A DNA stretch of 64,000 nucleotides, from contig JAUIAM010000001.1 of the NCBI GenBank assembly GCA_030425485.1, positions 124,001 to 188,000 of the forward strand, read 5' to 3'. The notes beneath the pieces were generated by a model. That model did not search any database and was not told the DNA's origin. It was given only the letters and a program-made list of their open reading frames with translations. A program made the translations under genes and the position numbers. Below, piece by piece: positions 1 to 64,000 of the stretch; the first letter of the stretch is position 1, and every line of letters begins with the position of its first letter. This DNA comes from Verrucomicrobiia bacterium. Lineage in GTDB: Bacteria; Verrucomicrobiota; Verrucomicrobiia; Opitutales; Cerasicoccaceae.

Positions 1-344
1 GGGTGATTGGTATCCTCCGGGGGGATGCTCTTCCAAACGCCAGTCCAGTACGCGTTGGGCACGGCTGCGCCCGAACTGATGTCGGACCGAGCCGTTACAC
101 GCTGATCGGTGCCGGCCGTCCGTTGCAACTCTGCCAAAGCCAGGTTGAGCCCCAAGAGCGCATTCTGGCGGGCCTCAAACATTGTGCTCTGCCGGGTCGC
201 AAGCTTAAGCTCAACATTGACCAGTGAGGTCAGACTCATCATTAAGAGGACAACAAAGCCCATCAGCATAAGTGCGATGATGAGCGCAAATCCGCGCTTT
301 CTTGAGGGTGAATTGGCGGTGCTTATAGCTATGTGGGAGCGCAT
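1..344 (-). CDS. Verru_Chthon cassette protein A-like pilin-related protein, C-terminally cut by window edge
   Basis: An open frame runs from ATG at 344 off the left edge (114 codons visible, no stop), so only the N-terminus is present. Residues 1-17 are polar and basic and end in RKRGFALII. A hydrophobic helix follows (about 20-40), and then a polar stretch with ALAELQ and DQRVTARSDI. This pattern is characteristic of the Verru_Chthon cassette protein A family, which resembles the PilX-type pilus-assembly protein that goes with type IV pilin-like cassettes in Verrucomicrobia. An in-frame stop lies upstream with no other ATG between, which fixes the start, although no strong ribosome site is visible. 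Cassette partners B, C and D would be expected beyond the window. Family assignment is by pattern only; the function of these cassettes is not established. Confidence 0.75.
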   Translation of the reverse strand, partial: MRSHIAISTANSPSRKRGFALIIALMLMGFVVLLMMSLTSLVNVELKLATRQSTMFEARQNALLGLNLALAELQRTAGTDQRVTARSDISSGAAVPNAYWTGVWKSIPPEDTNH

Positions 345-413
345 TACGAGAGAGGGCTGAGGTAGGTTTTGGGTGTTGTGCTGCTAAGACCATGGCGAGG
401 TCTATGCCGTCAT

Positions 414-1850
414 CTAGTAGATGTCTGGAATTTCATAAGTTTCAGCGGGCTGGTAAGGCTCAGTGCCAACATGCTCCGCCCATGCGTGGATGGTGTCGTG
501 GGCATGGTGATAGGCGGGGTGAATGGCATTGATCTGTGTGGCCAGCCAGTTCTCCAGCCATGGCGAGCAGATGCTGCCGGCCAGTGAGGCCTGCAAGGCC
601 TCTGCGTGTAGTTTGGCCTGTCCGTGGTTCTCTTTGATATAACCAAGATTCCTCCAGCCGATGGCGCCCATGGCTCGGGTGTTGTCGTGCTGGCGGCAGG
701 CCACATACATGTGAGTGCCTTTAATGTGTCGCCAAGCTTCATCCACGCGCGCGGTCAATTTTTGCACAAGGTTAACACGAGTCTGCCAGTTTTTCGCCTC
801 GCCGATTCGATCGAGTGCGAGGGTCAATTGCTCCGCGTGGGCGTCATGAATACGTCCGTCGTGCAAGGCGGCACCGATCAGAAAGAAAACGTTGAGTGTG
901 ATATCAAAGGGCGCGATCTGCCACAGTTCGGTGCTGTAGCGGCTCCAGCCTGTGGCACAGACACCTTTCAGGGCTTTAACTTCTTCGCACAGCTTGGCCC
1001 AGCCCTCGGCGTTTTCTACCCGCTTATCAAGATGCGGGAGGTTTACCATGGAGCCGTCCCCGCCCTTGTAGGCGGCGGCGCCCCAGAGGTTGGCGCCAGC
1101 CTGGGCAAAGCGGTCGATCACTTCACGTGAATAAGGGCCGCTGTCTCCGCCGGGTTGCCCTTGGTATCCCCAGACCATGATGTCAACCTGTTTGAGGAAG
1201 TGGCTCAGTTCCTGGATATCCCACTCGATCATCATGTCGTGCCAGAGCATTGGCCGAATGCCCCGCTCATTTACGATGTCCAGCAGCGGCTGATAATGAT
1301 GGCAGAACAGTGCGGCTTTGCTGTGTTCTTTCAGGTAGGCCTGTCCTGCTTCGCTCTGGGCGAAGCACCACGACTCATCCCCGCCCAGGTGCAGGTACTT
1401 GACGTCGGGGAAGAGGTCCATCATATCGCGCACCATGCCCGAAATCAGCTCGGCGGCTCCGTCGGCCAGGGGATTGATACTGGCGATGTTGTTGGGCTCC
1501 TCAAGCATGTGCGCGTAGTTATCAAAGCGCAGGAAACTCTCCATGTGGCCGAGCGTTTGTACCAACGGGATGATTTCCAGTTCAAGTGCCTTGGCCTCAT
1601 CGCTGATTTTCTGAATCTGCTCGCGGGAATAGTGGCTGGCGTTGCGGAATCGCTGGTCCACTTCCCAGGGGAACATGTCTTCCCATTCTAGCAGGACTGC
1701 GTTGTACCCCGCGTAGCGAATGATTCGCAAGTGTTCCAGGAGGCGATCAAAGGTTGGTGGCACGCCCTTGAAATCTATGTGGGCAATGCGCCACTGGATT
1801 TTCGGTTCGGGCTCATTTAACATCGGATTGATCTGGTTTTTGATAGACAT
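414..1850 (-). CDS. GH20 beta-N-acetylhexosaminidase-like glycosidase, no signal peptide
   Basis: 478 residues. A TIM-barrel-like layout starts near residue 20 and contains the GH20 catalytic signature HLGGDES with the Asp-Glu pair at 158-159. In this family the Glu is the acid/base and the Asp orients the substrate N-acetyl group. There is no signal peptide and no recognisable GH20b domain, so it probably acts in the cytoplasm on imported GlcNAc- or GalNAc-containing oligosaccharides. The start at 1850 has an AAGAAG-like ribosome site just upstream. The sulfatase at 6793 and the secreted GH20 at 19204 suggest the strain degrades sulfated amino-sugar glycans, but the substrate cannot be read from sequence. 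Confidence 0.85.
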   Translation of the reverse strand: MSIKNQINPMLNEPEPKIQWRIAHIDFKGVPPTFDRLLEHLRIIRYAGYNAVLLEWEDMFPWEVDQRFRNASHYSREQIQKISDEAKALELEIIPLVQTLGHMESFLRFDNYAHMLEEPNNIASINPLADGAAELISGMVRDMMDLFPDVKYLHLGGDESWCFAQSEAGQAYLKEHSKAALFCHHYQPLLDIVNERGIRPMLWHDMMIEWDIQELSHFLKQVDIMVWGYQGQPGGDSGPYSREVIDRFAQAGANLWGAAAYKGGDGSMVNLPHLDKRVENAEGWAKLCEEVKALKGVCATGWSRYSTELWQIAPFDITLNVFFLIGAALHDGRIHDAHAEQLTLALDRIGEAKNWQTRVNLVQKLTARVDEAWRHIKGTHMYVACRQHDNTRAMGAIGWRNLGYIKENHGQAKLHAEALQASLAGSICSPWLENWLATQINAIHPAYHHAHDTIHAWAEHVGTEPYQPAETYEIPDIY

Positions 1851-2397
1851 GCTTCTTTGCGCTAGTTGGGTTTAGATTGTTTACTGATTAAGTTTCTAAA
1901 GAGAGTGATGTATTTTTCAGGAATAATGCGTTGGGCATCTAAGTGAGAATATAAGCTACGCGGCCATTACATTGAAGGTATATTGCTTGCAGTTTTATCT
2001 CCGAAAAATGAAATCCCGGGCAATCCTCTCGCTTATGTAAGGTGTTTTTGTATGGGTTGAAGGGTAAAGGTCCCCGGCGTGCGCCGTGTACTGCCAGAGG
2101 GGTTGCATAGACAGCCTGGAGGACTTTCCTGAACTTAGCGGCGGTCATCTTTCGGAGAGAGAATTGCAAACAAAGCACCTTTTAAAAGATGCCTTCAGTC
2201 CTTAGGTTTGGGCAATAGTAAGTCGCATTACGGGTAATGCCATACGTACTCGTGGAATGCCCGTCTCCGCGAATCCCGCTAGCAGGGTAATGCTTTTTGG
2301 TGGCGCCAACGCATGCTCAATGAATCGCGATAAAATACACCCGTATGATGTGTCCTGACCCATCCAGTATTCTACTTGCCTGACCCCTTACACAGAA
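1851..2397. other. Intergenic region without a supported gene
   Basis: This 547-base stretch lies between the divergent GH20 gene and the 1450-residue surface protein gene. A 79-codon open frame on the minus strand (1939-2178) shows no family features, no ribosome site and no coding-like composition, so I leave it out. The region presumably holds the promoters of both flanking genes, but I see no convincing -35/-10 pair or operator. Confidence 0.5.
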
Positions 2398-5300
2398 ATG
2401 ATAAAGCACCTACCCCTCATTACCCTGGCCATTTATTTGGCCTTTCAACCTATGAATGCGATCGTGCTCGTAAGCTACGATCCTGCGCGTCATAATGTCT
2501 TTTCTTCCGGAGATTTTTCTGACCCGGAGGGTACAACGTTCGTTCGCAATACGGGGTCTGGCTATCTAGGTGCAGGCTATGACTTTTCTGGTGTTGGCTG
2601 GGAAAGGGGATCGGGGATGGGTGGTCTGCACCCCATGCATAACATCACACTCATATCACCGCTGCATGGGATACAGGCCGAGCACAATGAATCCCAGATC
2701 GGGAGCACTTACTATTTCGTGGGTGCGGACAACGAGCTGACATCCAATCGAATTGCTCGAATGCAGACGACCAAGGTGGCGACTCCCGGTTATGAATATA
2801 GAGACTCGATCGGTGATACGTCCATTGGCACCTTTGACCGTACATTTCGCTCCGACGAACAGCTTAATGTTTACCGCATATTGGATGTCCGGGATAGAAT
2901 TCCCAATAGTAATGGTGATGCTACAAATGACCACCTTCTCTTCCTTTATGGGAGCCAAAGCAGCTCAAACTCGGGGCCTATCATTGGCGAATCCCGGACC
3001 TGGACCTGGACACAAAATGCCTGGACAGGTTCTATCCAGCCTCGTTTTCTCGAGAGTAGCAACAGGGATAATACTCGATACTGGACATTGGGAGACTCGG
3101 GTAGTCCCGCTTTTATTGAGAGAACAGAACCTGACGGGTCTAAAAGCCTACACATCGCTGGAACCGCCTTTACCAGTGGTTCATATGGAAGCCTCTACAC
3201 CGGTTTTGCGGAGGAGGGAGAGGTTACTTTAGGCGGCCAGACTTATGCCTACGATCCGGGCAAAGACATCAACGCGCTGCTTCGCGAGGACGGTTACGCA
3301 CTCAAGTACACTATTTTTAACGACCCCACGAACGTCGAAGATACCGCCGCGCGTTGGACGGGCTCAGCAGGCGTCCATCTCTTCTCTTCCGGGAACTGGA
3401 GCACCAGCGCCAGTCCCCATACCGAATCGGTGATCCTGAATGCCTCAGAAGCCAATGGCGTTACGACGCTCAATGTCAATCAGGCGGATCGGGTGATTCG
3501 TGGCATGCTTTTCGAAGACTCTGCCGCTATTGGCGGGTTTACCATCGATGGTTCGCACGCTTTGACACTGGACCGGGTCGGCCTGCGCAATGAATCCTCC
3601 GCCACGCAGACCTTTAACGTGGATTTGATTTTGTCCGAATCCCAAAACTGGGAAGCCACCCATGGAGGCTTCGTCTTCAATGGCGGGCTGGATACCGGAG
3701 AGGGCCATATCGCAGTGGTAGATGGCCCCGGCGACACGACGATCAGCGGCGATATCTCAGGCGCAGGCGGGTTGGCCAAAGATGGGACCGGAAGCCTGAC
3801 CCTTGATGGCATAAGCACGAATACGGGCATAACGTTTATCCACAAGGGAACCTTACAGGTCGGAGAGAGCGGACTGCTCTCCAGCGAATCCACTGTGGAC
3901 TTTACCAGTGTCGACCCGACGGCCCGCCTGGCACTGGATAGCCGAAGCCAGACGATTGGCGGATTAAACTCCTCTCATGGCGGCACGGGTCACGTGCAGC
4001 TTGGCGGAGGTGGTCTGACCGTTGATTCCAACAATGATCTTCACTTTTCCGGGGATATTTCCGGGGAGGGAGACTTTATCAAAACGGGGATCGGCCAGCT
4101 CATTCTGTCGGGAGAAAATAGCTATGAGGGTGACTTGATCATCGAGAATGGGGCGGTACGAAACACATCGGCCAATGCCCTGTCTGAGCACTCCAACATC
4201 CGCTTCACCGGAGCCTCTGCCTCAAGTGGAACGTTAGAACTGGCCGGGGGCGATTACGCCCTGACGCTGGGCGGCGGAGCGGGGGAGATCAGCATTCAGG
4301 GCAATGGTGGATTTGGCGCGTATGGCGGTGATGTGCACATTACCCTGAATGAGGGCGAAGTCCTCGACATGCGCAGCGATCATTTCCGCGGACTCGTCCT
4401 GGGATCGAGAAATTCCGACGGCACGGTAGAGCTGACCAACGACATCCGGCTCGGTAATGCCTATACGGGGACGACCGGCTTTCGCTCTTTCTTGGTTGAT
4501 GACGGTGATGCGGCGATCGATGGTCGTCTCTCCGGCGACCTGACCGAAATGGCGGGTCGCTCGGCTGGGTTTCAGCTTTATAAAAGAGGTGTCCTTGAGC
4601 TGACCGGAAATAACAGCTACACGGGTGACACCAGACTGCAGGACGGTGTGCTGCGTTTAAGCTCTTCCGGGGCGCTTTCCAGTCATTCCAATCTCGATTT
4701 AAGCGGTGGTGTGGTTGAGTTTGCGCATGGCAGGACTGACGTTCAGATGTGGCTTGGAACAGGCGCTGGGCAGGTCCGTTTCACGGATGGAGGCGGTGGT
4801 TTTAGTGCCGCTGGGGCCGACCGTTCCGTTACGCTCGACGGCGGGGCTAATCTTGTGTGGGGGCAGGAGCATTTCGTAGCGGACGGCAGCGATCCGCTGA
4901 AGCTTTCCTCTAAAGCCTCTGATGCGACGGTGACATTGACGAATCACCTAAGCCTCGGTTCTGGATCGGGAAACCGCATCGTCAGTGTGGCTGACGGCTC
5001 GGCTGACGCAGACGCCCGCCTGAGTGGAAACCTTACGGAAGAGTCCGGCGCAACCCGTGGCTTGACCAAGCGAGACGAGGGCACGCTCGAACTTACGGGT
5101 ACCAATACCTACACGGGAGCGACCCGTATTGAGGCTGGCGTCTTGCGTATTGGGTCGGCTTCGTCATTGCCCAGTGGTGGAAACACCCAGCTCGTGGGCG
5201 GTATACTGGAATACGCGACGGGTGGGGCAAATGTGAGTGCCGACCTCGGCTGGGGCGCGGGCCAGGTGAGCTTTTCATCTGGAGAGGACGGAGGCTTTAG

Positions 5301-6750
5301 CGTCAGTGGTGCAGATCGCACATTGACGTTAAATAACGGTGCGAATCTGCAGTGGGGCGCGGATGGCTTCCGCACAGGCTCGGGGGACCTGTTGCTTTCT
5401 TCAACCGGGTCTGACTCCACCATCACGATCGATAATAATCTCAGCTTGGGCACGGGGGACGGCTGGGTGAGTCGCACCATTAACGTTGCGAATGGCTCTG
5501 CTGCCGTGGATGCCCGCCTTTCCGGCAATATTACAGGTACGGCGAATCGATTTGTGAAGTCGGGTGACGGCACGCTGGAACTAACGGGCTCTAATGAAAC
5601 CTTTGAGGCCAGAATCCATATCGAGGGCGGCGCGCTTCGGCTTGGCTCGGAGAATGCCATCCCCGCAACGAAGAGAGAAGGGGTAGATTACGATGGTGAA
5701 CCTGCTGTTTTCTTCCATCAGAACATCACCCTGGCTGGCGGCGTACTCGAACTCGCGCACAGTGATTACACTGGTTACATAGGCTATGCGCGTAATATCT
5801 TTTTTGACAATGACGCTGGGATGGGGGGCTTCAGTGCTGTAGGTGAAGATCGTACGGTGACCATACTTGCAACGGATCAAGAAAGCACAGATCTCGTTTG
5901 GGGAAATAGGGAACCGCTCGGTGCGAACTATACCTTGCGCTTCTCTTCTCCCAGTGCGGACGCCACCCTGATCTTTACCAACGGTCTGACGATGACGGCT
6001 GGTGGGAATAATTACCGCGCGATTCGGGTAGATAATGGTTCGGCCGATGTGGATGCGCGCATCACTGGACTTATCAAAGACCAGAATGGTCAATACGGCT
6101 TGGTGAAGACAGGACATGGTACGCTTGAGCTTACTAACAACAACAGGTACACGGGGGAGACGCACGTCAAGGAGGGTCGCCTCCTCATCCAGAATACCCA
6201 GTGGCTGGCCCAGGGGACAACCTATGTATACGATGGAGCGACGCTGGGCGGCGGCGGTGCCATCGGCAGCGATGTGGTGATGATGTCCGGGTCTCACATG
6301 GCCCCGAGCAATACCGGGGCAACCCGCATCACCTTCTACCAGAACGTTGTCTTTGAGGCGGGCTCGCACATACACCTGTACCTGGACGGTGGCCTGGACG
6401 TCGGCACAAACTACGATTACTTTAATTTTGGCGGGACGCTGGATATCGAAGGTGCCTTCCTTAACTTTACCTTTGCCGATGGCTACACAAAGATCGCCAA
6501 CGCGGGTGATGCTTACCATTTCCTAAGGGCTGGCGATGGGCTGACGGGTATGTTTGCGGAAAACACCATCGATATGGTGCTGGATGATCAGCTGTATACA
6601 TTCGTTGTGAATTACTTCGGCAATCAGGTATCCGTTCGGCTAGACCGTATATCCGCCGTTCCTGAGCCCGCAGGTTTTGCGCTCTTTGGCCAACTCATCG
6701 CTGTGATGTTCATACTGCGCCGCCGGCGAGCTCGCACCAAGCAATGCTAG
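2398..6750 (+). CDS. Giant surface protein: trypsin-like peptidase domain, autotransporter-type beta repeats, PEP-CTERM anchor
   Basis: 1450 residues. A signal peptide covers about residues 1-21. The first 310 residues look like a trypsin-fold peptidase, with a His-rich SPLHGIQAEHN segment near 87-97 and GDSGSP at 232-237, which would place the nucleophile at Ser234. The rest is built of glycine/asparagine-rich parallel beta-helix segments with about six copies of the autotransporter-associated strand motif (K.G.G.LELTG.N.YTG.T....G.L). The C-terminus is VPEPAGF followed by a hydrophobic helix and RRRR, a typical PEP-CTERM sorting signal cleaved by exosortase. No outer-membrane autotransporter barrel is present, so display probably depends on PEP-CTERM sorting. 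The His and Asp of the triad are only tentatively placed. The sulfatase follows 42 bases downstream. Confidence 0.85.
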   Translation: MIKHLPLITLAIYLAFQPMNAIVLVSYDPARHNVFSSGDFSDPEGTTFVRNTGSGYLGAGYDFSGVGWERGSGMGGLHPMHNITLISPLHGIQAEHNESQIGSTYYFVGADNELTSNRIARMQTTKVATPGYEYRDSIGDTSIGTFDRTFRSDEQLNVYRILDVRDRIPNSNGDATNDHLLFLYGSQSSSNSGPIIGESRTWTWTQNAWTGSIQPRFLESSNRDNTRYWTLGDSGSPAFIERTEPDGSKSLHIAGTAFTSGSYGSLYTGFAEEGEVTLGGQTYAYDPGKDINALLREDGYALKYTIFNDPTNVEDTAARWTGSAGVHLFSSGNWSTSASPHTESVILNASEANGVTTLNVNQADRVIRGMLFEDSAAIGGFTIDGSHALTLDRVGLRNESSATQTFNVDLILSESQNWEATHGGFVFNGGLDTGEGHIAVVDGPGDTTISGDISGAGGLAKDGTGSLTLDGISTNTGITFIHKGTLQVGESGLLSSESTVDFTSVDPTARLALDSRSQTIGGLNSSHGGTGHVQLGGGGLTVDSNNDLHFSGDISGEGDFIKTGIGQLILSGENSYEGDLIIENGAVRNTSANALSEHSNIRFTGASASSGTLELAGGDYALTLGGGAGEISIQGNGGFGAYGGDVHITLNEGEVLDMRSDHFRGLVLGSRNSDGTVELTNDIRLGNAYTGTTGFRSFLVDDGDAAIDGRLSGDLTEMAGRSAGFQLYKRGVLELTGNNSYTGDTRLQDGVLRLSSSGALSSHSNLDLSGGVVEFAHGRTDVQMWLGTGAGQVRFTDGGGGFSAAGADRSVTLDGGANLVWGQEHFVADGSDPLKLSSKASDATVTLTNHLSLGSGSGNRIVSVADGSADADARLSGNLTEESGATRGLTKRDEGTLELTGTNTYTGATRIEAGVLRIGSASSLPSGGNTQLVGGILEYATGGANVSADLGWGAGQVSFSSGEDGGFSVSGADRTLTLNNGANLQWGADGFRTGSGDLLLSSTGSDSTITIDNNLSLGTGDGWVSRTINVANGSAAVDARLSGNITGTANRFVKSGDGTLELTGSNETFEARIHIEGGALRLGSENAIPATKREGVDYDGEPAVFFHQNITLAGGVLELAHSDYTGYIGYARNIFFDNDAGMGGFSAVGEDRTVTILATDQESTDLVWGNREPLGANYTLRFSSPSADATLIFTNGLTMTAGGNNYRAIRVDNGSADVDARITGLIKDQNGQYGLVKTGHGTLELTNNNRYTGETHVKEGRLLIQNTQWLAQGTTYVYDGATLGGGGAIGSDVVMMSGSHMAPSNTGATRITFYQNVVFEAGSHIHLYLDGGLDVGTNYDYFNFGGTLDIEGAFLNFTFADGYTKIANAGDAYHFLRAGDGLTGMFAENTIDMVLDDQLYTFVVNYFGNQVSVRLDRISAVPEPAGFALFGQLIAVMFILRRRRARTKQC

Positions 6751-6792
6751 AAAAGCGAATGGATAGCTTCGCGATTTAAAAACACAGGACAC

Positions 6793-8226
6793 ATGACAGC
6801 ACCCAATATTCTGCTTATTACCACGGACCAGCAACGCTGGGACACGCTTCACTGTGGAGGGAATCCGCACATTTTTACCCCACACTTGAATTGGCTGGCC
6901 GATACAGGGGTTTCCTTTACGCGCGCTTACAGCGACTGTCCGGTGTGTATGCCAGCTCGTGCTACCGTAATGACCGGCATGCCGGCCTATGTCCATGGGG
7001 CGACTGCGAACACCGATGCCGAGCCAATGCGTGGGCATGATACCTTGCCCGGAATGCTTGTCCAAGCTGGCTACCAAACCCGCGCACAGGGAAAAATGCA
7101 CTTTCATCCGATGCGCAAGAAGTTCGGCTTTGAGGAAATGGAGACCTCATACGATTACTACCGTTTTATGGACCAGTATTTCCCGGGACAGTCGGGATCG
7201 CGTCACGGACAGGGGCAAAATGAGCTTGAACCCATTATTGGTACCGCCGGTACGGAGCACACCTTGTCGCGTTGGGTTGTGAATCGATCAATTGACTTTA
7301 TGGAAACCCGCGACGAGGAGCGTCCATTTTTTCTATGGACCAGCTTCAGCAAACCGCATCCTCCGTTTGACCCGTCGTTACCATTCTGGGAGATTTATCG
7401 CGGCATGCCTATGCCCGAAGCCATTACTGGAGATTGGTCGGCATCACCAGAAAAGATTCCCCCGGGCTTCATGCGAATGAGCTCCATGCTTGGTAATGGT
7501 TACCGATTTGGACCTGAGCAGCTACAGCAAATTCGGCGTGCATACTATGCTTGCATCAGCGAGGTTGATGCGGCCCTTGGGCTCCTTTTTGCCCGTATGC
7601 GCGAGCTAGGACTGCTGGATAATACGTGGATCATGTTTACCTCTGACCATGGAGAAATGCTCGGGGACCATTACATGAGTGGCAAAGGGTTGTTCTTTGA
7701 AGGGGCAGCTCACGTCCCCATGTTAATAAGGCCTCCGGGGCAATTTGATCAGGAAGCATTGCGTGGTAACGTGTGCAATGAGATTGTCTGTCTGCAGGAT
7801 ATTCTGCCGACGGTTCTCAACTTGGCAGACATTGGCGAGAAATGCCCTGAAGAAGCCCAAGGCTTTGATTTGAGGGAAATGGCTACAGGGCAAAACAAGC
7901 GTGAAAACTTGATCGGTGTCTGCGGTGATATTTATGCCGTGACTTCCAAAGAGTGGAAATATCACTACTGTGCCGCGGGCAATGACTGCTTGCTCTTTAA
8001 CCTGATGGATGACCCGGAGGAAAGGCGTGACTTGAGCAAGGCTCATCCAGAGCGCTGTAAGGAAATGCATCACCTTTTGCTGGAGGAGTTGAAGGATTAT
8101 TCACATCTGGATCTCAATGACGGGCAGATCCCAATTAAAAAAGCGCTGTCGATAGAAGACGAGCGCCGCTGGAATTCATGGCCGGGTTTTCACAGCACAG
8201 ATGTGGAAACAGATATGCTGCATTGA
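6793..8226 (+). CDS. Sulfatase, Cys-type (needs formylglycine activation)
   Basis: 477 residues. TDQQ at 11-14 supplies N-terminal metal ligands. The signature C-M-P-A-R at 52-56, followed by ATVMTG, is the C-x-P-x-R motif in which Cys52 is converted to formylglycine. SDHGEMLGDH (Asp285, His286) gives further metal ligands. No signal peptide is visible, which is unusual for polysaccharide sulfatases and suggests cytoplasmic action or choline-sulfatase-like use on small sulfated compounds. AGGA lies ten bases before the ATG. It follows the large PEP-CTERM gene closely and may be cotranscribed with it. The activating enzyme (FGE or anSME) is not in the window. Confidence 0.9.
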   Translation: MTAPNILLITTDQQRWDTLHCGGNPHIFTPHLNWLADTGVSFTRAYSDCPVCMPARATVMTGMPAYVHGATANTDAEPMRGHDTLPGMLVQAGYQTRAQGKMHFHPMRKKFGFEEMETSYDYYRFMDQYFPGQSGSRHGQGQNELEPIIGTAGTEHTLSRWVVNRSIDFMETRDEERPFFLWTSFSKPHPPFDPSLPFWEIYRGMPMPEAITGDWSASPEKIPPGFMRMSSMLGNGYRFGPEQLQQIRRAYYACISEVDAALGLLFARMRELGLLDNTWIMFTSDHGEMLGDHYMSGKGLFFEGAAHVPMLIRPPGQFDQEALRGNVCNEIVCLQDILPTVLNLADIGEKCPEEAQGFDLREMATGQNKRENLIGVCGDIYAVTSKEWKYHYCAAGNDCLLFNLMDDPEERRDLSKAHPERCKEMHHLLLEELKDYSHLDLNDGQIPIKKALSIEDERRWNSWPGFHSTDVETDMLH

Positions 8227-8254
8227 TCGGTCTTCTCGACTCGATACTTTCACA

Positions 8255-8412
8255 CGTTGCTGTAGCTTCCTTTAGCCATCGCTGGAAGTCCAAGTACGGC
8301 CAGATGAAACTGAGCGACGTAAAGCGCCTGAAGAGCTTGAGGGTTAGGACGCCGATCTGAAGAAGCGGGTTGCCAGCCAGTTGTTGAACATCAAAGTGCA
8401 GGAGCTCTAGCC
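8255..8412 (+). pseudogene. Relic of an IS3-family OrfA transposase
   Basis: One frame reads WKSKYGQMKLSDVKRLKSL, the conserved C-terminal half of IS3/IS407-type OrfA. A shift of one frame near 8340 then gives DADLKKRVASQLLNIKVQEL, the continuing leucine-zipper part of the same protein. At least one frameshift plus internal stops (TAG at about 8345 and 8408) make it dead. No OrfB and no insertion-sequence ends are recognisable. It lies between the sulfatase and the tRNA gene and shows this spot has received mobile DNA more than once. Confidence 0.7.
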
Positions 8413-8470
8413 AGTCGTAATCTCAGACGCGATGCGGCAGCATCGAAAGTGCAGGCTATGCCTGCTGTGG

Positions 8471-8528
8471 GGGTGGGGGCGTATAGCCTCCAAAAATGAT
8501 AGCAAGCATTTCGGTAACAGGACCCTAG
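8471..8528. repeat. Short dispersed repeat, copy 1 (partner at 33118)
   Basis: About 58 bases that match 33118-33180 in the same order: a G-rich start, TATAGCC/CATAGCC, a CCAAAA run, then ATAGCAAGCATTTCG, TAACA and a final CCTAG. Both copies are intergenic. The copy here is more diverged at its left end. Function unknown; it could be the relic of a miniature element. Confidence 0.6.
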
Positions 8529-8599
8529 AATGGCATACTATTGCCATGCATGCACGAGCGTTCTGTTGCTACTTTTTTACTTAAGTCGTTGGCTGACAA

Positions 8600-8675
<76 letters not shown>

Positions 8676-8730
8676 TAACTAATTGGAATAAACTGACTTA
8701 AGTGATTATTGTTGCGCTCGTTTATGGGCG

Positions 8731-8753
8731 TTTGTAACCTCGTTTTGTAACCC
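8731..8753. promoter_or_regulatory. Paired 10-bp repeats, left end (possible integrase arm sites)
   Basis: TTTGTAACCT at 8731-8740 and TTTGTAACCC at 8744-8753, 13 bases apart start to start, lie 55 bases inside the left att repeat and just before the integrase ATG. The same spacing recurs at 16290 and 16303 inside the right end. Tyrosine integrases bind short repeated arm sites flanking the core, which is the likely role; this is inferred. Confidence 0.55.
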
Positions 8754-8766
8754 AAAGAAATTCGCC

Positions 8767-9834
8767 ATGTTCGACCCCAAGGCAAAAACGCCTCAAGCAT
8801 CGTTTGTAAAGGTAGCAGAATGCCTTTACCGTAATTCATCATCGGGTACATATTACGCGCTCGTTAAAAGAAACGGGAAGCAAATACGGCGTTCCTTGCG
8901 AACTCAAGACCGAAAACTCGCTGAACGTCGCTTAAAGGAGTTTCGCGGGCAGGCCGCCCGCCTCAGTACCTCGACCGAGGATCGGGGCCTGACCTTTGCC
9001 GAGCTTGGCCAGCGCTGGTTCCCCATTGCCACCGCCAACCTCAAGCCATCATCCGTTGACCGAATCCGGCGTTGCCTGAAAAGCCTGAATAAGCCCTTTG
9101 GCGCATCCACCCTCACTGGCCTTACCCGGCAGGACTGCGAGACCTGGGCCGCTCGCCGCGCAAAGGGCATTGCCGCCTCAACCTTTAATCAGGACTTGAT
9201 CGTCCTGAAAGGCGTCCTGCAATACGCGGTCGATTCCGGCCTCCTACTGGACAGCCCCGCGCGCACCCTCAAGCGCAAGCGTGTCGTGGACAAGCCGATC
9301 CTCATTCCCTCGGTGTCGGAATTTGTAACCCTGCTTGTCACCCTCGAAAAGCTCGACCAACGCGCCCGCAACGCCATCCCTCTGGTCAAGCTGCTGGCCT
9401 ACTCGGGTATGCGTCTCGGCGAGGCCACACACATTATCTGGCGAGAAGTCGATTTCGAGCGCAACAGCTTCACTGTGTCGGGTGGGGAAGTGGGCACGAA
9501 AAACCACCTCGTGCGCGTCGTCCCGCTCTTTCCCACGCTGGCCGCCTTCCTGCAAGAACTCCATCAGGCCCAAAGTTGTCCCGACTCCAGCGCACGCATT
9601 ATCCCCATCGAGTCGGCCAAGAAGGCCATCGGCACCGCCTGCACCTTGGCCAAGCTCCCGCACTTCACCCACCATTGCCTACGCCATTACTTCGTCAGCA
9701 ACGCCATCGAGAAGGGGGTTGATTTCAAAACCATCGCGGCATGGATTGGTCACAAGGACGGCGGTCTGCTCGTCGCTAAAACCTACGGCCATCTCCGCGA
9801 CACCCATTCCTTCGAGATGGCCCAGCGGCTGTAG
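8767..9834 (+). CDS. Tyrosine site-specific recombinase (integrase)
   Basis: 355 residues. An arm-binding-like N-terminus (about 25-60), a SAM-like core-binding domain (75-160) and a C-terminal catalytic domain are visible. Active-site residues can be placed: Arg216 in YSGMRLGEA, His303/Arg306 in HCLRH, His329 in WIGHKD and the nucleophile Tyr340 in KTYGHLR. It lies next to the tRNA-Ile2 target and reads away from it, as integrases of tRNA-targeting islands do. It should catalyse integration and excision between the 40-bp repeats. It shows no feature of integron integrases, so it is not expected to act on the attC-like sites further right. Confidence 0.93.
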   Translation: MFDPKAKTPQASFVKVAECLYRNSSSGTYYALVKRNGKQIRRSLRTQDRKLAERRLKEFRGQAARLSTSTEDRGLTFAELGQRWFPIATANLKPSSVDRIRRCLKSLNKPFGASTLTGLTRQDCETWAARRAKGIAASTFNQDLIVLKGVLQYAVDSGLLLDSPARTLKRKRVVDKPILIPSVSEFVTLLVTLEKLDQRARNAIPLVKLLAYSGMRLGEATHIIWREVDFERNSFTVSGGEVGTKNHLVRVVPLFPTLAAFLQELHQAQSCPDSSARIIPIESAKKAIGTACTLAKLPHFTHHCLRHYFVSNAIEKGVDFKTIAAWIGHKDGGLLVAKTYGHLRDTHSFEMAQRL

Positions 9835-9847
9835 CTACTTCGTCAGC

Positions 9848-9884
9848 TTGACAAATGCTTTTCCGTAATGCAGTATTACTGCAT
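9848..9884 (+). promoter_or_regulatory. Promoter/operator of the AbrB-PIN toxin-antitoxin pair
   Basis: TTGACA at 9848-9853 can serve as a -35. A perfect 8-1-8 palindrome, ATGCAGTA-T-TACTGCAT, covers 9868-9884 where the -10 would lie and ends at the antitoxin start. An AbrB-type antitoxin that represses its own operon by binding such a palindrome is the usual arrangement; here it is inferred. Confidence 0.5.
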
Positions 9885-10119
9885 GTCAGCAGTTCTATCA
9901 GTCAGCAAACGCGGCACCGTGACCCTGCCGCCGGAGTATCGGCGCAAGCTGGGTCTCGACAAGCTTCCGAATCCCCTCGTGATCATCGAGGAGAAGGACG
10001 GCAAGCTTACGCTCGAACCCGCCGCCGCTGTTCCTGTTCGCGACATTCCGGCCAAGCGCATTCGTGAGTGGATCGCCGATGATGAGGCCGCGATGGCCGC
10101 TTTCAAGAAACGCAAGTGA
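9883..10119 (+). CDS. AbrB/MazE-type antitoxin
   Basis: 78 residues from ATG 9883. The N-terminal swapped-hairpin AbrB domain (SVSKRGTVTLPPEYRRKLGL) binds DNA, and the acidic C-terminus (REWIADDEAAMAAF) probably wraps the toxin. An earlier ATG at 9868 would add five residues but falls in the operator palindrome, so 9883 is preferred. Its stop overlaps the toxin start by four bases, which couples translation. It follows the integrase by 48 bases and may stabilise the element. Confidence 0.85.
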   Translation: MSAVLSVSKRGTVTLPPEYRRKLGLDKLPNPLVIIEEKDGKLTLEPAAAVPVRDIPAKRIREWIADDEAAMAAFKKRK

Positions 10120-10538
10120 AGCTGTTTCTGGATTCGAGCGTGCTCCTGTCGGCCTCCGCCTCGGCCAAGGGTGCAAGCCGCTTCCTGATTGAGAACGCAG
10201 AATCATTTGACTGGTCGCTCATCAGTTCGGCCTATTGCCTGGCCGAGACTCAAAAGAATCTGCCCAAGCTTGGCGCAAGCGCCGAAAGTAACTTCAAGCG
10301 CCTTGTGCGGAATGAGGTTGAGTGGGTAGGGGATGCGCTCTCGCCTGAACAAATCCTTATCTTTCCGAAGGCCAAAGATCGCCCTGTCGTCCTCTCTGCA
10401 CTCGCTGCTAAGGTGGATGTCCTCCTGACACTCGACCGCCAAGACTTCATGGGGCTACTTGGGAATCAGGTTTACGGTGTTTCCATCCGCACACCCGGCG
10501 ACTGGTTGCTTGAATGCCGCGAGTGTGGGGTGATATAG
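10116..10538 (+). CDS. PIN-domain toxin (VapC-like ribonuclease)
   Basis: 140 residues starting at a GTG that overlaps the antitoxin stop (GTGA). PIN acidic residues are placed at Asp6 (FLDSSVLL), Glu44 (LAETQKN), Asp88 (AKDRPVV) and Asp107/Asp110 (LTLDRQDF), enough for the Mg-dependent nuclease centre. VapC-type toxins typically cleave tRNA or rRNA. Together with the AbrB-type antitoxin it forms a complete type II pair, here probably an addiction module of the integrative element. The RNA target is unknown. Confidence 0.85.
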   Translation: MKLFLDSSVLLSASASAKGASRFLIENAESFDWSLISSAYCLAETQKNLPKLGASAESNFKRLVRNEVEWVGDALSPEQILIFPKAKDRPVVLSALAAKVDVLLTLDRQDFMGLLGNQVYGVSIRTPGDWLLECRECGVI

Positions 10539-10563
10539 GTAAATTGTACCATTTCTACTATTC

Positions 10564-11316
10564 ATGGAAACCCCGAATCAATTTTACGGAGAGTCTAAAG
10601 AAGAATTTCTTAAATGGATCGAGCAGCGATCACTTGAGATTCAAATCGAACGTAAATTCTTCGAGGGAAGTGATTTGCTCCCCAAAGAGATGCCTGAGCC
10701 GCCGGAGTGGACAAAAAAAGCCTACGAAAAGCTTAAATTGACCACTTGCCCGTCGTTTATTAAGGCAATCAAGTCTTTGCAAACTAACAAGAATGATGTT
10801 TACTCTATGGGTGTTTTCATGGGGAGCATGCATGCTTTTAGGAATCAAGAGAGAGTAGTGCCTGAGCGAGCAGTGAAGGATTTTAAAGAGACCTTCGCTC
10901 CCTCTGATAAGAGCCTTGAGATGTTTCAGACTTTAGTTAGTCCAGGCAAGGGCTGGGGGATCAGTCGATGGAAAGCATGGCGGTTCCGAACGGATATGCA
11001 ACGAAGGCTAATGATTAGTTACCTTCTCTCTACAGATCAGGCCAAGGAGTTTCACAAAGGGTATCTAAAAGGACTGGATTTTTCTATTCCTTACGACGCA
11101 GACGACGGAACCGCAGATAGAAAGGAGATTCTTTCAACGCTTTGGCTAGTTTGGCCCAAAGCTATTGAATGCGGGTCAGTCGCGGAACTACACAAAGTCC
11201 TGAATGCTGCGCTTAATTACCAGGCCGACCCGGAGGCACCACCCAAACGCCTAGAAGCGATTTGTCGCGAAATTGGGCTGAAATTGGCTGGTCGTGGACG
11301 CCCTAAAAAATCCTAA
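10564..11316 (+). CDS. Unknown protein with C-terminal AT-hook-like tail
   Basis: 250 residues, charged and mostly helical in appearance, with no signal peptide or membrane segment. I do not recognise a family. The last residues, GRGRPKKS, form an AT-hook-like motif (GRP core flanked by basic residues), which suggests minor-groove DNA contact. It lies between the toxin-antitoxin pair and the AlpA-like gene on the same strand, so a role in element biology is plausible. Start ATG 10564 is the first in frame; the codon choice is more AT-rich than in the integrase. Confidence 0.6.
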   Translation: METPNQFYGESKEEFLKWIEQRSLEIQIERKFFEGSDLLPKEMPEPPEWTKKAYEKLKLTTCPSFIKAIKSLQTNKNDVYSMGVFMGSMHAFRNQERVVPERAVKDFKETFAPSDKSLEMFQTLVSPGKGWGISRWKAWRFRTDMQRRLMISYLLSTDQAKEFHKGYLKGLDFSIPYDADDGTADRKEILSTLWLVWPKAIECGSVAELHKVLNAALNYQADPEAPPKRLEAICREIGLKLAGRGRPKKS

Positions 11317-11374
11317 ATTCACATTTTCGCACGTTTAGGTATTAAAGGTCAGGCATTTATGGCATAAACTGGGC

Positions 11375-11590
11375 ATGCAAACGCATGTTCAACATCACCA
11401 AACGAAAAGCCGCCGTCTCGCTTACACCCGTGAAGAGGCGTCGGAAATCCTCGGGTTGTCACCGGCTACGGTTGACCGCCTGACGAAACGCAGACTGCTC
11501 CGGCCGTCTCGGGCGACACGTCGCCCCATGTATCCGCATTGGGAGCTAGAGCGCTTCCTTCGCGAAACCTCTGAGGGGATCGAGCTATGA
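11375..11590 (+). CDS. AlpA/excisionase-like HTH protein
   Basis: 71 residues. The centre reads YTREEASEILGLSPATVDRLTKRRLLRPSR, a MerR-like winged helix-turn-helix of the excisionase (HTH_17) type, followed by the usual basic and aromatic end (YPHWELERFL). Such proteins act as recombination directionality factors or activate integrase and rep genes. Its stop overlaps the start of a 51-codon gene (ATGA at 11587), making it the first gene of a tight rep operon. Confidence 0.8.
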   Translation: MQTHVQHHQTKSRRLAYTREEASEILGLSPATVDRLTKRRLLRPSRATRRPMYPHWELERFLRETSEGIEL

Positions 11591-11742
11591 GCGTGCGAAG
11601 CTCCAAGCGCATACGCTCAACACCAGCGGCATACGGTCGGAACCGCCATCCCCGACTTGATATGCTGCGTGCAGCTTATCCCGCCATCTCTACTGTTTTA
11701 TCTTCCAGAGGTGAAATCGCGGAAAGGGGGTGGGCATGCTGA
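11587..11742 (+). CDS. Small basic protein, translationally coupled between AlpA-like gene and Rep
   Basis: 51 codons, ATG at 11587 overlapping the previous stop and ending at TGA 11740-11742, four bases beyond the start of Rep. It is rich in Arg/Lys at the N-terminus (VRSSKRIRS). No family is recognised. Overlaps on both sides argue that it is translated, either as a product or as a coupling leader for Rep. Confidence 0.45.
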   Translation: MSVRSSKRIRSTPAAYGRNRHPRLDMLRAAYPAISTVLSSRGEIAERGWAC

Positions 11743-12536
11743 CAGGTACGGTTTCGCCCTACGTCCCGAAGTCGTGGTTTCACCCGCTGGGGATTTACAA
11801 GGTCGTCGCTGGCCTCATGCCGCGCCTGCCTGATGTCTCGGGCTGTCTCTTCCTGACCTTCACGGTCAATCAACTCTACTTTGACGGTCCCGGCTCTGCC
11901 TTCGACTACTCCCGTGACCGTCTGCGCAAGCTCTTCTATGCGCTACGTAAGGGTGTCGATTGGGAAGGCAAGACCTACCGCATGGACGCGCCCTATTGCG
12001 TGAAGGTCGAGTTTCACCGAAACGGCTGGGCGCACTTCCATGTTATCTTCCTGACAAAGCGATTCTTGCCAGGTGCACTCCTGAATCATCTCTGGGGCCT
12101 CGGGCGAACCAACGTCAAGCGCATCAGTAATCAGGATTTCCACTACCTCCTGAAATACGTCTGCAAGGGTGGCCAAATTCCCGATTGGGTTTTACAGCGT
12201 GAGCGCATCCGCATCTTTCAGACTTCGCGGGGCTTCTACAAAGAGACGCCAGACAAGCCACAGAAAGTAGAGCCCGCAGAAATCGAAGAGGTCGACGAAG
12301 CGCCCGAGGAAAAGGAATCGCTGACTATCGGCGAACGCATCAAGCGCTGGTCCTATCGCGCGCTCTTTCAGGATGGAGCGCAACACTACCACCTGCTGCG
12401 CCTTCAGGTTCCATACTGGGAGCTACTTGGGCATCTCGTGCTACGGCTTACGCAGGCCGAGCGGTACCTTGGGCAAGGCATGATCGCCATCACCAAACCC
12501 TTTCAACTCGAAACCCTCGAATCCTATCAATTATGA
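11736..12536 (+). CDS. HUH-type rolling-circle replication initiator (Rep)
   Basis: 266 residues from ATG 11736, preceded by a strong purine ribosome site (GGAAAGGGGG); a GTG at 11730 would add two. Motif 1 is LFLTFTV (about 38-44), motif 2 is the metal-binding HFH at 100-102 in GWAHFHVIF, and motif 3 is YLLKYVCK with Tyr137 and Tyr141 as candidate nucleophiles. These mark the HUH endonucleases that nick DNA to start rolling-circle replication in plasmids and single-stranded DNA phages. The stop overlaps the next gene (ATGA). It may replicate the excised circle. Homology is weak by eye, but the three motifs are in order and correctly spaced. Confidence 0.75.
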   Translation: MLTGTVSPYVPKSWFHPLGIYKVVAGLMPRLPDVSGCLFLTFTVNQLYFDGPGSAFDYSRDRLRKLFYALRKGVDWEGKTYRMDAPYCVKVEFHRNGWAHFHVIFLTKRFLPGALLNHLWGLGRTNVKRISNQDFHYLLKYVCKGGQIPDWVLQRERIRIFQTSRGFYKETPDKPQKVEPAEIEEVDEAPEEKESLTIGERIKRWSYRALFQDGAQHYHLLRLQVPYWELLGHLVLRLTQAERYLGQGMIAITKPFQLETLESYQL

Positions 12537-12877
12537 CACAAAACACAGAAAGCAAAACCACCAGTAAGGTGAAGATTGAAAACAACGGACTCTTCGTGCG
12601 CGGAGTGCCCGTTTCCACGACGGCTCGCTATGGGCGCAAGAAAGACGGTTCGGGCTCATTCGTGATTATCACGACCGAGCTTGCCACCCAACCGGGGCTT
12701 ATCCTCTGGGAGCAGTTCCTTGACCCGAGCCAGCGAACCGACATCCAGGTCAAAGACGGCAACGTCACGGCCTTCCCCAAGCCGAAGGAGTACGAGCCGA
12801 TGACGCTCAAGGCCAACCGCGTCAAAATGCGCGGCGATACCCTTGTCCTGTCCAGCGCTGAGCTTGTCGCATCCTAA
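12533..12877 (+). CDS. Small protein coupled to Rep, possible OB-fold ssDNA-binding protein
   Basis: 114 residues, start overlapping the Rep stop by four bases. It is beta-rich (NGLFVRGVPVSTTARY, SFVIITTEL, VTAFPKP) without a signal peptide. Size, position directly after an HUH Rep and beta content resemble the gene V-type single-strand-binding proteins of filamentous phages, but I cannot recognise a defining motif, so this is an inference from context. A strong hairpin follows the stop and ends the operon. Confidence 0.55.
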   Translation: MTQNTESKTTSKVKIENNGLFVRGVPVSTTARYGRKKDGSGSFVIITTELATQPGLILWEQFLDPSQRTDIQVKDGNVTAFPKPKEYEPMTLKANRVKMRGDTLVLSSAELVAS

Positions 12878-12889
12878 ACGGGTGAATGA

Positions 12890-12935
12890 GGGCGGAGCGG
12901 ATGCACGCTTTAGCGTGCGCCGCCCGCCCTTTTCC
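12890..12935 (+). terminator. Hairpin terminator after the rep operon
   Basis: Inner stem GCACGC-TTTA-GCGTGC (12903-12918) inside an outer GGGCGG/CCGCCC pairing, followed by TTTTCCTTGTTT. It lies 13 bases after the stop of the Rep-coupled gene. Confidence 0.7.
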
Positions 12936-13379
12936 TTGTTTACATGAACAATAACTGTACGGGAATTACTCAACAACACCCAACAAGCTCACCATTCCCT
13001 TATTCGTCCTGCATTATTACCTTATGCATATAAACGCGATGTAGCCCCTGACTTGCTTTACTCTGCCTTTTTGAGCGCAGTTTTCCAATGAGCACATCCC
13101 ATATATGATGAACCCTCTGGGGTAGTGTGTTTTGTTGTAGACATGCAGCAATACCAAAGCACTTCATGTCGTGTGACACTTCGCGCGGCCCAATATTCTC
13201 GCAGGTATGTGACTTCAGGAATTAGCCATTAGCTCATCTGGAGCTAGGTGCATGATATCCGAAAGTAAATCAATATTATATTTGAATAATGCCTATTTAG
13301 ATCAAGTCCAGTATAGCTAGAATATCTGACCTTGACAGAAATGACTACAGAACGATATCTATGAATTCATCAATTACTT
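12936..13379. other. AT-rich stretch without a supported gene
   Basis: About 440 bases between the rep operon terminator and the first cassette gene. No open frame with coding features is present. If the cassette array once had an attI platform it should lie here, next to 13380, but I see neither an integron integrase gene nor a recognisable attI. Confidence 0.5.
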
Positions 13380-13388
13380 GTTCTAAAA

Positions 13389-13850
13389 ATGAAAATCTTT
13401 CTCGTCGGAATATTTTCTATTATCCTCGGGCAGACTGCCTATTCTAGAATTGGAGAAACACCTAAGCAGTGTATCGAGCGTTACGGAGAACCGTTTAACG
13501 TAATCAGAGAAACGAAAACACTTGTTTTCAAGAACGATGATTTTCTATTCTGGCTTCGCTTTTGGAATGGTGTCGCCCACCAAATTACCTACGAGAAAAA
13601 TAAAGAGCCTGATCCATTCTCATCAAACGATCTGAGCAGAAACGAAATAATCATTTTACTTGAGAAGAATTCTAGAGGCGAAAAGTGGAAAGATATTTTT
13701 GAAGGACGTTTATGGGAGACTGAGAACTCCAAAGATAAAATGAAGGCGATGTCTTCAGGAAGGTCTTTATTTATTGAGACTATCGAGTTCGATCAGTATC
13801 TGGAAGGGCAGGAAAACGAAACCGAAAGAAAAGATCTTCGCGGCTTTTGA
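13389..13850 (+). CDS. Secreted protein of unknown function (cassette 1)
   Basis: 153 residues. A short signal peptide (MKIFLVGIFSIILGQTAYS) precedes a segment with RIGETPKQCIERYGEP, then an alternating polar domain. Similar small exported proteins with an IGET..QC..RYG start are common as hypothetical genes in Verrucomicrobia; no function is known to me. AT-rich codon use differs from the integrase and Rep. It starts two bases after the cassette boundary at 13380-13386, with little room for a ribosome site. Confidence 0.7.
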   Translation: MKIFLVGIFSIILGQTAYSRIGETPKQCIERYGEPFNVIRETKTLVFKNDDFLFWLRFWNGVAHQITYEKNKEPDPFSSNDLSRNEIIILLEKNSRGEKWKDIFEGRLWETENSKDKMKAMSSGRSLFIETIEFDQYLEGQENETERKDLRGF

Positions 13851-13862
13851 CATTAGAAAAAT

Positions 13863-13952
13863 TCAGAACAAAACGACGCAGGCACAGCAGTGAACTAATC
13901 CGAAAATCCTAATAGCCCCAGCGCTTCAGTCGCGATGGCCTCTGCGTTGTCC
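13863..13952. repeat. attC-like site 1 (weakest)
   Basis: Left outer box TCAGAAC 13863-13869, right outer box GTTGTCC 13946-13952. It begins 12 bases after the stop of the preceding gene. Inner arms around AGTGAA (left) and TTCAGT (right) pair partly. The left box matches the reverse complement of its own cassette start (GTTCTAA, 13380) in 6 of 7 positions. The inner structure is poorer than in the other sites. Confidence 0.5.
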
Positions 13953-13958
13953 AAGAAA

Positions 13959-14938
<980 letters not shown>

Positions 14939-14941
14939 AAA

Positions 14942-15340
14942 ATGAAAATGTTGAAAACAATCCTGAAGATCATCGGCTCATTGTTGGTAGCCGCCGTTGG
15001 CCTTTACCTGTTTGTCGTCTTCTTCTCGAGCGTTGAGACAAAATATGAATCCACAGGGACCCTTACCGAGTTTGAATCCAATACAAACGAAACAATCTAT
15101 ATAAAGTTGAACGAATACAGGAGGTGGGTAGGATTTTGGAGCGACTCAGATGGCAGCCTTAATTTAGAGATTCCTAATAAGACAGTTGTATATTACAGAC
15201 ATTTGAGCCAAGCAGGTGACCTCATTCAGATATACGATTGGGACATGAATCTTGTGGGCACGTTCTCCAAGCTAAGCAACGAACTACAGATAAAGATTGG
15301 TCATCGATTTTTCGAAGGTAAGTGTCATGAAATTGAATAG
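14942..15340 (+). CDS. Membrane-anchored small protein of unknown function (cassette 3)
   Basis: 132 residues. One N-terminal hydrophobic helix (about 5-29, LKIIGSLLVAAVGLYLFVVFF) without a clear cleavage site, followed by an exported beta-rich domain of about 100 residues. No family recognised. The ATG follows the cassette boundary GTTATCC by only three bases, so translation may be leaderless or depend on the downstream second ATG. Its TAG stop touches the left box of the next attC-like site. Confidence 0.65.
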   Translation: MKMLKTILKIIGSLLVAAVGLYLFVVFFSSVETKYESTGTLTEFESNTNETIYIKLNEYRRWVGFWSDSDGSLNLEIPNKTVVYYRHLSQAGDLIQIYDWDMNLVGTFSKLSNELQIKIGHRFFEGKCHEIE

Positions 15341-15400
15341 GGAAACCAAGCGCTTGAGACAACGTCGCTAACGAGCCGTCGCCAGAGCTCGACGTTAGTC
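15340..15400. repeat. attC-like site 3
   Basis: Left outer box GGGAAAC 15340-15346, spacer CAAGC, left inner box GCTTGAGAC 15352-15360; right inner box GCCAGAGC 15381-15388, spacer TCGAC, right outer box GTTAGTC 15394-15400. The inner boxes pair if two A residues on the left and one base on the right bulge. Total length 61 bases is typical for attC. The left box matches the reverse complement of its own cassette start (GTTATCC) in 5 of 7. Confidence 0.6.
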
Positions 15401-15416
15401 AGGAAAATTTAAAAGA

Positions 15417-15680
15417 ATGAATTGTTACATCATATCCTATGACAAGGCCGGAGACGGAAGCTATGAAGAGCTTCACGCAGCCATCAAGGAATTTGGCACT
15501 TGGGCGCATGTGACTGAATCCACTTGGGCAGTAAAGACGGAATGGAAAGCGGAAGAAATCAGAGATGACCTGGCTCAGTATTTACCGAAAGGTAGTCGCT
15601 TATTCGTTGTTCGATCAGGAACCGCCGCAGCTTGGCGCAATGTAATTTGCCGGAATGAATGGCTCAAAAAGAACCTCTAG
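15417..15680 (+). CDS. Stand-alone Cas2-like (SinR family) protein (cassette 4, first gene)
   Basis: 87 residues. It begins MNCYIISYDKAGDGSYEEL, continues with FGTWAHVTESTWAVKT and RLFVVRSGTAAAWRN, and ends WLKKNL. This is the ferredoxin-like Cas2/VapD-type fold found in proteins annotated as SinR family, which occur outside CRISPR loci. Classical Cas2 proteins are metal-dependent nucleases or structural partners of Cas1. Here the position equivalent to the catalytic Asp (YDKAGD) is occupied by acid residues, so activity is possible. No cas1, repeat array or other cas gene is present. The stop is two bases before the likely start of a two-helix membrane protein in the same cassette. Confidence 0.8.
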   Translation: MNCYIISYDKAGDGSYEELHAAIKEFGTWAHVTESTWAVKTEWKAEEIRDDLAQYLPKGSRLFVVRSGTAAAWRNVICRNEWLKKNL

Positions 15681-15682
15681 TC

Positions 15683-16099
15683 ATGCAAGATTCTGAACAA
15701 ACCGGCGAAAAAACCTTCAAGATCAAGCGAGGACGCGTCGACTCGCTTTCGCTTTACGAGATTACCGAACATGAATTGAATGTTTTAGAGAACGGAAGCC
15801 CATCCTCACTGCTTCTAAATTTCTCACTAGTTCTACTACCAACAGCGACTTCGTTTCTCATCACACTTCTTACAACTACTATACAATCTGACAGGATGTT
15901 CAGTGTATTTGTCATGTTGGTTATCTGTGGTTATATCTCAGGCTTAATTCTATTGATCCTCTGGTGGAGAAATCGGAAGTCTATAACAGGAATTGTCAGT
16001 CGAATAAGAGATAGAATTCCCCAAGAGGAGCAGACGGAAGGCGAAAACTCTCCAGAGACTAACCAGTCGATGGAGGGCAATGATTTAGGCTGCGCCTAA
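15683..16099 (+). CDS. Two-helix inner-membrane protein paired with the Cas2-like gene (cassette 4, second gene)
   Basis: 138 residues from ATG 15683; an ATG at 15659 in the same frame would overlap the Cas2-like gene and add eight. A cytoplasmic N-terminal segment contains VDSLSLYEITEHELNVLENG, followed by two hydrophobic helices (about 45-70 and 78-100), a WWRNRK basic stop-transfer and an acidic tail. No family name is known to me. The tight spacing and shared cassette boundaries imply that it works with the Cas2-like protein, perhaps as a membrane effector controlled by it. Its TAA stop lies in the hairpin of the following attC-like site. Confidence 0.7.
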   Translation: MQDSEQTGEKTFKIKRGRVDSLSLYEITEHELNVLENGSPSSLLLNFSLVLLPTATSFLITLLTTTIQSDRMFSVFVMLVICGYISGLILLILWWRNRKSITGIVSRIRDRIPQEEQTEGENSPETNQSMEGNDLGCA

Positions 16100-16124
16100 A
16101 TCGTGCCTCATCTCTACGTTAGCA
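16057..16124. repeat. attC-like site 4 (well formed)
   Basis: Left outer box GACTAAC 16057-16063, spacer CAGTC, left inner box GATGGAGGGCA 16069-16079, terminal hairpin GATTTAGGC-TGC-GCCTAAATC 16082-16102, right inner box TGCCTCATC 16104-16112, spacer TCTAC, right outer box GTTAGCA 16118-16124. Dropping two G residues from the left inner box gives exact complementarity. GACTAAC is the exact reverse complement of GTTAGTC at the start of this cassette (15394). The left half overlaps the end of the membrane-protein gene. Confidence 0.75.
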
Positions 16125-16164
16125 AAAAAGGATAAGAGATGGCAACGGCTATGGCTTTACTGCT

Positions 16165-16188
16165 TTTGTAACCCATGCGGGTTACAAA
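16165..16188. repeat. Inverted copies of TTTGTAACCC
   Basis: TTTGTAACCC 16165-16174 and GGGTTACAAA 16179-16188 form a hairpin with loop ATGC. The 10-mer equals the repeats at 8731/8744 and 16290/16303. It could be an additional integrase or excision-factor site, or a terminator with a short A/T tail. I favour the first reading because of the exact word match. Confidence 0.5.
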
Positions 16189-16289
16189 AATGCCCGAATC
16201 TAGAGCCGTTTGATTTTGCTCCCTTTCTTTATTCTTCTTGGGGCACCCTAATTGATTTTTAATGATTGAAAAACTTACCAAAAATTAAA

Positions 16290-16312
16290 TTTGTAACCCT
16301 GATTTGTAACCC
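16290..16312. promoter_or_regulatory. Paired 10-bp repeats, right end (possible integrase arm sites)
   Basis: TTTGTAACCC at 16290-16299 and again at 16303-16312, 13 bases apart, about 126 bases inside the right att repeat. Same word, same period and same orientation as the pair next to the left end. Confidence 0.55.
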
Positions 16313-16438
16313 GAGGTTGAGAAATGGGCGTATTGGGGAGGATTAGAGATGACGGGCGGGAGAGTGTAAGGCGCTTTAAATCAGCGATTTGACGACTTGT
16401 GAGGATTGCTGATGGCGTGTGCAAAAATGCCCTTTTAC

Positions 16439-16478
<40 letters not shown>

Positions 16479-16502
16479 GGAGGCATCGCTGGCTGTATTA
16501 GC

Positions 16503-16568
16503 GAAACGGGAAGCAAATACGGCGCTTGCCGTGAACTCAAGACCGAAAACTCGCTGAACGTTGCTTAA
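16503..16568 (+). pseudogene. Fragment of a second, related integrase gene
   Basis: About 66 bases match the integrase coding region 8870-8936 (residues 35-57, GKQIRR...TQDRKLAERR) with several substitutions and a frame disturbance. It begins 24 bases beyond the right att repeat, that is, outside the present element and next to the tRNA half. This is the expected place for the integrase of an earlier element that used the same target and then decayed. Confidence 0.75.
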
Positions 16569-16615
16569 TGTACATCCATATTGTAACATGGGTCTTCATG
16601 ATGTAGGAAGATTGC

Positions 16616-16971
16616 ATGAATCATCGCCATCCTACAAATAAACGAACATCTATGGCATTCTCAGTGCCTGTACTCTTGTTGCTCGCTGCGCTGACCAGTG
16701 CATTTTTTGCCTTGTTTGGCGCGGTGACTGAGCCACTTTCCTATGCCTATCTAGCTCCTATGCCTATCTAGCGCTGGTTTGGTCTGTGTCGATGGCTGTA
16801 TTGCTTGTCTTGGTGAAGCTGATTTTTTCGCTGAAAGCTCGTGGCCGGACGGTTGCATTCGTCGTGGCGTTAACCTTTGCCATACTCATGAATGTTTCGG
16901 CATACACCACGCTCGCTGATGTGAAGCGTGCGAAGGCACATCGCGGTGGGGTGATGCTGCTACAGGGGTAG
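16616..16971 (+). pseudogene. Small membrane protein gene broken by a 17-bp tandem duplication
   Basis: ATG at 16616 with AGGAAG ribosome site opens a hydrophobic protein that stops at TAG 16769-16771, in the second of two adjacent 17-bp repeats (16739-16755, 16756-16772). If one repeat is removed the frame continues through 16971, giving about 112 residues with three hydrophobic helices (VPVLLLLAALTSAFFALFG; VSMAVLLVLVKLIF; VAFVVALTFAILMNV). The family is unknown. The duplication is either a recent inactivating event or a reversible on/off switch. Confidence 0.7.
16739..16772. repeat. 17-bp perfect tandem duplication
   Basis: TCCTATGCCTATCTAGC occurs twice without a gap. Seventeen is not a multiple of three, so the second copy shifts the frame of the surrounding membrane protein gene. 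Confidence 0.9.
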
Positions 16972-17017
16972 CTGTATTGAATCTGCTGCCTGGTTACACG
17001 CACGATCTGTACGGTAA

Positions 17018-17920
17018 CTAGGTCGTGCCGAGCGTGTCCTCAAAGGCCTCTGCGAGTGACAGGCTGGGGGAGTAGCCCGCGGATTTTAGCTCGGAAATGT
17101 CGTAGATGCGGTGGCGAAGCAGGTGGGTCTGCTCGGGGTGTTCTTGCGCGAACTGCGCTGGGCCGACTGCGTTTATTTTCAGCGGTACTTCCGCCCAGCG
17201 GGCAATCATCTGATAGTATTCCAGGATCGTGATGCACTCGGGGCCTGCGATGTTGAAGCATTTGCCCAGGGTAGTGGATTGCCCAGATAATTGGTCTATG
17301 CAGTGCCCGAGTTCCTGGCTCCACATGGGTTGAATGAGGTACAGGCCGCCTGCCAGTAGATCGATCGTTTGGCCGGAGCGGATGCGCTCGATCAGGGTGG
17401 CGTCGCGTCCACCAGCGGCGGGGTCACAGCCTGTCGGGCGGCCTGCGCCGAGGATATGCGGTGGTCGCAGGATGGTGACAGGGAAGTGCGCGGTGCGGGC
17501 TTTCTCCAGCAAAAAGGTCTCGGCTTCGAGCTTGTTAGCTGCGTAAGGGAGGCGGCTCTGGGTTTGCGCAGTCTCTCTGAGGGGGTAACGCGCATCGGGG
17601 GCCGCGTCGTAGACAAAGTCGGTGCTGATAAACCAGTAGTGGTGCACTTTATCGTGAAAGGTGTGGAAGGCACCCTCGGCGTCGGCCTTGCTGTAGGCTG
17701 CGCAATCCACGACGAGGTCAAACCCACGTCCTGCGGCTAACTCTACCAAGGAGTCGGGTTGACTCCGGTCTGCGGTGATTTGCTTGCAGGGCTGGAGTTC
17801 TACTGGGAGCGGCTTCTGGCCACGCGTGAGGAGGGTGACTTCCCAGTTGCGGGTTTTCAGGACGCGGGCGACTCCCCGTCCGAGGAGTCCAGTTCCGCCG
17901 ATGATGAGAGCTGACTTCAT
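17018..17920 (-). CDS. NAD(P)-dependent epimerase/dehydratase, extended SDR
   Basis: 300 residues from ATG 17920 (a TTG start at 17929 would add three). Rossmann glycine motif GGTGLLG at about 8-14, catalytic Tyr-x3-Lys in YAANKLEAE near 150, and a C-terminal substrate domain with an LRPPHILG motif. Such proteins act on nucleotide sugars or sugar-derived aldehydes. It stands alone on the minus strand upstream of a LacI-type regulator and could serve the sugar pathway that regulator controls. The substrate cannot be predicted. Confidence 0.8.
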   Translation of the reverse strand: MKSALIIGGTGLLGRGVARVLKTRNWEVTLLTRGQKPLPVELQPCKQITADRSQPDSLVELAAGRGFDLVVDCAAYSKADAEGAFHTFHDKVHHYWFISTDFVYDAAPDARYPLRETAQTQSRLPYAANKLEAETFLLEKARTAHFPVTILRPPHILGAGRPTGCDPAAGGRDATLIERIRSGQTIDLLAGGLYLIQPMWSQELGHCIDQLSGQSTTLGKCFNIAGPECITILEYYQMIARWAEVPLKINAVGPAQFAQEHPEQTHLLRHRIYDISELKSAGYSPSLSLAEAFEDTLGTT

Positions 17921-18071
17921 GCTTATCAATCGCTTGTGGCGCTTTGAGCAAAGTCATTTGCCCTGCTGCTGCAAGGGAATAGTGGCTTGAAGTCAGTTCG
18001 TTGTAAGGGACTTAGGGGGTGGCGAGCGCGGTTGGGGAGGAGGATGCTGGGGGGGATGTAACGAATTTCAG

Positions 18072-18104
18072 AAATAATTACATGAAATATTACAGAAATT
18101 ATTT
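18072..18104. promoter_or_regulatory. AT-rich inverted repeat upstream of lacI-type gene
   Basis: AAATAATT 18072-18079 and AATTATTT 18097-18104 form an inverted repeat, each copy preceded by CAG at similar spacing. It lies 34 bases before the start of the LacI-type gene and may be its autoregulatory operator. No clear -35/-10 is visible. Confidence 0.35.
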
Positions 18105-18137
18105 GACTAAAATCGTGCTTTTTGAATCATTGGCTTC

Positions 18138-19199
18138 ATGGCGACGGTAAAAATGATTGCTGAGCGGATGAATGTAAGTTCCGCGACCGTAAGCAGGAGT
18201 TTGCGTGGAGGTAAGGGCGTGAAGCCCGAAACCTTGGCCAAGATCCTCGATGTGGCGGAGGAGATGGGGTATTATAAGTCCAACTCGGCTAATGGCCGGA
18301 CGACCAAGCTGATTGGTCTGGTGGTGACGACGCAGCCCGATGGCGAGCTCTTCGAGCTGGCCCGCCGCTATCTGCTGGTCATTAACCATGAGTTCGCCAC
18401 CCGTGGGTGGCAGTTGCACCCGGTCTTTGTGCCCTGTGTGGACGAAAAGGGCGAGGCGGTGCTGTCCAACTTCACCGAAACGGGGGCCGTCAATGGGCTG
18501 AAGATGGACGCTTGCCTGATGATTGGCAGTCTCTCGGCCGCGTTGGCCTCGAAGTATCACAGCAAGCTTGTTGAGCGGTTTAATGGCCGGGTGGTCATGG
18601 TTTGCCGTCACGATATCATCAATGGCTTGAGTGGGGTGAGCCCGATGGACTATGTGGGCGGGCAGCAGATTGCCGCCAAGCTGCTTGCGTCCGGGCATAC
18701 GCGTGTCGGCTGGATAGGTTCGCTTGGCAGTGTTGCCAATGCCGATGAGCGCTTAAGCGGTGTGCTGAAAGAATTTCGCAAGTCGGGCGGGGAGGTTGCG
18801 CCGCAACTGTGGTTAAACGATCTGGACCCGCTTCCGATCTCTGTTATCGAGCAAAACCTGAAGGCGAATCTGCCCGAGGATCGAAGTGAGTGGCCCACGG
18901 CATGGATCTGCTCGACGGACTGGCTGGCGGCCAAGCTCATTGCCTGGGCTCACCGTGAAGGGCTGCGTGTGCCGGAGGACTTCAGCGTCATGGCTTTTGA
19001 TAATACCAAGATGGCTGAGGAGTTGGCCGAGGCGGTTATCAGCTCGATTGTTTTTCCGTACGAACAGGTGGCCCGCTGTGCAGTGGAGCTGCTCGAGTAC
19101 CAAATGGATTCACGTGAATTTACGCCGGTCGTCTGGTCCTTGCCGCCCAAGCTGCGAGAAGGCGAAACGGTAGCACCCCTTAAAAAGAAAGATAGCTAG
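18138..19199 (+). CDS. LacI-family transcriptional regulator
   Basis: 353 residues. N-terminal LacI helix-turn-helix VKMIAERMNVSSATVSRSLRGGKGVKPETLAKI followed by a hinge with a YYKSNSANGR segment, and a periplasmic-binding-protein-like effector domain (LIGLVV at about 60 to the C-terminus). It should respond to a sugar and repress or activate the four downstream genes. The secreted GH20 gene begins four bases after its stop, so regulator and enzyme are almost certainly in one operon. Effector unknown, probably an amino sugar. Confidence 0.92.
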   Translation: MATVKMIAERMNVSSATVSRSLRGGKGVKPETLAKILDVAEEMGYYKSNSANGRTTKLIGLVVTTQPDGELFELARRYLLVINHEFATRGWQLHPVFVPCVDEKGEAVLSNFTETGAVNGLKMDACLMIGSLSAALASKYHSKLVERFNGRVVMVCRHDIINGLSGVSPMDYVGGQQIAAKLLASGHTRVGWIGSLGSVANADERLSGVLKEFRKSGGEVAPQLWLNDLDPLPISVIEQNLKANLPEDRSEWPTAWICSTDWLAAKLIAWAHREGLRVPEDFSVMAFDNTKMAEELAEAVISSIVFPYEQVARCAVELLEYQMDSREFTPVVWSLPPKLREGETVAPLKKKDS

Positions 19200-19203
19200 T
19201 TAT

Positions 19204-21774
19204 ATGTTGAAGCGTTTTGCAATTTTACTGGTTGGAGCATGGTCCCTGGGTTTGGGGACGGCGACAGCGTTACGTGCGGATGTTCGCGACCTGGAGTCCG
19301 AGTGGCTGGAGTCCGTGAGCAGCTCAGCCCTGACGCGTGTGCCCGGTATTTCCGGGATGGCCTGGGAGATGTCCGACGCGCAAGAGCCCATTCAACTGAC
19401 TAAGGGCGCCGACCTCTCGGGCGATTTTACCCTGACCACATGGTTCCGACTGGATGACCCGCTCGGGCGCTCAACCGTATGGAGCAGCCGTGCCTATCGG
19501 CACTTTCTGCTCATGATCGGAGGGGGGGATTGTGTCGAAATCAACTACGTGGATGGAGGGACTGACAGGAGCACTGACTCGGCTGAGTTCTCCTATGATT
19601 TTAAAACAGGCCTGTGGTATCAACTGGTCATGACAGGGGACAGTGAGTCGGGCCTGCGATTCTATGTGAACGGTGAAGCTGTTTTTGATCTGCCCGCTTT
19701 TACGGATGAAGTTGAGCGGGGTGATATTACCCTGGCCTGCCTGGGGGCATACTCTGTGAACCACAAAGGTGACTTTGACCACTTCTTTAAAGGCGCATTG
19801 GACAAGCCCGAGCTGTACTCGCGTACGCTGAGCCCGGAGGAGGTCAAGCAGCAGTACAAGGACGCGATCCGCACGGTCCCGGTTATCCCGATTCCGATGC
19901 AGTCGCACTTTGCCAGCGAAGATCCACTTCCGCGTACCAATGCGACGCCCGAGCTCCGCCTGAACACCGATCTGGTGCCGGGAGACGACCCTGGCGTAGC
20001 CAAGCTGAAAGAGGCGCTGCCTGGCGCACGCCTGAGTGGCGACATCGTTATCTCCAGCGCGGATGACGTCAGCCTGCCCGCTCACGTCAAGGCCCTGTTG
20101 AGCGAGGGTATCCCGGACGAGGGCTATGTGCTCTCCATTCGTCCGGGCAGGATCGATCTCGTGGGCGAGTCTGGGCGCGGTATTTTCTACGGCACAGATA
20201 CACTGGTGCAGTTGCTTTCACTGGGGAGCATCCCACAGGTAGACATCTTTGACTACCCTGAGTTCGCCTATCGCGCGGGTATGTACCTGCTCGACAGCAG
20301 ACCGCCGTCATCTCTGGATTCACGCTACGGCAAGTTAAGCCTGAAAAAAGCGATCGAGTATTACGCGCATGGTCGGATGAACATGATTATGCTGCGCCTG
20401 TACAACTACGCCTGGCTGGATGATCCAGAGGCGCTCAAACTGACGCGCGAAATTCACGACTACGCCAAGAAGTACCACCTGGATGTTATCCCGTACATGC
20501 AGTTTTACGGGCACGCCAAGTTCCTGCTTTACCGGGATATGCGGACTGGCCACACGCGCACGGTTTACGACGAGACGCAGGTGCTCAAGGGCACGGAGGT
20601 GACGAACCTGAACGAGAATAATGTCATCATTACCAGCCTGACGCCGGTTGAAGTTTCTCTGGAAAACGGCAGCACTATGACCGAAGGTGAAGACTTCGAG
20701 GTCATTCACGGCGAGCTGAATACGAGCTGGTATCCGCCCAAGGGGGTCAAGGTGCCGTGGCGCACATGGACGCGCCCGTACCTTCATCCGGACAATGCCC
20801 CCTTTGGCATTCGCCGCCTGCCGGGTGGCAATATCCCGGACGGGGCCAAGGTCGCCGTTACCTATGACGTGGCCAGCCAGGGCGAGGGGAGTAACCCGTA
20901 CTCGCCAGTCACCCGTGAGCTGACCGAAGACATCATTCGCACGGTGATCGATGAGTTTGACCCGGAGTATATCCACTTTGGCGTGGATGAAATTTGGGAG
21001 CCGCTGAGCACGGAAAGTCGCTCATTCGTCGAGGGTACGACTCAGGTGGAGGCCATGGAGTTCGAGATGAACGAAACCTACTCCATCGCTCAGGACGCCA
21101 AGCCCGGGGTCAAGGTGATGTACTGGTCAGACATGTTTGATGCGAACCAGACACCGGCCTGGTATGCGACTTGGGAAGGTGTGCACGAGATGGTCACTGA
21201 AGGCATCGACAAGAACATGGTGATTACGCCCTGGTACTACGGTGACAGCCTGGCCCGGCAATGGCGTGTGCCCAACTCGATGGACTACTTCCTGGAGAAA
21301 GGGTTCACGACACTGGGGTCGTCTGGCCATGAGCCGCTGAACCAATTCCTCTGGTCACAGGCTACCCTGAGCCGCATGGGGCGCTATCCGACCAACGGCT
21401 ACACCTTTACGATCTGGTCGGGCTGGGGAACGCTCCCGGTGCTGGAGGACTCGCTGCTTAACAATGCCCAGACGATGTGGTCGCCGAGCCGTATGCCATT
21501 CCAGAGCCTGGTCAACCTGCGCTTCGAACTCAATGCGCTTGGCATTACTCCCGATATGGAGGCGTCAGCCCTGGCCAAGCACAAGCAGGGTATTACCGAC
21601 TACTACAAGGGCTTGATTGCGCAGCTTTACCGCGAGTCGCTGGTCGAGCTGGCCATGACCGACGAGGCGATTTTGCGGCACGTTAAGCTCAGTGGCGTTC
21701 AAGACATGCTCGCCGGGCTCAGCCAGGCCAAGGAGATCATCCGTGGTGGCAATAATCTTATTTATAACAACTAA
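19204..21774 (+). CDS. Secreted LamG-GH20 beta-hexosaminidase
   Basis: 856 residues. Signal peptide 1-25 (MLKRFAILLVGAWSLGLGTATALRA). A LamG/concanavalin-like jellyroll at about 55-215 (DFTLTTWFRLDD ... GALDKPELYSRTLSPEEV) probably binds glycan. Then come a GH20b-like alpha/beta domain (260-340, ending FYGTDTLVQLL) and the GH20 barrel with catalytic Asp595-Glu596 in HFGVDEIWEP. It removes terminal GlcNAc or GalNAc outside the cytoplasm, complementing the cytosolic GH20 at 414. The barrel carries an insertion (about 455-575) between the conserved strands. It follows the LacI regulator directly and precedes a PEP-CTERM gene by 15 bases. Confidence 0.88.
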   Translation: MLKRFAILLVGAWSLGLGTATALRADVRDLESEWLESVSSSALTRVPGISGMAWEMSDAQEPIQLTKGADLSGDFTLTTWFRLDDPLGRSTVWSSRAYRHFLLMIGGGDCVEINYVDGGTDRSTDSAEFSYDFKTGLWYQLVMTGDSESGLRFYVNGEAVFDLPAFTDEVERGDITLACLGAYSVNHKGDFDHFFKGALDKPELYSRTLSPEEVKQQYKDAIRTVPVIPIPMQSHFASEDPLPRTNATPELRLNTDLVPGDDPGVAKLKEALPGARLSGDIVISSADDVSLPAHVKALLSEGIPDEGYVLSIRPGRIDLVGESGRGIFYGTDTLVQLLSLGSIPQVDIFDYPEFAYRAGMYLLDSRPPSSLDSRYGKLSLKKAIEYYAHGRMNMIMLRLYNYAWLDDPEALKLTREIHDYAKKYHLDVIPYMQFYGHAKFLLYRDMRTGHTRTVYDETQVLKGTEVTNLNENNVIITSLTPVEVSLENGSTMTEGEDFEVIHGELNTSWYPPKGVKVPWRTWTRPYLHPDNAPFGIRRLPGGNIPDGAKVAVTYDVASQGEGSNPYSPVTRELTEDIIRTVIDEFDPEYIHFGVDEIWEPLSTESRSFVEGTTQVEAMEFEMNETYSIAQDAKPGVKVMYWSDMFDANQTPAWYATWEGVHEMVTEGIDKNMVITPWYYGDSLARQWRVPNSMDYFLEKGFTTLGSSGHEPLNQFLWSQATLSRMGRYPTNGYTFTIWSGWGTLPVLEDSLLNNAQTMWSPSRMPFQSLVNLRFELNALGITPDMEASALAKHKQGITDYYKGLIAQLYRESLVELAMTDEAILRHVKLSGVQDMLAGLSQAKEIIRGGNNLIYNN

Positions 21775-21789
21775 CAACCAACGAAGGCT

Positions 21790-22722
21790 ATGAAACAATC
21801 CAAGACAATATACTTCCGAACCCCTGGAATTCTCGCAGTGCTGGGGCTGTTCATATCGCAGGCTACGCAGGCCCAACCGACTATCGATATTAGCGGACTT
21901 GGCGGCGCTGAGCATTGGGCGTGGGTGAATGGGACGACCTTTACCTCGGGTAATGGAAATGCGGCCTATGAGAATAACGTCAATGTATCGGGCTACTTGG
22001 CTAGTGGCCCCAACAATGTATATAGCCGCAATAATGGTTTCCAGGTAGGAACTGCCTCTTGGGATATTTACGCGCCGGCAGCCATGACTTCAGGCACTAA
22101 AATCTATGTACGTGGTGAGGTGGCCGATAGTGATAATGAGATGATTGTGCGTGCCAATGGCGATGTAACCAGCCCTGCCGGCTCCAAACTGCTCTACTAT
22201 AGTGACCTTCCGATCGCCTTTTTGGATTGGGAAGTCAGCGGAGAAAATATCGGCCCCGGGATGACGACTGGTGCCCTGAGCGGGGGTAACAACTCTTTCT
22301 CCTTCGAGGGTGTTGATATGACTCGTTTCATCGTGAACGGTTTACTCCTCTATGATGGCAGCCCTGAACTGCGCGGTGTACAAAACAACGGCACCGGGCG
22401 TCGCTGGTTGCTGAACCCCGGCTCAATTGACAGCCCGGAGCTGGCTGGTATCGTCGCTCCGCTGATTAACGTTGGCGGGCTTGAGGAAGGCAACATTGTC
22501 CAGTACTATCTCAATGGTGTCGCCTACACGCCGGGTACTCCGATTGCGATCGGCGAAGATTATGAATTGGTAGTCGAAGTCTATGCGGACGGCAGTGTTA
22601 ACAGTGATCGTATCGCCTTTGCCGGGGCAAATTTCTCAGTTATTCCTGAGCCGCAGACATATTCCCTGCTCTTCGGCACGCTGATGGCTGTCGTCTTTAT
22701 GGTCCGCCGCCGCAAGGCCTAG
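21790..22722 (+). CDS. PEP-CTERM surface protein
   Basis: 310 residues. Signal peptide (1-28, ending QATQA) and C-terminal VIPEPQTYSLLFGTLMAVVFMVRRRKA, the exosortase sorting signal. The middle is a beta-rich extracellular domain without a recognised fold. In operon with the GH20 gene upstream (15 bases) and the prepilin-like gene downstream (49 bases), so it may help hold or bind the glycan substrate at the surface. Function otherwise unknown. Confidence 0.85.
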   Translation: MKQSKTIYFRTPGILAVLGLFISQATQAQPTIDISGLGGAEHWAWVNGTTFTSGNGNAAYENNVNVSGYLASGPNNVYSRNNGFQVGTASWDIYAPAAMTSGTKIYVRGEVADSDNEMIVRANGDVTSPAGSKLLYYSDLPIAFLDWEVSGENIGPGMTTGALSGGNNSFSFEGVDMTRFIVNGLLLYDGSPELRGVQNNGTGRRWLLNPGSIDSPELAGIVAPLINVGGLEEGNIVQYYLNGVAYTPGTPIAIGEDYELVVEVYADGSVNSDRIAFAGANFSVIPEPQTYSLLFGTLMAVVFMVRRRKA

Positions 22723-22771
22723 AGCAAGAGTTGGAGAGACGGGTTCTTAAACGTACAATGAAGAAGGTTGA

Positions 22772-23542
22772 ATGGATATGAATGCACAATCAGGCACTTC
22801 CGCTCCACACTATGGTTTTTCCTTGATGGAAATCCTCGTCGTCATAGCGGTCATCGGTGTGATCTTCGCGATCGTGTTGGGGGTCTTACCAACGATTAAG
22901 CACTCCGCCGAGAAAAGTGCATGCGCGGCCAACCTTCGACAAATTGGCACCCTCGCCATGGTTTATGCCAGTGATAACGGGGGGCGCGTCCTGACCTACA
23001 GGGTGCCCCCCGCATCATGGCAGGATTCGGACAGCACTGATGACCCCGCTGTCTGGTGGCCACAGGTGATGGCCTCCTATGCTGGACCCAAGTTTTCACA
23101 CAATGTGTATCGCGCCGATGGGAGCAGAGATTACGGTACCGGTACGTTGCGTGAACTCGCGTGCCCGACTGGTTTGCGGATGACCCCAACGTCGAATTTT
23201 AACGGCACCTATGCCATGTTTGGCTCACCCACCATCACGAACTCGAACCAGAAGCGTTTCTACGTCGATGAGATCAAGGACCCGAGCAAGAAAGCCTACA
23301 TCGGGGATTCGCCCTGGATCGGGATGCGCAGTGGGTGGCAGGGGATGGCTTACCGCCCCGTAACCTACAACGATGAAGACATTCAGGATTCCCGCGGCAT
23401 AGCCCTGCGCCACGGCGGAAAGGCCAACATGCTCTTTCACGACGGACACGTCGAGTCGCTGAGTTTGGAAGAGTTGCCCATCCCGCCCAATGCGTCCACC
23501 GGCTCATCGGAGTATAAGTCCATGTTTCATTGGCTGTACTGA
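22772..23542 (+). CDS. Prepilin-like protein with H-X9-DG domain
   Basis: 256 residues. Type IV prepilin/pseudopilin N-terminus: leader to Gly, then FSLMEILVVIAVIGVIFAIVLGV, processed and methylated by a prepilin peptidase. The C-terminal part carries HGGKANMLFHDGH, the H-X9-DG signature of prepilin-like proteins abundant in Planctomycetes and Verrucomicrobia. These are thought to form surface fibres or type II secretion-like pseudopili. It closes the lacI-GH20-PEP-CTERM operon. Confidence 0.88.
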   Translation: MDMNAQSGTSAPHYGFSLMEILVVIAVIGVIFAIVLGVLPTIKHSAEKSACAANLRQIGTLAMVYASDNGGRVLTYRVPPASWQDSDSTDDPAVWWPQVMASYAGPKFSHNVYRADGSRDYGTGTLRELACPTGLRMTPTSNFNGTYAMFGSPTITNSNQKRFYVDEIKDPSKKAYIGDSPWIGMRSGWQGMAYRPVTYNDEDIQDSRGIALRHGGKANMLFHDGHVESLSLEELPIPPNASTGSSEYKSMFHWLY

Positions 23543-23631
23543 GAGGCATATAGCAAAACTTGTTGTGTCGGGTCCGCTGGCGATTGCTCGGTCACCGTGC
23601 CAAATTATACCGCGTGGATAAAGGGTCGGCC

Positions 23632-24279
23632 ATGATGTGCGCAAAGCGAAGTGCTTTGTTTATTCTGCTGGGGATGCCTGCGGTGATTGCAGGCATGCTA
23701 CTGGCGATCGCTTTTTACCCCATTCCCTTCTCGTGGACCTCGTATCAGCTAAGCGTGCTGGGGATGACTGAGCTAAAGGACGGCACGTCGAATTACCTGT
23801 CCTCGGTTCTCTTTGGCGGGGCTTTGTCTGTTGGGGGCGTGCTTGGATTCGCTTACTTTCGATCGAGAGCAGCCTGCAGCCGCAATCAGGTCATCGCGCG
23901 CTTTTTATTAGCCTTCGGGGCCGTGGGTGGGGTAGGTTTGATCGGTATCGGCCTGACTCCTTACAACCTGGTGCCGCAACTGCATAATGGGTTTACCTGG
24001 ATCGCCAGTATCGGGTTGGGAGGCGGCGTTCTCTTTAGCTTGGGGGCAATTCGTGATTCGGGCACAAACGTGGCGGAGAATATACTCTGGCTGCTCTTTG
24101 GCCTCTTTGTACTCGCCGTATGGGCATCGCTTGAGTGGATGAGAGGCAACGGTATGCTGCCGCAGAGCCCTACGGAGCAAATCCAGCAGAAGGTCGTGGT
24201 CGGTTACGCTTGGCTGTATGCCTTCTGGAACTGCCTCAGGCTGTATTGGTACTCGCGCGGGCAAACTGCGCATGCTTGA
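23632..24279 (+). CDS. DUF998-like integral membrane protein
   Basis: 216 residues from ATG 23632 (the open frame extends further up from a TTG, less likely). Six hydrophobic helices spread over the length, with GMTELKDGTSNYLSSVLFGGAL after the first helix and IGIGLTPYN in the middle, similar to the DUF998/Frag1-like families of unknown function. Not clearly linked to the operon upstream; 89 bases separate them. tRNA-Val follows on the opposite strand. Confidence 0.65.
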   Translation: MMCAKRSALFILLGMPAVIAGMLLAIAFYPIPFSWTSYQLSVLGMTELKDGTSNYLSSVLFGGALSVGGVLGFAYFRSRAACSRNQVIARFLLAFGAVGGVGLIGIGLTPYNLVPQLHNGFTWIASIGLGGGVLFSLGAIRDSGTNVAENILWLLFGLFVLAVWASLEWMRGNGMLPQSPTEQIQQKVVVGYAWLYAFWNCLRLYWYSRGQTAHA

Positions 24280-24355
24280 AGGAGAGTGGCTTGTCAGCTG
24301 TTGAGCCATCGCAAAAGCGGGGCTTTTAGTCCGATCCTCACATCAGGAAAGGAAA

Positions 24356-24432
24356 TGGTGGGAGTAACTGGGCTTGAACCAGTGACCTCATCGATGTCAA
24401 CGATGCGCTCTAGCCAACTGAGCTATACCCCC
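24356..24432 (-). tRNA. tRNA-Val (GAC anticodon)
   Basis: 77 bases with encoded CCA. Acceptor GGGGGTA/TACTCCC with one G-T pair, D arm TAGCTCAGTTGGCTAGAGC, anticodon stem CATCG/CGATG with loop TTGACAT (anticodon GAC), T arm CTGGTTCAAGCCCAG. Reads GTC and GTT valine codons. Confidence 0.9.
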
Positions 24433-24574
24433 ACTCAGGGGAAACGTATGAGCAAAGCCATTTTTTTCGGACTGGCAAGGGAAAAAGTGCTGGGAAATTG
24501 CGAATATGCGAGGTGCTTTTTGTCATGAGAAACGGCTTTTCTCGCGGCGAAATTTTGCCCAAGCTTCTGTGCAT

Positions 24575-26239
24575 ATGCTCGAAGAGCTGCACGTGCGCAA
24601 CCTGGCCCTGATGGAGGGCACCGATTTGCCCTTTGAAACGGGCTTTACTGCCGTGACGGGTGAAACCGGCGCGGGCAAGAGCGTCCTGCTTGGGGCGCTG
24701 TCCCTATTGGCCGGTAATCGCACGGACAAGAGCGCGATCCGCCAGGGGGCGGAGCAGTGTGAAGTCGCGGCCACGCTGCACTTCGCCGAGGTGGCACCGA
24801 TCGACGCAGCTCTGGCCGAGCTGGAGTTACCTGTCTGCGAGGAGGGGGCGCTTGTCCTGCGGCGTATTATCCACCGCAGCCGCGCGGGCAAGGTGCAGAT
24901 AAACGGTGCACTGGCCACGGTTTCCGCCTTGCAGGAGCTGGGTGAGCTGTGGATCGACTTCCATGGTCCCGGCGAGCCGCAGAAACTTTTTAAGCAAAAA
25001 CACCAGCTCTCCATGCTCGATGCCTATGCACGCTTGGGCAAGGATGGCGAGACGTACACTGCCTGCTACGAGCAGTGGCGCGGGCTACTCCGCGAGGCCG
25101 AGGCCTTGCGTCACGCTGACCGCCTGGACGAAGATGAGCAGGAGTTCCTCCAGCGGCAAATCGCCCGCATTGACGCGGCAGAGGTCAGCGAGGAGGGGAT
25201 TGCCGAGCTGGAGCGGGACTTTCAGCGCATGGACAAGGCGCGTGAACTGAGCGAGCTCTCGAGTCAACTCAGCGAGGGCCTGTCCGGCGATGGTGGTTGC
25301 CTGGAGCAGCTCGGACCCATGCAGCGGGCAGCGGAGGACTTGGCCGAGATCGACGACGAATCGGCCGAGCTGGCCAAGCGTCTCGATGCCGCCATCATCG
25401 AACTGCAGGATCTGGCCGAAGAGTACGCCGGTCTGGCCGGGCAGGGTGAGCTGGAGCCGGAAGCTGCCGAGGCACTGGCGCAGCGCATGGCGTCCTGGCT
25501 TGAGGTTAAGCGCAAGTACGGCCCCGGAGTCGAGCAGGTGCTGGCCAAGCGGGACGAGATGGCGGCCAGGCTTGAGGCTCAAGGTGATGTTGAGGGCACT
25601 TTGGAGCGGCTCGCTGCCGAGGCTGCCAAGCTGGAGAAGCAATTGCTGAAGCTCGCCCAGATACTGACCAAGAAGCGCACGGATGCGGCCAAGCTCCTCG
25701 CCACAGAGGTGCGCAAGCTGCTGGTTAAACTCGGATTCAAAAAGGCGGGCTTCGAGATCGCCATCGTCGAGCAGGACGAATTTGGCCCGCAGGGGAATTC
25801 CAGTTGCGAGTTTCTCTTCTCACCTAATGCGGGTCAGGAACTGCTCGCCCTGAGTCGTATTGCATCCAGCGGTGAAAGCGCGCGCGTCATGCTGGCGCTC
25901 AAGGCGGTGATGGCCAAGGCCGACCGTACACCCTTGCTCGTTTTTGACGAGGTGGACGCCAACGTCGGCGGCGAGATCGGTGCGGAGGTCGGGCGCGAGC
26001 TGGCCGCGCTGGCCGGAGATCATCAAGTGCTCTGCGTGACGCATCTGCCGCAAGTCGCGGCGCAGGCACGTCAGCACCTGGTGGTAACGAAGACGCAGGA
26101 CAGCGACGCCACGAGTGTATCCATTTGTTCGATACACGATAAGGCTGAGGCCCGTGAAGAGGAACTGGCCCGTATGCTGGGAGATCGTAAATCCGCCTCA
26201 GCCCGCGAGCACGCGCGCGTATTGCTTGGTCGCAGCTAG
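24575..26239 (+). CDS. recN: DNA repair protein RecN
   Basis: 554 residues from ATG 24575; upstream in-frame codons (to 24506) lack homology. Walker A TGETGAGKS at about 31-39, a long central coiled coil (about 150-360), ABC signature SSGESARVMLALK and Walker B PLLVFDEVDANVGG near 465-480, then the His switch in VTHLPQVAAQA. This is the SMC-like ATPase that acts on double-strand breaks. Its stop overlaps the convergent lipoprotein gene by four bases. Confidence 0.95.
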   Translation: MLEELHVRNLALMEGTDLPFETGFTAVTGETGAGKSVLLGALSLLAGNRTDKSAIRQGAEQCEVAATLHFAEVAPIDAALAELELPVCEEGALVLRRIIHRSRAGKVQINGALATVSALQELGELWIDFHGPGEPQKLFKQKHQLSMLDAYARLGKDGETYTACYEQWRGLLREAEALRHADRLDEDEQEFLQRQIARIDAAEVSEEGIAELERDFQRMDKARELSELSSQLSEGLSGDGGCLEQLGPMQRAAEDLAEIDDESAELAKRLDAAIIELQDLAEEYAGLAGQGELEPEAAEALAQRMASWLEVKRKYGPGVEQVLAKRDEMAARLEAQGDVEGTLERLAAEAAKLEKQLLKLAQILTKKRTDAAKLLATEVRKLLVKLGFKKAGFEIAIVEQDEFGPQGNSSCEFLFSPNAGQELLALSRIASSGESARVMLALKAVMAKADRTPLLVFDEVDANVGGEIGAEVGRELAALAGDHQVLCVTHLPQVAAQARQHLVVTKTQDSDATSVSICSIHDKAEAREEELARMLGDRKSASAREHARVLLGRS

Positions 26240-26448
26240 TTGTTGTTGCGCTGCATCTCTTCGGAGAATTCCTGCGCGTTACTCAACTCCTGAGCAGTGG
26301 TCTCGCTGTCGTTCTGGATTTCCGACTCCTTTATCTGCTGCTGCGCCTCGGTCAGTTCACCATAGGTGCTGGTTTCGTCGGTCATCGATTCACAACCTGT
26401 CGCGAACAGCGCGCACAGGGGAAGGAGTATCCATCGGGTATGCTTCAT
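26236..26448 (-). CDS. Small lipoprotein, acidic/glutamine-rich
   Basis: 70 residues. Signal peptide with lipobox FATGC (Cys19), then a hydrophilic tail rich in Glu, Gln and Asn. No fold recognised. It lies ten bases downstream of another small lipoprotein and at the end of the cytochrome c maturation operon. Similar tiny Glu/Gln-rich lipoproteins occur at 26459 and 53309. Confidence 0.7.
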   Translation of the reverse strand: MKHTRWILLPLCALFATGCESMTDETSTYGELTEAQQQIKESEIQNDSETTAQELSNAQEFSEEMQRNNN

Positions 26449-26458
26449 AACTTGCCTT

Positions 26459-26674
26459 TTAGTAATTGGCGTTGATGGGGATTTCGCCTTCTGCTTGTTG
26501 TTCTGAGTAGGTGTCGTAGCCTTCAGCCTGGTAAAGTTGTTCCTGCTCCTGCTCGTCCTCGTAGTTCATGACGCCCTGTAGCTTCTGCTCCTCTTCGGGT
26601 GTAGTAGGCTTGCCATTGCAGCCGTAGAAGGAGAGCACAAGGAATGCGAATAGCAGGGTCGAAACAGATTTCAT
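26459..26674 (-). CDS. Small lipoprotein, acidic
   Basis: 71 residues from ATG 26674 (a longer frame to 26710 lacks a signal peptide). Lipobox SFYGC, then a tail dominated by Glu, Gln and Tyr (NYEDEQEQEQLYQAEGY). Unknown function. It follows ccsA by 43 bases on the same strand and resembles the neighbour at 26236 in composition. Confidence 0.7.
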   Translation of the reverse strand: MKSVSTLLFAFLVLSFYGCNGKPTTPEEEQKLQGVMNYEDEQEQEQLYQAEGYDTYSEQQAEGEIPINANY

Positions 26675-26717
26675 GGGGCACAGGTTAGGCGGCTGTTGCG
26701 GTCGGAGCAATCCCGGA

Positions 26718-28562
26718 TTATGCCTCGATGGGCGGACGGGGCTTACTCGGGGCGAAAAAGCCGAGTCCGATCAGCACGAGCTGTGAACCCGCAAAGATCA
26801 TGAGCCAGACGAATGCCTTGTCCATGAAGCCGTAGGAATGCAGCCCGATACCGAGCATGTTGGTGCCAAACCAGGCCCACGCGGTCATGATGTTCCCGGC
26901 GATAGCCAACTGCATAAAACCCGTTTCCCGGCACACGCCGCCTATGCGGGCATGGAGCATGAGCGCGCACCACAGCACGATCATGAGCGCGCCGTTTTCC
27001 TTGGGGTCCCAGCCCCAGAAACGGCCCCAGCTCTGGTCGGCCCAGATGCCGCCCAGCATCGTTCCCACAAAGGAGAAAACCAGCCCGAAGCAGGTGATGC
27101 CGTAGGCCATGCGGTAGAGAGTACGCCCATTTTTATCCAGGCGACCGGGGCAGAGGCGCCAGTTGACATAGAGCACGCCCAGGAATCCGGCCAGGAACAT
27201 GGCCGAATAGCCCGCCGTGATGATGACCACGTGGGTGGCTAGCCAGAAGTTGGAGTCGAGCACGGCCTGCATCATTTCCAGCGTGTCGCCGGTCTTGGCC
27301 AGGTTGTGGGCGATGATGAGGGTGAGCAGGCCGACCAGCCCGGAGGTGAAGCTGCCGATGCCGTTGCGGAATATTCGCTCCAGAATGAGCCCGAGGACAA
27401 CGGCACCCCAGCCGACGAAGATGGCCGAGGAGTAGAGGTTGGTCACCGGGGGGCGGTCCTGAATGTACATGCGGGCAAGGAGCCCAAAGGTGTGCACGAT
27501 GAAGGCCAGGATGAGCACCCAGAAGGCTGCACGCTGGAACGACTGCGGGAGCACCAGAAAACTAAGCGCAGCGAGGATGAAGACGAAGATGTAGAGAATC
27601 CACGCGCGCAGGAAGGGCTCGAACTGGTTAAAGAACTGTTCGAAGGCGATCTTGCCCAGATTGGCGTGCGGGTCGAGTTGGGCGTGGAGCGAGGCCAGGG
27701 CGGCGTTAAAGCGCTCGGGGTCAGCCTGTCGCCAGGCAACGGTCAGCTCAGCATAGTCGAGCACGACGGGATCGACCTCACCTGTTTCCTGCGTGTGCAG
27801 AAGGGCTTCGCCCACATTGATCCAGTCGTGGATTTCTTCCTGCTCAGCCGTACGCGGGGGCACGATGCTAAAATACGCATTATTGGCCAGCTCCTCGTAG
27901 CGCGGAGCAAAGCGCACGTACTCGGCTAGCACGCGCCAGTCCGCGGGGGCGTCAGCAGCATAGTTGTCAGCGGCCTGCTTGCCCGGGATGGCGATCGTGG
28001 CCCACTCGGCATACTGCTCGGGAAGCGTGTCCAGGTCTTGGGCGGGGTGGAGCACTCCGCCGAGTTGGTAGTAGAGTGTGAGGGCCTGATAGAGTTTAAA
28101 AAGCTGCTTCTCGTAAGGGGTGCGCAGCTCGGGCTGTTCGTTGATCTTGGACGTTTGCTCGCGGATGGTCTCAAAGTGGGGGCGCAGTTCATCAAAGGAG
28201 AAGTACTTCTGGTCGCCCTGCTGCCAGCCGAAGAGCCCGAGCACCTGATCGTGATCGATGCGGAACACGCGCATTTGCTCGGCGGCTTCGGGGTTGAAGC
28301 TCATTGTCATGAACCAGACGATGGCGCTGGTGGTTTCACCGTCCGGGAGGAGGGCGGTCTGACGCCCGCGCATGATAAGCAGGCTGTTGCGTACGACAGA
28401 GTCGATGGGCAGGATACGGCCACCGGCCTGGACGGGGAGCTCGGCGAAGCTCTCGATGTCAAAGGGCGTGTCGTACTTAGCCGGGCGCATGCCGGAGACG
28501 ACGATGAGCATGCCCACTAGCAGGCAGACGAGGGGAATGGCGTTGCGGGTCAGGAAGCTCAT
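26718..28562 (-). CDS. ccsA: Cytochrome c biogenesis protein CcsA/ResC (system II)
   Basis: 614 residues. An N-terminal helix and a long periplasmic region (about 30-310) precede eight C-terminal helices. The tryptophan-rich haem-handling motif WGRFWGWDPKENGALM with conserved neighbouring His residues is present near 510-550. With ResB it forms the haem channel and synthetase that attaches haem to c-type apocytochromes outside the membrane. The start overlaps the resB stop by four bases. The large extra periplasmic domain is longer than in classical CcsA and is seen in Bacteroidetes/Verrucomicrobia-type proteins. Confidence 0.9.
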   Translation of the reverse strand: MSFLTRNAIPLVCLLVGMLIVVSGMRPAKYDTPFDIESFAELPVQAGGRILPIDSVVRNSLLIMRGRQTALLPDGETTSAIVWFMTMSFNPEAAEQMRVFRIDHDQVLGLFGWQQGDQKYFSFDELRPHFETIREQTSKINEQPELRTPYEKQLFKLYQALTLYYQLGGVLHPAQDLDTLPEQYAEWATIAIPGKQAADNYAADAPADWRVLAEYVRFAPRYEELANNAYFSIVPPRTAEQEEIHDWINVGEALLHTQETGEVDPVVLDYAELTVAWRQADPERFNAALASLHAQLDPHANLGKIAFEQFFNQFEPFLRAWILYIFVFILAALSFLVLPQSFQRAAFWVLILAFIVHTFGLLARMYIQDRPPVTNLYSSAIFVGWGAVVLGLILERIFRNGIGSFTSGLVGLLTLIIAHNLAKTGDTLEMMQAVLDSNFWLATHVVIITAGYSAMFLAGFLGVLYVNWRLCPGRLDKNGRTLYRMAYGITCFGLVFSFVGTMLGGIWADQSWGRFWGWDPKENGALMIVLWCALMLHARIGGVCRETGFMQLAIAGNIMTAWAWFGTNMLGIGLHSYGFMDKAFVWLMIFAGSQLVLIGLGFFAPSKPRPPIEA

Positions 28563-29767
28563 GCTGAGGCCTTTTTCATGCGATTGGTGAATGCGCTAAG
28601 GCTGATTAAAAACTGGACGCACATGCCGATGCCGACGATGGCCACGGCGTAGTAGGGGAGTTGCCAGACGGGATTCTCGACGACCTGAAAGATGGTCCAC
28701 GGGATGCCGTCTCGGGTCTGCTCTGCGGCGAGGAAGCTAGCCTGGAAAAAGGTATAACCTCCGTGGCGCAGGGGGTGGTTCATGTAGACGAGCGCGGGCT
28801 GGGTGGAGGTCTCACCGGGGGTGATGATCTGGATGTCGCTGGAAAAATTCTTAGGAATCTCGGTGCCGGGATAGACGTCGTGGCTGAACTTGTCCAACTG
28901 GAGGGTAAAGGGCATGTAGATGCGCTTTTGGCGGAGCATCAGTTCGTAGGTTTTGCCCTTGAGCTCAAAGGCCTGCGGAGGGATGCCGGGCTGGTCCATG
29001 AAGTCGGACACCAGCCAGGTGCCAAGCGACCCCTCGGGCGTAACGAGTTCAACGATAGCGGTGGGGTTGTTACGCTCATCATCGGAGGAGACGGAGGGCT
29101 TCTCTACGGCGAACATGCCCATGCGCTGGGCGGCGCCGCGGTTGGCCCGGGGCTCGGGACCGGTCGGGTTTTGCATCTTCGAGGCGAGCATGGCGTTGGG
29201 CATGAAGTCGATGACGCGCACTTCAAGGCCCAACTCCGGCAGGGCGACCGTGTTGCCATCCTTCAGCAGGCTGCCCGGTATGCTGGTCAGCTCGTCGTAG
29301 TCGGGGTGGGAGTGGTCGATGAGGACGAGCTCGTTATCATGGAAACTGGTGGCAAAGTTGCTCGTGCTGCCCTGCTTGATGCCCATGCGGCTCTCTTCCT
29401 GAAACGCACTGATGAGGAAGCCGCTGACCAGCAGGAGGACGACGCCGAAGTGCGTGATGGCGATACCGATACGGTTCCAGCGCGGGCGAAAGTAGCGGAA
29501 GTGTGCGCATACGAGGTTGATGACCAGCAGGATGCCGAGGGTGAACCCGCCGGGCAGGGGGAGGTGTATCCAGCGCAGGGTTTCTCCGGCGGGCCATTCC
29601 AGCGGGTACTGCCAGAAGACGTAAAAGCTCTCAAAGTAGCGGGCCTGTGTCTCGTGGATGCCAAAGTGGACTTGGGCCAGCGTGCCGAAGAATACCAGCA
29701 CGAGGCTAAGCCCGAGGAGCCAGACCGTCAGCTTGAGCGAACTGAAAAAACGAAACAGGGCCATCAT
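28559..29767 (-). CDS. resB: Cytochrome c biogenesis protein ResB (system II)
   Basis: 402 residues. Three N-terminal helices with FFSSLKLTVWLLGLSLVLVFFGTLAQV, the ResB start, a large periplasmic domain (about 130-360) and a C-terminal helix. Partner of CcsA in haem delivery. Overlaps ccsA and the upstream lipoprotein gene by four bases each, so the three are translationally coupled. Confidence 0.88.
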   Translation of the reverse strand: MMALFRFFSSLKLTVWLLGLSLVLVFFGTLAQVHFGIHETQARYFESFYVFWQYPLEWPAGETLRWIHLPLPGGFTLGILLVINLVCAHFRYFRPRWNRIGIAITHFGVVLLLVSGFLISAFQEESRMGIKQGSTSNFATSFHDNELVLIDHSHPDYDELTSIPGSLLKDGNTVALPELGLEVRVIDFMPNAMLASKMQNPTGPEPRANRGAAQRMGMFAVEKPSVSSDDERNNPTAIVELVTPEGSLGTWLVSDFMDQPGIPPQAFELKGKTYELMLRQKRIYMPFTLQLDKFSHDVYPGTEIPKNFSSDIQIITPGETSTQPALVYMNHPLRHGGYTFFQASFLAAEQTRDGIPWTIFQVVENPVWQLPYYAVAIVGIGMCVQFLISLSAFTNRMKKASA

Positions 29768-30417
29768 TCCGGGAAGCGGGTGGAGTTGACAAATGCGGTA
29801 AAGGTCGCCGTCTGGGCCTGAACAGTGTCCGTGGGGCCCATCATTTTGAAAAACCAGGTCGAGCCCTGTACCGGGATGATGGCCGCAAGGATGCTCTGGT
29901 TGCGGGGGCCGTGGAGCAGGACGGTATAGCCCGCGGCGTTGGCGGCCTTAATCGGGCGTTGGGTCATGATGGTGTCGAGCTGGCCCTGAGTCATGGCTTC
30001 GAGGCCGATTTGGCCGCACCAACGGTTGATGTTGGCCAGATTTCCGCCGCCACCACCGCCGAGCGGGAGCACGCTGATGTCTGCCGTGCCTCCGGCGTCC
30101 GTCACGAGCCAACTGCCCTTACGCATTTGGCCCAGAGGCTGCGCTTGCCAGTTCGCGGGAGCGGTCCAGGTAGGGGTGTCAAAGGCGGCTGACTGCTCCG
30201 CCATGCCGGGCATGACGGTCATGCCTTGCTGAGCGGGTGCCGTGCTGGGAGTTGCCGGAGTGGCGGGTGCTACCGGGGCATTCGCCGCAGAGGCAGGCTC
30301 CTGATGGACCTTGGGGATCCGGTAAGTGGTGGGTTTTTCCTCTGCGCAGCCAGTGCCCAGCCAAAGCACGAGCAAGCCCAGGCCCGCGAGGGGGAGTAAG
30401 TTTGAATAGATCCGCAT
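29764..30417 (-). CDS. Lipoprotein upstream of resB
   Basis: 217 residues from ATG 30417. Lipobox WLGTGC, a Pro/Ala-rich linker (about 28-60), then a globular part containing WQAQPLGQMRKGSW and a C-terminal FVNSTRFPE. No named family. Because it is the first gene of the resB-ccsA unit it may assist cytochrome c maturation, but this rests on position only. Confidence 0.7.
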   Translation of the reverse strand: MRIYSNLLPLAGLGLLVLWLGTGCAEEKPTTYRIPKVHQEPASAANAPVAPATPATPSTAPAQQGMTVMPGMAEQSAAFDTPTWTAPANWQAQPLGQMRKGSWLVTDAGGTADISVLPLGGGGGGNLANINRWCGQIGLEAMTQGQLDTIMTQRPIKAANAAGYTVLLHGPRNQSILAAIIPVQGSTWFFKMMGPTDTVQAQTATFTAFVNSTRFPE

Positions 30418-30571
30418 GATACAAGAACCAAGTGGCACACCATTCGCATTCATCGCGCCCCGTCAAGGCAAACCGGGATTGCTTACCGGGGCTAATGGCT
30501 CCGATAAGGAGCCGTTATCTCGTCCAAATGTATCCTTCGCGTTTGCGAAACGGAGCACGGTGGTTTGAGTC

Positions 30572-31300
30572 ATGGCCATGCATGTCACTGTTCTGCAGCA
30601 CGTACCGTTTGAGTGGATTGGGAGCATGGAGCCCTGGCTGCGGGAGCGTGGGGCCAGCATCACGACAATCCGCCTGTGGGAGGAACGTACGCTGCCCACG
30701 CCGGAGGTGTCCGACCTGATTGTCGTCATGGGCGGCCCCATGAGCGTGAACGACGAGGCCGCGCACCCCTGGCTGGTGGCGGAAAAGGCCTTTCTGCGCG
30801 AGGTGATCGCGGCAGGTGTACCGATGCTGGGCGTTTGTCTCGGGGCACAGCTCATCGCCAGCGCGCTGGGGGCGTGGGTGGGGTCCAATCCGCAAAAAGA
30901 GATTGGCTGGTTTCCGATTCGGGCGACGCAGCCTGGAAGCGAGGGGGCGGCGTCCAAGATTTTCGACGGTGCGAGCCGCTTTGCCTTTCCGGCGTCGGTC
31001 GAAGTTTTCCACTGGCACGGAGAAACCTTTGACTTACCGCCGGGGGCGGTGCGGCTGGCCGAGAGCGCGGCGTGTGAAAATCAGGCCTTTCAGCTCGGCC
31101 AGCATGTCATCGGGATGCAGTTCCATCTGGAGACGACGCCCGACACTGCCGATGACCTGATCGAACACTGCGGCGACGAGCTCGTCCCCGGGCCGTACAT
31201 TCAAACAGCCGTGGCAATGCGCGCCACCCCTGCAGCCTCCTACGCCGCGATCAACACCCTTTGCGGCGAGGTGCTGGCCTACGTGCTGGGTGAACGCTGA
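30572..31300 (+). CDS. Class I glutamine amidotransferase-like protein
   Basis: 242 residues. Nucleophile elbow GVCLGAQ at about 91-97, oxyanion segment MGGPMSV near 53, and the catalytic His in GMQFHLETT near 185, followed by an acidic residue. This matches stand-alone GATase1-like proteins (often misnamed GMP synthase glutaminase), which hydrolyse glutamine or gamma-glutamyl compounds. Monocistronic, divergent from the lipoprotein gene. Confidence 0.8.
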   Translation: MAMHVTVLQHVPFEWIGSMEPWLRERGASITTIRLWEERTLPTPEVSDLIVVMGGPMSVNDEAAHPWLVAEKAFLREVIAAGVPMLGVCLGAQLIASALGAWVGSNPQKEIGWFPIRATQPGSEGAASKIFDGASRFAFPASVEVFHWHGETFDLPPGAVRLAESAACENQAFQLGQHVIGMQFHLETTPDTADDLIEHCGDELVPGPYIQTAVAMRATPAASYAAINTLCGEVLAYVLGER

Positions 31301-31361
31301 GGGCTACCATCGTGTCTAAGATCGTGATCCAAGGGGCACAGGTGCAGGACTCTGTCCTTCC

Positions 31362-32465
31362 TTATGCCCCGGTCTTGAAGACGGTCACGTCGCCGTCCTT
31401 GAAGACGTATTCCTTGCCTTCGAGGCGGTACTTGCCGGCGTCGCGGGCGGCCGAGATGGAACCGGCGGCGATGAGATCGTTGTAGGAAACGACTTCGGCC
31501 TTGATGAATTTCTTTTCAAAATCAGTGTGGATGACTGCGGCGCACTGAGGGGCCTTCATGCCGAGGGTAAAGGTCCAGGCACGGGTTTCCTTCTCCCCCG
31601 TGGTGAAGTAGCTGGCCAGTCCGAGCAGGGCGTAGGCCTCACGGATGAGGCGGTTGCAACCGCTGTCTTCGATGCCGAGCGCGCCGAGGTATTCCTTGGC
31701 CTCGTCGGCCGGGAGTTCGCCCAGTTCTTCCTCCACGCGGGCGCAAATCGGGCAGTAGCCCGCGCCGTGGTGCTCGGCGGCCCAGGCGGCGACCTTTTTC
31801 ACGAGGGGGTGGTTGTCTGCGTCGGCCAGCTCCTCTTCCTTTACGTTGCAGGCGTAGAGGACTTTTTTGGCCGACATGAGATTGTAGTACTTGATCTGGG
31901 TGCGCTCGTCGTCGCTGAGCTCCATCGTGATGACGGGTTTACCCTCGCCGGTGTGCTCGACGATTTTCTGGAGCAGGGCGCTGTGGGCCTGAGCTTCCTT
32001 GTCGCCGCTCTTGGCCTTCTTAGCCCAGGTGTTAACCTGCCGCTCAGCGCTTTCTAGGTCGGCCAGGATGAGCTCGGTGTTGATGATCTCAATGTCGCGC
32101 ACGGGGTCGACGCCGCCCATGTTGTGGATGACGTCGTCGTCCTCGAAGCAGCGCACGACGTGGACGATGGCGTCCACCTCGCGAATATTGGCCAGAAACT
32201 TGTTGCCCAAGCCTTCGCCCTTGCTGGCACCTTCGACCAGCCCGGCGATGTCGACAAACTCGATTGCGGCGGGGATGATAGTCTGTGTGCCACCGATCTT
32301 GGCCAGTGGGGCGAGACGGGCGTCCGGCACCTCGACGACGCCGACGTTGGGCTCGATAGTGCAGAACGGGTAGTTCGCAGCTTCGGCCTTGCGTGTGCGC
32401 GTAAGGGCGTTGAAGAGGGTGCTTTTGCCCACGTTGGGCAGTCCGACGATACCGGCTTGGAGCAT
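31362..32465 (-). CDS. ychF: Obg-like ATPase YchF
   Basis: 367 residues from ATG 32465, matching the usual length; the open frame extends upstream to 32609 without homology. G1 motif GLPNVGKST, switch/G3 [17 protein letters not shown] and a variant G4 that favours ATP in this family, plus a C-terminal TGS domain (about 280-365). YchF binds ribosomes and is linked to stress and translational quality control. Divergent from the GreA/B-like gene, with 136 bases between starts. Confidence 0.95.
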
Positions 32466-32601
32466 GATCTTAGTAAACTGAAGTTTGGGTAAACCGATAG
32501 CATTAGTGGGAAAAGTACCCCGACGCCAAGCGGGAAAAGGATTTACGGGTGCAGATTCTTTTTTGCTTTCGCTTCCAGCGGTTTCGTTTTCAGCTAGTGG
32601 G

Positions 32602-33072
32602 ATGAACAAAACCGAAGTCTACGAGGCGCTGCTGGCCCAGATGAAGCACGAGCTGGAATCTGCCGTAGGGGCGTCGCGTGAGGCGGCGGACTACGCGACC
32701 AATGAGGAGTCCCGGGCGGAGTCGAAGTACGACACGCAGGGGCTGGAGGCGTCTTACCTGGCCGCTGGGCAGGCCTCGCAGGCACGGGCCTTGGCGGAGG
32801 CGGTTAACCAACTGGAGGGCATGCGCGGTGAGCTCTGTGCGCCTCGGGAGAGCGTTTTGCGCGGTGCGCTGGTGCAGTGCAGTCTGGGACGGTTCAAGGA
32901 GTGGTTTTTCCTCTCGCCGGTAGGCGGTGGCGAGACGCTCGACGTGGACGGCACGGAGGTGACGGTTATCACGGCGCATTCACCCATCGGCGAAGCCATC
33001 ACCGGCAAGGCGACTGGTGCGGAGTTCAAGCTCCCCAACGGTGCCCCAGGTAAGATCACCAGGGTCGTTTGA
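32602..33072 (+). CDS. GreA/GreB C-terminal-domain protein
   Basis: 156 residues from ATG 32602. N-terminal helical region with YATNEESRAESKYDTQGLEASYLAAGQ, then an FKBP-like beta domain with VDGTEVTVITAHSPIGEAITGKATGAEFKLPNG, the typical GreA/GreB C-terminus. The coiled coil is short, so it is not a canonical GreA; it probably contacts RNA polymerase's secondary channel region or acts like Rnk. Name withheld. Confidence 0.65.
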   Translation: MNKTEVYEALLAQMKHELESAVGASREAADYATNEESRAESKYDTQGLEASYLAAGQASQARALAEAVNQLEGMRGELCAPRESVLRGALVQCSLGRFKEWFFLSPVGGGETLDVDGTEVTVITAHSPIGEAITGKATGAEFKLPNGAPGKITRVV

Positions 33073-33117
33073 GCGGCTCGAAGACACGGGCGAGTGTGCC
33101 GTTGGCCAAGTTCTTTG

Positions 33118-33180
33118 CCTAGGCTTTGGGGTGCATAGCCCCCAAAATCTATAGCAAGCATTTCGATAACACAGCCTAGG
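33118..33180. repeat. Short dispersed repeat, copy 2
   Basis: Matches 8471-8528 (see there). This copy has matching ends, GCCTAGGCT on the left and AGCCTAGG on the right, and its right CTAG is shared with the adjacent 165-bp element, as if two small elements landed at the same CTAG. Confidence 0.6.
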
Positions 33181-33340
33181 CCGTGTTTTCAAATTCATCA
33201 AGGTCGGTAGAAAAGGGTCTTTTCGCGTCTTTTTCCGTTTTCTCAGTTCATGAATCTGGATTCACACCACTTCGAAAGCCGAAAAAATCCTCAAAATTAC
33301 CTCTTTTTCCCTCGTTTCTTAATTTGAAAACACGGCCTAG
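33176..33340. mobile_element. 165-bp inverted-repeat element (MITE-like), copy 1
   Basis: Perfect 20-base terminal inverted repeats (CTAGGCCGTGTTTTCAAATT at 33176-33195 and its complement at 33321-33340) enclose about 125 bases with no coding potential. The interior equals that of the copy at 43151. It sits between convergent genes and its right CTAG supplies the TAG stop of the EmrB-type gene. Miniature elements moved by an IS with CTAG-type targets (as in the IS5 family) are a possible source. Confidence 0.8.
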
Positions 33341-34917
33341 TGCTTGGCGGCGGCGGGTTTGCCGGGGTCGGGGCGCTTGCGCATGAGCAGCATCAGCGGG
33401 ATGACGCAGGCCAGGCTGATCCCAAACAGGGCGAAGATGCGTTCAAAGGCCAGGCTGCTGGCCCAGCCGTCGGTGATGATCTCGATGGCCTTGAGCGACC
33501 ACAGGTCGGCCGTGTCGGCGGCGACGCCTTCGTCGAGGAAGTAACGCTTGAGGTTGCTCATGGCCACGATGGAGGCCGGGTCGTCGGGTTCGACCGCGTT
33601 GCCGAGCACGTTCTGGAAATTGGCCTGTACCTGGCCCAGCACCGTCGCGGCAATCACGATGCCCACACCGCTGCCAAACTGACGGGTCAGGTTGAGCAGT
33701 CCGCAGGCGTTAGCCTGCTGTTCGGGTCGGAGGTCGGCCACTGCGAGAGCATTGAGCGGGACAAAGATCACGCCGAGCCCGATCCCCCGCAGGAGGAAGG
33801 GCAGGTACAGGTCGGCCTTGGGCGTATCGACGCTAAAATAGCTGTACTTGTACATGGCGAAGAAGAAGATGCCCAAGCCGACCAAGATCAGGACGTAGGG
33901 ATTGACCCGGTGGGCGACCTTGCCCGCGATGTACATGCTGATCCCTGTGCCTGCCGCCACCGGGAACATAATCATCCCCGTTTCAAAGGCCGAGAAGCCC
34001 ATCAAGTCGATGAGCAGCATCGGGGTGACAAAGACGATGGCCAGCGTACAGAGTGCCTGCATGAAGCTAAAAATGCAGCAGGCCGTGAATTGCAGGTTCT
34101 TCAGGATGCGCAGGTCCACCACGGGGTAGGGGACGTTGAGCTCGCGGATGACAAACATGATGAAGCTCGAAACACAGAGAAAGGACAGAATCCAGCCGCG
34201 TTCAAGGAAGCCCCAGGGCAGGCTTTGCTGCTGGACCAGAATATACTGCAACGAGCCGATGGCAAAGGTAAGCAGGAGCAGCCCCTGAATATCCATCTTC
34301 TTGACCTTTTCCTTGTACTTGGTGTCTGGGACGACCAGCGCGACACAGACCACCGCGATGATGCCAAAGGGCACCGAGACATAGAAAATCCACGGCCAGG
34401 AAAGGATGCCCGTAATGTAGCCGCCGATCGCCGGTCCCATGGCCGGGCCCACCATCAAACCCAGCCCCCACAGCGACATGGCGCGGGCGTGCTCCCGGGG
34501 CGGAAAGACCTCGTAGATGATGGCCTGCGCGGTGGCCACAAGCGCGCCACCACCGATGCCCTGCATGACGCGCCAGAAGACGATTTCCCCCAGCGAGCCG
34601 GAGAGGCCGCACATCAGGCTGGAGATGGTAAAGAGAATGAGCGAGCCGTTGAAGTAGCGCTTGCGGCCAAAGAGCTGGGCCAGCCACCCGGTCATCGGAA
34701 TAATGATGACGTTGGCCAGGAGGTAGCCGTTGGACACCCAGCTGATCTGTTCCAGGCTGGCGTCGAGATTCCCCATCATGTCGGGTAGGGACACGGTGAT
34801 GATGCTCGCGTCGAGCCCTTCGAGGAAGGAGGCGAGCGTGACCACGGCCACGATAAGGTAGCGCAGCGGATGTCCTTCCTGCTGGGCGGCGGAGTCGTCC
34901 TGTGCGGGTGCGGCCAT
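33337..34917 (-). CDS. DHA2-family multidrug efflux MFS transporter (EmrB-like)
   Basis: 526 residues with 14 predicted membrane helices. The start region (TLASFLEGLDASIITVSLPDMMGNL), motif A-like GWLAQLFGRKRYF and motif C GPAMGPAIGGY are typical of the EmrB/QacA group of proton-driven exporters. It follows the HlyD-type adaptor gene by 21 bases, so the two should form an EmrAB-like pump. Its stop codon is formed by the end of the neighbouring inverted-repeat element. Confidence 0.9.
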   Translation of the reverse strand: MAAPAQDDSAAQQEGHPLRYLIVAVVTLASFLEGLDASIITVSLPDMMGNLDASLEQISWVSNGYLLANVIIIPMTGWLAQLFGRKRYFNGSLILFTISSLMCGLSGSLGEIVFWRVMQGIGGGALVATAQAIIYEVFPPREHARAMSLWGLGLMVGPAMGPAIGGYITGILSWPWIFYVSVPFGIIAVVCVALVVPDTKYKEKVKKMDIQGLLLLTFAIGSLQYILVQQQSLPWGFLERGWILSFLCVSSFIMFVIRELNVPYPVVDLRILKNLQFTACCIFSFMQALCTLAIVFVTPMLLIDLMGFSAFETGMIMFPVAAGTGISMYIAGKVAHRVNPYVLILVGLGIFFFAMYKYSYFSVDTPKADLYLPFLLRGIGLGVIFVPLNALAVADLRPEQQANACGLLNLTRQFGSGVGIVIAATVLGQVQANFQNVLGNAVEPDDPASIVAMSNLKRYFLDEGVAADTADLWSLKAIEIITDGWASSLAFERIFALFGISLACVIPLMLLMRKRPDPGKPAAAKH

Positions 34918-34938
34918 GCGGGTAAAAACGTGCGTGGA

Positions 34939-36411
34939 CTACTGTCCGTCGGTACCGACCGAGCCGGGGTCAGCTTTCTCCATGACCCGTTTCAGGTTCT
35001 CCTGCTTCACGCTCTCACTATTTGGGGGCTGCGGCGCAGCGGTGGGCGGAGTCGTGTTTGTGCCGGCAGGGGCGGTCGGCGCGGGCGACTTGGCCTCGCT
35101 TGCAGCGGTGGCTGTTGCACCCTCGGGCTTTGCTGGCACGGGTGTGGTCGTGGTCTTGGCCGTTTCGGTGACATAGGACTTCGACTGCGGCAAAGCACTG
35201 GCGGATGCGTCGCTGGAGGTCGCTGCTTTCGAGGTGTCGGCTGCCTTTTGCTCGTTCGCCTTAGCCTGCGCAAGCTTTTGTTTAACCGCGCGCCACTCCT
35301 GGACGACCTTGTCCTCGTCGTTGAGCGGATCGGTCAGGATAGTGACGTTTGCGCTCATGCCTGGGAGCATGCGGGCCTTGTTGGTTTCTTCGAGGATGCG
35401 GATGCGTACCGGGATAAGGGCCTCGGTTTTGATAAAGTTGCCGGTGGCGTTGTTTTTCGGGATGAGGGCAAACTCCGATCCGGCGGCGGGGCTGATGCTC
35501 TCCACCTCGCCGTAAAAGGTTTCGCCGGTGAAGGCGTCCAGCTTGATAATAACAGGGTAGCCGATCAGGATGCGTTCGATCTGGCTTTCTTTGATGTTGG
35601 CCGTGATCCAGACGTCCGAGAGCGAGATGACGGACATGAGGTACTGGCTGGACTGAACGAGCACGCCGGTGCTGATGTTCTTCTGGGCCACGTAGCCGTC
35701 GATGGGGCTTTTAATAACCGTATTGGCCAGTCGGAGCTTGGCCTGGGCGAGCTCGGCCTTGGCCTGATTCAAATTGTAGCCGACAAGCTTTTGGTTGGCC
35801 TGCTCCTCGACGAGTTGCTTGTCCGCCAGGAGGGCCTGCTTTTCGAGGGTGTTGATCTTGGCCTCAAGCTCGGTTACCTGATTTTGGGCGCGGTTAAAAT
35901 CGGACTGGACGAAGCCTGGCTTGTCCTTGCGCTTTTCCAGCTCGCTGACCACGTCCTTGGCGTCGGCAAGGTCGCTGCGGGCTTGGTCGAGCTGGGCGTT
36001 GATAACCTGCTGGCTAGCCTCTGCACTCTGGAGCTGTGCGCTGGAGAGCCCGGGCTGGGTGCCGCTGCCGATCTTGGCCTGCAGGAGGTTAAAGTTGGCC
36101 TGCGCGCGGTCGACCTGCCACTGGTAGTACTCGTTGTCGAGTTGGACGAGGGCCTGGTCCTGGCTGACCTTGTCGTTCTCATTGACCTCAATGGTCTGGA
36201 CGTAGCCCTGCTCGGGGGAGAAAATCTTGACGATCAGGCTGTTGACCTGGGCGTTGTCGGTAGCGATGCGGTTTTTTTCGTGCTGCCACTCGACGTAGGC
36301 AAACCACCCGAAGCCGACGGCTCCCAGGATGACCAACGGCCACAGCAGCTTGGCGACGAGAGGGTGGAGATGCGCTTTAGGCTTGGTTTCGGGCGATTTT
36401 TCCTCACTCAT
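34939..36411 (-). CDS. HlyD/EmrA-type membrane fusion protein
   Basis: 490 residues. One N-terminal membrane helix (about 20-45), lipoyl-like halves (VNSLIVKIFSPEQGYVQTI and VIKSPIDGYVAQKNISTGV) around a long coiled coil (about 85-220), a beta-barrel domain, and an unusual Pro/Ala/Thr-rich C-terminal tail of about 110 residues. It links the inner-membrane exporter to the outer membrane. First gene of the efflux operon. Confidence 0.9.
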   Translation of the reverse strand: MSEEKSPETKPKAHLHPLVAKLLWPLVILGAVGFGWFAYVEWQHEKNRIATDNAQVNSLIVKIFSPEQGYVQTIEVNENDKVSQDQALVQLDNEYYQWQVDRAQANFNLLQAKIGSGTQPGLSSAQLQSAEASQQVINAQLDQARSDLADAKDVVSELEKRKDKPGFVQSDFNRAQNQVTELEAKINTLEKQALLADKQLVEEQANQKLVGYNLNQAKAELAQAKLRLANTVIKSPIDGYVAQKNISTGVLVQSSQYLMSVISLSDVWITANIKESQIERILIGYPVIIKLDAFTGETFYGEVESISPAAGSEFALIPKNNATGNFIKTEALIPVRIRILEETNKARMLPGMSANVTILTDPLNDEDKVVQEWRAVKQKLAQAKANEQKAADTSKAATSSDASASALPQSKSYVTETAKTTTTPVPAKPEGATATAASEAKSPAPTAPAGTNTTPPTAAPQPPNSESVKQENLKRVMEKADPGSVGTDGQ

Positions 36412-36490
36412 GACGCACTAGGCATGCGAGTTTCCGGCCAATTGAGCAACAATCTTTATTAAAGTTGTGTTTTTTGGCCAAAACTTGGGG

Positions 36491-36523
36491 TTGACAGGGG
36501 ACAAAAAAAGCCCTTTTGTCTCC
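36491..36523 (+). promoter_or_regulatory. TTGACA box and hairpin in the rpsP leader region
   Basis: TTGACA at 36491-36496 is followed by a 9-of-10-bp hairpin (GGGGACAAAA ... TTTTGTCTCC, 36497-36523). A TATAAC at 36534 is too far for a standard -10 with that box. The hairpin may be a leader element of the ribosomal protein operon or a remnant terminator; I cannot decide. Confidence 0.35.
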
Positions 36524-36565
36524 AGCTTTTCTTTATAACACCGCAGACAGGAACACACACTTTAC

Positions 36566-37000
36566 ATGGCACTCCGAATCAGAATGCAGCGACACGGCTC
36601 CGCACACGCGCCGGTCTACCGTATGGTCGTCACCGAATCCACCCACCGTCGTGACGGTCGCCACGTTGAAATCCTCGGCAACTACAATCCGAAGGCCCGT
36701 GGCCAGGACGTAGAGCTCCGCCTGAAGCTCGACCGCGTTGAGTACTGGACTGGCGTTGGCGCACAGCCCAGCGACACGGCCCGCACCCTGATCAACCGCG
36801 CCCGCCGCGAAGCTGGCCTGGTTGCCTCCGTTCCTTCTCCCCAGCCTGCCAAGAAGGCAGAAGCCGCCGCTCCGGCTCCGGCTGCTGAGGAAGCCAAGGC
36901 CGAGGAACCCGTCGCCGACACCACGACGACCGAGGAAGCCCCCGCCGAAGCACAGGCTGCTGACGCCGCGGCCGAAGAGGCCAGCGAAGACAAGGCCTAA
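36566..37000 (+). CDS. rpsP: 30S ribosomal protein S16 with acidic Ala/Glu tail
   Basis: 144 residues. Residues 1-82 are a normal S16 (MALRIRMQRHGSAHAPVYRMVV ... NYNPKA ... VGAQPSDTA). The remaining 60 residues are low-complexity Ala, Glu, Pro and Thr. S16 binds 16S rRNA during small-subunit assembly. First gene of the rpsP-trmD-rplS-rplI group; a terminator follows, so part of the transcription stops here. Confidence 0.96.
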   Translation: MALRIRMQRHGSAHAPVYRMVVTESTHRRDGRHVEILGNYNPKARGQDVELRLKLDRVEYWTGVGAQPSDTARTLINRARREAGLVASVPSPQPAKKAEAAAPAPAAEEAKAEEPVADTTTTEEAPAEAQAADAAAEEASEDKA

Positions 37001-37022
37001 GCGGGCTCACAACTTTTTCACC

Positions 37023-37055
37023 AAAACGGCTTCTCGACGGAGAGGCCGTTTTTTT
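37023..37055 (+). terminator. Rho-independent terminator after rpsP
   Basis: Stem AACGGCTTCTC/GAGAGGCCGTT with loop GACG, followed by a run of seven T. It separates rpsP from the lipoprotein and trmD genes. Confidence 0.85.
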
Positions 37056-37090
37056 GTGGAAAATGCGATCCACTCGACTACTTTTACCGG

Positions 37091-37693
37091 ATGAAAACGC
37101 CCGCCTTGTTGCTGTTATTGCTCCTGCCGCTAGCCGCTTGCGCGCGTGAGTATGCGTTTTACCAGGTTTTGGTAGACGACCAGCTTGAGCTGATTACCTC
37201 TTTAGAGTCTGGTGTGCCGCAGGCGCTCTATGCCGCTAATGCCACGGTAGAGCAGTACGCGAGGGTGCAGGAGGTTGAGGAAGGGGTGTATCGATACGAT
37301 GCCAGCTATCCGCTGACCTACGTTAACTCTGAAGTGGGTTATGAGCCAGTAGTCACTCAAACGCGTGATGTGGGGCTCAAAATTGATATTCGTGAGGATG
37401 GTGACAAGATCGTGCTAAATTACTCAGCAGTGGGTCTGGCTAGGTGGACGCTGCTTTATCCGCGAAGTGTAACAGAAAATAGCCCAGACCAGGAGCCCCA
37501 GTTGCCGCCCGAAATAGAGCCGGGGCTATATCCCATTTTCGAAGCCACTGAACTGCGCAATATCCCTAAAACATTTGGTAATGGTGATATGCATGGCAAA
37601 TTCAGAATATTAGGTAGTGGAGATATTCGAGTACATGGTGGCCTCGTGACTGAAAACGGAACGCGCCTCATCATCATTGAGCGCATTAACTGA
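37091..37693 (+). CDS. Lipoprotein of unknown function between rpsP and trmD
   Basis: 200 residues. Lipobox LAACA (Cys17) after a leucine run, then a beta-rich domain with a repeated Y/V pattern and C-terminal RLIIIERIN. No family recognised. It occupies the place where rimM normally lies. The ATG is 14 bases before trmD's upstream region, so it is probably cotranscribed with trmD. Its base composition is slightly more AT-rich than its neighbours, which hints at later insertion. Confidence 0.75.
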   Translation: MKTPALLLLLLLPLAACAREYAFYQVLVDDQLELITSLESGVPQALYAANATVEQYARVQEVEEGVYRYDASYPLTYVNSEVGYEPVVTQTRDVGLKIDIREDGDKIVLNYSAVGLARWTLLYPRSVTENSPDQEPQLPPEIEPGLYPIFEATELRNIPKTFGNGDMHGKFRILGSGDIRVHGGLVTENGTRLIIIERIN

Positions 37694-37707
37694 TCTTTCA
37701 AAATCCC

Positions 37708-38382
37708 ATGCTTAAGCGTATCGATGTGTTGACCCTTTTTCCGCGGATGGCGGAGGGATTTCTGGCCGAGAGTATCCTCGGGCGGGCCGTTTCGCGCGGC
37801 TTGATGGAGATGGGCGTGCACAATCTGCGCGACTGGTCCACCGACAAACATAAAAAAGTGGACGATCGGCCCTTTGGTGGCGGGGCAGGGATGGTGCTCA
37901 TGCCCGAGCCGCTTTTTGACGCCATTGAGGCCCTAAAAACCGAGCAAACGACTACGGTTTATCTCTGCCCGGACGGCGAGATGCTCTCGACCGAAATGGC
38001 CCGCGAACTGGCTACACACCCGCATTTGCTCATGGTTAGCGGGCACTACGAGGGGATCGACCAGCGGGTGCGGGACACCCTGGTCGATCGCGAGATTTCC
38101 ATCGGCGATTATGTGCTGACCAACGGCACGCTGCCGGCCTGTGTGCTGGCAGATTGTGTCACGCGGCAAATTCCTGGCGTATTAGGTGAAGAAAAATCCT
38201 TGACGCAGGACAGCTTCAACGACAATTTCCTCACTTTTCCACAATTCACGCGCCCGGCGGAGTACCGCGGAATGAAGGTTCCTGAAGTACTTCTAGGTGG
38301 CAACCACGCCGCCATCGAGCAGTGGAGAGCGGAAGAAAGACAGCGACGGACCCGTGACAAGCGGCCAGACCTGAACCATTAA
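37708..38382 (+). CDS. trmD: tRNA (guanine37-N1)-methyltransferase TrmD
   Basis: 224 residues. SPOUT trefoil-knot methyltransferase: DVLTLFPRM start, RPFGGGAGMVL, SGHYEGIDQRV and EISIGDYVLTNG are the SAM-binding signatures. Modifies G37 next to the anticodon to prevent frameshifting. Slightly short at the C-terminus compared with E. coli. In the ribosomal protein operon as usual. Confidence 0.96.
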   Translation: MLKRIDVLTLFPRMAEGFLAESILGRAVSRGLMEMGVHNLRDWSTDKHKKVDDRPFGGGAGMVLMPEPLFDAIEALKTEQTTTVYLCPDGEMLSTEMARELATHPHLLMVSGHYEGIDQRVRDTLVDREISIGDYVLTNGTLPACVLADCVTRQIPGVLGEEKSLTQDSFNDNFLTFPQFTRPAEYRGMKVPEVLLGGNHAAIEQWRAEERQRRTRDKRPDLNH

Positions 38383-38422
38383 CCTTTGTATCCTCACGGA
38401 TACGCCCAGATTGACTTTCGCC

Positions 38423-38803
38423 ATGCAAGCGATTCTCGAAGACATCACCAAAGACCAAATCAAAGACGACCGCGGCCACTTCAAGGTTGGCGACGGCGTA
38501 CGTGTGCACACCCGTGTGCGCGAAGGCGACAAGGAACGTATCCAGATTTTTGCCGGTATCGTTATTTCCCGTAAGGGTGGCGGCATCGCTGAAAGCTTCA
38601 CGGTGCGTCGCATCTCCTACGGCGAAGGCGTTGAGCGCGTTTTCCCCGTTCACTCCCCGAACATCGAAAAGGTCGAAGTCGACCGCGAATCCGTCACCCT
38701 GCGTGCCCGTATGTTCTACCTGCGCAACCGCATCGGTAAGTCTGCCAACAAGGTGAAGGAAAAGCGCCTTGTCGAGGCCAAGCGCGGCGGCAAGAAGTCC
38801 TAA
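38423..38803 (+). CDS. rplS: 50S ribosomal protein L19
   Basis: 126 residues from ATG 38423 (a TTG at 38411 would add four). Contains the L19 core FKVGDGVRVHTRVREGDKERIQ, FAGIVISRKGGG, and RVFPVHSPNIEKVEV, ending in a basic tail. Binds at the subunit interface. Lies between trmD and rplI. Confidence 0.96.
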   Translation: MQAILEDITKDQIKDDRGHFKVGDGVRVHTRVREGDKERIQIFAGIVISRKGGGIAESFTVRRISYGEGVERVFPVHSPNIEKVEVDRESVTLRARMFYLRNRIGKSANKVKEKRLVEAKRGGKKS

Positions 38804-38823
38804 CCCTCCCGAATTTACCTATC

Positions 38824-39333
38824 ATGGCAACGACAGACATTCTCCTGCTCGAGCACGTAAACGGCCTCGGTGGTGAAGGCGATACCGTAACGGTTAAGGC
38901 CGGTTACGCCCGCAACTTCCTCCTGCCGAACAAGAAGGCCCTGCCCGTCACCAACGCGAACCAGAAGTACATCGAGTCGCTTCAGAAGCGTCGCGCCGAG
39001 CGCGAAGCCAACGAGCTGGCTGGTGCTCAGGAACTGGCCGCGAAGATCTCCGCCGTCAACATCGCTATCGCGGTCAAGACTGGCGAGGGTGGCAAGATGT
39101 TCGGTGCTGTGACCGCTCAGGACCTCGTCGACCGCCTGAAGGAAGACGGCGTCGAGCTGGACAAGAAGAAGATCAACCTCTACACCCCGGTCAAGACTCT
39201 GGGCAAGCACACCACCAAGGTGAAGCTCCACCCGGAAGTCAGCGTCGAGTTCGAATGGGAAGTCGTTTCCGAGAACCCGATTGAAACCGACGGCGAAGAA
39301 GAGGCTGCCGAAGAAGCACCCAAGGCCGAGTAA
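38824..39333 (+). CDS. rplI: 50S ribosomal protein L9 with acidic tail
   Basis: 169 residues. N-terminal L9 domain (ILLLEHVNGLGGEGDTVTVK, GYARNFLLPNKKA), long connecting helix (about 40-75) and C-terminal domain. An acidic Glu/Ala tail of about 18 residues parallels the one on S16. Placed next to rplS rather than with rpsF/rpsR. Confidence 0.95.
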   Translation: MATTDILLLEHVNGLGGEGDTVTVKAGYARNFLLPNKKALPVTNANQKYIESLQKRRAEREANELAGAQELAAKISAVNIAIAVKTGEGGKMFGAVTAQDLVDRLKEDGVELDKKKINLYTPVKTLGKHTTKVKLHPEVSVEFEWEVVSENPIETDGEEEAAEEAPKAE

Positions 39334-39360
39334 TTCGCGCCCCGCTTTTAGCTTTCCTGA

Positions 39361-39396
39361 AAGAGCAACCCATGCGGGTTGCTCTTTTTTTTTATT
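39361..39396 (+). terminator. Rho-independent terminator after rplI
   Basis: Perfect 11-bp stem AAGAGCAACCC/GGGTTGCTCTT with loop ATGC followed by about ten T. Ends the ribosomal protein operon. Confidence 0.92.
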
Positions 39397-39450
39397 CGTA
39401 TGCTTGGGCAGGGCATTTCCTCACTTGCGTTGCCGTCGTCTAATAAAGCG

Positions 39451-39478
39451 AAAGCCGCAGGCGTTCACCTGCGGCTTT
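39451..39478 (-). terminator. Terminator of the MFS transporter gene
   Basis: Inverted repeat AAAGCCGCAG/CTGCGGCTTT with an eight-base loop, downstream of the minus-strand MFS gene and followed in that direction by a T-rich stretch. Confidence 0.75.
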
Positions 39479-39516
39479 CTGGGGGTATCTAATGGTCTGG
39501 GGTGAGTGAAAATGAA

Positions 39517-41061
39517 TTAAGCAATCTCGGCATCGGCTTCTTCTTCGCGGGCAAGTTCATCGTCCGTGGGGCGTTTGCCAATGGTCTCCAAGCTAATGCC
39601 TTTTGTCTCGATGGCAAAGATAAACGTGATGACTGCCCCGCCAATAAAGGCAAAGACCAGCGTGTAGAGCAGGGCCTGCTTCCCGATGCTCTGGATGAGC
39701 AGCGGAAAGAGAAAGGCCGTCAGCACCGCGCCGATCTTGGCAAACGAGGCTGCAAAGCCCGCACCTTTACCCCGGATGTGCGTGGGGAAGACTTCCCCGG
39801 CGATGAGGTACGTCATGGCGTTGGGCCCGAGGTTGGTCATGAAAAAGAAGAGCATGAACCCGATGAAGAGCAGGGGCATGTTTGTGCCGCCGGATAGCGC
39901 GGCCAGCAGCAGGCCGACCGCACAGCCGATGAATCCGAGGATTTGCAACTTGATGCGCCCGACCTTGTCCACCAACAAAATGGCGAAGATGATGCCCACG
40001 ACAAAGAGCAGATCCATGACGGCCGAGCCCTTGGCTGCCAGCATGTCGTTGCGGATGACCCCGGCGAGGCCGCTATCCGCCGTTCTGGAGCCGATGACGG
40101 CGGCGAGAATGGTCGGGGTAAAGATACCGATGCCGTAGGTGCCCAGGTCTTGCAGGAACCACGGGACGGAGGCAAGGATGGTCGACTTGCGGTGCTGTTT
40201 GCTGAATAGCATGCCGTAGTGGCTGGGCGGAGGAGTTGCGGCCTTCACCGGACGGTGGAGTGTGACCTGCTTGGGGTACTGCGGGCGACGCTTGAGCAGG
40301 CGGTGGGTTTCGCGCTCGGCATCCACGAGGCGCCCCTTAGAGACGAGCCAGTGCCCGCTGTCCGTAACGTAGAAGCGACCAATGACGACCAGGATAGCCG
40401 GGATGATCGCGGTGGCGTACATGGTGCGCCAGGCACCGGTGTCGAGCGCGCTCTGGTCTGCGGCCAGGATCATGTAGCCGATGACGGTGCCTGTGAGCGC
40501 GCCTACGGCTTGAAAGGCAAAGGCACTGAGCACGAGTCGCCCACGGGCAGAGCTGGGAATGCTCTCCGAGATGACGAGGTGGGCCGTGGGGTAGTCGCAC
40601 CCCAGCGCGATGCCGAGTCCAAAGAGGAAGATGACGACCCAGATAAAGCTCGGGGCCAGAGAGACTGCCACCAGAAAGATGGTGAAAATGACCATCTCGG
40701 CGATGAACATGCGCTTGCGGCCAAAGACATCGGCCAGGCCACCCAGGGCAGAAGCGCCGACTAGGATGCCGGCCAGGGTGGCCGCGGTGATAAACCCCTT
40801 GGCCGAGGCGTCCCCCTCTAGCTGGAAGTCCTGTGTCATCAGCGGGAGGGCGACACCGGTCATAAAGACCACCATGCCCTCGAAGAACTTGCCTGCGCAG
40901 GCAAGTGCCCAGATGCGCCACTGCATGATGGTCATCGGCGTCGATGGAATGCGTGTTCCGTCAGCCCACTGAGGCTGCTCGTCGATATAGTCCTGAACAG
41001 TGCGGGCCTGCTTTGGCTGGCCAGGATCAGGCTGCAGAAAGGGCTTTTGTGAATCGGACAT
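39517..41061 (-). CDS. MFS metabolite:proton symporter
   Basis: 514 residues from ATG 41061 (the frame extends to 41163 without homology). Twelve helices, motif A GGLADVFGRKRMF between helices 2 and 3, and the sugar-porter/AAHS-like SESIPSSARGRLV and GEVFPTHIRGKGAG repeats. Imports a sugar, organic or aromatic acid; substrate unknown. A long central loop (about 250-300) is basic. Confidence 0.85.
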   Translation of the reverse strand: MSDSQKPFLQPDPGQPKQARTVQDYIDEQPQWADGTRIPSTPMTIMQWRIWALACAGKFFEGMVVFMTGVALPLMTQDFQLEGDASAKGFITAATLAGILVGASALGGLADVFGRKRMFIAEMVIFTIFLVAVSLAPSFIWVVIFLFGLGIALGCDYPTAHLVISESIPSSARGRLVLSAFAFQAVGALTGTVIGYMILAADQSALDTGAWRTMYATAIIPAILVVIGRFYVTDSGHWLVSKGRLVDAERETHRLLKRRPQYPKQVTLHRPVKAATPPPSHYGMLFSKQHRKSTILASVPWFLQDLGTYGIGIFTPTILAAVIGSRTADSGLAGVIRNDMLAAKGSAVMDLLFVVGIIFAILLVDKVGRIKLQILGFIGCAVGLLLAALSGGTNMPLLFIGFMLFFFMTNLGPNAMTYLIAGEVFPTHIRGKGAGFAASFAKIGAVLTAFLFPLLIQSIGKQALLYTLVFAFIGGAVITFIFAIETKGISLETIGKRPTDDELAREEEADAEIA

Positions 41062-41166
41062 GGCTGCTTGTGGATTCGGGCTGGATGCTGGTTGAAGCCC
41101 GAATTTTTGCCACGAGCAACCCTTTAAGGGGTCTGTGACGTGATTGTCACATGCCACTTGCAATAA

Positions 41167-41201
41167 ACAAACGGGCCGACGATTATCGTCGGCCCGTTTG
41201 T
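41167..41201 (-). terminator. Terminator downstream of clpP
   Basis: 17-bp perfect stem (ACAAACGGGCCGACGAT and complement) with a one-base centre, so effectively a long hairpin with a small loop, followed on the minus strand by TTTATTG. It also lies between two minus-strand genes, isolating clpP from the MFS gene. Confidence 0.85.
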
Positions 41202-41220
41202 GAAAGCTATAGGACGAAGG

Positions 41221-41838
41221 CTAGATTTTGTCCACGATGGCGTCAGCCAAGCCGTACTTGATGGCTTCGGTCGCGGTCATGTAGAAGTCGCGGTCGGTGT
41301 CCTTGGCGATTTTCTCCAGCGGCTGACCGGAGGAGGCGGCGAGGATGTTGTTCAGCTCGATACGGAGCTTCTCCATCTCTTCGGCCTGGATGTTGATGTC
41401 CACCGCCGGGGCGACAATGCGGCCCATGATGAGCGGCTGGTGGATGAGCACGCGTGCGTGCGGGAAAACGAAGCGGTTGCCCTTGTCCGCGCCGCAGAGC
41501 AGGATAGAGCCCATGCTGGCCGCCATGCCGGTCACGGTGACGCGGATGGGGGAGCCAATGATTTTCATGGTGTCGTAGACGGCCATGCCTGCGGTGATGG
41601 AGCCGCCCGGGGTGTTGATGTAAAAGTCGATGGGCTCGCCGGGTTTGTCGGCGTCGAGGTAAAGGAGTTTCTCCATGACGGCCTTCATCGAGTCGTCATT
41701 GACTTCGCCCCAGAGGAAAAGTTTACGTTGCTCGAGGAACTTCTTCTCCATGAGCATGCTCAGGCTGCCCTTGGGTTCCTCATTCTTTTTGTCGTCATCG
41801 CAGTCGAAGCGAACGGTGTCCTTGTCGTATGCCTTCAT
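41221..41838 (-). CDS. clpP: ATP-dependent Clp protease proteolytic subunit
   Basis: 205 residues. Nucleophile Ser108 in TGMAASMGS, catalytic His133 in ARVLIHQPL and the Asp of the DTDRD segment near 180 are all present, together with YINTPGGSITAGMAVYDTM. Forms the barrel that degrades substrates fed by ClpX or ClpA. No clpX or tig gene is adjacent, and the N-terminus (DCDDDKKNEEPKG) differs from canonical ClpP, so it may be a second paralogue. Confidence 0.92.
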   Translation of the reverse strand: MKAYDKDTVRFDCDDDKKNEEPKGSLSMLMEKKFLEQRKLFLWGEVNDDSMKAVMEKLLYLDADKPGEPIDFYINTPGGSITAGMAVYDTMKIIGSPIRVTVTGMAASMGSILLCGADKGNRFVFPHARVLIHQPLIMGRIVAPAVDINIQAEEMEKLRIELNNILAASSGQPLEKIAKDTDRDFYMTATEAIKYGLADAIVDKI

Positions 41839-41987
41839 AGAAAAGTCGAAATGTAGGTATGCAGCGCGGATTTACCAATCAAAAAGTGAATTTCTCTGCA
41901 AGCGGTGCTCATGGCGGTATTGACAAAGCTGTGTGTCAATGTATCCAGATTTATATTTCCCGTTAATATTTGTCCGACAGTGCCGAT

Positions 41988-42383
41988 ATGGCAGCTATGA
42001 GTCAACAGCTACACCATGTCAGTTCGGTCCCTTTTCCGGTTGTGCAGCAGGATGTTGCAAAAGCAGACTTGATGAAACGTCTCTTCATGTTTTTCCGCCC
42101 CCATGTTAAAGTCGATCATTCCTACCTGTGTTGGGAGGAAGGTGAAGAGGCCCGCTCACGCACGGTGCTCGTGCAGGCCAAGCCCAAGGTAAAAGTCGAG
42201 CTACTGAGCGAGGAAGGCTCGCGCTTTAAGGCCCAGCTGTCCCGTGTGAGCGGCCAGAACAACTACCAGCTCAAGGTCTGGCCCCGTACGACGCGGGATT
42301 TTGCCCAGGAGGCCATTACGTTGTTGGCTACCTTGCCAAATGGACAGGAGAAGCTTTATCCCGTTCAAGCCTGCGTAGAGTAG
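41988..42383 (+). CDS. Small protein resembling the C-terminal part of its DUF1573 neighbour
   Basis: 131 residues from ATG 41988 (a TTG at 41970 would add six). No signal peptide. The last 80 residues have the spacing KVKVELL..G..F.A.L......NYQL.VWP ... ITLLATLP, which resembles the C-terminal Ig-like part of the DUF1573 protein at 42492. Function unknown; the pair may act together or derive from a duplicated domain. Confidence 0.6.
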   Translation: MAAMSQQLHHVSSVPFPVVQQDVAKADLMKRLFMFFRPHVKVDHSYLCWEEGEEARSRTVLVQAKPKVKVELLSEEGSRFKAQLSRVSGQNNYQLKVWPRTTRDFAQEAITLLATLPNGQEKLYPVQACVE

Positions 42384-42491
42384 GAAAGCTTTTCGGAGCA
42401 AATCGCGGCGGATGGGTTTCTTGCTTGAGCGTTTGCCGGAGCAATCGCAAAGTGGATAGTATTCATCCATTCATCTACTGCTTTCTGTCCT

Positions 42492-43154
42492 ATGATGCTG
42501 AAAAGTCCGCTGCCGTTTCTGCTCCTGTCTACAACCCTGCCCTTGGCCAGCCATGCAGAGCTGACTTGGGAGCGTACCTCTGCCGAAGTCGAGACGTCCT
42601 TCGGGCAGGCTTCGATTGAGGCCAGCTATCCCTTTAAAAATACGGGGACTTACCCGGTGAAAATACTCGAAGTCGATACGTCCTGCGGCTGTACCTACGC
42701 TGCCGCCAGCAAGGAAGTCGTCGCCCCGGGCGAGTCGGCAGAAGTCATGGCTTTTTTCGAAACCGAAACGCGCGAGGGGCCCCAGGGTACGACCATCACA
42801 GTGCGAACAGACGATCCGGCTCAGTCGCGCACCGTCTTGAAGCTTCAAACCGATATCCCCCCGGCTGCGATCTTGCCGCAGCGCACGGTGATATGGAAGC
42901 CTGGCCAGCCTTTAGAGGTCCGCCAGATGGACATTACAACGGAGCTCGGCGTGACGTTGAAGCTGGGCAAGCCAAAGCGTCTGTTGCCGGTGAAGGCCGC
43001 CCTGGAGCCGCTGGAATATGGCCCCGGCTATCGACTGACGATTACGCCCGATGAAGGTGCCGAGGAAGCTTCGGGCCTGCTCCCGATCGAAGCCACCTGG
43101 GGAGAGGGGAATACGAGAACCTATGGCCTCTACCTCAGAATTGGGAAGCGCTAG
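42492..43154 (+). CDS. DUF1573 exported protein
   Basis: 220 residues. Signal peptide 1-22 (LPLASHA), then the DUF1573 Ig-like domain with YPFKNTGTYPVKILEVDTSCGCTYA and VVAPGESAEV, and a second beta domain. The SCGC motif is conserved in this family, whose role is unknown. Its TAG stop is part of the CTAG at the left end of the adjacent inverted-repeat element. Confidence 0.85.
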   Translation: MMLKSPLPFLLLSTTLPLASHAELTWERTSAEVETSFGQASIEASYPFKNTGTYPVKILEVDTSCGCTYAAASKEVVAPGESAEVMAFFETETREGPQGTTITVRTDDPAQSRTVLKLQTDIPPAAILPQRTVIWKPGQPLEVRQMDITTELGVTLKLGKPKRLLPVKAALEPLEYGPGYRLTITPDEGAEEASGLLPIEATWGEGNTRTYGLYLRIGKR

Positions 43155-43314
43155 CCGTGTCTTCAAATTCATCAAGGTCGGTAGAAAAGGGTCTTTTCGC
43201 GTCTTTTTCCGTTTTCTCAGTTCATGAATCTGGATTCACACCACTTCGAAAGCCGAAAAAATCCTCAAAATTACCTCTTTTTCCCTCGTTTCTTAATTTG
43301 AAGACACCGCCTAG
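43151..43314. mobile_element. 165-bp inverted-repeat element (MITE-like), copy 2
   Basis: Interior identical to 33196-33320. The terminal repeats differ from copy 1 at the same stem position on both sides: GTGTCTTCAAATT/AATTTGAAGACAC here against GTGTTTTCAAATT/AATTTGAAAACAC there, so pairing is kept. Flanked by CTAG on both ends. Lies between convergent genes. Confidence 0.8.
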
Positions 43315-43325
43315 CCGTTGTATGC

Positions 43326-44075
43326 CTAGGGATAATCCTGGCGCGTAGGACGTACGGTGATGTCGCTGATGTGGACGTGGGGCGGCAGAGAGACGATATG
43401 CTCAATGGCCTCTGCGATGTCATCGCCGTAGAGCAGGGGGCCGAAGTTCGTGTGGAAGCGCTCGACTGTATCGTCCTGGTAGCCCGCATTTTCCTGAAAC
43501 TCGCTGAGCACGATGCCTGGCGCAACCGTTGTGACGCGGACGCCCTTGCCGCAGACGTCGCGTCGCAAAGCTTCGGCCAGCGCGTGTACGGCGTGCTTTG
43601 AGGAGCCATAGACGGCGCTGAAGGGCGAGATGTTATTCCCTACCACTGAGCCGATGACAACGATATCGGCGGCTTGCTCCGGGTAAGCGGTTTCCTGCCG
43701 CTTGACCATGCGCTGGGCGGCGGCCTGCATGAGCTTGAGCGCGCCCGCTACGTTGAGTTGCCACATGGCGTCGAAGTTTTTCAAGTCGGCGTCTTTGACC
43801 GAACCGCCAAGGCCAAATCCGGCGTTGACGACGACGATGTCCGGCTCGGCACCAAAGTGCGTCTTTGCCGCGGTAAACAGTGCGCCGACGGTAGCGCCCT
43901 TGGAGGCATCACCCGCGACGCCATGAAAGCCCTCACCGAGCTCCTGCTTCAGCGCGTCGAGCTTTTCCTGACGGCGTCCATTGGCGATAACGTTAAACCC
44001 ACAGGCGACGAATCGCCGGGCGGTGGCTTCCCCGATGCCTGAGGTGGCACCCGTGATGATGGCAGTGCGTTTCAT
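43326..44075 (-). CDS. Short-chain dehydrogenase (YdfG-like)
   Basis: 249 residues from ATG 44075. TGATSGIGEATAR cofactor motif at 8-20, NAGFGLGG, catalytic Ser near VVIGSVVG and Tyr-x3-Lys in YGSSKHAV. A basic residue after the first strands (NGRRQEK) suggests NADP. Resembles 3-hydroxy acid/serine dehydrogenases; substrate uncertain. Confidence 0.85.
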   Translation of the reverse strand: MKRTAIITGATSGIGEATARRFVACGFNVIANGRRQEKLDALKQELGEGFHGVAGDASKGATVGALFTAAKTHFGAEPDIVVVNAGFGLGGSVKDADLKNFDAMWQLNVAGALKLMQAAAQRMVKRQETAYPEQAADIVVIGSVVGNNISPFSAVYGSSKHAVHALAEALRRDVCGKGVRVTTVAPGIVLSEFQENAGYQDDTVERFHTNFGPLLYGDDIAEAIEHIVSLPPHVHISDITVRPTRQDYP

Positions 44076-44132
44076 AGCTGCATAGTTTGCGCGGGAACCC
44101 AGCGTTTGCAACCTATGAGCGTGGAGTGCCCG

Positions 44133-44570
44133 CTAAAACTCAACCGATTCCTTCACCTCGTAGCCCTTGCTTTTGTCCCAGCTCCAGCAGTTCATGCGGA
44201 GGTTTTCCAGCGCGCGCTTCTCCGCTTCTTCGGCAGAGTAGAGGCTGGCCCCGAGCCCGTAGGCCTGATAAAAATCGCGGTCGATGCGAAAGCGGCTGTA
44301 CACCACGACCAAGTAGCCGCGGTCGAGGTCATGGCCATGGGCGCGGGCCGTGTGGTTGAAAACGTGCTGCTTGAGATGCCCGCGCTTAATCAGCACTTCG
44401 CGGGCTTTCGCCCCGAGCGCCTGGTGAGATTCCGCCGGCTCGGTGACGTAGGCGTAGCTCACCTCGAGGTCACCCTCTTCCGGGTCGTCTGCAACGGCAA
44501 AACCGATCTCTGCCTGAGCAGAGACTATGAGCAGGCAGATCAGAGGAAGGCACAACTTAGGCAGGCGCAT
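44133..44570 (-). CDS. Exported protein of unknown function
   Basis: 145 residues with a signal peptide (MRLPKLCLPLICLLIVSAQA). The mature part has GYLVVVYSRFRIDRDFYQAYGLGASLYSAEEAEKRALENL, recalling the repeated-stress DUF4189-like exported proteins, but I cannot assign it. Weakly linked to its neighbours. Confidence 0.6.
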   Translation of the reverse strand: MRLPKLCLPLICLLIVSAQAEIGFAVADDPEEGDLEVSYAYVTEPAESHQALGAKAREVLIKRGHLKQHVFNHTARAHGHDLDRGYLVVVYSRFRIDRDFYQAYGLGASLYSAEEAEKRALENLRMNCWSWDKSKGYEVKESVEF

Positions 44571-44763
44571 GGTGATGAGAGCTACGACCGCACTAGTGTG
44601 CCGCGTTAGCCATGTTCTTTGAATAAGTTAATAGCCTCAAAATAGTACAAGAAACACAAAAGGGCATTCGGTATTGCCTAAGATAAAGCTCAAGCCTGAA
44701 GCTCTCTGCGACTTTGCGTATCTGCGGTGAAATGGTTTAGACAAGAACTAAGCAAACACCGCA

Positions 44764-45327
44764 CTAGAGCAGGCCGAGTTCCATCTTGCCTGCTTCAGAG
44801 ATCATGTCCTGGTGCCAGGGCGGGTCCCAGACGATGTCCACCTGGGCTTCGTTTACGCCGGGTACGGTTACCACGCGGGAGCGGGCATCCTCGGCAATCG
44901 CCGGGCCCATGCCACAGCCGGGTGCGGTCAGCGTCATCTGCACGCTGACGTCGTACTTTCCCTCTTCAGTTTCCTTCACATCCATCGAGTAGATGAGGCC
45001 GAGGTCCACGATGTTGACCGGGATTTCCGGGTCAAAAACGCTGCGGAGAGCTTCCCAGATGGCGTCGTCGTCCGGCGGTCCCTCGTGGTCGGCATCGGCT
45101 GCCGCTTCTGCCCCCGCAGAGGCGTCCGCGGTGGGGATTTCTTCGCCCAGGGCGTCGGCGTCCTTCCCGAGAATACGGAACATCCCGTAGTCGCAGACGA
45201 TGGTGAAGTTTCCGCCCAGGCGGTGTGTGATGTCCACCTCCATGCCTTCGGGCAGGTTGAGCTTATCCCCGGCGGGGATGACGGTGGCTTCGACTTCGCG
45301 AGTCAGGGTGCGGTGGTTGTCGGACAT
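44764..45327 (-). CDS. sufT: Fe-S assembly protein SufT
   Basis: 187 residues. N-terminal SufT-specific beta region, then a MIP18/DUF59 domain with [17 protein letters not shown] and the conserved TAPGCGMG, ending [18 protein letters not shown]. Auxiliary factor for Fe-S cluster maturation under high demand. Last gene of the suf cluster. Confidence 0.92.
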
Positions 45328-45334
45328 GGCATAA

Positions 45335-45450
45335 ATTTGAAGATTTGTAATTTGTAAACGCGTAGATTCGCAAGTTCAACCTGTCAGTTGCTTCAGACGA
45401 ATATCCGCATACTCTGGTTTACGAATTTATAAATTTATGAATTCGTAAAT
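45335..45450. repeat. AT-rich palindromic repeat between sufT and sufD
   Basis: Contains TTTACGAATT ... AATTCGTAAA and, on the minus strand, GAATCTACGCGTTTACAAAT, which recurs with small changes (GAATCTACGGATTTACAAAT) near 50008 between adh and sufC. Function unknown; possibly a small mobile or regulatory repeat. Confidence 0.5.
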
Positions 45451-46757
45451 TTACCCTGCACGAGGGTGCGGAGGTTGTCCTTGAGCTCGTCGTTGTCGAC
45501 TTTCTCGATGATTTCCTCGAAGAAGCCGAAGACGAGGAGCTGGTGGGCGATCTTCTTGGGCATGCCGCGCGCCATCAGGTAAAAGAGCTGCTCTTCGTCG
45601 ATCTGGCCTGTGGTGGCGCCGTGGGAGCACTTGACGTCGTTGGCCTCGATCTCCAGACCCGGCAGCGAACTGGCCTCTGCCGTGGGCGAGAGGAGGAGGT
45701 TGCGGTTGGTCTGGTAGGCGTCGGTCTGTTGGCCTTCGGGCTCGACCAGGATCATGCCGGAGAAAATGGTGTGCGAGTCGTCCAGCAGGGCGTTCTTATA
45801 GAGCAGGTCGCTGACGGCGTTTGGTGCCGCGTGCACCTGCAAGGTGCGCTGGTCAAACTCCTGCTCGCCCGTGGCCACGGTGAGCGAGTACATCTTGACC
45901 TCGGCTCCGGCCTCGGCGATGCGGACCTGGTTCTCAAAGCGGGCGTACTTGCTGCCAAGGTTGACCGCGATGGTCTTAACGTTGGCGTCGCGCCCTGCGA
46001 CGTTGGCCTCGGACTGGAAAGAGTAAGTGGCCGGGGCGTAGTTTTGCACGATCTTGCGGAAAATCTGCGCACCTTGTCCGGCGTGGATGGTGCCGACACC
46101 AATCGAGAGGGCAGGGCAGTCACAGTCATCCTTCATCGAGCCGTAGTAGTCGACGAAGTCCACCTTGGCGTTGTCCTCGGCGATAAGCAGCGTGTGCGGG
46201 AAAATAGCCTCCTCGCAGTCGCAGCTCCAGTAGTAGGACAGGAGCGGCTTTTCGATAACGACGCCCTTGGGGACGTAAAGCAGGGAGCCGCCTTGAAGAA
46301 AAGCGTTGTGCAGGGCCAGTAACTTGTCCGAACCCAGGCGGCTTTCTTCGGCCAGGAAGTACTTTTGGATGAGCTCAGGGTGCTCGAGGCAAGCCTGCTG
46401 GAGGGGCATCCAGATCACGCCCTTGGCCTTGAGTTCTGCGCTAACCTCGTCGTGCTGCACGAGGGTGTTGTCGGCGAATACGAGGCGGCCCGCACTGTCC
46501 TTGACCAGCTCGGACTTGGCCAGTAGCTCGGCCTTGCGTGAGTCGGAGGGAGCTGTAGCCGGGCGGAAGCCGTCCAGCGAGAAGTCCTTGATGCCGGAGA
46601 AACGCCAGCGCTCGTCCTTGCGGGTCGGCATGGGCAGGCTCTGGAAGGCTTCCCAGTTTTCGCGCTTGATGGCCTGCAGCCAGGGCAGGGCGTTCCAGTC
46701 GGCCAGGTGGGCGTCGAAGGATTCCTGATTGAAGGTGAGTTTGTCTAAGGTGGGCAT
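45435..46757 (-). CDS. sufD: Fe-S cluster scaffold subunit SufD
   Basis: 440 residues. Right-handed beta-helix core with SufBD signatures (GSLLYVPKGVVIEKPL, ANDVKCSHGATTGQIDEEQLFYLMARGM). Partner of SufB and SufC in the SufBC2D scaffold. Separated from sufB by 93 bases. Confidence 0.94.
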   Translation of the reverse strand: MPTLDKLTFNQESFDAHLADWNALPWLQAIKRENWEAFQSLPMPTRKDERWRFSGIKDFSLDGFRPATAPSDSRKAELLAKSELVKDSAGRLVFADNTLVQHDEVSAELKAKGVIWMPLQQACLEHPELIQKYFLAEESRLGSDKLLALHNAFLQGGSLLYVPKGVVIEKPLLSYYWSCDCEEAIFPHTLLIAEDNAKVDFVDYYGSMKDDCDCPALSIGVGTIHAGQGAQIFRKIVQNYAPATYSFQSEANVAGRDANVKTIAVNLGSKYARFENQVRIAEAGAEVKMYSLTVATGEQEFDQRTLQVHAAPNAVSDLLYKNALLDDSHTIFSGMILVEPEGQQTDAYQTNRNLLLSPTAEASSLPGLEIEANDVKCSHGATTGQIDEEQLFYLMARGMPKKIAHQLLVFGFFEEIIEKVDNDELKDNLRTLVQGKFTNS

Positions 46758-46850
46758 GAAATCAGTGCTGAGTTATGAATGCAGAATAATGAATGGGATA
46801 GGTGCGCAGCACCGTAAGGGCGAAGCCCTTCAGTGCTGCTCCAGCCGGAG

Positions 46851-48260
46851 TTAGCCGACGCTGCCTTCCATTTCGAGGTCGATCAGGCGCTTGAGCTCGA
46901 CAGAGTACTCCATCGGGAACTCGCGCACGAGGTCGTTGACGAAGCCGTTCACGGCCAGGCTCATGGCCTCGCCCTCGTTCATGCCGCGCTGCTGCATGTA
47001 GAAGATCTGCTCTGCGCTGACCTTGGAAACGCTGGCCTCGTGCTGGACGCTGTTGTGGTCACCGCGCACGTTGATGGCCGGGTAGGTGTCGGTGCGGCTG
47101 TTCGTGTTGATGAGCAGGGCGTCGCACTCGGTGTTGTTTTTGCAACCCTTGAGGTGCTTGGGGATCTGAACCAGACCGCGATAGGTCGAACGGCCCTTAC
47201 CCACACTGATGGACTTGGAGATGATGTTCGAGGTCGTTTCGTCGGCGGCGTGGACCATCTTCGCGCCGGTGTCCTGATGCTGACCGTCGTTGGCCAGGGC
47301 GATGGAGAGCACCTCGCCGCGGGCCTTGCGACCCTTGAGAATGACACCGGGGTACTTCATGGTCAGGCGCGAGCCGATGTTGCAGTCGATCCAGCGGATC
47401 TCAGCTTCTTCCATCGCCATGCCACGCTTGGTCACGAGGTTAAAGACGTTGTTGGACCAGTTCTGCACCGTGATGTACTGGATCTTCGCGCCGGGCAGGG
47501 CGACGAGCTCCACCACAGCGGAGTGCAGGGTGGCGGTGTCAAACTTCGGGGCGGTGCAGCCCTCCATGTAAGTCATCTCGCTGCCCTCATCAGCAATGAT
47601 AAGCGTGCGCTCAAACTGACCAAAGTTTTCCGCGTTGATGCGGAAGTAGGCCTGCAGCGGCTGGGCGACCTTGACGCCCTTTGGGATATAGATGAAGGAG
47701 CCGCCGGAGAAGCACGCGCTGTTCAGGGCGGAGAACTTGTTGTCGCCGCTCGGGATGACTTTACCGAAGTACTTCTTGAAAATCTCGGGGTACTCGTGGA
47801 GCCCCTCGTGCGGGCCGACGAAGATCACGCCCAGCTTTTCCAGGTCTTCCTTCATGCGCGAGTAAACGGCTTCGGAGTCGAACTGCGCTTCGACCCCGGC
47901 GAGGAACTTACGCTCGCTTTCGGGGATGCCCAAGCGCTCGAAGGTTTCCTTCACGTCGTCAGGGACTTCCTCCCAGGTGCGGCTGGCTTTCTGGCCCTTG
48001 GCCAGGTAGTAGCGCACGTCGTCGAAGACGATGTTCTCAAGGTCCTTGGTGGCCCAGCTTGTCGGCATGGGCTTGTCCTGAAAAATTTTTAAGGCTTTCT
48101 TCCGGAACTCACGCACCCACTCGTCCTCGCCCTTGGCGTCGGAGATGTAGTCGATGGTGTCCTCACGCAGGCCGGTGCCGGCGTCGAAGGCGTAGTCTTC
48201 GGCAAAGTGGAAGTCGCCCTTACTGCGATCGATGTCAATGTCTGGTGTCGGTGTGCTCAT
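46851..48260 (-). CDS. sufB: Fe-S cluster scaffold protein SufB
   Basis: 469 residues. Contains [26 protein letters not shown], the C-terminal [31 protein letters not shown] and conserved Cys/Glu positions of SufB. Scaffold on which clusters are built. Seventeen bases after a small unknown gene on the same strand. Confidence 0.96.
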
Positions 48261-48277
48261 GGTAATTTTGAAAGTTA

Positions 48278-48532
48278 TTATTGATCTTGGCTGATTGGTG
48301 AAATGCCAGAAAGCGGGGTGATGAATGTGTCGTATTTATCAAGATATTTCATACTGAGATCTGCGGCGAAGGAGCGGAATTTAAGTTTTTGCTCTTCGTC
48401 CTCCGGGTATTGCAGATATACTAGGTACTCTTCTGCACCTTGAGATTCAGAAGTGTCTTCATAAATAGTCAGACCTGGGAACTGAGTCTTCAGTTCATCT
48501 TCATATTGCTTGATAATTTTTTTGGTATTCAT
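48278..48532 (-). CDS. Small partner of the HEPN protein, unknown
   Basis: 84 residues, acidic, mixed alpha/beta ([29 protein letters not shown] ... [20 protein letters not shown]). Its ATG overlaps the HEPN stop by four bases. It lacks the G-S-x-D pocket of minimal nucleotidyltransferases, the usual HEPN partner, but has an alpha/beta length compatible with a reduced one. Candidate antitoxin. Confidence 0.55.
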
Positions 48533-48909
48533 GCGATGCCCTCCCTTTGCTTAAGAATATTTATAAAGTCCGAAGCCTGTGCTCTAAAAACAGTGGCTTC
48601 TTTTCGTGTTGAATTGCTATTGCCATAATCAGCTTCCTGTCTTGCGTCATATAGTTCTTTGAGTGACTTCGCGAGGTCAGGGTTATTCCTTCGCTTCTCT
48701 CGCCATAGTTTACTGAAGTTTCGTATTATAGCCACATGGCTTATTCTGTCAGGTAATTGATCGTGGTCTTCTAGAAATCCTGCGACAGCTTGCGCACAGG
48801 AGTAATAGCTACGGGAAACTGATGCGTTAAATAGGTTTTTTTCAAAACATACACGTGAGGCCTTTAGGTTTTCATCGGATTTTTGATAGCAAATAACAGA
48901 ACTTGGCAT
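48529..48909 (-). CDS. HEPN-domain protein (UPF0332-like)
   Basis: 126 residues, all helical. Pattern ASVSRSYYSCAQAVAGFLEDH, RISHVAIIRNF, LKELYDARQEADYG matches UPF0332-type HEPN proteins, which include ribonuclease toxins and abortive-infection factors. The basic-His pair is represented by RISH. More AT-rich than the surrounding suf genes, suggesting later insertion. Confidence 0.7.
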   Translation of the reverse strand: MPSSVICYQKSDENLKASRVCFEKNLFNASVSRSYYSCAQAVAGFLEDHDQLPDRISHVAIIRNFSKLWREKRRNNPDLAKSLKELYDARQEADYGNSNSTRKEATVFRAQASDFINILKQREGIA

Positions 48910-48917
48910 AAATTTCT

Positions 48918-49928
48918 TTAATTTAAGTCCTGATCGAGCACGATGCGGTAGCGGGCCTTGCCGCTTTCGAGGTGCTCGAAGGCTTCGTTGATTTCGCTCA
49001 TTTTAAAGTGCTCGGTCACAGGGGCGATGGCGTGCCGGGCGCAGAACTCCAGCATGTCGCCAGCGGTGGCCGGGCTGCCCAGCGGGCTGCCGGAGATGCT
49101 CTTTGCCCCTGCTATAAGTTGGAAAGGAACGAACTCGGCCTGCGGGGCGGCTCCGACAAAGTGGAGCACACCACCGGGGCGCAGCGCGTTGACGTAAGTC
49201 TGCCAGTCGAGACCGACGTTGATCGTGACCAGCACCATGTCGAGCGTGCCCTCGATTTTGCTGACCGCGTCCGGGTCGCGGGAGTTAACCACCTTGTGCG
49301 CACCGAGCTTCTTGGCCTCGTCGCCCTTGTCGGGTGAGCTGGAGAAGGCCGTGACTTCGCAGCCCCATGCCTTGCCAAACTGCAGGGCCAGGTGCCCGAG
49401 GCCACCGATGCCGACGACGCCCACACGCTGGGTTGGTTTGATGTCGTTTTGGATAAAGGGATTGAACACCGTGAGACCGCCACAGAAAAGCGGGCCGACC
49501 TTGGAGGCGTCGAGCGAAGCGGGTAGGGGGATGGCCCATTCGCTCTTGCAAACCACATGGCTGGCAAAGGCGCCGTGCCGCCCGACGATCGTTTCCTCGG
49601 CGCGTCCGCAGCGGTTGTGGTGACCGCTCATGCACTCGCGGCAGTGCATGCACGAGCCCGCAAACCAGCCCACGCCGACCTTCTGGCCGAGCTGCAGGTG
49701 CTTGACTGCCGAGCCCTTCCAGATGATCGTGCCCACGCCCTCATGCCCGCCGACAAAGGGGTAGCTGGTACGCCCCCAGTCGTTGTTGAGCATGGAGAGG
49801 TCGCTGTGGCAAATACCGCAATGCTCCACCGCCACAGCCACCTCGTCCGAGCCGAGTTTACCTGCGTCGTAGGAGAAGGGCTCGAAGGGGCCCTTGGCTT
49901 CATTGGCTGCGTAAGCTTTGATTTCCAT
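48918..49928 (-). CDS. Zinc alcohol dehydrogenase (YahK/cinnamyl-type)
   Basis: 336 residues. Catalytic zinc site GHEGVG with Cys in EHCGICHSD, structural zinc Cys cluster (CMHCRECMSGHHNRC), and nucleotide motif GIGGLGHLALQF. NADPH-dependent aldehyde reductase with broad substrates. Unusual position inside the suf cluster, between sufC and the HEPN gene. Confidence 0.9.
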   Translation of the reverse strand: MEIKAYAANEAKGPFEPFSYDAGKLGSDEVAVAVEHCGICHSDLSMLNNDWGRTSYPFVGGHEGVGTIIWKGSAVKHLQLGQKVGVGWFAGSCMHCRECMSGHHNRCGRAEETIVGRHGAFASHVVCKSEWAIPLPASLDASKVGPLFCGGLTVFNPFIQNDIKPTQRVGVVGIGGLGHLALQFGKAWGCEVTAFSSSPDKGDEAKKLGAHKVVNSRDPDAVSKIEGTLDMVLVTINVGLDWQTYVNALRPGGVLHFVGAAPQAEFVPFQLIAGAKSISGSPLGSPATAGDMLEFCARHAIAPVTEHFKMSEINEAFEHLESGKARYRIVLDQDLN

Positions 49929-49929
49929 A

Positions 49930-50045
49930 GGAATTAAATTCGTAGAATTCTGGATTTATAAATTTGTAGTGAAATTCACCTCTGAAGGTTTGGTATGTCG
50001 TGTCTGAATCTACGGATTTACAAATCTAAGAATTTGGAATTCCGC
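49930..50045. repeat. AT-rich repeat between sufC and adh
   Basis: Plus-strand GAATCTACGGATTTACAAAT near 50008 corresponds to the minus-strand repeat at 45335-45380. TTTATAAATTT occurs in both regions. No gene. Confidence 0.45.
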
Positions 50046-50050
50046 TTCGG

Positions 50051-50809
<759 letters not shown>

Positions 50810-50828
50810 GATTCTTGTGTATAAAGGG

Positions 50829-51320
50829 TTATTGGGTTGGAGCGGTTTGCTTGGGTGTAGAGTCCTGGGGCACGCGGGTTTCGACGGCTTTGTCCTTGGG
50901 GGCGTAGCCGGTGAAGCTGAGCTTTACCTTCTTGGCCTCGAAGCCGTGGGGGAGGACCTGGGTCATCTCCCTGACGAAGCTCTCGGGCAGCACGATGTCG
51001 AACACGCGCCCGCTCTGCTCGTCGAGAAAGTGGGCGTGGTCGCCGTCGTTGGGGCAGAAGCGGCTGGGTTCGCGCTCGTAGCTGAGTCGCTTGACCAAGT
51101 CGCACTCGACGAGGGTTTCGAGGCAGTTGTAAACGGTGGCCAGGGAGATGGAGGGCATGGCTTCCTTTGCGCGGGCGTAAACTTCGTCAGCGGTCGGGTG
51201 ATCACGCTGCCCCATGAGTACGGAGTATACGTGCTCGCGCTGCCGGGTCGCACGCAGGCCGTTTTGGGCCAGCGCTTCTTCCAGCTCGCGCTTATCGACT
51301 TGGGATAACTTGGATACCAT
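50829..51320 (-). CDS. Fur-family regulator (PerR/Fur-like)
   Basis: 163 residues. Winged helix with [32 protein letters not shown], metal-site residues HAHF and an acidic neighbour. The CxxC zinc sites of many Fur/PerR proteins are missing, as in Irr-like members. First gene before sufC and probably senses iron or peroxide for the suf operon. A Lys/Pro/Thr-rich tail follows the dimer domain. Confidence 0.9.
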
Positions 51321-51334
51321 ACCATTTCACTAAA

Positions 51335-51349
51335 TTGGAATGATTCCAA
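51335..51349. promoter_or_regulatory. Fur/PerR-type 7-1-7 operator
   Basis: TTGGAAT-G-ATTCCAA is a perfect 7-1-7 palindrome 15 bases upstream of the Fur-family start codon, with the geometry of PerR and Fur boxes. It probably mediates autoregulation and control of the suf cluster. Confidence 0.7.
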
Positions 51350-51555
51350 AAATCAATCTAATTTAGAGCAATTCTTGTTATTCATAGCAATCGCTAATCT
51401 AGCGAATGTAAAGTATAAGTTTTTCGCATCTTGGCCGTGCGTGGTCTTTGTGCTGGTGCAGCACCGTTTGAGTAAGCCATAGCGTTTCCAAATGGGAGGG
51501 ATAGGGTGGTGGTAGAGGCGGCCGTCCGCGGCTGCTTGTGCTACTAAGTTGAGAT

Positions 51556-51589
51556 AAAAAGCCCGGGGCAGGTGCGCTCCGGGCTTTTT
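51556..51589 (-). terminator. Hairpin terminator
   Basis: AAAAGCCCGG ... CCGGGCTTTTT, 12-base loop, T run on both strands. Lies 20 bases after the 28-residue ORF on the minus strand and upstream of fur. Confidence 0.75.
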
Positions 51590-51608
51590 CGTGGTTTACA
51601 TACACCGC

Positions 51609-51695
51609 CTAGTGGTGCGTTGGTGGCGAATCGCAGCAGGTCAGGAGGAAGCTGAGTGCCACACAGCCTACGGCTATAATCAATGCTAAGGTCAT
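51609..51695 (-). CDS. Putative 28-residue membrane peptide
   Basis: ATG at 51695 with AAAGGG four bases upstream, stop TAG at 51609. The sequence is one hydrophobic helix (LALIIAVGCVALSFLLTCC) with a polar end. It is isolated between a PEP-CTERM gene's terminator and its own downstream terminator, as for a small independent unit. Resembles single-helix accessory peptides such as KdpF-type; no homology claimed. Confidence 0.4.
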   Translation of the reverse strand: MTLALIIAVGCVALSFLLTCCDSPPTHH

Positions 51696-51790
51696 GATAC
51701 CCTTTTAGACGAGGGTGGTGCGCGAAGCTTACAAGCATGGCGGGAGAAAATCTTCCTGCGGTGACTCCCTTCGGTCCGGGCAATAGCAAA

Positions 51791-51812
51791 CCCGGATGCT
51801 TGCGCATCCGGG
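51791..51812 (-). terminator. Hairpin terminator of PEP-CTERM gene
   Basis: CCCGGATGC-TTGC-GCATCCGGG 43 bases downstream of the stop of the PEP-CTERM gene at 51855 (minus strand), followed by TTTGC. Confidence 0.65.
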
Positions 51813-51854
51813 CTTGTGGTAAAGGAATAGAGTCCGTTTGTGGCCGGACACTGC

Positions 51855-52604
51855 TTAGGCAGCCTTGCGGCGGTTGCGCAGGCAGCAGAAAAGCAGGGCA
51901 ACAAGGCCGAAGCAAGCGGCGAGGTTGGACGGCTCCGGCACGGTGGAGATCACGTCGTTGTAGGTTTCGCCCTGCCAGAGTTCTACGTTGTAGATCGTGC
52001 CGTGCTGAACCATGGAGAATTCTGCCGTGATGACGTCGTCAATAGTGATGTCTTCGCCGGTCAGGTTCCACTGGAAGTAGTAGGTGTAGACATCAACGTC
52101 GTTGCCACCGATGTTCTGCTCGCCCTGGTTCACCCCGGCGTAGAGGGGGGCCATGCCATAATCAGTGCCGCCAATGTTGAGCGTCGGGAACTGTAGGCCA
52201 CCGTCATTCCAGAAGAGTAAATCGCCGGGACCGCTGCCCATATCCATCTGGAGGAATACGGTCTGTACGCTGCTGCTCATGGCCGTGGTCGAGAGCTCGA
52301 CGGTACCGCCAAAGGTGTTGGGTGTGACAGAGAAGCCACCGAAGTAGAGTGACTCACCACCAGCATATGCGCTGCCAGCAGTGACAGCGAGGCTGCCCTC
52401 ACCGGTGCCCGCGTTTTCGTCAATCGCCCAGCCGCTGGAGCCGGGGTGTCCACCACCCGCGCCCGGGTAGCTGGTGCTATTGATGACTTCCCAGCCAACG
52501 TATTCGGACGTCCCGATGGAGGGATCGATGAAGTTAACGCTAGCGAATGCGGTGCTGCTCGCTGCGATGAGGAGTGCGCTCAGGATCTGAGATTTGAGTT
52601 TCAT
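51855..52604 (-). CDS. PEP-CTERM surface protein
   Basis: 249 residues. Signal peptide ending AFA (1-21), a beta-sandwich-like domain with SLYFGGFSVTPNTFGGTVELS and a C-terminal STVPEPSNLAACFGLVALLFCCLRNRRKAA. Its core resembles the PEP-CTERM protein at 57213 (SIYFAGFGTEPNTFDGSLTV), so the two are paralogues. Function unknown. Confidence 0.85.
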   Translation of the reverse strand: MKLKSQILSALLIAASSTAFASVNFIDPSIGTSEYVGWEVINSTSYPGAGGGHPGSSGWAIDENAGTGEGSLAVTAGSAYAGGESLYFGGFSVTPNTFGGTVELSTTAMSSSVQTVFLQMDMGSGPGDLLFWNDGGLQFPTLNIGGTDYGMAPLYAGVNQGEQNIGGNDVDVYTYYFQWNLTGEDITIDDVITAEFSMVQHGTIYNVELWQGETYNDVISTVPEPSNLAACFGLVALLFCCLRNRRKAA

Positions 52605-52828
52605 GTCGATATTAGTGTGCGGTGCAAATGATATTGGGATTGAATATCAAAATGGCGACCTTGCATTACTTGGACGGGCCGGGCAAGCCTATCTTGAGAA
52701 CGAATCTCATAATAAATAAAATTTATATAAAGACTGAATTTTATAAGTTATTGTTATCGAAATGGGTTTTCTTTGTCCTAGGGCAAATCGCAGTTGTTAT
52801 TTCCGTAGCAGGGCTTAGGTCTTGGTGC

Positions 52829-53194
52829 ATGGAAACGTTCCCGAATCCGAATCCCGGTCGCGACTATCTCATTCAGCATATTGCCGAAGAGTTTACTTCG
52901 GTCTGCCCGAAGACGGGGCATCCGGATTTTGGCACGGTGGTGCTGACCTTTGTGCCAGACGAAATCTGCGTTGAGCTGAAGGACTACAAGCTCTATCTGC
53001 ACGACTTTCGCAACAAGGGGATCTTCTTTGAAGCGGTGACGAACAAGATTTTTGACGACCTCCAGGCCGAGCTTAAGCCGCGCTGGATGCGGATTGAAAC
53101 GATCTGGAAGGGGCGGGGAGGTATCCGCTCGGTCGTACGCATCGAGGATGCGGTCGAGGGCTACACCGGCCCCGTGCCGCCGTACTTCGGCTAG
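52829..53194 (+). CDS. queF: preQ0 reductase QueF
   Basis: 121 residues from ATG 52829; the open frame extends upstream to 52622 but lacks QueF homology. Catalytic Cys in SVCPKTGHPDFG, NADPH/substrate segment ELKDYKLYLHDFRNKGIFFEAVTN. Reduces 7-cyano-7-deazaguanine to preQ1 in queuosine synthesis. Short, unimodular type. queC and queD lie close by on the other strand; queE is not in the window. Confidence 0.93.
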   Translation: METFPNPNPGRDYLIQHIAEEFTSVCPKTGHPDFGTVVLTFVPDEICVELKDYKLYLHDFRNKGIFFEAVTNKIFDDLQAELKPRWMRIETIWKGRGGIRSVVRIEDAVEGYTGPVPPYFG

Positions 53195-53308
53195 CTTGGG
53201 TACTGGCTTGGCCAACCCTTATTCCGCGGGAAGCATACGGGTAACGAGCTTTGTAACATGAGGTAAAATTAGTTTGTCGGGCCTACGGTGGCGCGGCATC
53301 GTGGGCGC

Positions 53309-53521
53309 ATGAACCTGAAAACTTTGATTGTATTGCCCGCCGTCCTTTTCCTTTTCGCAGCCTGTGAACAGTTCGAGGAGAACATGAAGAAGGACGAGGA
53401 AGCGACCTCGATCAAGAGCATCAATGCCACCCAGACGGATGATGTGGATCAGTTTGCTGAGTCGGGCCAGCTCAACGCCTACGAGGAAGAGCAGATGAAA
53501 GAGTCCATCAACGGACAGTAG
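53309..53521 (+). CDS. Small acidic lipoprotein
   Basis: 70 residues from ATG 53309. Lipobox LFAAC after a hydrophobic leader, then a hydrophilic, Glu/Gln/Asp-rich tail (QFEENMKKDEEATS). Similar in size and composition to the lipoproteins at 26236 and 26459. Confidence 0.65.
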   Translation: MNLKTLIVLPAVLFLFAACEQFEENMKKDEEATSIKSINATQTDDVDQFAESGQLNAYEEEQMKESINGQ

Positions 53522-53598
53522 CCAGCAGGCGACTGTCGTACAGGTGCCGTTGGGCCATGAGCTTGAGGGCCACCGGACAGGGTGCCAACTGTGCAGGA

Positions 53599-54033
53599 TT
53601 ATGCCTTAACCTGATAGGTGGCGGCGTTTTTGGAGTCCTCCACCACGGTGACTTCGGTCAGCCAGGCGCGGCCTGCCGTGTGCTCGCGCACGAGGGGGTC
53701 GAAGACGTGGTGCAGGTGGCGGGCCAGTCCCTCGCTGGAGCAGCTCTCGACGAGGTGGAGTTTGAACAGCTCGGGTGCGGCGGCCACGAGTTGCTCGCGC
53801 ATGGGGTCGTCGTGGTTGAGCACGCAGGCGTGGTCGAGGTGCTCATCGATCCAGGCCTTGAGGTACTTGAGCTTGCCAAAGTCGACCACGAAGCCCTCGG
53901 GGGTCAGCTCTCGGCAGGCAAAGGTGAGGTGAAAGGTCCAGTTGTGTCCGTGGACAAAGGCGCAGTGGCCGTCGTGCAGGTGCTGACGATGGGCAAAGGG
54001 GATGTCGGCGTAGGTTTTACGGCAGGTAAACAT
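53599..54033 (-). CDS. queD: 6-carboxytetrahydropterin synthase QueD
   Basis: 144 residues from ATG 54033. Zinc ligands in the FAHRQHL and [10 protein letters not shown] segments, catalytic Cys in [10 protein letters not shown], and LDHACVLN. Second step in preQ0 synthesis. Five bases after queC. Confidence 0.93.
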
Positions 54034-54038
54034 GGTTT

Positions 54039-54740
54039 TTAGAGGCGCCAATCGTTAGCAATCATGGTATCCAGGGAGGGAGCCTCGGAGGCGTAAGCCG
54101 TCGGGTCTTCCACTTGGGCGAGATAAAAGGCTTCCCGGCGTTCGATGCAGGTACCACAGCGACCGCAGTGCTCCTTACCTCCCTGATAGCAGGACCAGGT
54201 CTGGGTAAAATCGACGCCCAGCTCAGCCCCGCGCTTGACGATGTCGCCTTTGGTCAGGCCGACGAAGGGGCGGTGCAGGCCGACTTCGTGCCAGTCGGCC
54301 AGTCGGATGGCGGCATCCAGCGCCTGGGTGAAGGAGTCGCGACAGTCCGGGTAGATGGCGTGGTCACCGGAGTGGGCGGCATAGGCTACGCAGTCGGCCT
54401 TTTTAGAAATGGCCCAGGCCGCGGCCAGGGAGAGAAAGATCATGTTTCGGTTGGGGACGACGGTTTGCTTCATCGTGTCTTGCTCGTAGTGCCCCTCCGG
54501 GACATCAATGCCCGGATCGGTCAAGCTGCTGCCGCCGAGCAAATCCACCAGATGGCTGAGGTCGGCCATGCGGTGCTCGATGCCGAGCTTGGCGCAGTTG
54601 TCGGCGGCATACTCCAGCTCGCGGCTGTGGCGCTGGCCATAGTTGACGGAGAGCGCCGCCAGCTCATGGCCGCCGCTGAACAAATGGTGGAGCAGGACGG
54701 TCGAGTCGAGCCCTCCTGAGTATACAATAATTGCTTTCAT
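54039..54740 (-). CDS. queC: 7-cyano-7-deazaguanine synthase QueC
   Basis: 233 residues. ATP-binding SGGLDST at 8-14 and a C-terminal zinc site with [22 protein letters not shown]. Makes preQ0 from carboxydeazaguanine. First gene of the queCD pair. Confidence 0.95.
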
Positions 54741-54844
54741 GCGAAATTCAGTTTCTGGGGCAAGCGTGAGGCGATCCTCGTTGCCTGCTGCCCAGTGCGT
54801 GTCTGTTGAGAAACCCTGGGAATTTCTTAGCAGGGCGGGGTGAG

Positions 54845-55174
54845 CTATTCCATCATCATCCCGATAATCATGAGTCCTATGATACCCAGAGCGTTCACCG
54901 TTGCAAATGTCAGCCCCAGGATAGCGTAGATTTTCTTACGGTTTCTGGTGCAAAGTCCAGCTATTCCGAGGCCAATCGCAACCATCATCATGGCAAGGCT
55001 CCCCATAATACCCAAGCCCAGTAAGACCATTTGGGGGGATTCATCGGAGATGTTGGGGTTTGTGAACGTAAGCGCAGTGACCAGCGCCACGATACCGATG
55101 GACAGGATGGCCATCAAGATACTGATAACGAATGATGCAATGCCGAGGCCGCTGTGCTTCTCAGGTTGGTTCAT
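54845..55174 (-). CDS. DUF4190-like small membrane protein
   Basis: 109 residues with three helices (about 10-35, 45-70, 80-108). Begins with [21 protein letters not shown] and continues [21 protein letters not shown], the DUF4190-type repeat often found in signalling or housekeeping membrane proteins of unknown function. Monocistronic. Confidence 0.6.
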
Positions 55175-55212
55175 GTCATAATAAGATGTAGCATACCAAA
55201 TGCTGTCGACAA

Positions 55213-55240
55213 AAAAGCCCGCCTATAGAGGCGGGTCTTT
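55213..55240 (-). terminator. Terminator of trxB
   Basis: GCCCGCCT-ATAG-AGGCGGGT followed on the minus strand by a six-T run; 26 bases after the trxB stop. Confidence 0.85.
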
Positions 55241-55265
55241 GTCAAAGGAAGGGTGCGCTAGGCGC

Positions 55266-56204
55266 TTAGGCGGTGATCGGCTGCTCGGCCAGCCAACGCT
55301 CTACCTCGATGGCGGAGCGGCAGCCCATGCCAGCGGCGGTGATGGCCTGGCGGTAGACGTGGTCGGAGCAGTCACCTGCGACGTACACGCCCTCGATGTC
55401 CGTGTGGACGCCGCTGGCGTGGTCGGAGACGATGTAGCCGTCGGAGTCGGTCTTGAGCGCATCGCCCACGAAGCTCGTGTTCGGGATGTGCCCGATGGCG
55501 ATGAAGAAGCCCTTGGCCTCGATCTCGGACTCCGCACCCGTCTGGGTCTCCTGGATCTTGACCGCGCGCATGTTGCCCGTGTCGTCCGCGAGGACTTCGA
55601 GCGGAGCGGTGTTCCAGCGCACGTCGATCTTTTCATGGGCAATGGCACGGTCGCCCATAATCTTGGAAGCGCGGAACTCGTCGCGGCGGACCAGCATGGT
55701 GACCTTGCTGCAGAAGCGGGTCAGGAAGAGCGCCTCTTCGCAGGCAGAGTCTCCGCCGCCAACGACGATGACGTCCATGTTGCGGTAAAAGGCACCGTCG
55801 CAGGTGGCGCAGGTGGTGACGCCCTTGCCGCCCCACATCTCCTTTTCACCGGGGATGCCGAGCAGGCGCGGACGGGCCCCGGTGGCGATGATGAGGGACT
55901 TGGTCTCGTAGGTCTTGCCTGCGGACTTGAGCACCTTGATGTCGCCCTTGAGCTCGACCGATTCGATGGTGTCGTTGACAAACTTCGTGCCGAAGCGGGT
56001 GGCCTGCTTGCGCATGTTGTCCATGAGCATGAAGCCGTCGATGCCCTCGGGGAAGCCGGGGAAGTTCTCCACTTCGGAAGTCGTGGTGAGCTGTCCGCCG
56101 GGTTGGCTGCCTTCGATGATGAGCGGCTCGAGGTTTGCCCGGGCCGTGTAGATCGCAGCGGTGAGGCCAGCGCAACCTGTGCCGAGAATAATTACGTTTT
56201 CCAT
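55266..56204 (-). CDS. trxB: Thioredoxin reductase TrxB
   Basis: 312 residues. FAD motif GTGCAG at 8-13, redox Cys132-x2-Cys135 in CATCDG, NADPH motif [12 protein letters not shown], and C-terminal [10 protein letters not shown]. Regenerates thioredoxin. Close to the peroxiredoxin gene, which it may serve through thioredoxin. Confidence 0.96.
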
Positions 56205-56329
56205 GTCTGTTTTAGTGCTGGGTGCTGATGATTCCTTACATGAACTCGACCCGTTTGGCGAGCTGCGTCTGTGAGGACGCTGACTCGCGGGCTATTTGCC
56301 CGCCAATCGGGTCAAGCGCCGCGCGCTTG

Positions 56330-56956
56330 CTACTTGGAGAGGTATGCGGCGACGCCTTCGTGGGAAGCGGTCATGGCTTCTTCGCCCTTCTGCCAGTTCA
56401 TGGGGCAGACTTCACCGTTTTGCTCAAAGTGCTGGAGCGCATCGACCATACGGATGGCTTCGGCGATGCTGCGACCGAGCGGGAGATCGTTGACGATCTG
56501 GTGGCGCACGACGCCTTCCTTGTCGATGAGGAAGAGGCCGCGGTAGGCGATGAGTTCGCCCGAGGCCACGAGGTTGCCCTCGACGTCCACGTCGTAGTCG
56601 CCGGTCAGCACATCGTAAGCCGAAGCGATGGTCTTGTTGGTGTCGGCCACGAGCGGGTACTCGACGCCCTCGATGCCGCCCTGCTTGCGGGGGGTGTTAA
56701 CCCATGCCCAGTGGCACTGCTCGGTGTCGGTGGAGCAGCCGATGACCTGCACGTTGCGCTCTTCGAACTGGCCGAGGGCTTCCTGGAAAGCGATGATCTC
56801 CGTCGGGCAGACGAACGTGAAGTCCTTCGGGTAGAAGTAGAACAGGACGTACTTCTCGCCCAGGTACTGGTCGAGGGTGAAGTTCTCGACGATCTGCCCC
56901 TTGACGACGGCGGCGGCGTTAAAGTTCGGTGCTTTTTTTCCTACTAGGACGGACAT
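56330..56956 (-). CDS. 2-Cys peroxiredoxin (AhpC/TSA)
   Basis: 208 residues. Peroxidatic Cys50 in FVCPTE and resolving Cys184 in EVCPMNW. Reduces hydrogen peroxide and organic peroxides at the expense of thioredoxin. Precedes trxB on the same strand by 125 bases, so the two form a peroxide-defence unit. Confidence 0.95.
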   Translation of the reverse strand: MSVLVGKKAPNFNAAAVVKGQIVENFTLDQYLGEKYVLFYFYPKDFTFVCPTEIIAFQEALGQFEERNVQVIGCSTDTEQCHWAWVNTPRKQGGIEGVEYPLVADTNKTIASAYDVLTGDYDVDVEGNLVASGELIAYRGLFLIDKEGVVRHQIVNDLPLGRSIAEAIRMVDALQHFEQNGEVCPMNWQKGEEAMTASHEGVAAYLSK

Positions 56957-57132
56957 GTTACTTTAGACTTGTTGAGTGTTTTCTATCAGAACGGTTGTAA
57001 TCGGTAAGACCCGGTAGTGAGAAGAGGGTTCTGGGCGATGTCAAGCAGTGGGCTTCATTGCAGGAGCATTTCTGGGACCAATCAGGCAGGCTAATGCTGT
57101 GCTCGCCAAGAGCTTTGTGCAGGTACAAAAAA

Positions 57133-57165
57133 GCGCAGGCAGGCCCACCACGAGCCTGCCTGCGC
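57133..57165 (-). terminator. Terminator of PEP-CTERM gene 57213
   Basis: 12-bp stem GCGCAGGCAGGC/GCCTGCCTGCGC, nine-base loop, followed on the minus strand by TTTTTTG. Confidence 0.85.
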
Positions 57166-57212
57166 ACCTTATTGGGATCACTGAGACAGTAGAGACGGTA
57201 ACAGTAGTGGCA

Positions 57213-58121
57213 CTAGCGGGTAGAAACCTTTCTGCGCTGGTGTACGCTGACCAGGGTCAGGACGGCGAGCCCCAGGCCGAGAGAGACGCTGGACGGCTCA
57301 GGCACGGGCACCATCGAGGTGCCGCCGTAGGCGATGTCGCTCTGGTCCAGCTGCATGGCGTAGAGCTGAGCGTGCTCGGCCCCGGAAAACTCTAACGAAA
57401 AGGAGGTGATGTCCTCGTAGCCGCTGACGTCGTACTGGAAGGCCCAGAGGTTAATGAAGATGTCCTCGGGCACCATCTCGCCTTCGGGACCGGTCGGCAT
57501 ATCAACCGTGCCGTTGTAAAGCGACATGACCTTTTCCTGGAAGACGCCTGAAAGGGTGATGGTTTCCGAATCCCCGTAGAACAGTGTAAGGGCGGGCAGG
57601 GCTAGGCCGTCTACGGGGTCATCATAGAAGTCGTAGGTGTAGGCTTCGCCGAACTCGACCTGAAACATGACCGTTGAGAGATCTGCGATGGGCGCACTCT
57701 CTGTTACGGTAAGGGAGCCGTCGAAGGTGTTGGGCTCGGTGCCAAAGCCGGCGAAGTAGATCGAATCTCCGGCAGGGTAGGGGCCACCGGCCGCGCCATT
57801 GGCGGACTTGCTCAGGTAGGCTGTGCTGGTCCCGCTGCTGTAGACTTGGGAGTCGATGGGCGATGGCCAGGGCTGTGTGCTCTGGAAGAAGCTCGGATAG
57901 CCGCTGTTACCCGGAAGCGAGAGCGACTCGTACTGGACGACGCGATTTTTCGGCGCAGAGCTGAGGTTGTACCAGCCGTCGGTCTTCGTTGTCCCCCCGA
58001 AGTCAACAGCCAGTGGCATCCCGATGTCGACTGTATTGGTCGGTACAACAGCGTAGCCAGTTAGCGCGCTCAGGCCAAACAGGCCCAACGATGCGAATTG
58101 AATGAGTGTATTGGTTTTCAT
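57213..58121 (-). CDS. PEP-CTERM surface protein
   Basis: 302 residues. Signal peptide 1-24, beta-rich domain paralogous to the one at 51855, and C-terminal VPVPEPSSVSLGLGLAVLTLVSVHQRRK, the exosortase signal. Divergent from the prepilin-like gene at 58211 across an inverted-repeat region. Function unknown. Confidence 0.87.
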   Translation of the reverse strand: MKTNTLIQFASLGLFGLSALTGYAVVPTNTVDIGMPLAVDFGGTTKTDGWYNLSSAPKNRVVQYESLSLPGNSGYPSFFQSTQPWPSPIDSQVYSSGTSTAYLSKSANGAAGGPYPAGDSIYFAGFGTEPNTFDGSLTVTESAPIADLSTVMFQVEFGEAYTYDFYDDPVDGLALPALTLFYGDSETITLSGVFQEKVMSLYNGTVDMPTGPEGEMVPEDIFINLWAFQYDVSGYEDITSFSLEFSGAEHAQLYAMQLDQSDIAYGGTSMVPVPEPSSVSLGLGLAVLTLVSVHQRRKVSTR

Positions 58122-58139
58122 GTTTGATTAGCTAATGAG

Positions 58140-58181
58140 ATTGACACTCAATATCGAATATATATGAGACTGAGTGTCAAT
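58140..58181. promoter_or_regulatory. Divergent promoter region with 11-bp inverted repeat
   Basis: ATTGACACTCA 58140-58150 and its complement TGAGTGTCAAT 58171-58181 face each other across 20 bases. Each half contains TTGACA pointing towards one of the two divergent genes, so they may be -35 boxes, with TATAT-rich sequence between them as poor -10 candidates. They may equally be the operator of a shared regulator. Confidence 0.5.
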
Positions 58182-58210
58182 ATCATTGTAAGCAAAAAAG
58201 AATAAATAAC

Positions 58211-59122
58211 ATGAAATCTGGTATGATCCTGATATGTAATGGGTTGAGTAACCTAAAAGGCTCTGCTTCGACACGCGGCAACCTTCGGGGGCTCGTCAAA
58301 AAACGGACTTTTCGTCTCAATAATAACGCGTTTTCGCTCATGGAGATGCTGGTCGGCTTGGCCATCATCGCGGTTCTGTCCCTGATAACGGTTGTTTCTG
58401 TTAGCGAGGTGCGTGGCTACACCGCGATGGGCAACGAGGTCTCGGCTGGGAAAACGCTCATGTCTGCGTTTCACCTCTACGCGAGTGATAACGGTGGCAA
58501 GCTAATGCCGGGGTTAAACCGGACCTTGCAGTGGGTGCCGTTCAAGGATCGTCGGGTTAATTTCGCGGAGTCTCCGCACCGCTACCCCTACCGCCTGGCG
58601 CCGTACCTGGACTACAACCTGGAGGGATCGGTTTTCGTGAACGGTAATGAGGAGCAAATCGTCGATCAGTTTGGGCCTGGCGGCGGTCTCTACGACTATG
58701 GGGTCAGCCTGATGCCTGCCATGGGCATGAACATGTTCTTCGTGGGAGGGATACTTGACCAGTCGGGCAGCCTGCACCTGGATCAGGTGGACGAAGTCAT
58801 TACCCGGCAAGATCAGGTCGAAGCCAATATTATCGTTTTTGTTTCCGCCGGATACCGCACGGTGGGGATGGGGCGCGACGATGAGGACGGTCTGGGCTAT
58901 CACCAGGTCAATGCTCCGCATACCTGGGCGGAGTTTAGCTGGAAGGAGAGCTCGCTGCCCTCAAATTATGGCAATGTCATGGCGCGCCACAACGATAAGG
59001 TGGTTTGCGCTTTCTTGGACGGGAGCGTACAAGTGCTGGGGGTAGAGGAGCTACGGGACATGCGCCTGTGGAGCATGCGCGCGGCTCTGGAGGATAATCG
59101 GCACTACCGGCCTGGACAGTAG
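58211..59122 (+). CDS. Prepilin-like protein with H-X9-DG motif
   Basis: 303 residues with an unusually long leader (about 40 residues) before FSLMEMLVGLAIIAVLSLITVV. The residue before the cut is Ala (NNAFSLM) where prepilin peptidases normally need Gly, so processing may be altered. HNDKVVCAFLDG fits H-X9-DG. Pairs with the divergent PEP-CTERM gene, like 21790/22772. Confidence 0.82.
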   Translation: MKSGMILICNGLSNLKGSASTRGNLRGLVKKRTFRLNNNAFSLMEMLVGLAIIAVLSLITVVSVSEVRGYTAMGNEVSAGKTLMSAFHLYASDNGGKLMPGLNRTLQWVPFKDRRVNFAESPHRYPYRLAPYLDYNLEGSVFVNGNEEQIVDQFGPGGGLYDYGVSLMPAMGMNMFFVGGILDQSGSLHLDQVDEVITRQDQVEANIIVFVSAGYRTVGMGRDDEDGLGYHQVNAPHTWAEFSWKESSLPSNYGNVMARHNDKVVCAFLDGSVQVLGVEELRDMRLWSMRAALEDNRHYRPGQ

Positions 59123-59207
59123 GCCGTGCATGCTAAGCTCCCTGGGCTCGAAATTCGCATGTACAGTTCAGCGAAGTGCCCACAAAAAGTCCGGCGCTCA
59201 CCACCAC

Positions 59208-59690
59208 TTAGTGGTGGTGGTCGCTTTCGGGGAAGCCCCAGGCCCACTTTTTGCCCGTCCAGAGGGTGCGGCCATCCTGCTCGATACGGAGCTTGACCGG
59301 GTAATGGCTCATCGGGTTGAGGTCGGCCCTGGTGGGCCCGAAGAAGCGTGCTTCGGGGTTCCAGCTCAAGGCTTCTTTGCCAAAATCTCCGCTCACGTGG
59401 ATGACGACATCTTCGGGCAGGGCAGGCTCGGCCAGGATGGCCAGGTGTGGCCCAGCCCAGCCGAGTTCGAGCCGGGTCGGCTGGCCGCCAAGGTCGATGT
59501 CGTAAACCGCGCCCATGAGCTCCCCGCGTTCAACATGCGCGGCTTGTTCTTTCTGCCAGGCCAGGGTGAGGGGCACTGCCGCAATCAACCCGATTATGAG
59601 CAGCCCGACCGCGATGGCACCGATAAGACGGTAATTCGGGCCGCTGGGAGGTATCAACTTGGGGTCTTCAGATACGCTGTGTTGAGACAT
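59208..59690 (-). CDS. Membrane-anchored protein, unknown
   Basis: 160 residues from ATG 59690. One helix at about 20-45 (LIGAIAVGLLIIGLIAAVPLTLAW), then an exported domain with LELGWAGPHLAIL and a His-rich end (ESDHHH). The layout recalls FixH-like cytochrome oxidase accessory proteins, but the key motifs are not evident. Monocistronic. Confidence 0.55.
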   Translation of the reverse strand: MSQHSVSEDPKLIPPSGPNYRLIGAIAVGLLIIGLIAAVPLTLAWQKEQAAHVERGELMGAVYDIDLGGQPTRLELGWAGPHLAILAEPALPEDVVIHVSGDFGKEALSWNPEARFFGPTRADLNPMSHYPVKLRIEQDGRTLWTGKKWAWGFPESDHHH

Positions 59691-59782
59691 GGAGCGAACG
59701 AGCAAATGTGTAACGCAATGTATATGCGATACATTCAGGGCTGGCAAGGCGAAACCACCTGCTGTGCTTCCTCGGGGCGCGC

Positions 59783-60595
59783 TTAAAGGCCCGGCATATG
59801 CGGGAGCCAGTGAACGATGCTGTGCTCGAGCTCGCCACTGGTGCGGAGTTCCTCCACCGCGCCATTGAGTTCACGTAGCAGCTTGGTGTCGTCCTTGCGA
59901 ACGGCCCAGCCGAGGTATTCAAAGGTCAGGTGTTGGGGGATGGCCACAATCTCGTCACCGGCGCGCTTGGATGCGATCCAGAGCACGACGGGGGAGTCGT
60001 AGATCACGAGGTCAACATCGCGACGGACAAGCCCGTCCGTGGCCTTGTCCGGTGTGGTATAGTCGATCGGCTTCGAGCGCGGAAAGTGGTTCTCGACAAA
60101 CTGGGCCCCCGTGGTGTCCGGAATGACACCCGTCGGTGACTGGGTGGAGAGGATGTTTTTAATGGTGCCGTAGCGCACTTTGTCCTCGTTACGCACAAGC
60201 GCCATCTGGCCGTATTCGAGGTAGGAGTCCGTGAAGGCTACGATGTCTTCTCGCTCGTGGGTGATCGTCATACCCGACATGATGACGTCAATGCGCTTGT
60301 CCATCAGGGCAGGAATCTGGTCATCCCAGGCGAGTTCGACAAATTGGACGGGGCGCTTGAGCAACTTGCCCACCTGACGCGCGAGGTCGATCTCGAGCCC
60401 TTCGATCTTGTCGCCTGTCTTAAAGACCAGCGGTGGGGAGTCCGGGGTAATGCCAACCTTCAGCGGGGCCACCCGAAACGGGCCGTAGCTTTGCTGGGGT
60501 GTGTCCTGGCCGAGCAGGGGGAGGGCGAGAGCAAAGAGTGCTACGAGGCGAAGAAGAGCGGAAATGATAGGCATAGTTAGTAGAACTATCTTCAC
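59783..60595 (-). CDS. Family 3 periplasmic solute-binding protein
   Basis: 270 residues. Signal peptide (about 1-29), then two lobes with LKVGITPDSPPLVFKTGDKIEGLEIDLARQVG and DVIMSGMTITHERED, ...VIPDTTGAQFVENHFP. Binds amino acids or similar polar solutes. No permease or ATPase gene is adjacent, so it may feed a transporter elsewhere or act as a receptor. Confidence 0.85.
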   Translation of the reverse strand: MKIVLLTMPIISALLRLVALFALALPLLGQDTPQQSYGPFRVAPLKVGITPDSPPLVFKTGDKIEGLEIDLARQVGKLLKRPVQFVELAWDDQIPALMDKRIDVIMSGMTITHEREDIVAFTDSYLEYGQMALVRNEDKVRYGTIKNILSTQSPTGVIPDTTGAQFVENHFPRSKPIDYTTPDKATDGLVRRDVDLVIYDSPVVLWIASKRAGDEIVAIPQHLTFEYLGWAVRKDDTKLLRELNGAVEELRTSGELEHSIVHWLPHMPGL

Positions 60596-60688
60596 GGTGC
60601 CCGCAAACGCCAGTCAATAATACGTTCGCACCGTGGTTAATCTTCTTTTCTTGTTCTCTGTCAAGATACTGGCTTAACTGCTGCCTTA

Positions 60689-61627
60689 ATGATGCTTACC
60701 TTACGTTGTCTTCCCTTCCTTGCCATCCTCACGCTCGCTGTGACGCAGCTCCATGCCCAGGATGGTGAGCCCGCTGGCCGCTATGCAACATTGCCCACCG
60801 GGGAAAATTGGGACGAGTGGGATGATGTCAATATAGACGCGTGGGACAGCTTCGAGAGTGGCGACATGGAACGCTGGTTCGGCCGCACCGATCAGCAGAC
60901 CTTTGTGGTGGATTTTCGCTATGAATCACAAACGGTGATCTGGGGCACGCAAGCTGCCCAACAATCCATCCTCCCGCGTTTCCAGTGGCTCGGGCCGCTC
61001 TTCGGGGGCGACGGCTACACCTCGGTCGAGGGTATCCTGCCGCTGGACTCCGAGTACACGCAGCAGCTCTGGATCTACGGTGGCTGGAAATACCACCTCA
61101 TCCCCAACGTCGACATCGACGTGGGCGGTAACATCGTCATGGCCAACAACAAGAACTACGGCCCGGGTATTCCCACGCCGTGGGGTTCGGGCTGGAGCCA
61201 GCGTGGCACGGTTTACATGGGCTTTATCGGCGACTTTTTTCTCCACCCTTCGGCCTACTTTATTTATGACTTCGACCTGGACCAGAAGACCCTGCTACTC
61301 GGCCTGGAGCAAGACTGGGACCTGCACGATCTGCTCGGCGCACCCAAGGGCTTGAAGCTCGATCTACAGATGCGCTTTGGCTGGCTGCAGGCCAACGGCT
61401 GGCTCGGGCCCGGACGTTCCCCCCAGGGGCAGCAGTGGCGCAACGGTTACTGCTACATGACGAGCAAGCTCGACCTCGTGTATGAAATGGACAATGGCGT
61501 GTCCATGTACGTCGGTGTTCGCCATGCTATGAACAACGACGGCACGGGACCGGAAGGCATCAGCGGTATCTCCATGGGACCGGACAATATGGTCTGGTTT
61601 GGCGCGGGCGTCGGTTACGAATTTTAG
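60689..61627 (+). CDS. Outer-membrane beta-barrel protein
   Basis: 312 residues. Signal peptide ending LHA (1-23), alternating hydrophobic strands with aromatic ends (WIYGGWKYHLIPNVDIDVGGNIVMANN) and a C-terminal Phe (GAGVGYEF) for insertion by BamA. Function unknown; conserved hypothetical in marine Verrucomicrobia. Its stop codon is part of a small relic of the inverted-repeat element. Confidence 0.65.
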   Translation: MMLTLRCLPFLAILTLAVTQLHAQDGEPAGRYATLPTGENWDEWDDVNIDAWDSFESGDMERWFGRTDQQTFVVDFRYESQTVIWGTQAAQQSILPRFQWLGPLFGGDGYTSVEGILPLDSEYTQQLWIYGGWKYHLIPNVDIDVGGNIVMANNKNYGPGIPTPWGSGWSQRGTVYMGFIGDFFLHPSAYFIYDFDLDQKTLLLGLEQDWDLHDLLGAPKGLKLDLQMRFGWLQANGWLGPGRSPQGQQWRNGYCYMTSKLDLVYEMDNGVSMYVGVRHAMNNDGTGPEGISGISMGPDNMVWFGAGVGYEF

Positions 61628-61663
61628 GCTGTCTTTTCAAATTTCGGACTAAGTATTGCCTAG
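61624..61663. repeat. Relic of the inverted-repeat element end
   Basis: TTAGGCTGTCTTTTCAAATT (61624-61643) matches the left terminal repeat of the element at 33176 in 17 of 20 positions. It is followed after a few bases by GCCTAG. The interior is missing. The TAG stop of the outer-membrane protein gene lies in this end. Confidence 0.5.
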
Positions 61664-61691
61664 CGCCTCATCTTTGCGTTTAGTCACCGAT

Positions 61692-62093
61692 ATGCGATAT
61701 TTGACGCTTCTCCTCAGCCTTCTGGCCCTGGGCCTCTTTACTGGTTGTGAAACCGATGACACCTTTACGCAGCGCCCCCCCGAAGCCGTGGATGGTGAGT
61801 GGATGGCTGGCAGCGACAGCTACGTGCTCCAGTTCCTGGCCAACAACCGCTTTGCGATTCATGTGCCCGGAGACAAACCCACCAGCCTGACTGGCTGGGC
61901 CTACTACCCGCAGAAAAACCACGTGACGCTGGTGTTCGATACACGTATCGGCCTGTGCCCGGAAGTGACCGGTATCTATACCTACGAGCGCTCCGGCGAC
62001 GGGCTGACCTTTGTCCTCATCCAGGACGCATGCGCGGAGCGTGCGAAGATCATGGCACGTACTTGGGAACCCGAGAGCAGCAGTTGGTTCTAA
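61692..62093 (+). CDS. Lipoprotein of unknown function
   Basis: 133 residues from ATG 61692. Lipobox LFTGC, then a lipocalin-sized beta domain (DGEWMAGSDSYVLQFLANNRF ... GLTFVLIQDACAER). Family not recognised. Follows the outer-membrane protein gene and may belong to the same unit. Confidence 0.7.
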   Translation: MRYLTLLLSLLALGLFTGCETDDTFTQRPPEAVDGEWMAGSDSYVLQFLANNRFAIHVPGDKPTSLTGWAYYPQKNHVTLVFDTRIGLCPEVTGIYTYERSGDGLTFVLIQDACAERAKIMARTWEPESSSWF

Positions 62094-62174
62094 GACTACT
62101 GACGCCTTCCCTTTGCGCAGGGAGTGTGCCCGGGGACTCGCCCACCAATCGCTAACGACCAGCCCAAGCCCACC

Positions 62175-64000
62175 ATGACTGATAATAAAAAGTGCAAGTG
62201 GCCTCGCCGCATCGGCATCACCGTCCTGTCACTGATTCTCTTCTACACGCTGTTCGGATTTTTCGGTGTGCCATTGCTCATCCGCTACGTGGGGCTGCCC
62301 AAGCTAAACGAGTCCGTCCCTGGCAAGGGGGACGTCGATGCCATCTACTTTAACCCCTACACCTACCGTCTCGTGCTGGAGGGTTTTCACGGCTACACGC
62401 CAGATGGGGAGGAAGCCATCGGCTTTCGCGAGGCCCGGGTGGACTTTGCCTTCACCTCCCTGTTTGGGGATAATCTGCGCTTCCAGGAGCTATACCTTGG
62501 TGAGCCTTCCCTCACACTCGTCATTGACGAGAATGGTCAACTGAACATCTCCGGGGGAATCGATGAGCTCCAGTCGCAGGTGGAGGACCAGCTTCAGGAT
62601 CAGGCAGAATCCGGCGAACCCTTTGAGATTCCGGTTATCGAGATCGATCACCTGCTGGTGGATAATGCCTCCCTGACCGGGCGCCTGGAAAACCTCGCTC
62701 AACCCTTCGAGCGTAATATCCGCAACCTTTCCTTTGAAATGAAGGACATCCGCACCTCACCGGAGGTCCACAACCCCTATGTCTTCAGCTTTAACACCCT
62801 CGTCGGCGAGGAAGTCAGCGTCACCGGGGACATCAAGCTCGACCCCCTCAGCTCGGACGGCACGGTAGATATCGACAAGCTCAAGCTCAGCGACTACTAC
62901 AAGCTGACCAACGGCCAGATCGGCTTCGATCTCGTGGGTGGAGAGATGAGCTTTGCCGCCAACTATGCCTTCCGCCCCGTGCGTGAGCCGCGCGAGCTCT
63001 TCATCCGCGACGGGCACTTCCTGCTCGAAGGCTTGGAGCTTCGTCCCCGTGGCAGCGACGAGCCCTTTCAGCAAATGGAGCGATTTGAGATGACCGGCAT
63101 GGACATCCTCATTTTCCGCAGCACGGTGGACATCAACCGTATCGACATGGTCAATTGCATGCTCAAGGTTGTCCGTGACAAGGAGGGCATCCTGAGCCTC
63201 ATCCGCTACCTCGTGCCCGCAGAGCGTCAGCAGGAAATTGCTGAGCAGGTCGCTGCTGAGCAAGCCGCAGACACCCGGGCTGAAAAGGATTTTACCCTCG
63301 GACTTATCGCAGACCAGATGGATATCGGCTTGGCCTTTGCCTCGGCCTGGCAGCAGCTACAGGAACTCGTCGAGGTGACGTGGACCCTGCGCGTGGGTGA
63401 GCTCAACGTCGAAAACCAGAACCTTATCCTCATCGACGAGCTCCCCGCCGAGCCCGTTGCTGTGACTCTGGGGGAAATCCACCTCGACGTCAGCGAAATG
63501 GTCAATACCGGAAGCGAGCCTTTCCCCTTCGATCTCTCGCTCAAGGTGAATGAGTCGGGCACCGTTGCGGCCAAGGGCACCTTTACCCCTGAGCCCCCCG
63601 CCACGGAGTTTACCTATGATGTGCAGGGGATCGACCTCGCGACCTTTAGTCCGTACTTCGAGGCCAGTACGCCAGCCACGCTGCACAGCGCAGTCCTGGC
63701 CAACAGGGGTTCGCTCAAGGCCAGCTTCCCCGATGAGCAATTGCCCAGCATCGATGTAAAGTTTAACGCCAATCTGACCGATGTCGCGGCCAGCGTCGGT
63801 GCGCCGCTCTACACGGAGGACGCTCCGCTTGAGCTCAGCATCGAGCGTATCCACAAGCGCGGCCAACTCACGGGTACGTTCCCCACCGAGGGGATACCCG
63901 ATGTCAATGTGCTCATGGACGTGAAGCTTGACGGGTTCGGCCTTTCCCGTGCGCCGCTCAGCGAAAAGCACTTGGCCTGGGGTTCGCTTGAGGTCGCAGG
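62175..64000 (+). CDS. DUF748 (AsmA-like) protein, truncated by window end
   Basis: 608 codons visible from ATG 62175, no stop. One N-terminal membrane helix (about 13-33), then repeated AsmA/DUF748 elements (ATGs of the type VDAIYFNPYTYRLVLEGF, LRVGELNVENQNLILIDE). Proteins of this group bridge the envelope and move lipids or limit outer-membrane protein assembly. Last gene in the window. Confidence 0.85.
   Translation, partial: MTDNKKCKWPRRIGITVLSLILFYTLFGFFGVPLLIRYVGLPKLNESVPGKGDVDAIYFNPYTYRLVLEGFHGYTPDGEEAIGFREARVDFAFTSLFGDNLRFQELYLGEPSLTLVIDENGQLNISGGIDELQSQVEDQLQDQAESGEPFEIPVIEIDHLLVDNASLTGRLENLAQPFERNIRNLSFEMKDIRTSPEVHNPYVFSFNTLVGEEVSVTGDIKLDPLSSDGTVDIDKLKLSDYYKLTNGQIGFDLVGGEMSFAANYAFRPVREPRELFIRDGHFLLEGLELRPRGSDEPFQQMERFEMTGMDILIFRSTVDINRIDMVNCMLKVVRDKEGILSLIRYLVPAERQQEIAEQVAAEQAADTRAEKDFTLGLIADQMDIGLAFASAWQQLQELVEVTWTLRVGELNVENQNLILIDELPAEPVAVTLGEIHLDVSEMVNTGSEPFPFDLSLKVNESGTVAAKGTFTPEPPATEFTYDVQGIDLATFSPYFEASTPATLHSAVLANRGSLKASFPDEQLPSIDVKFNANLTDVAASVGAPLYTEDAPLELSIERIHKRGQLTGTFPTEGIPDVNVLMDVKLDGFGLSRAPLSEKHLAWGSLEVA

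What the first reader, a model, noticed from the sequence alone, without database searches (positions are those of the whole stretch)
2398..6750. Serine peptidase fused to autotransporter repeats with a PEP-CTERM anchor
Seen: GDSGSP peptidase domain, about six autotransporter-type beta repeats and a PEP-CTERM signal in one 1450-residue protein, but no outer-membrane barrel. In Gram-negative serine autotransporters the barrel exports the passenger; here sorting would rest on exosortase. This is a different display route for a SPATE-like layout.
Basis: partly seen in the sequence, partly recalled or inferred. Interest (0 to 1): 0.5.

Follow-up and report, generated by a model that had tools for sequence, protein, structure and literature searches.

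The report
Protease on repeat stalk, exosortase tail
A bacterium of the Verrucomicrobiota makes a chymotrypsin-like protease joined to an autotransporter-style repeat region that ends in an exosortase sorting tail instead of an outer-membrane pore; the layout looks normal among its relatives but hints at a little-described way to place such proteins outside the cell.

Summary
ORF 2398-6750 (+) encodes 1450 aa: signal peptide, peptidase domain with GDSGSP, six PATR/TIGR02601 repeats, no barrel, and a C-terminal PEP-CTERM tail (under the TIGR02595 cut-off, but with all three parts). No Pfam or NCBIfam model finds the peptidase in this protein. A profile of its relatives matches 80 of 387 phylum genomes, many weakly. 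His96, Asp140 and Ser234 form the triad (all three kept in 46 of 47 strong relatives), and profile and fold searches point to chymotrypsin-like (S1) peptidases. The genome has three exosortases, no autotransporter barrel and a full-length paralogue; its seven PATR ORFs all end in PEP-CTERM-like tails. In a class sample, 26 of 93 genomes have PATR without a barrel, 25 of them with exosortase; 16 of 20 PATR ORFs picked from eight such genomes end in PEP-CTERM. So it is not a SPATE that lost its barrel but one case of a design common in its clade: Sec export, exosortase processing, beta-repeat spacer. Passage across the outer membrane is unknown. A weakly GspK-like gene lies near each paralogue, and these two are mutual best matches, a hint of a type II-like route. 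New variant of a known kind.

The parts
2398..6750 (+). the whole gene, 1450 aa plus stop
2398..2460 (+). signal peptide, about residues 1-21 (cleavage site inferred)
   Evidence: sequence read by eye, no predictor run; the paralogue has AFA at the same place
2461..3315 (+). chymotrypsin-like peptidase domain, residues 22-306
   Evidence: family alignment, PDB profile search, fold search of a weak model
2683..2685 (+). catalytic His96 codon
   Evidence: invariant column in A2; His in 47 of 47 family ORFs
2815..2817 (+). catalytic Asp140 codon
   Evidence: Asp in 46 of 47 family ORFs, Glu in one
3097..3099 (+). catalytic Ser234 codon, in GDSGSP
   Evidence: Ser in 47 of 47 family ORFs
3772..3861 (+). 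PATR repeat 1
   Evidence: G000:C33:127772-127861
4075..4158 (+). PATR repeat 2
4588..4659 (+). PATR repeat 3
5062..5151 (+). PATR repeat 4, the strongest
5551..5643 (+). PATR repeat 5 (24.3 bits alone, under the cut-off)
6100..6189 (+). PATR repeat 6
6658..6747 (+). PEP-CTERM tail, residues 1421-1450: VPEP, hydrophobic stretch, RRRRAR
   Evidence: TIGR02595 14.5 bits, under its cut-off of 16; sequence
414..1850 (-). neighbour: GH20-type glycosidase (context only)
   Evidence: Pfam PF00728 E 5.3e-14
6793..8226 (+). neighbour: sulfatase, same strand, 42 bases downstream (context only)
   Evidence: Pfam PF00884 E 1.8e-50
1..383 (-). neighbour: 5' end of a weakly GspK/PilX-like gene that runs off the window and is interrupted (context only)
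   Evidence: L106 ORFs; family scan; genome search

Best explanation
The gene makes a Sec-exported, chymotrypsin-fold serine endopeptidase carried on a long PATR beta-repeat (probably beta-helical) spacer. The C-terminal PEP-CTERM tail holds the precursor in the inner membrane until an exosortase cuts it off, possibly transferring the protein to another molecule. The mature protein then goes to the outer membrane, the extracellular polysaccharide or the medium. The enzyme probably digests the protein part of glycoprotein or sulfated-polysaccharide material together with the neighbouring sulfatase and glycosidase. Shown by sequence: domain order, conserved triad, tail, exosortases present, barrel absent, conserved paralogue. 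Inferred: activity, beta-helix fold, tail cleavage, final place, substrate. Unknown: how it crosses the outer membrane.
For: All three triad residues kept in 46 of 47 family ORFs. PDB profile search: best hits elastase and trypsin, best E 1.2e-4; 169 sequences at E <= 10, 60 shown, some of them viral 3C-like proteases. Two of 19 members match Pfam Trypsin, both at 20.8 bits against a cut-off of 20.6. Weak model, but the 50 Foldseek rows shown are, by their names, chymotrypsin-fold peptidases; one row has E <= 0.001. PATR x6. Three exosortases, no barrel. All 7 PATR ORFs listed in this genome end in a PEP-CTERM-like tail, one with IPES in place of PEP. 16 of 20 PATR ORFs picked from eight barrel-less genomes end so too. 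20 of 47 family ORFs have such a tail, 13 of the 14 shorter than 400 aa. A Nostoc exosortase mutant is reported to differ in PEP-CTERM proteins of the exoproteome (PMC12188702, heading and passages).
Against: The tail is below the curated TIGR02595 cut-off. The peptidase of this protein has no Pfam or NCBIfam match of its own. Both structure models are poor (pLDDT 46 and 40). 27 of 47 family ORFs show no such tail (one, L023, is cut off before its end), so the tail is not essential to the enzyme. Four of the 20 picked PATR ORFs have another end. Two other genomes of the genus in the sample have no match. Sulfatases are common in this genome (36 matches), so the neighbourhood is weak evidence for the substrate.
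Confidence: 0.68

Rival explanations
1. A true SPATE/S6-type autotransporter that lost its barrel by deletion and now stays in the periplasm or is a relic.
For: Same order of parts (GDSGSP protease, then beta-repeat passenger). Pfam Peptidase_S6 matches 2 of 19 family members, as many as Trypsin does, best E 0.0044; the one identified, L014, has 17.0 bits against a cut-off of 23.3.
Against: A full-length paralogue with the same end, 72% identical in the repeats. No barrel in the genome. The peptidase is found mostly without clear PATR repeats (3 of 20 full-length ORFs scanned are over the PATR cut-off) and is S1-like by PDB profile and triad spacing. The ORF is intact.
Confidence: 0.05
2. An extension of the best explanation, not its opposite: the protein crosses the outer membrane by a type II-like machine in which the neighbouring GspK/PilX-like pseudopilin takes part; the PEP-CTERM tail only sets where it stays, as MYXO-CTERM does with type II secretion in Myxococcus.
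For: A large GspK-like ORF lies about 2 kb from one protease gene and 4 kb from the other; these two ORFs are each other's best matches (55-71% identical; next best 38-45% or less) among 15 such loci in the genome, searched in both directions (families). MYXO-CTERM proteins use type II secretion (PMC11980579, passages). Trypsin homologues with a GlyGly-CTERM tail exist (PMC3237569, passages).
Against: The GspK match is weak (18.2 and 22.4 bits against a cut-off of 130). The copy beside the window's gene is interrupted. The other five PATR ORFs have no such ORF within 38 kb on their contigs. PEP-CTERM genes are frequent here (4 in the 64-kb window by my pattern), so their nearness to pseudopilins in general means little. 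The pair may simply have been copied together. The secretin was not searched for.
Confidence: 0.2
3. The PATR region is the working part (adhesin or matrix scaffold) and the peptidase only trims the protein itself or neighbours in the matrix.
For: Between the paralogues the repeats are more alike (72%) than the peptidase (60%) or the tail (48%).
Against: Most of the family ORFs scanned full length keep the peptidase without PATR above its cut-off (17 of 20), with the triad kept.
Confidence: 0.2

Closest known systems
SPATEs and IgA1 proteases (MEROPS S6, type Va autotransporters; PMC3153244, passages seen)
   Same: N-terminal chymotrypsin-fold serine peptidase with GDSGSP, followed by a long beta-repeat passenger.
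   Different: No C-terminal barrel here; PEP-CTERM tail instead; triad spacing and PDB profile hits are S1-like.
PEP-CTERM/exosortase substrates (Haft 2006, PMC1569441; passages seen)
   Same: Signal peptide, C-terminal motif + TM + basic cluster, exosortases in the same genome.
   Different: Tail scores just under the cut-off; the word autotransporter does not occur in that paper's main text.
GlyGly-CTERM trypsin homologues processed by rhombosortase (PMC3237569; passages seen)
   Same: Secreted trypsin-like peptidase with a C-terminal sorting tail.
   Different: Different motif and different sorting enzyme; no beta-repeat spacer in the passages seen.
Akkermansia muciniphila envelope proteins (PMC4960237; passages seen)
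   Same: A verrucomicrobial genome with an EpsH-like gene and 23 predicted PEP-CTERM proteins, 9 of them seen by mass spectrometry.
   Different: It also makes autotransporter-barrel proteins (nine in outer-membrane fractions), described apart from the PEP-CTERM proteins in the passages seen; the present genome has no barrel.

Membership tests
SPATE / S6 autotransporter | C-terminal autotransporter barrel (PF03797) | tested here: not met
   absent from the protein and the genome
SPATE / S6 autotransporter | Peptidase_S6 domain (PF02395) | tested here: not met
   no match at E 1 in the query; weak match in 2 of 19 relatives, the one identified under the cut-off
SPATE / S6 autotransporter | GDSGS serine motif in the N-terminal part of the passenger (residues 250-270 in SPATEs) | tested here: met
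   GDSGSP at 232-237
SPATE / S6 autotransporter | beta-helical passenger | tested here: inconclusive
   PATR x6, but the passenger model has pLDDT 40
S1 chymotrypsin-like peptidase (clan PA) | His-Asp-Ser triad in this order | tested here: met
   H96, D140, S234; 46 of 47 family ORFs
S1 chymotrypsin-like peptidase (clan PA) | recognised by Pfam Trypsin (PF00089) | tested here: inconclusive
   query not matched; 2 of 19 members match at E about 4e-4
S1 chymotrypsin-like peptidase (clan PA) | chymotrypsin fold | tested here: inconclusive
   the rows shown are chymotrypsin-fold by name, VIA Z 8.3, but the model is weak
PEP-CTERM/exosortase substrate | N-terminal signal peptide | tested here: inconclusive
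   looks like one by eye; no predictor was run
PEP-CTERM/exosortase substrate | C-terminal tail recognised by TIGR02595 | tested here: inconclusive
   14.5 bits against 16; paralogue 25.6 bits
PEP-CTERM/exosortase substrate | exosortase in the same genome | tested here: met
   3 over the cut-off
PEP-CTERM/exosortase substrate | tail cleaved by exosortase | not testable with these tools
   needs a mutant or mass spectrometry
PATR repeat protein | PATR (PF12951) above its cut-off | tested here: met
   115.8 bits against 27

The most novel reading that the evidence does not exclude
In a large part of the Verrucomicrobiota, beta-repeat passengers have been uncoupled from the type V barrel and are placed outside the cell by exosortase together with a type II-like, GspK-containing pseudopilin apparatus: a barrel-free counterpart of autotransport, here carrying a protease.
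Probability: 0.2. Interest if true: 0.7.

Novelty: new variant of a known kind. Interest (0 to 1): 0.38.

Why it matters
PATR is named for transport of autotransporter passengers, yet here it is abundant in genomes without a type V barrel: 26 of 93 in the class sample, 25 of them with exosortase. If PATR passengers reach the outside without a barrel, the repeats must be folded or moved by other means, and the open question of how PEP-CTERM proteins cross the outer membrane (called unclear in PMC12188702) becomes testable with a built-in enzyme reporter.

Tried and rejected
Structure prediction of the peptidase from 8 sequences gave mean pLDDT 46 and of the passenger from one sequence 40; neither places the triad or shows a beta-helix. 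I kept sequences fetched by the genome search and the fetch from genomes out of structure prediction, because its stated rule names other sources. Pseudopilin-PEP-CTERM nearness in general was looked at in 15 loci and dropped: PEP-CTERM genes are too frequent, and my patterns also hit ORFs that are plainly not genes and missed some pseudopilins (L115, L118, L119). The Verru_Chthon cassette A match is 16.8 bits against a cut-off of 332 and was dropped. S1 pocket residues were not assigned, as the alignment there is not firm. In the fold comparisons no SPATE chain was among the rows shown; that absence proves nothing. Papers joining PATR or autotransporter-associated repeats with PEP-CTERM: held none; the two papers do not hold PEP-CTERM; one search gave only the Akkermansia paper; one search held none; the listings (6 papers; 2 papers) show no title on this layout, and of those I looked into PMC1569441, PMC4960237 and PMC3237569 by passages only. 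These searches cover the held open-access library only.

Rows dropped: three duplicate ORFs and the window's own copy in L106 were left out and the window protein was added, giving 47; only ORFs with E <= 1e-15 were used, from the 40 family regions fetched for the best-listed matches and the 7 named loci, not from every match. The full-length Pfam scan covered 20 ORFs including the window protein; L065 and the other family ORFs were not scanned full length. The 20 PATR ORFs are among the best-scoring listed, from eight genomes (G018, G060, G075, G085, G402, G398, G422, G428), not a random draw; the pattern found 15 tails, and the sixteenth (L126) was read by eye after its frame was corrected. 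The cross-table of PATR, barrel and exosortase was tallied by hand from the 93-row tables; it includes the window's own genome.
Full report
What is there. Its phylum is inferred: of 7 named contigs with a relative of the peptidase, six are titled as Verrucomicrobia, Verrucomicrobium or Methylacidiphilum and one as Omnitrophota, and two genomes of the window's own class (G310, G215) carry the same DNA as named Verrucomicrobiaceae and Verrucomicrobium records. ORF 2398-6750 (+) gives 1450 aa: a signal peptide by eye, a domain of about 285 aa, a long region with six PATR/TIGR02601 units, and a PEP-CTERM tail that scores 14.5 bits, just under TIGR02595's 16.

The peptidase. No Pfam or NCBIfam model finds the N-terminal domain in this protein. 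A single-sequence search found a relative in 13 of 387 phylum genomes, the window's own included. An alignment of 19 members (A2) has invariant His75 and Ser213 and nearly invariant Asp119, that is His96, Asp140 and Ser234 of the protein. With A2, 80 of 387 phylum genomes have a match at E <= 0.001, many of them weak and partial. In 47 distinct ORFs (E <= 1e-15) His and Ser are kept in 47 and Asp in 46, with Glu in the other. A profile search of PDB sequences gives elastase and trypsin first (best E 1.2e-4; 169 sequences at E <= 10, some of them viral 3C-like proteases). Of the 19 members, Pfam Trypsin matches 2, Peptidase_S6 2 and Trypsin_2 1, all weakly; the two Trypsin matches just pass the cut-off and the S6 match identified does not. 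The predicted structure is weak (pLDDT 46, pTM 0.56); the 50 Foldseek rows shown are chymotrypsin-fold peptidases by name (best E 5e-4, TM 0.29), and VIA-align gives Z 8.3 with 123 residues at 4.1 A, a value near what its own note calls middling. The triad spacing of 44 and 94 residues resembles chymotrypsin's 45 and 93 (numbering recalled) more than the SPATE Hbp's 28 and 106 (residues from PMC3153244, passages). I conclude, with fair confidence, an S1-like peptidase family that current models mostly miss.

The tail and the repeats in context. Of the 47 family ORFs, 20 end in a PEP-CTERM-like tail, 15 in another recurring end (FYRL/FARV type) and 12 otherwise, one of these cut off by its contig end (L023); of the 14 under 400 aa, 13 have the tail. 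PATR above its cut-off occurs in the window protein, its paralogue and L068 (a genome of another family of the class), 3 of 20 ORFs scanned full length; weaker PATR matches (17-27 bits) occur in L062, L067, L060, L056 and L023. So PATR joined this peptidase in more than one lineage, or was eroded in several; no tree was made. The paralogue (L055, 1449-codon frame) has the same order of parts; identity is 60% in the peptidase, 72% in the PATR region, 45% after it and 48% in the tail.

The genome has 3 exosortases, 19 TIGR02595 tails at E <= 0.001 (the window's own tail is not among them), 21 PATR matches in 7 ORFs and no autotransporter barrel. All 7 PATR ORFs end in a PEP-CTERM-like tail, one with IPES. 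In 93 genomes of the class, PATR is found in 74, barrel in 50, exosortase in 73. My tally from these tables: PATR without barrel 26, of which 25 have exosortase (the exception, G410, is 74% complete); PATR with barrel 48, of which 42 have exosortase; no PATR 19, of which 6 have exosortase. So exosortase is also usual where the barrel is present, and the figures are not corrected for descent. Of 20 well-scoring PATR ORFs from eight barrel-less genomes, 16 end in a PEP-CTERM-like tail and 4 in a FYRL-type end, against 8 of 416 other six-frame ORFs in the same loci, many of which will not be genes.

How it may work. Sec export, anchoring by the tail, and exosortase cleavage follow the published model (PMC1569441, passages; PMC12188702, passages, which says that the way across the outer membrane is unclear). 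MYXO-CTERM proteins, with a like tail, use type II secretion (PMC11980579, passages), and trypsin homologues with GlyGly-CTERM tails are known (PMC3237569, passages). It is therefore of note that each protease gene stands near a large GspK-like ORF, about 2 kb away at the window (1-383 and onward in L106, interrupted) and 4 kb away at the paralogue (L055:15056-18745), and that these two ORFs are mutual best matches among 15 such loci in the genome (59 and 71%; 56 and 70% in the reverse search; next best 38% there). The GspK match itself is weak, and the two genes may simply have been copied together. Neighbours on the window side are a GH20-type enzyme and a sulfatase; on the paralogue's side a HepB-like lyase, 127.7 bits against a cut-off of 600. 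That fits work on glycosylated or sulfated matter, but sulfatases are frequent here (36 matches).

Verdict. The interpretation as a SPATE-like protein with a different display route is half right: it resembles a SPATE passenger in layout, it is not a member, and its barrel-free, PEP-CTERM-tagged form is ordinary in its clade. What may be new is the clade-wide pattern, for which I found no paper (open-access library only, listings and passages).

Noticed in passing
window 8636-16478: An integrated element: a 40-bp exact direct repeat at 8636-8675 (inside tRNA-Met) and 16439-16478 bounds a tyrosine integrase (8767-9834), a MazE-like/PIN toxin-antitoxin pair (9868-10538) and a G2P-type replication protein (11730-12536); an integrated single-stranded-DNA phage or plasmid is likely.
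   Followed up: partly
window 1-383 and L106:8672-12384: A GspK/PilX-like gene beside the protease is split into two frames with a stop between, while its closest relative in the genome is a single open frame.
   Followed up: partly
L136, L137, L138, L139 and 15 of 47 peptidase relatives: A recurring C-terminal end (FYRL/FARV type, no evident membrane stretch) stands where others have a PEP-CTERM tail; it may be another sorting or end domain.
   Followed up: no
window 21790-22722, 51855-52604, 57213-58121: Three further ORFs end in PEP-CTERM-like tails; prepilin-like ORFs (22772-23542, 58211-59122; by eye) lie next to two of them.
   Followed up: no
L055:6652-10998 against window 2398-6750: Between the paralogues the repeat region is more conserved (72%) than the enzyme (60%), the reverse of what one expects if the repeats are only a spacer.
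   Followed up: no
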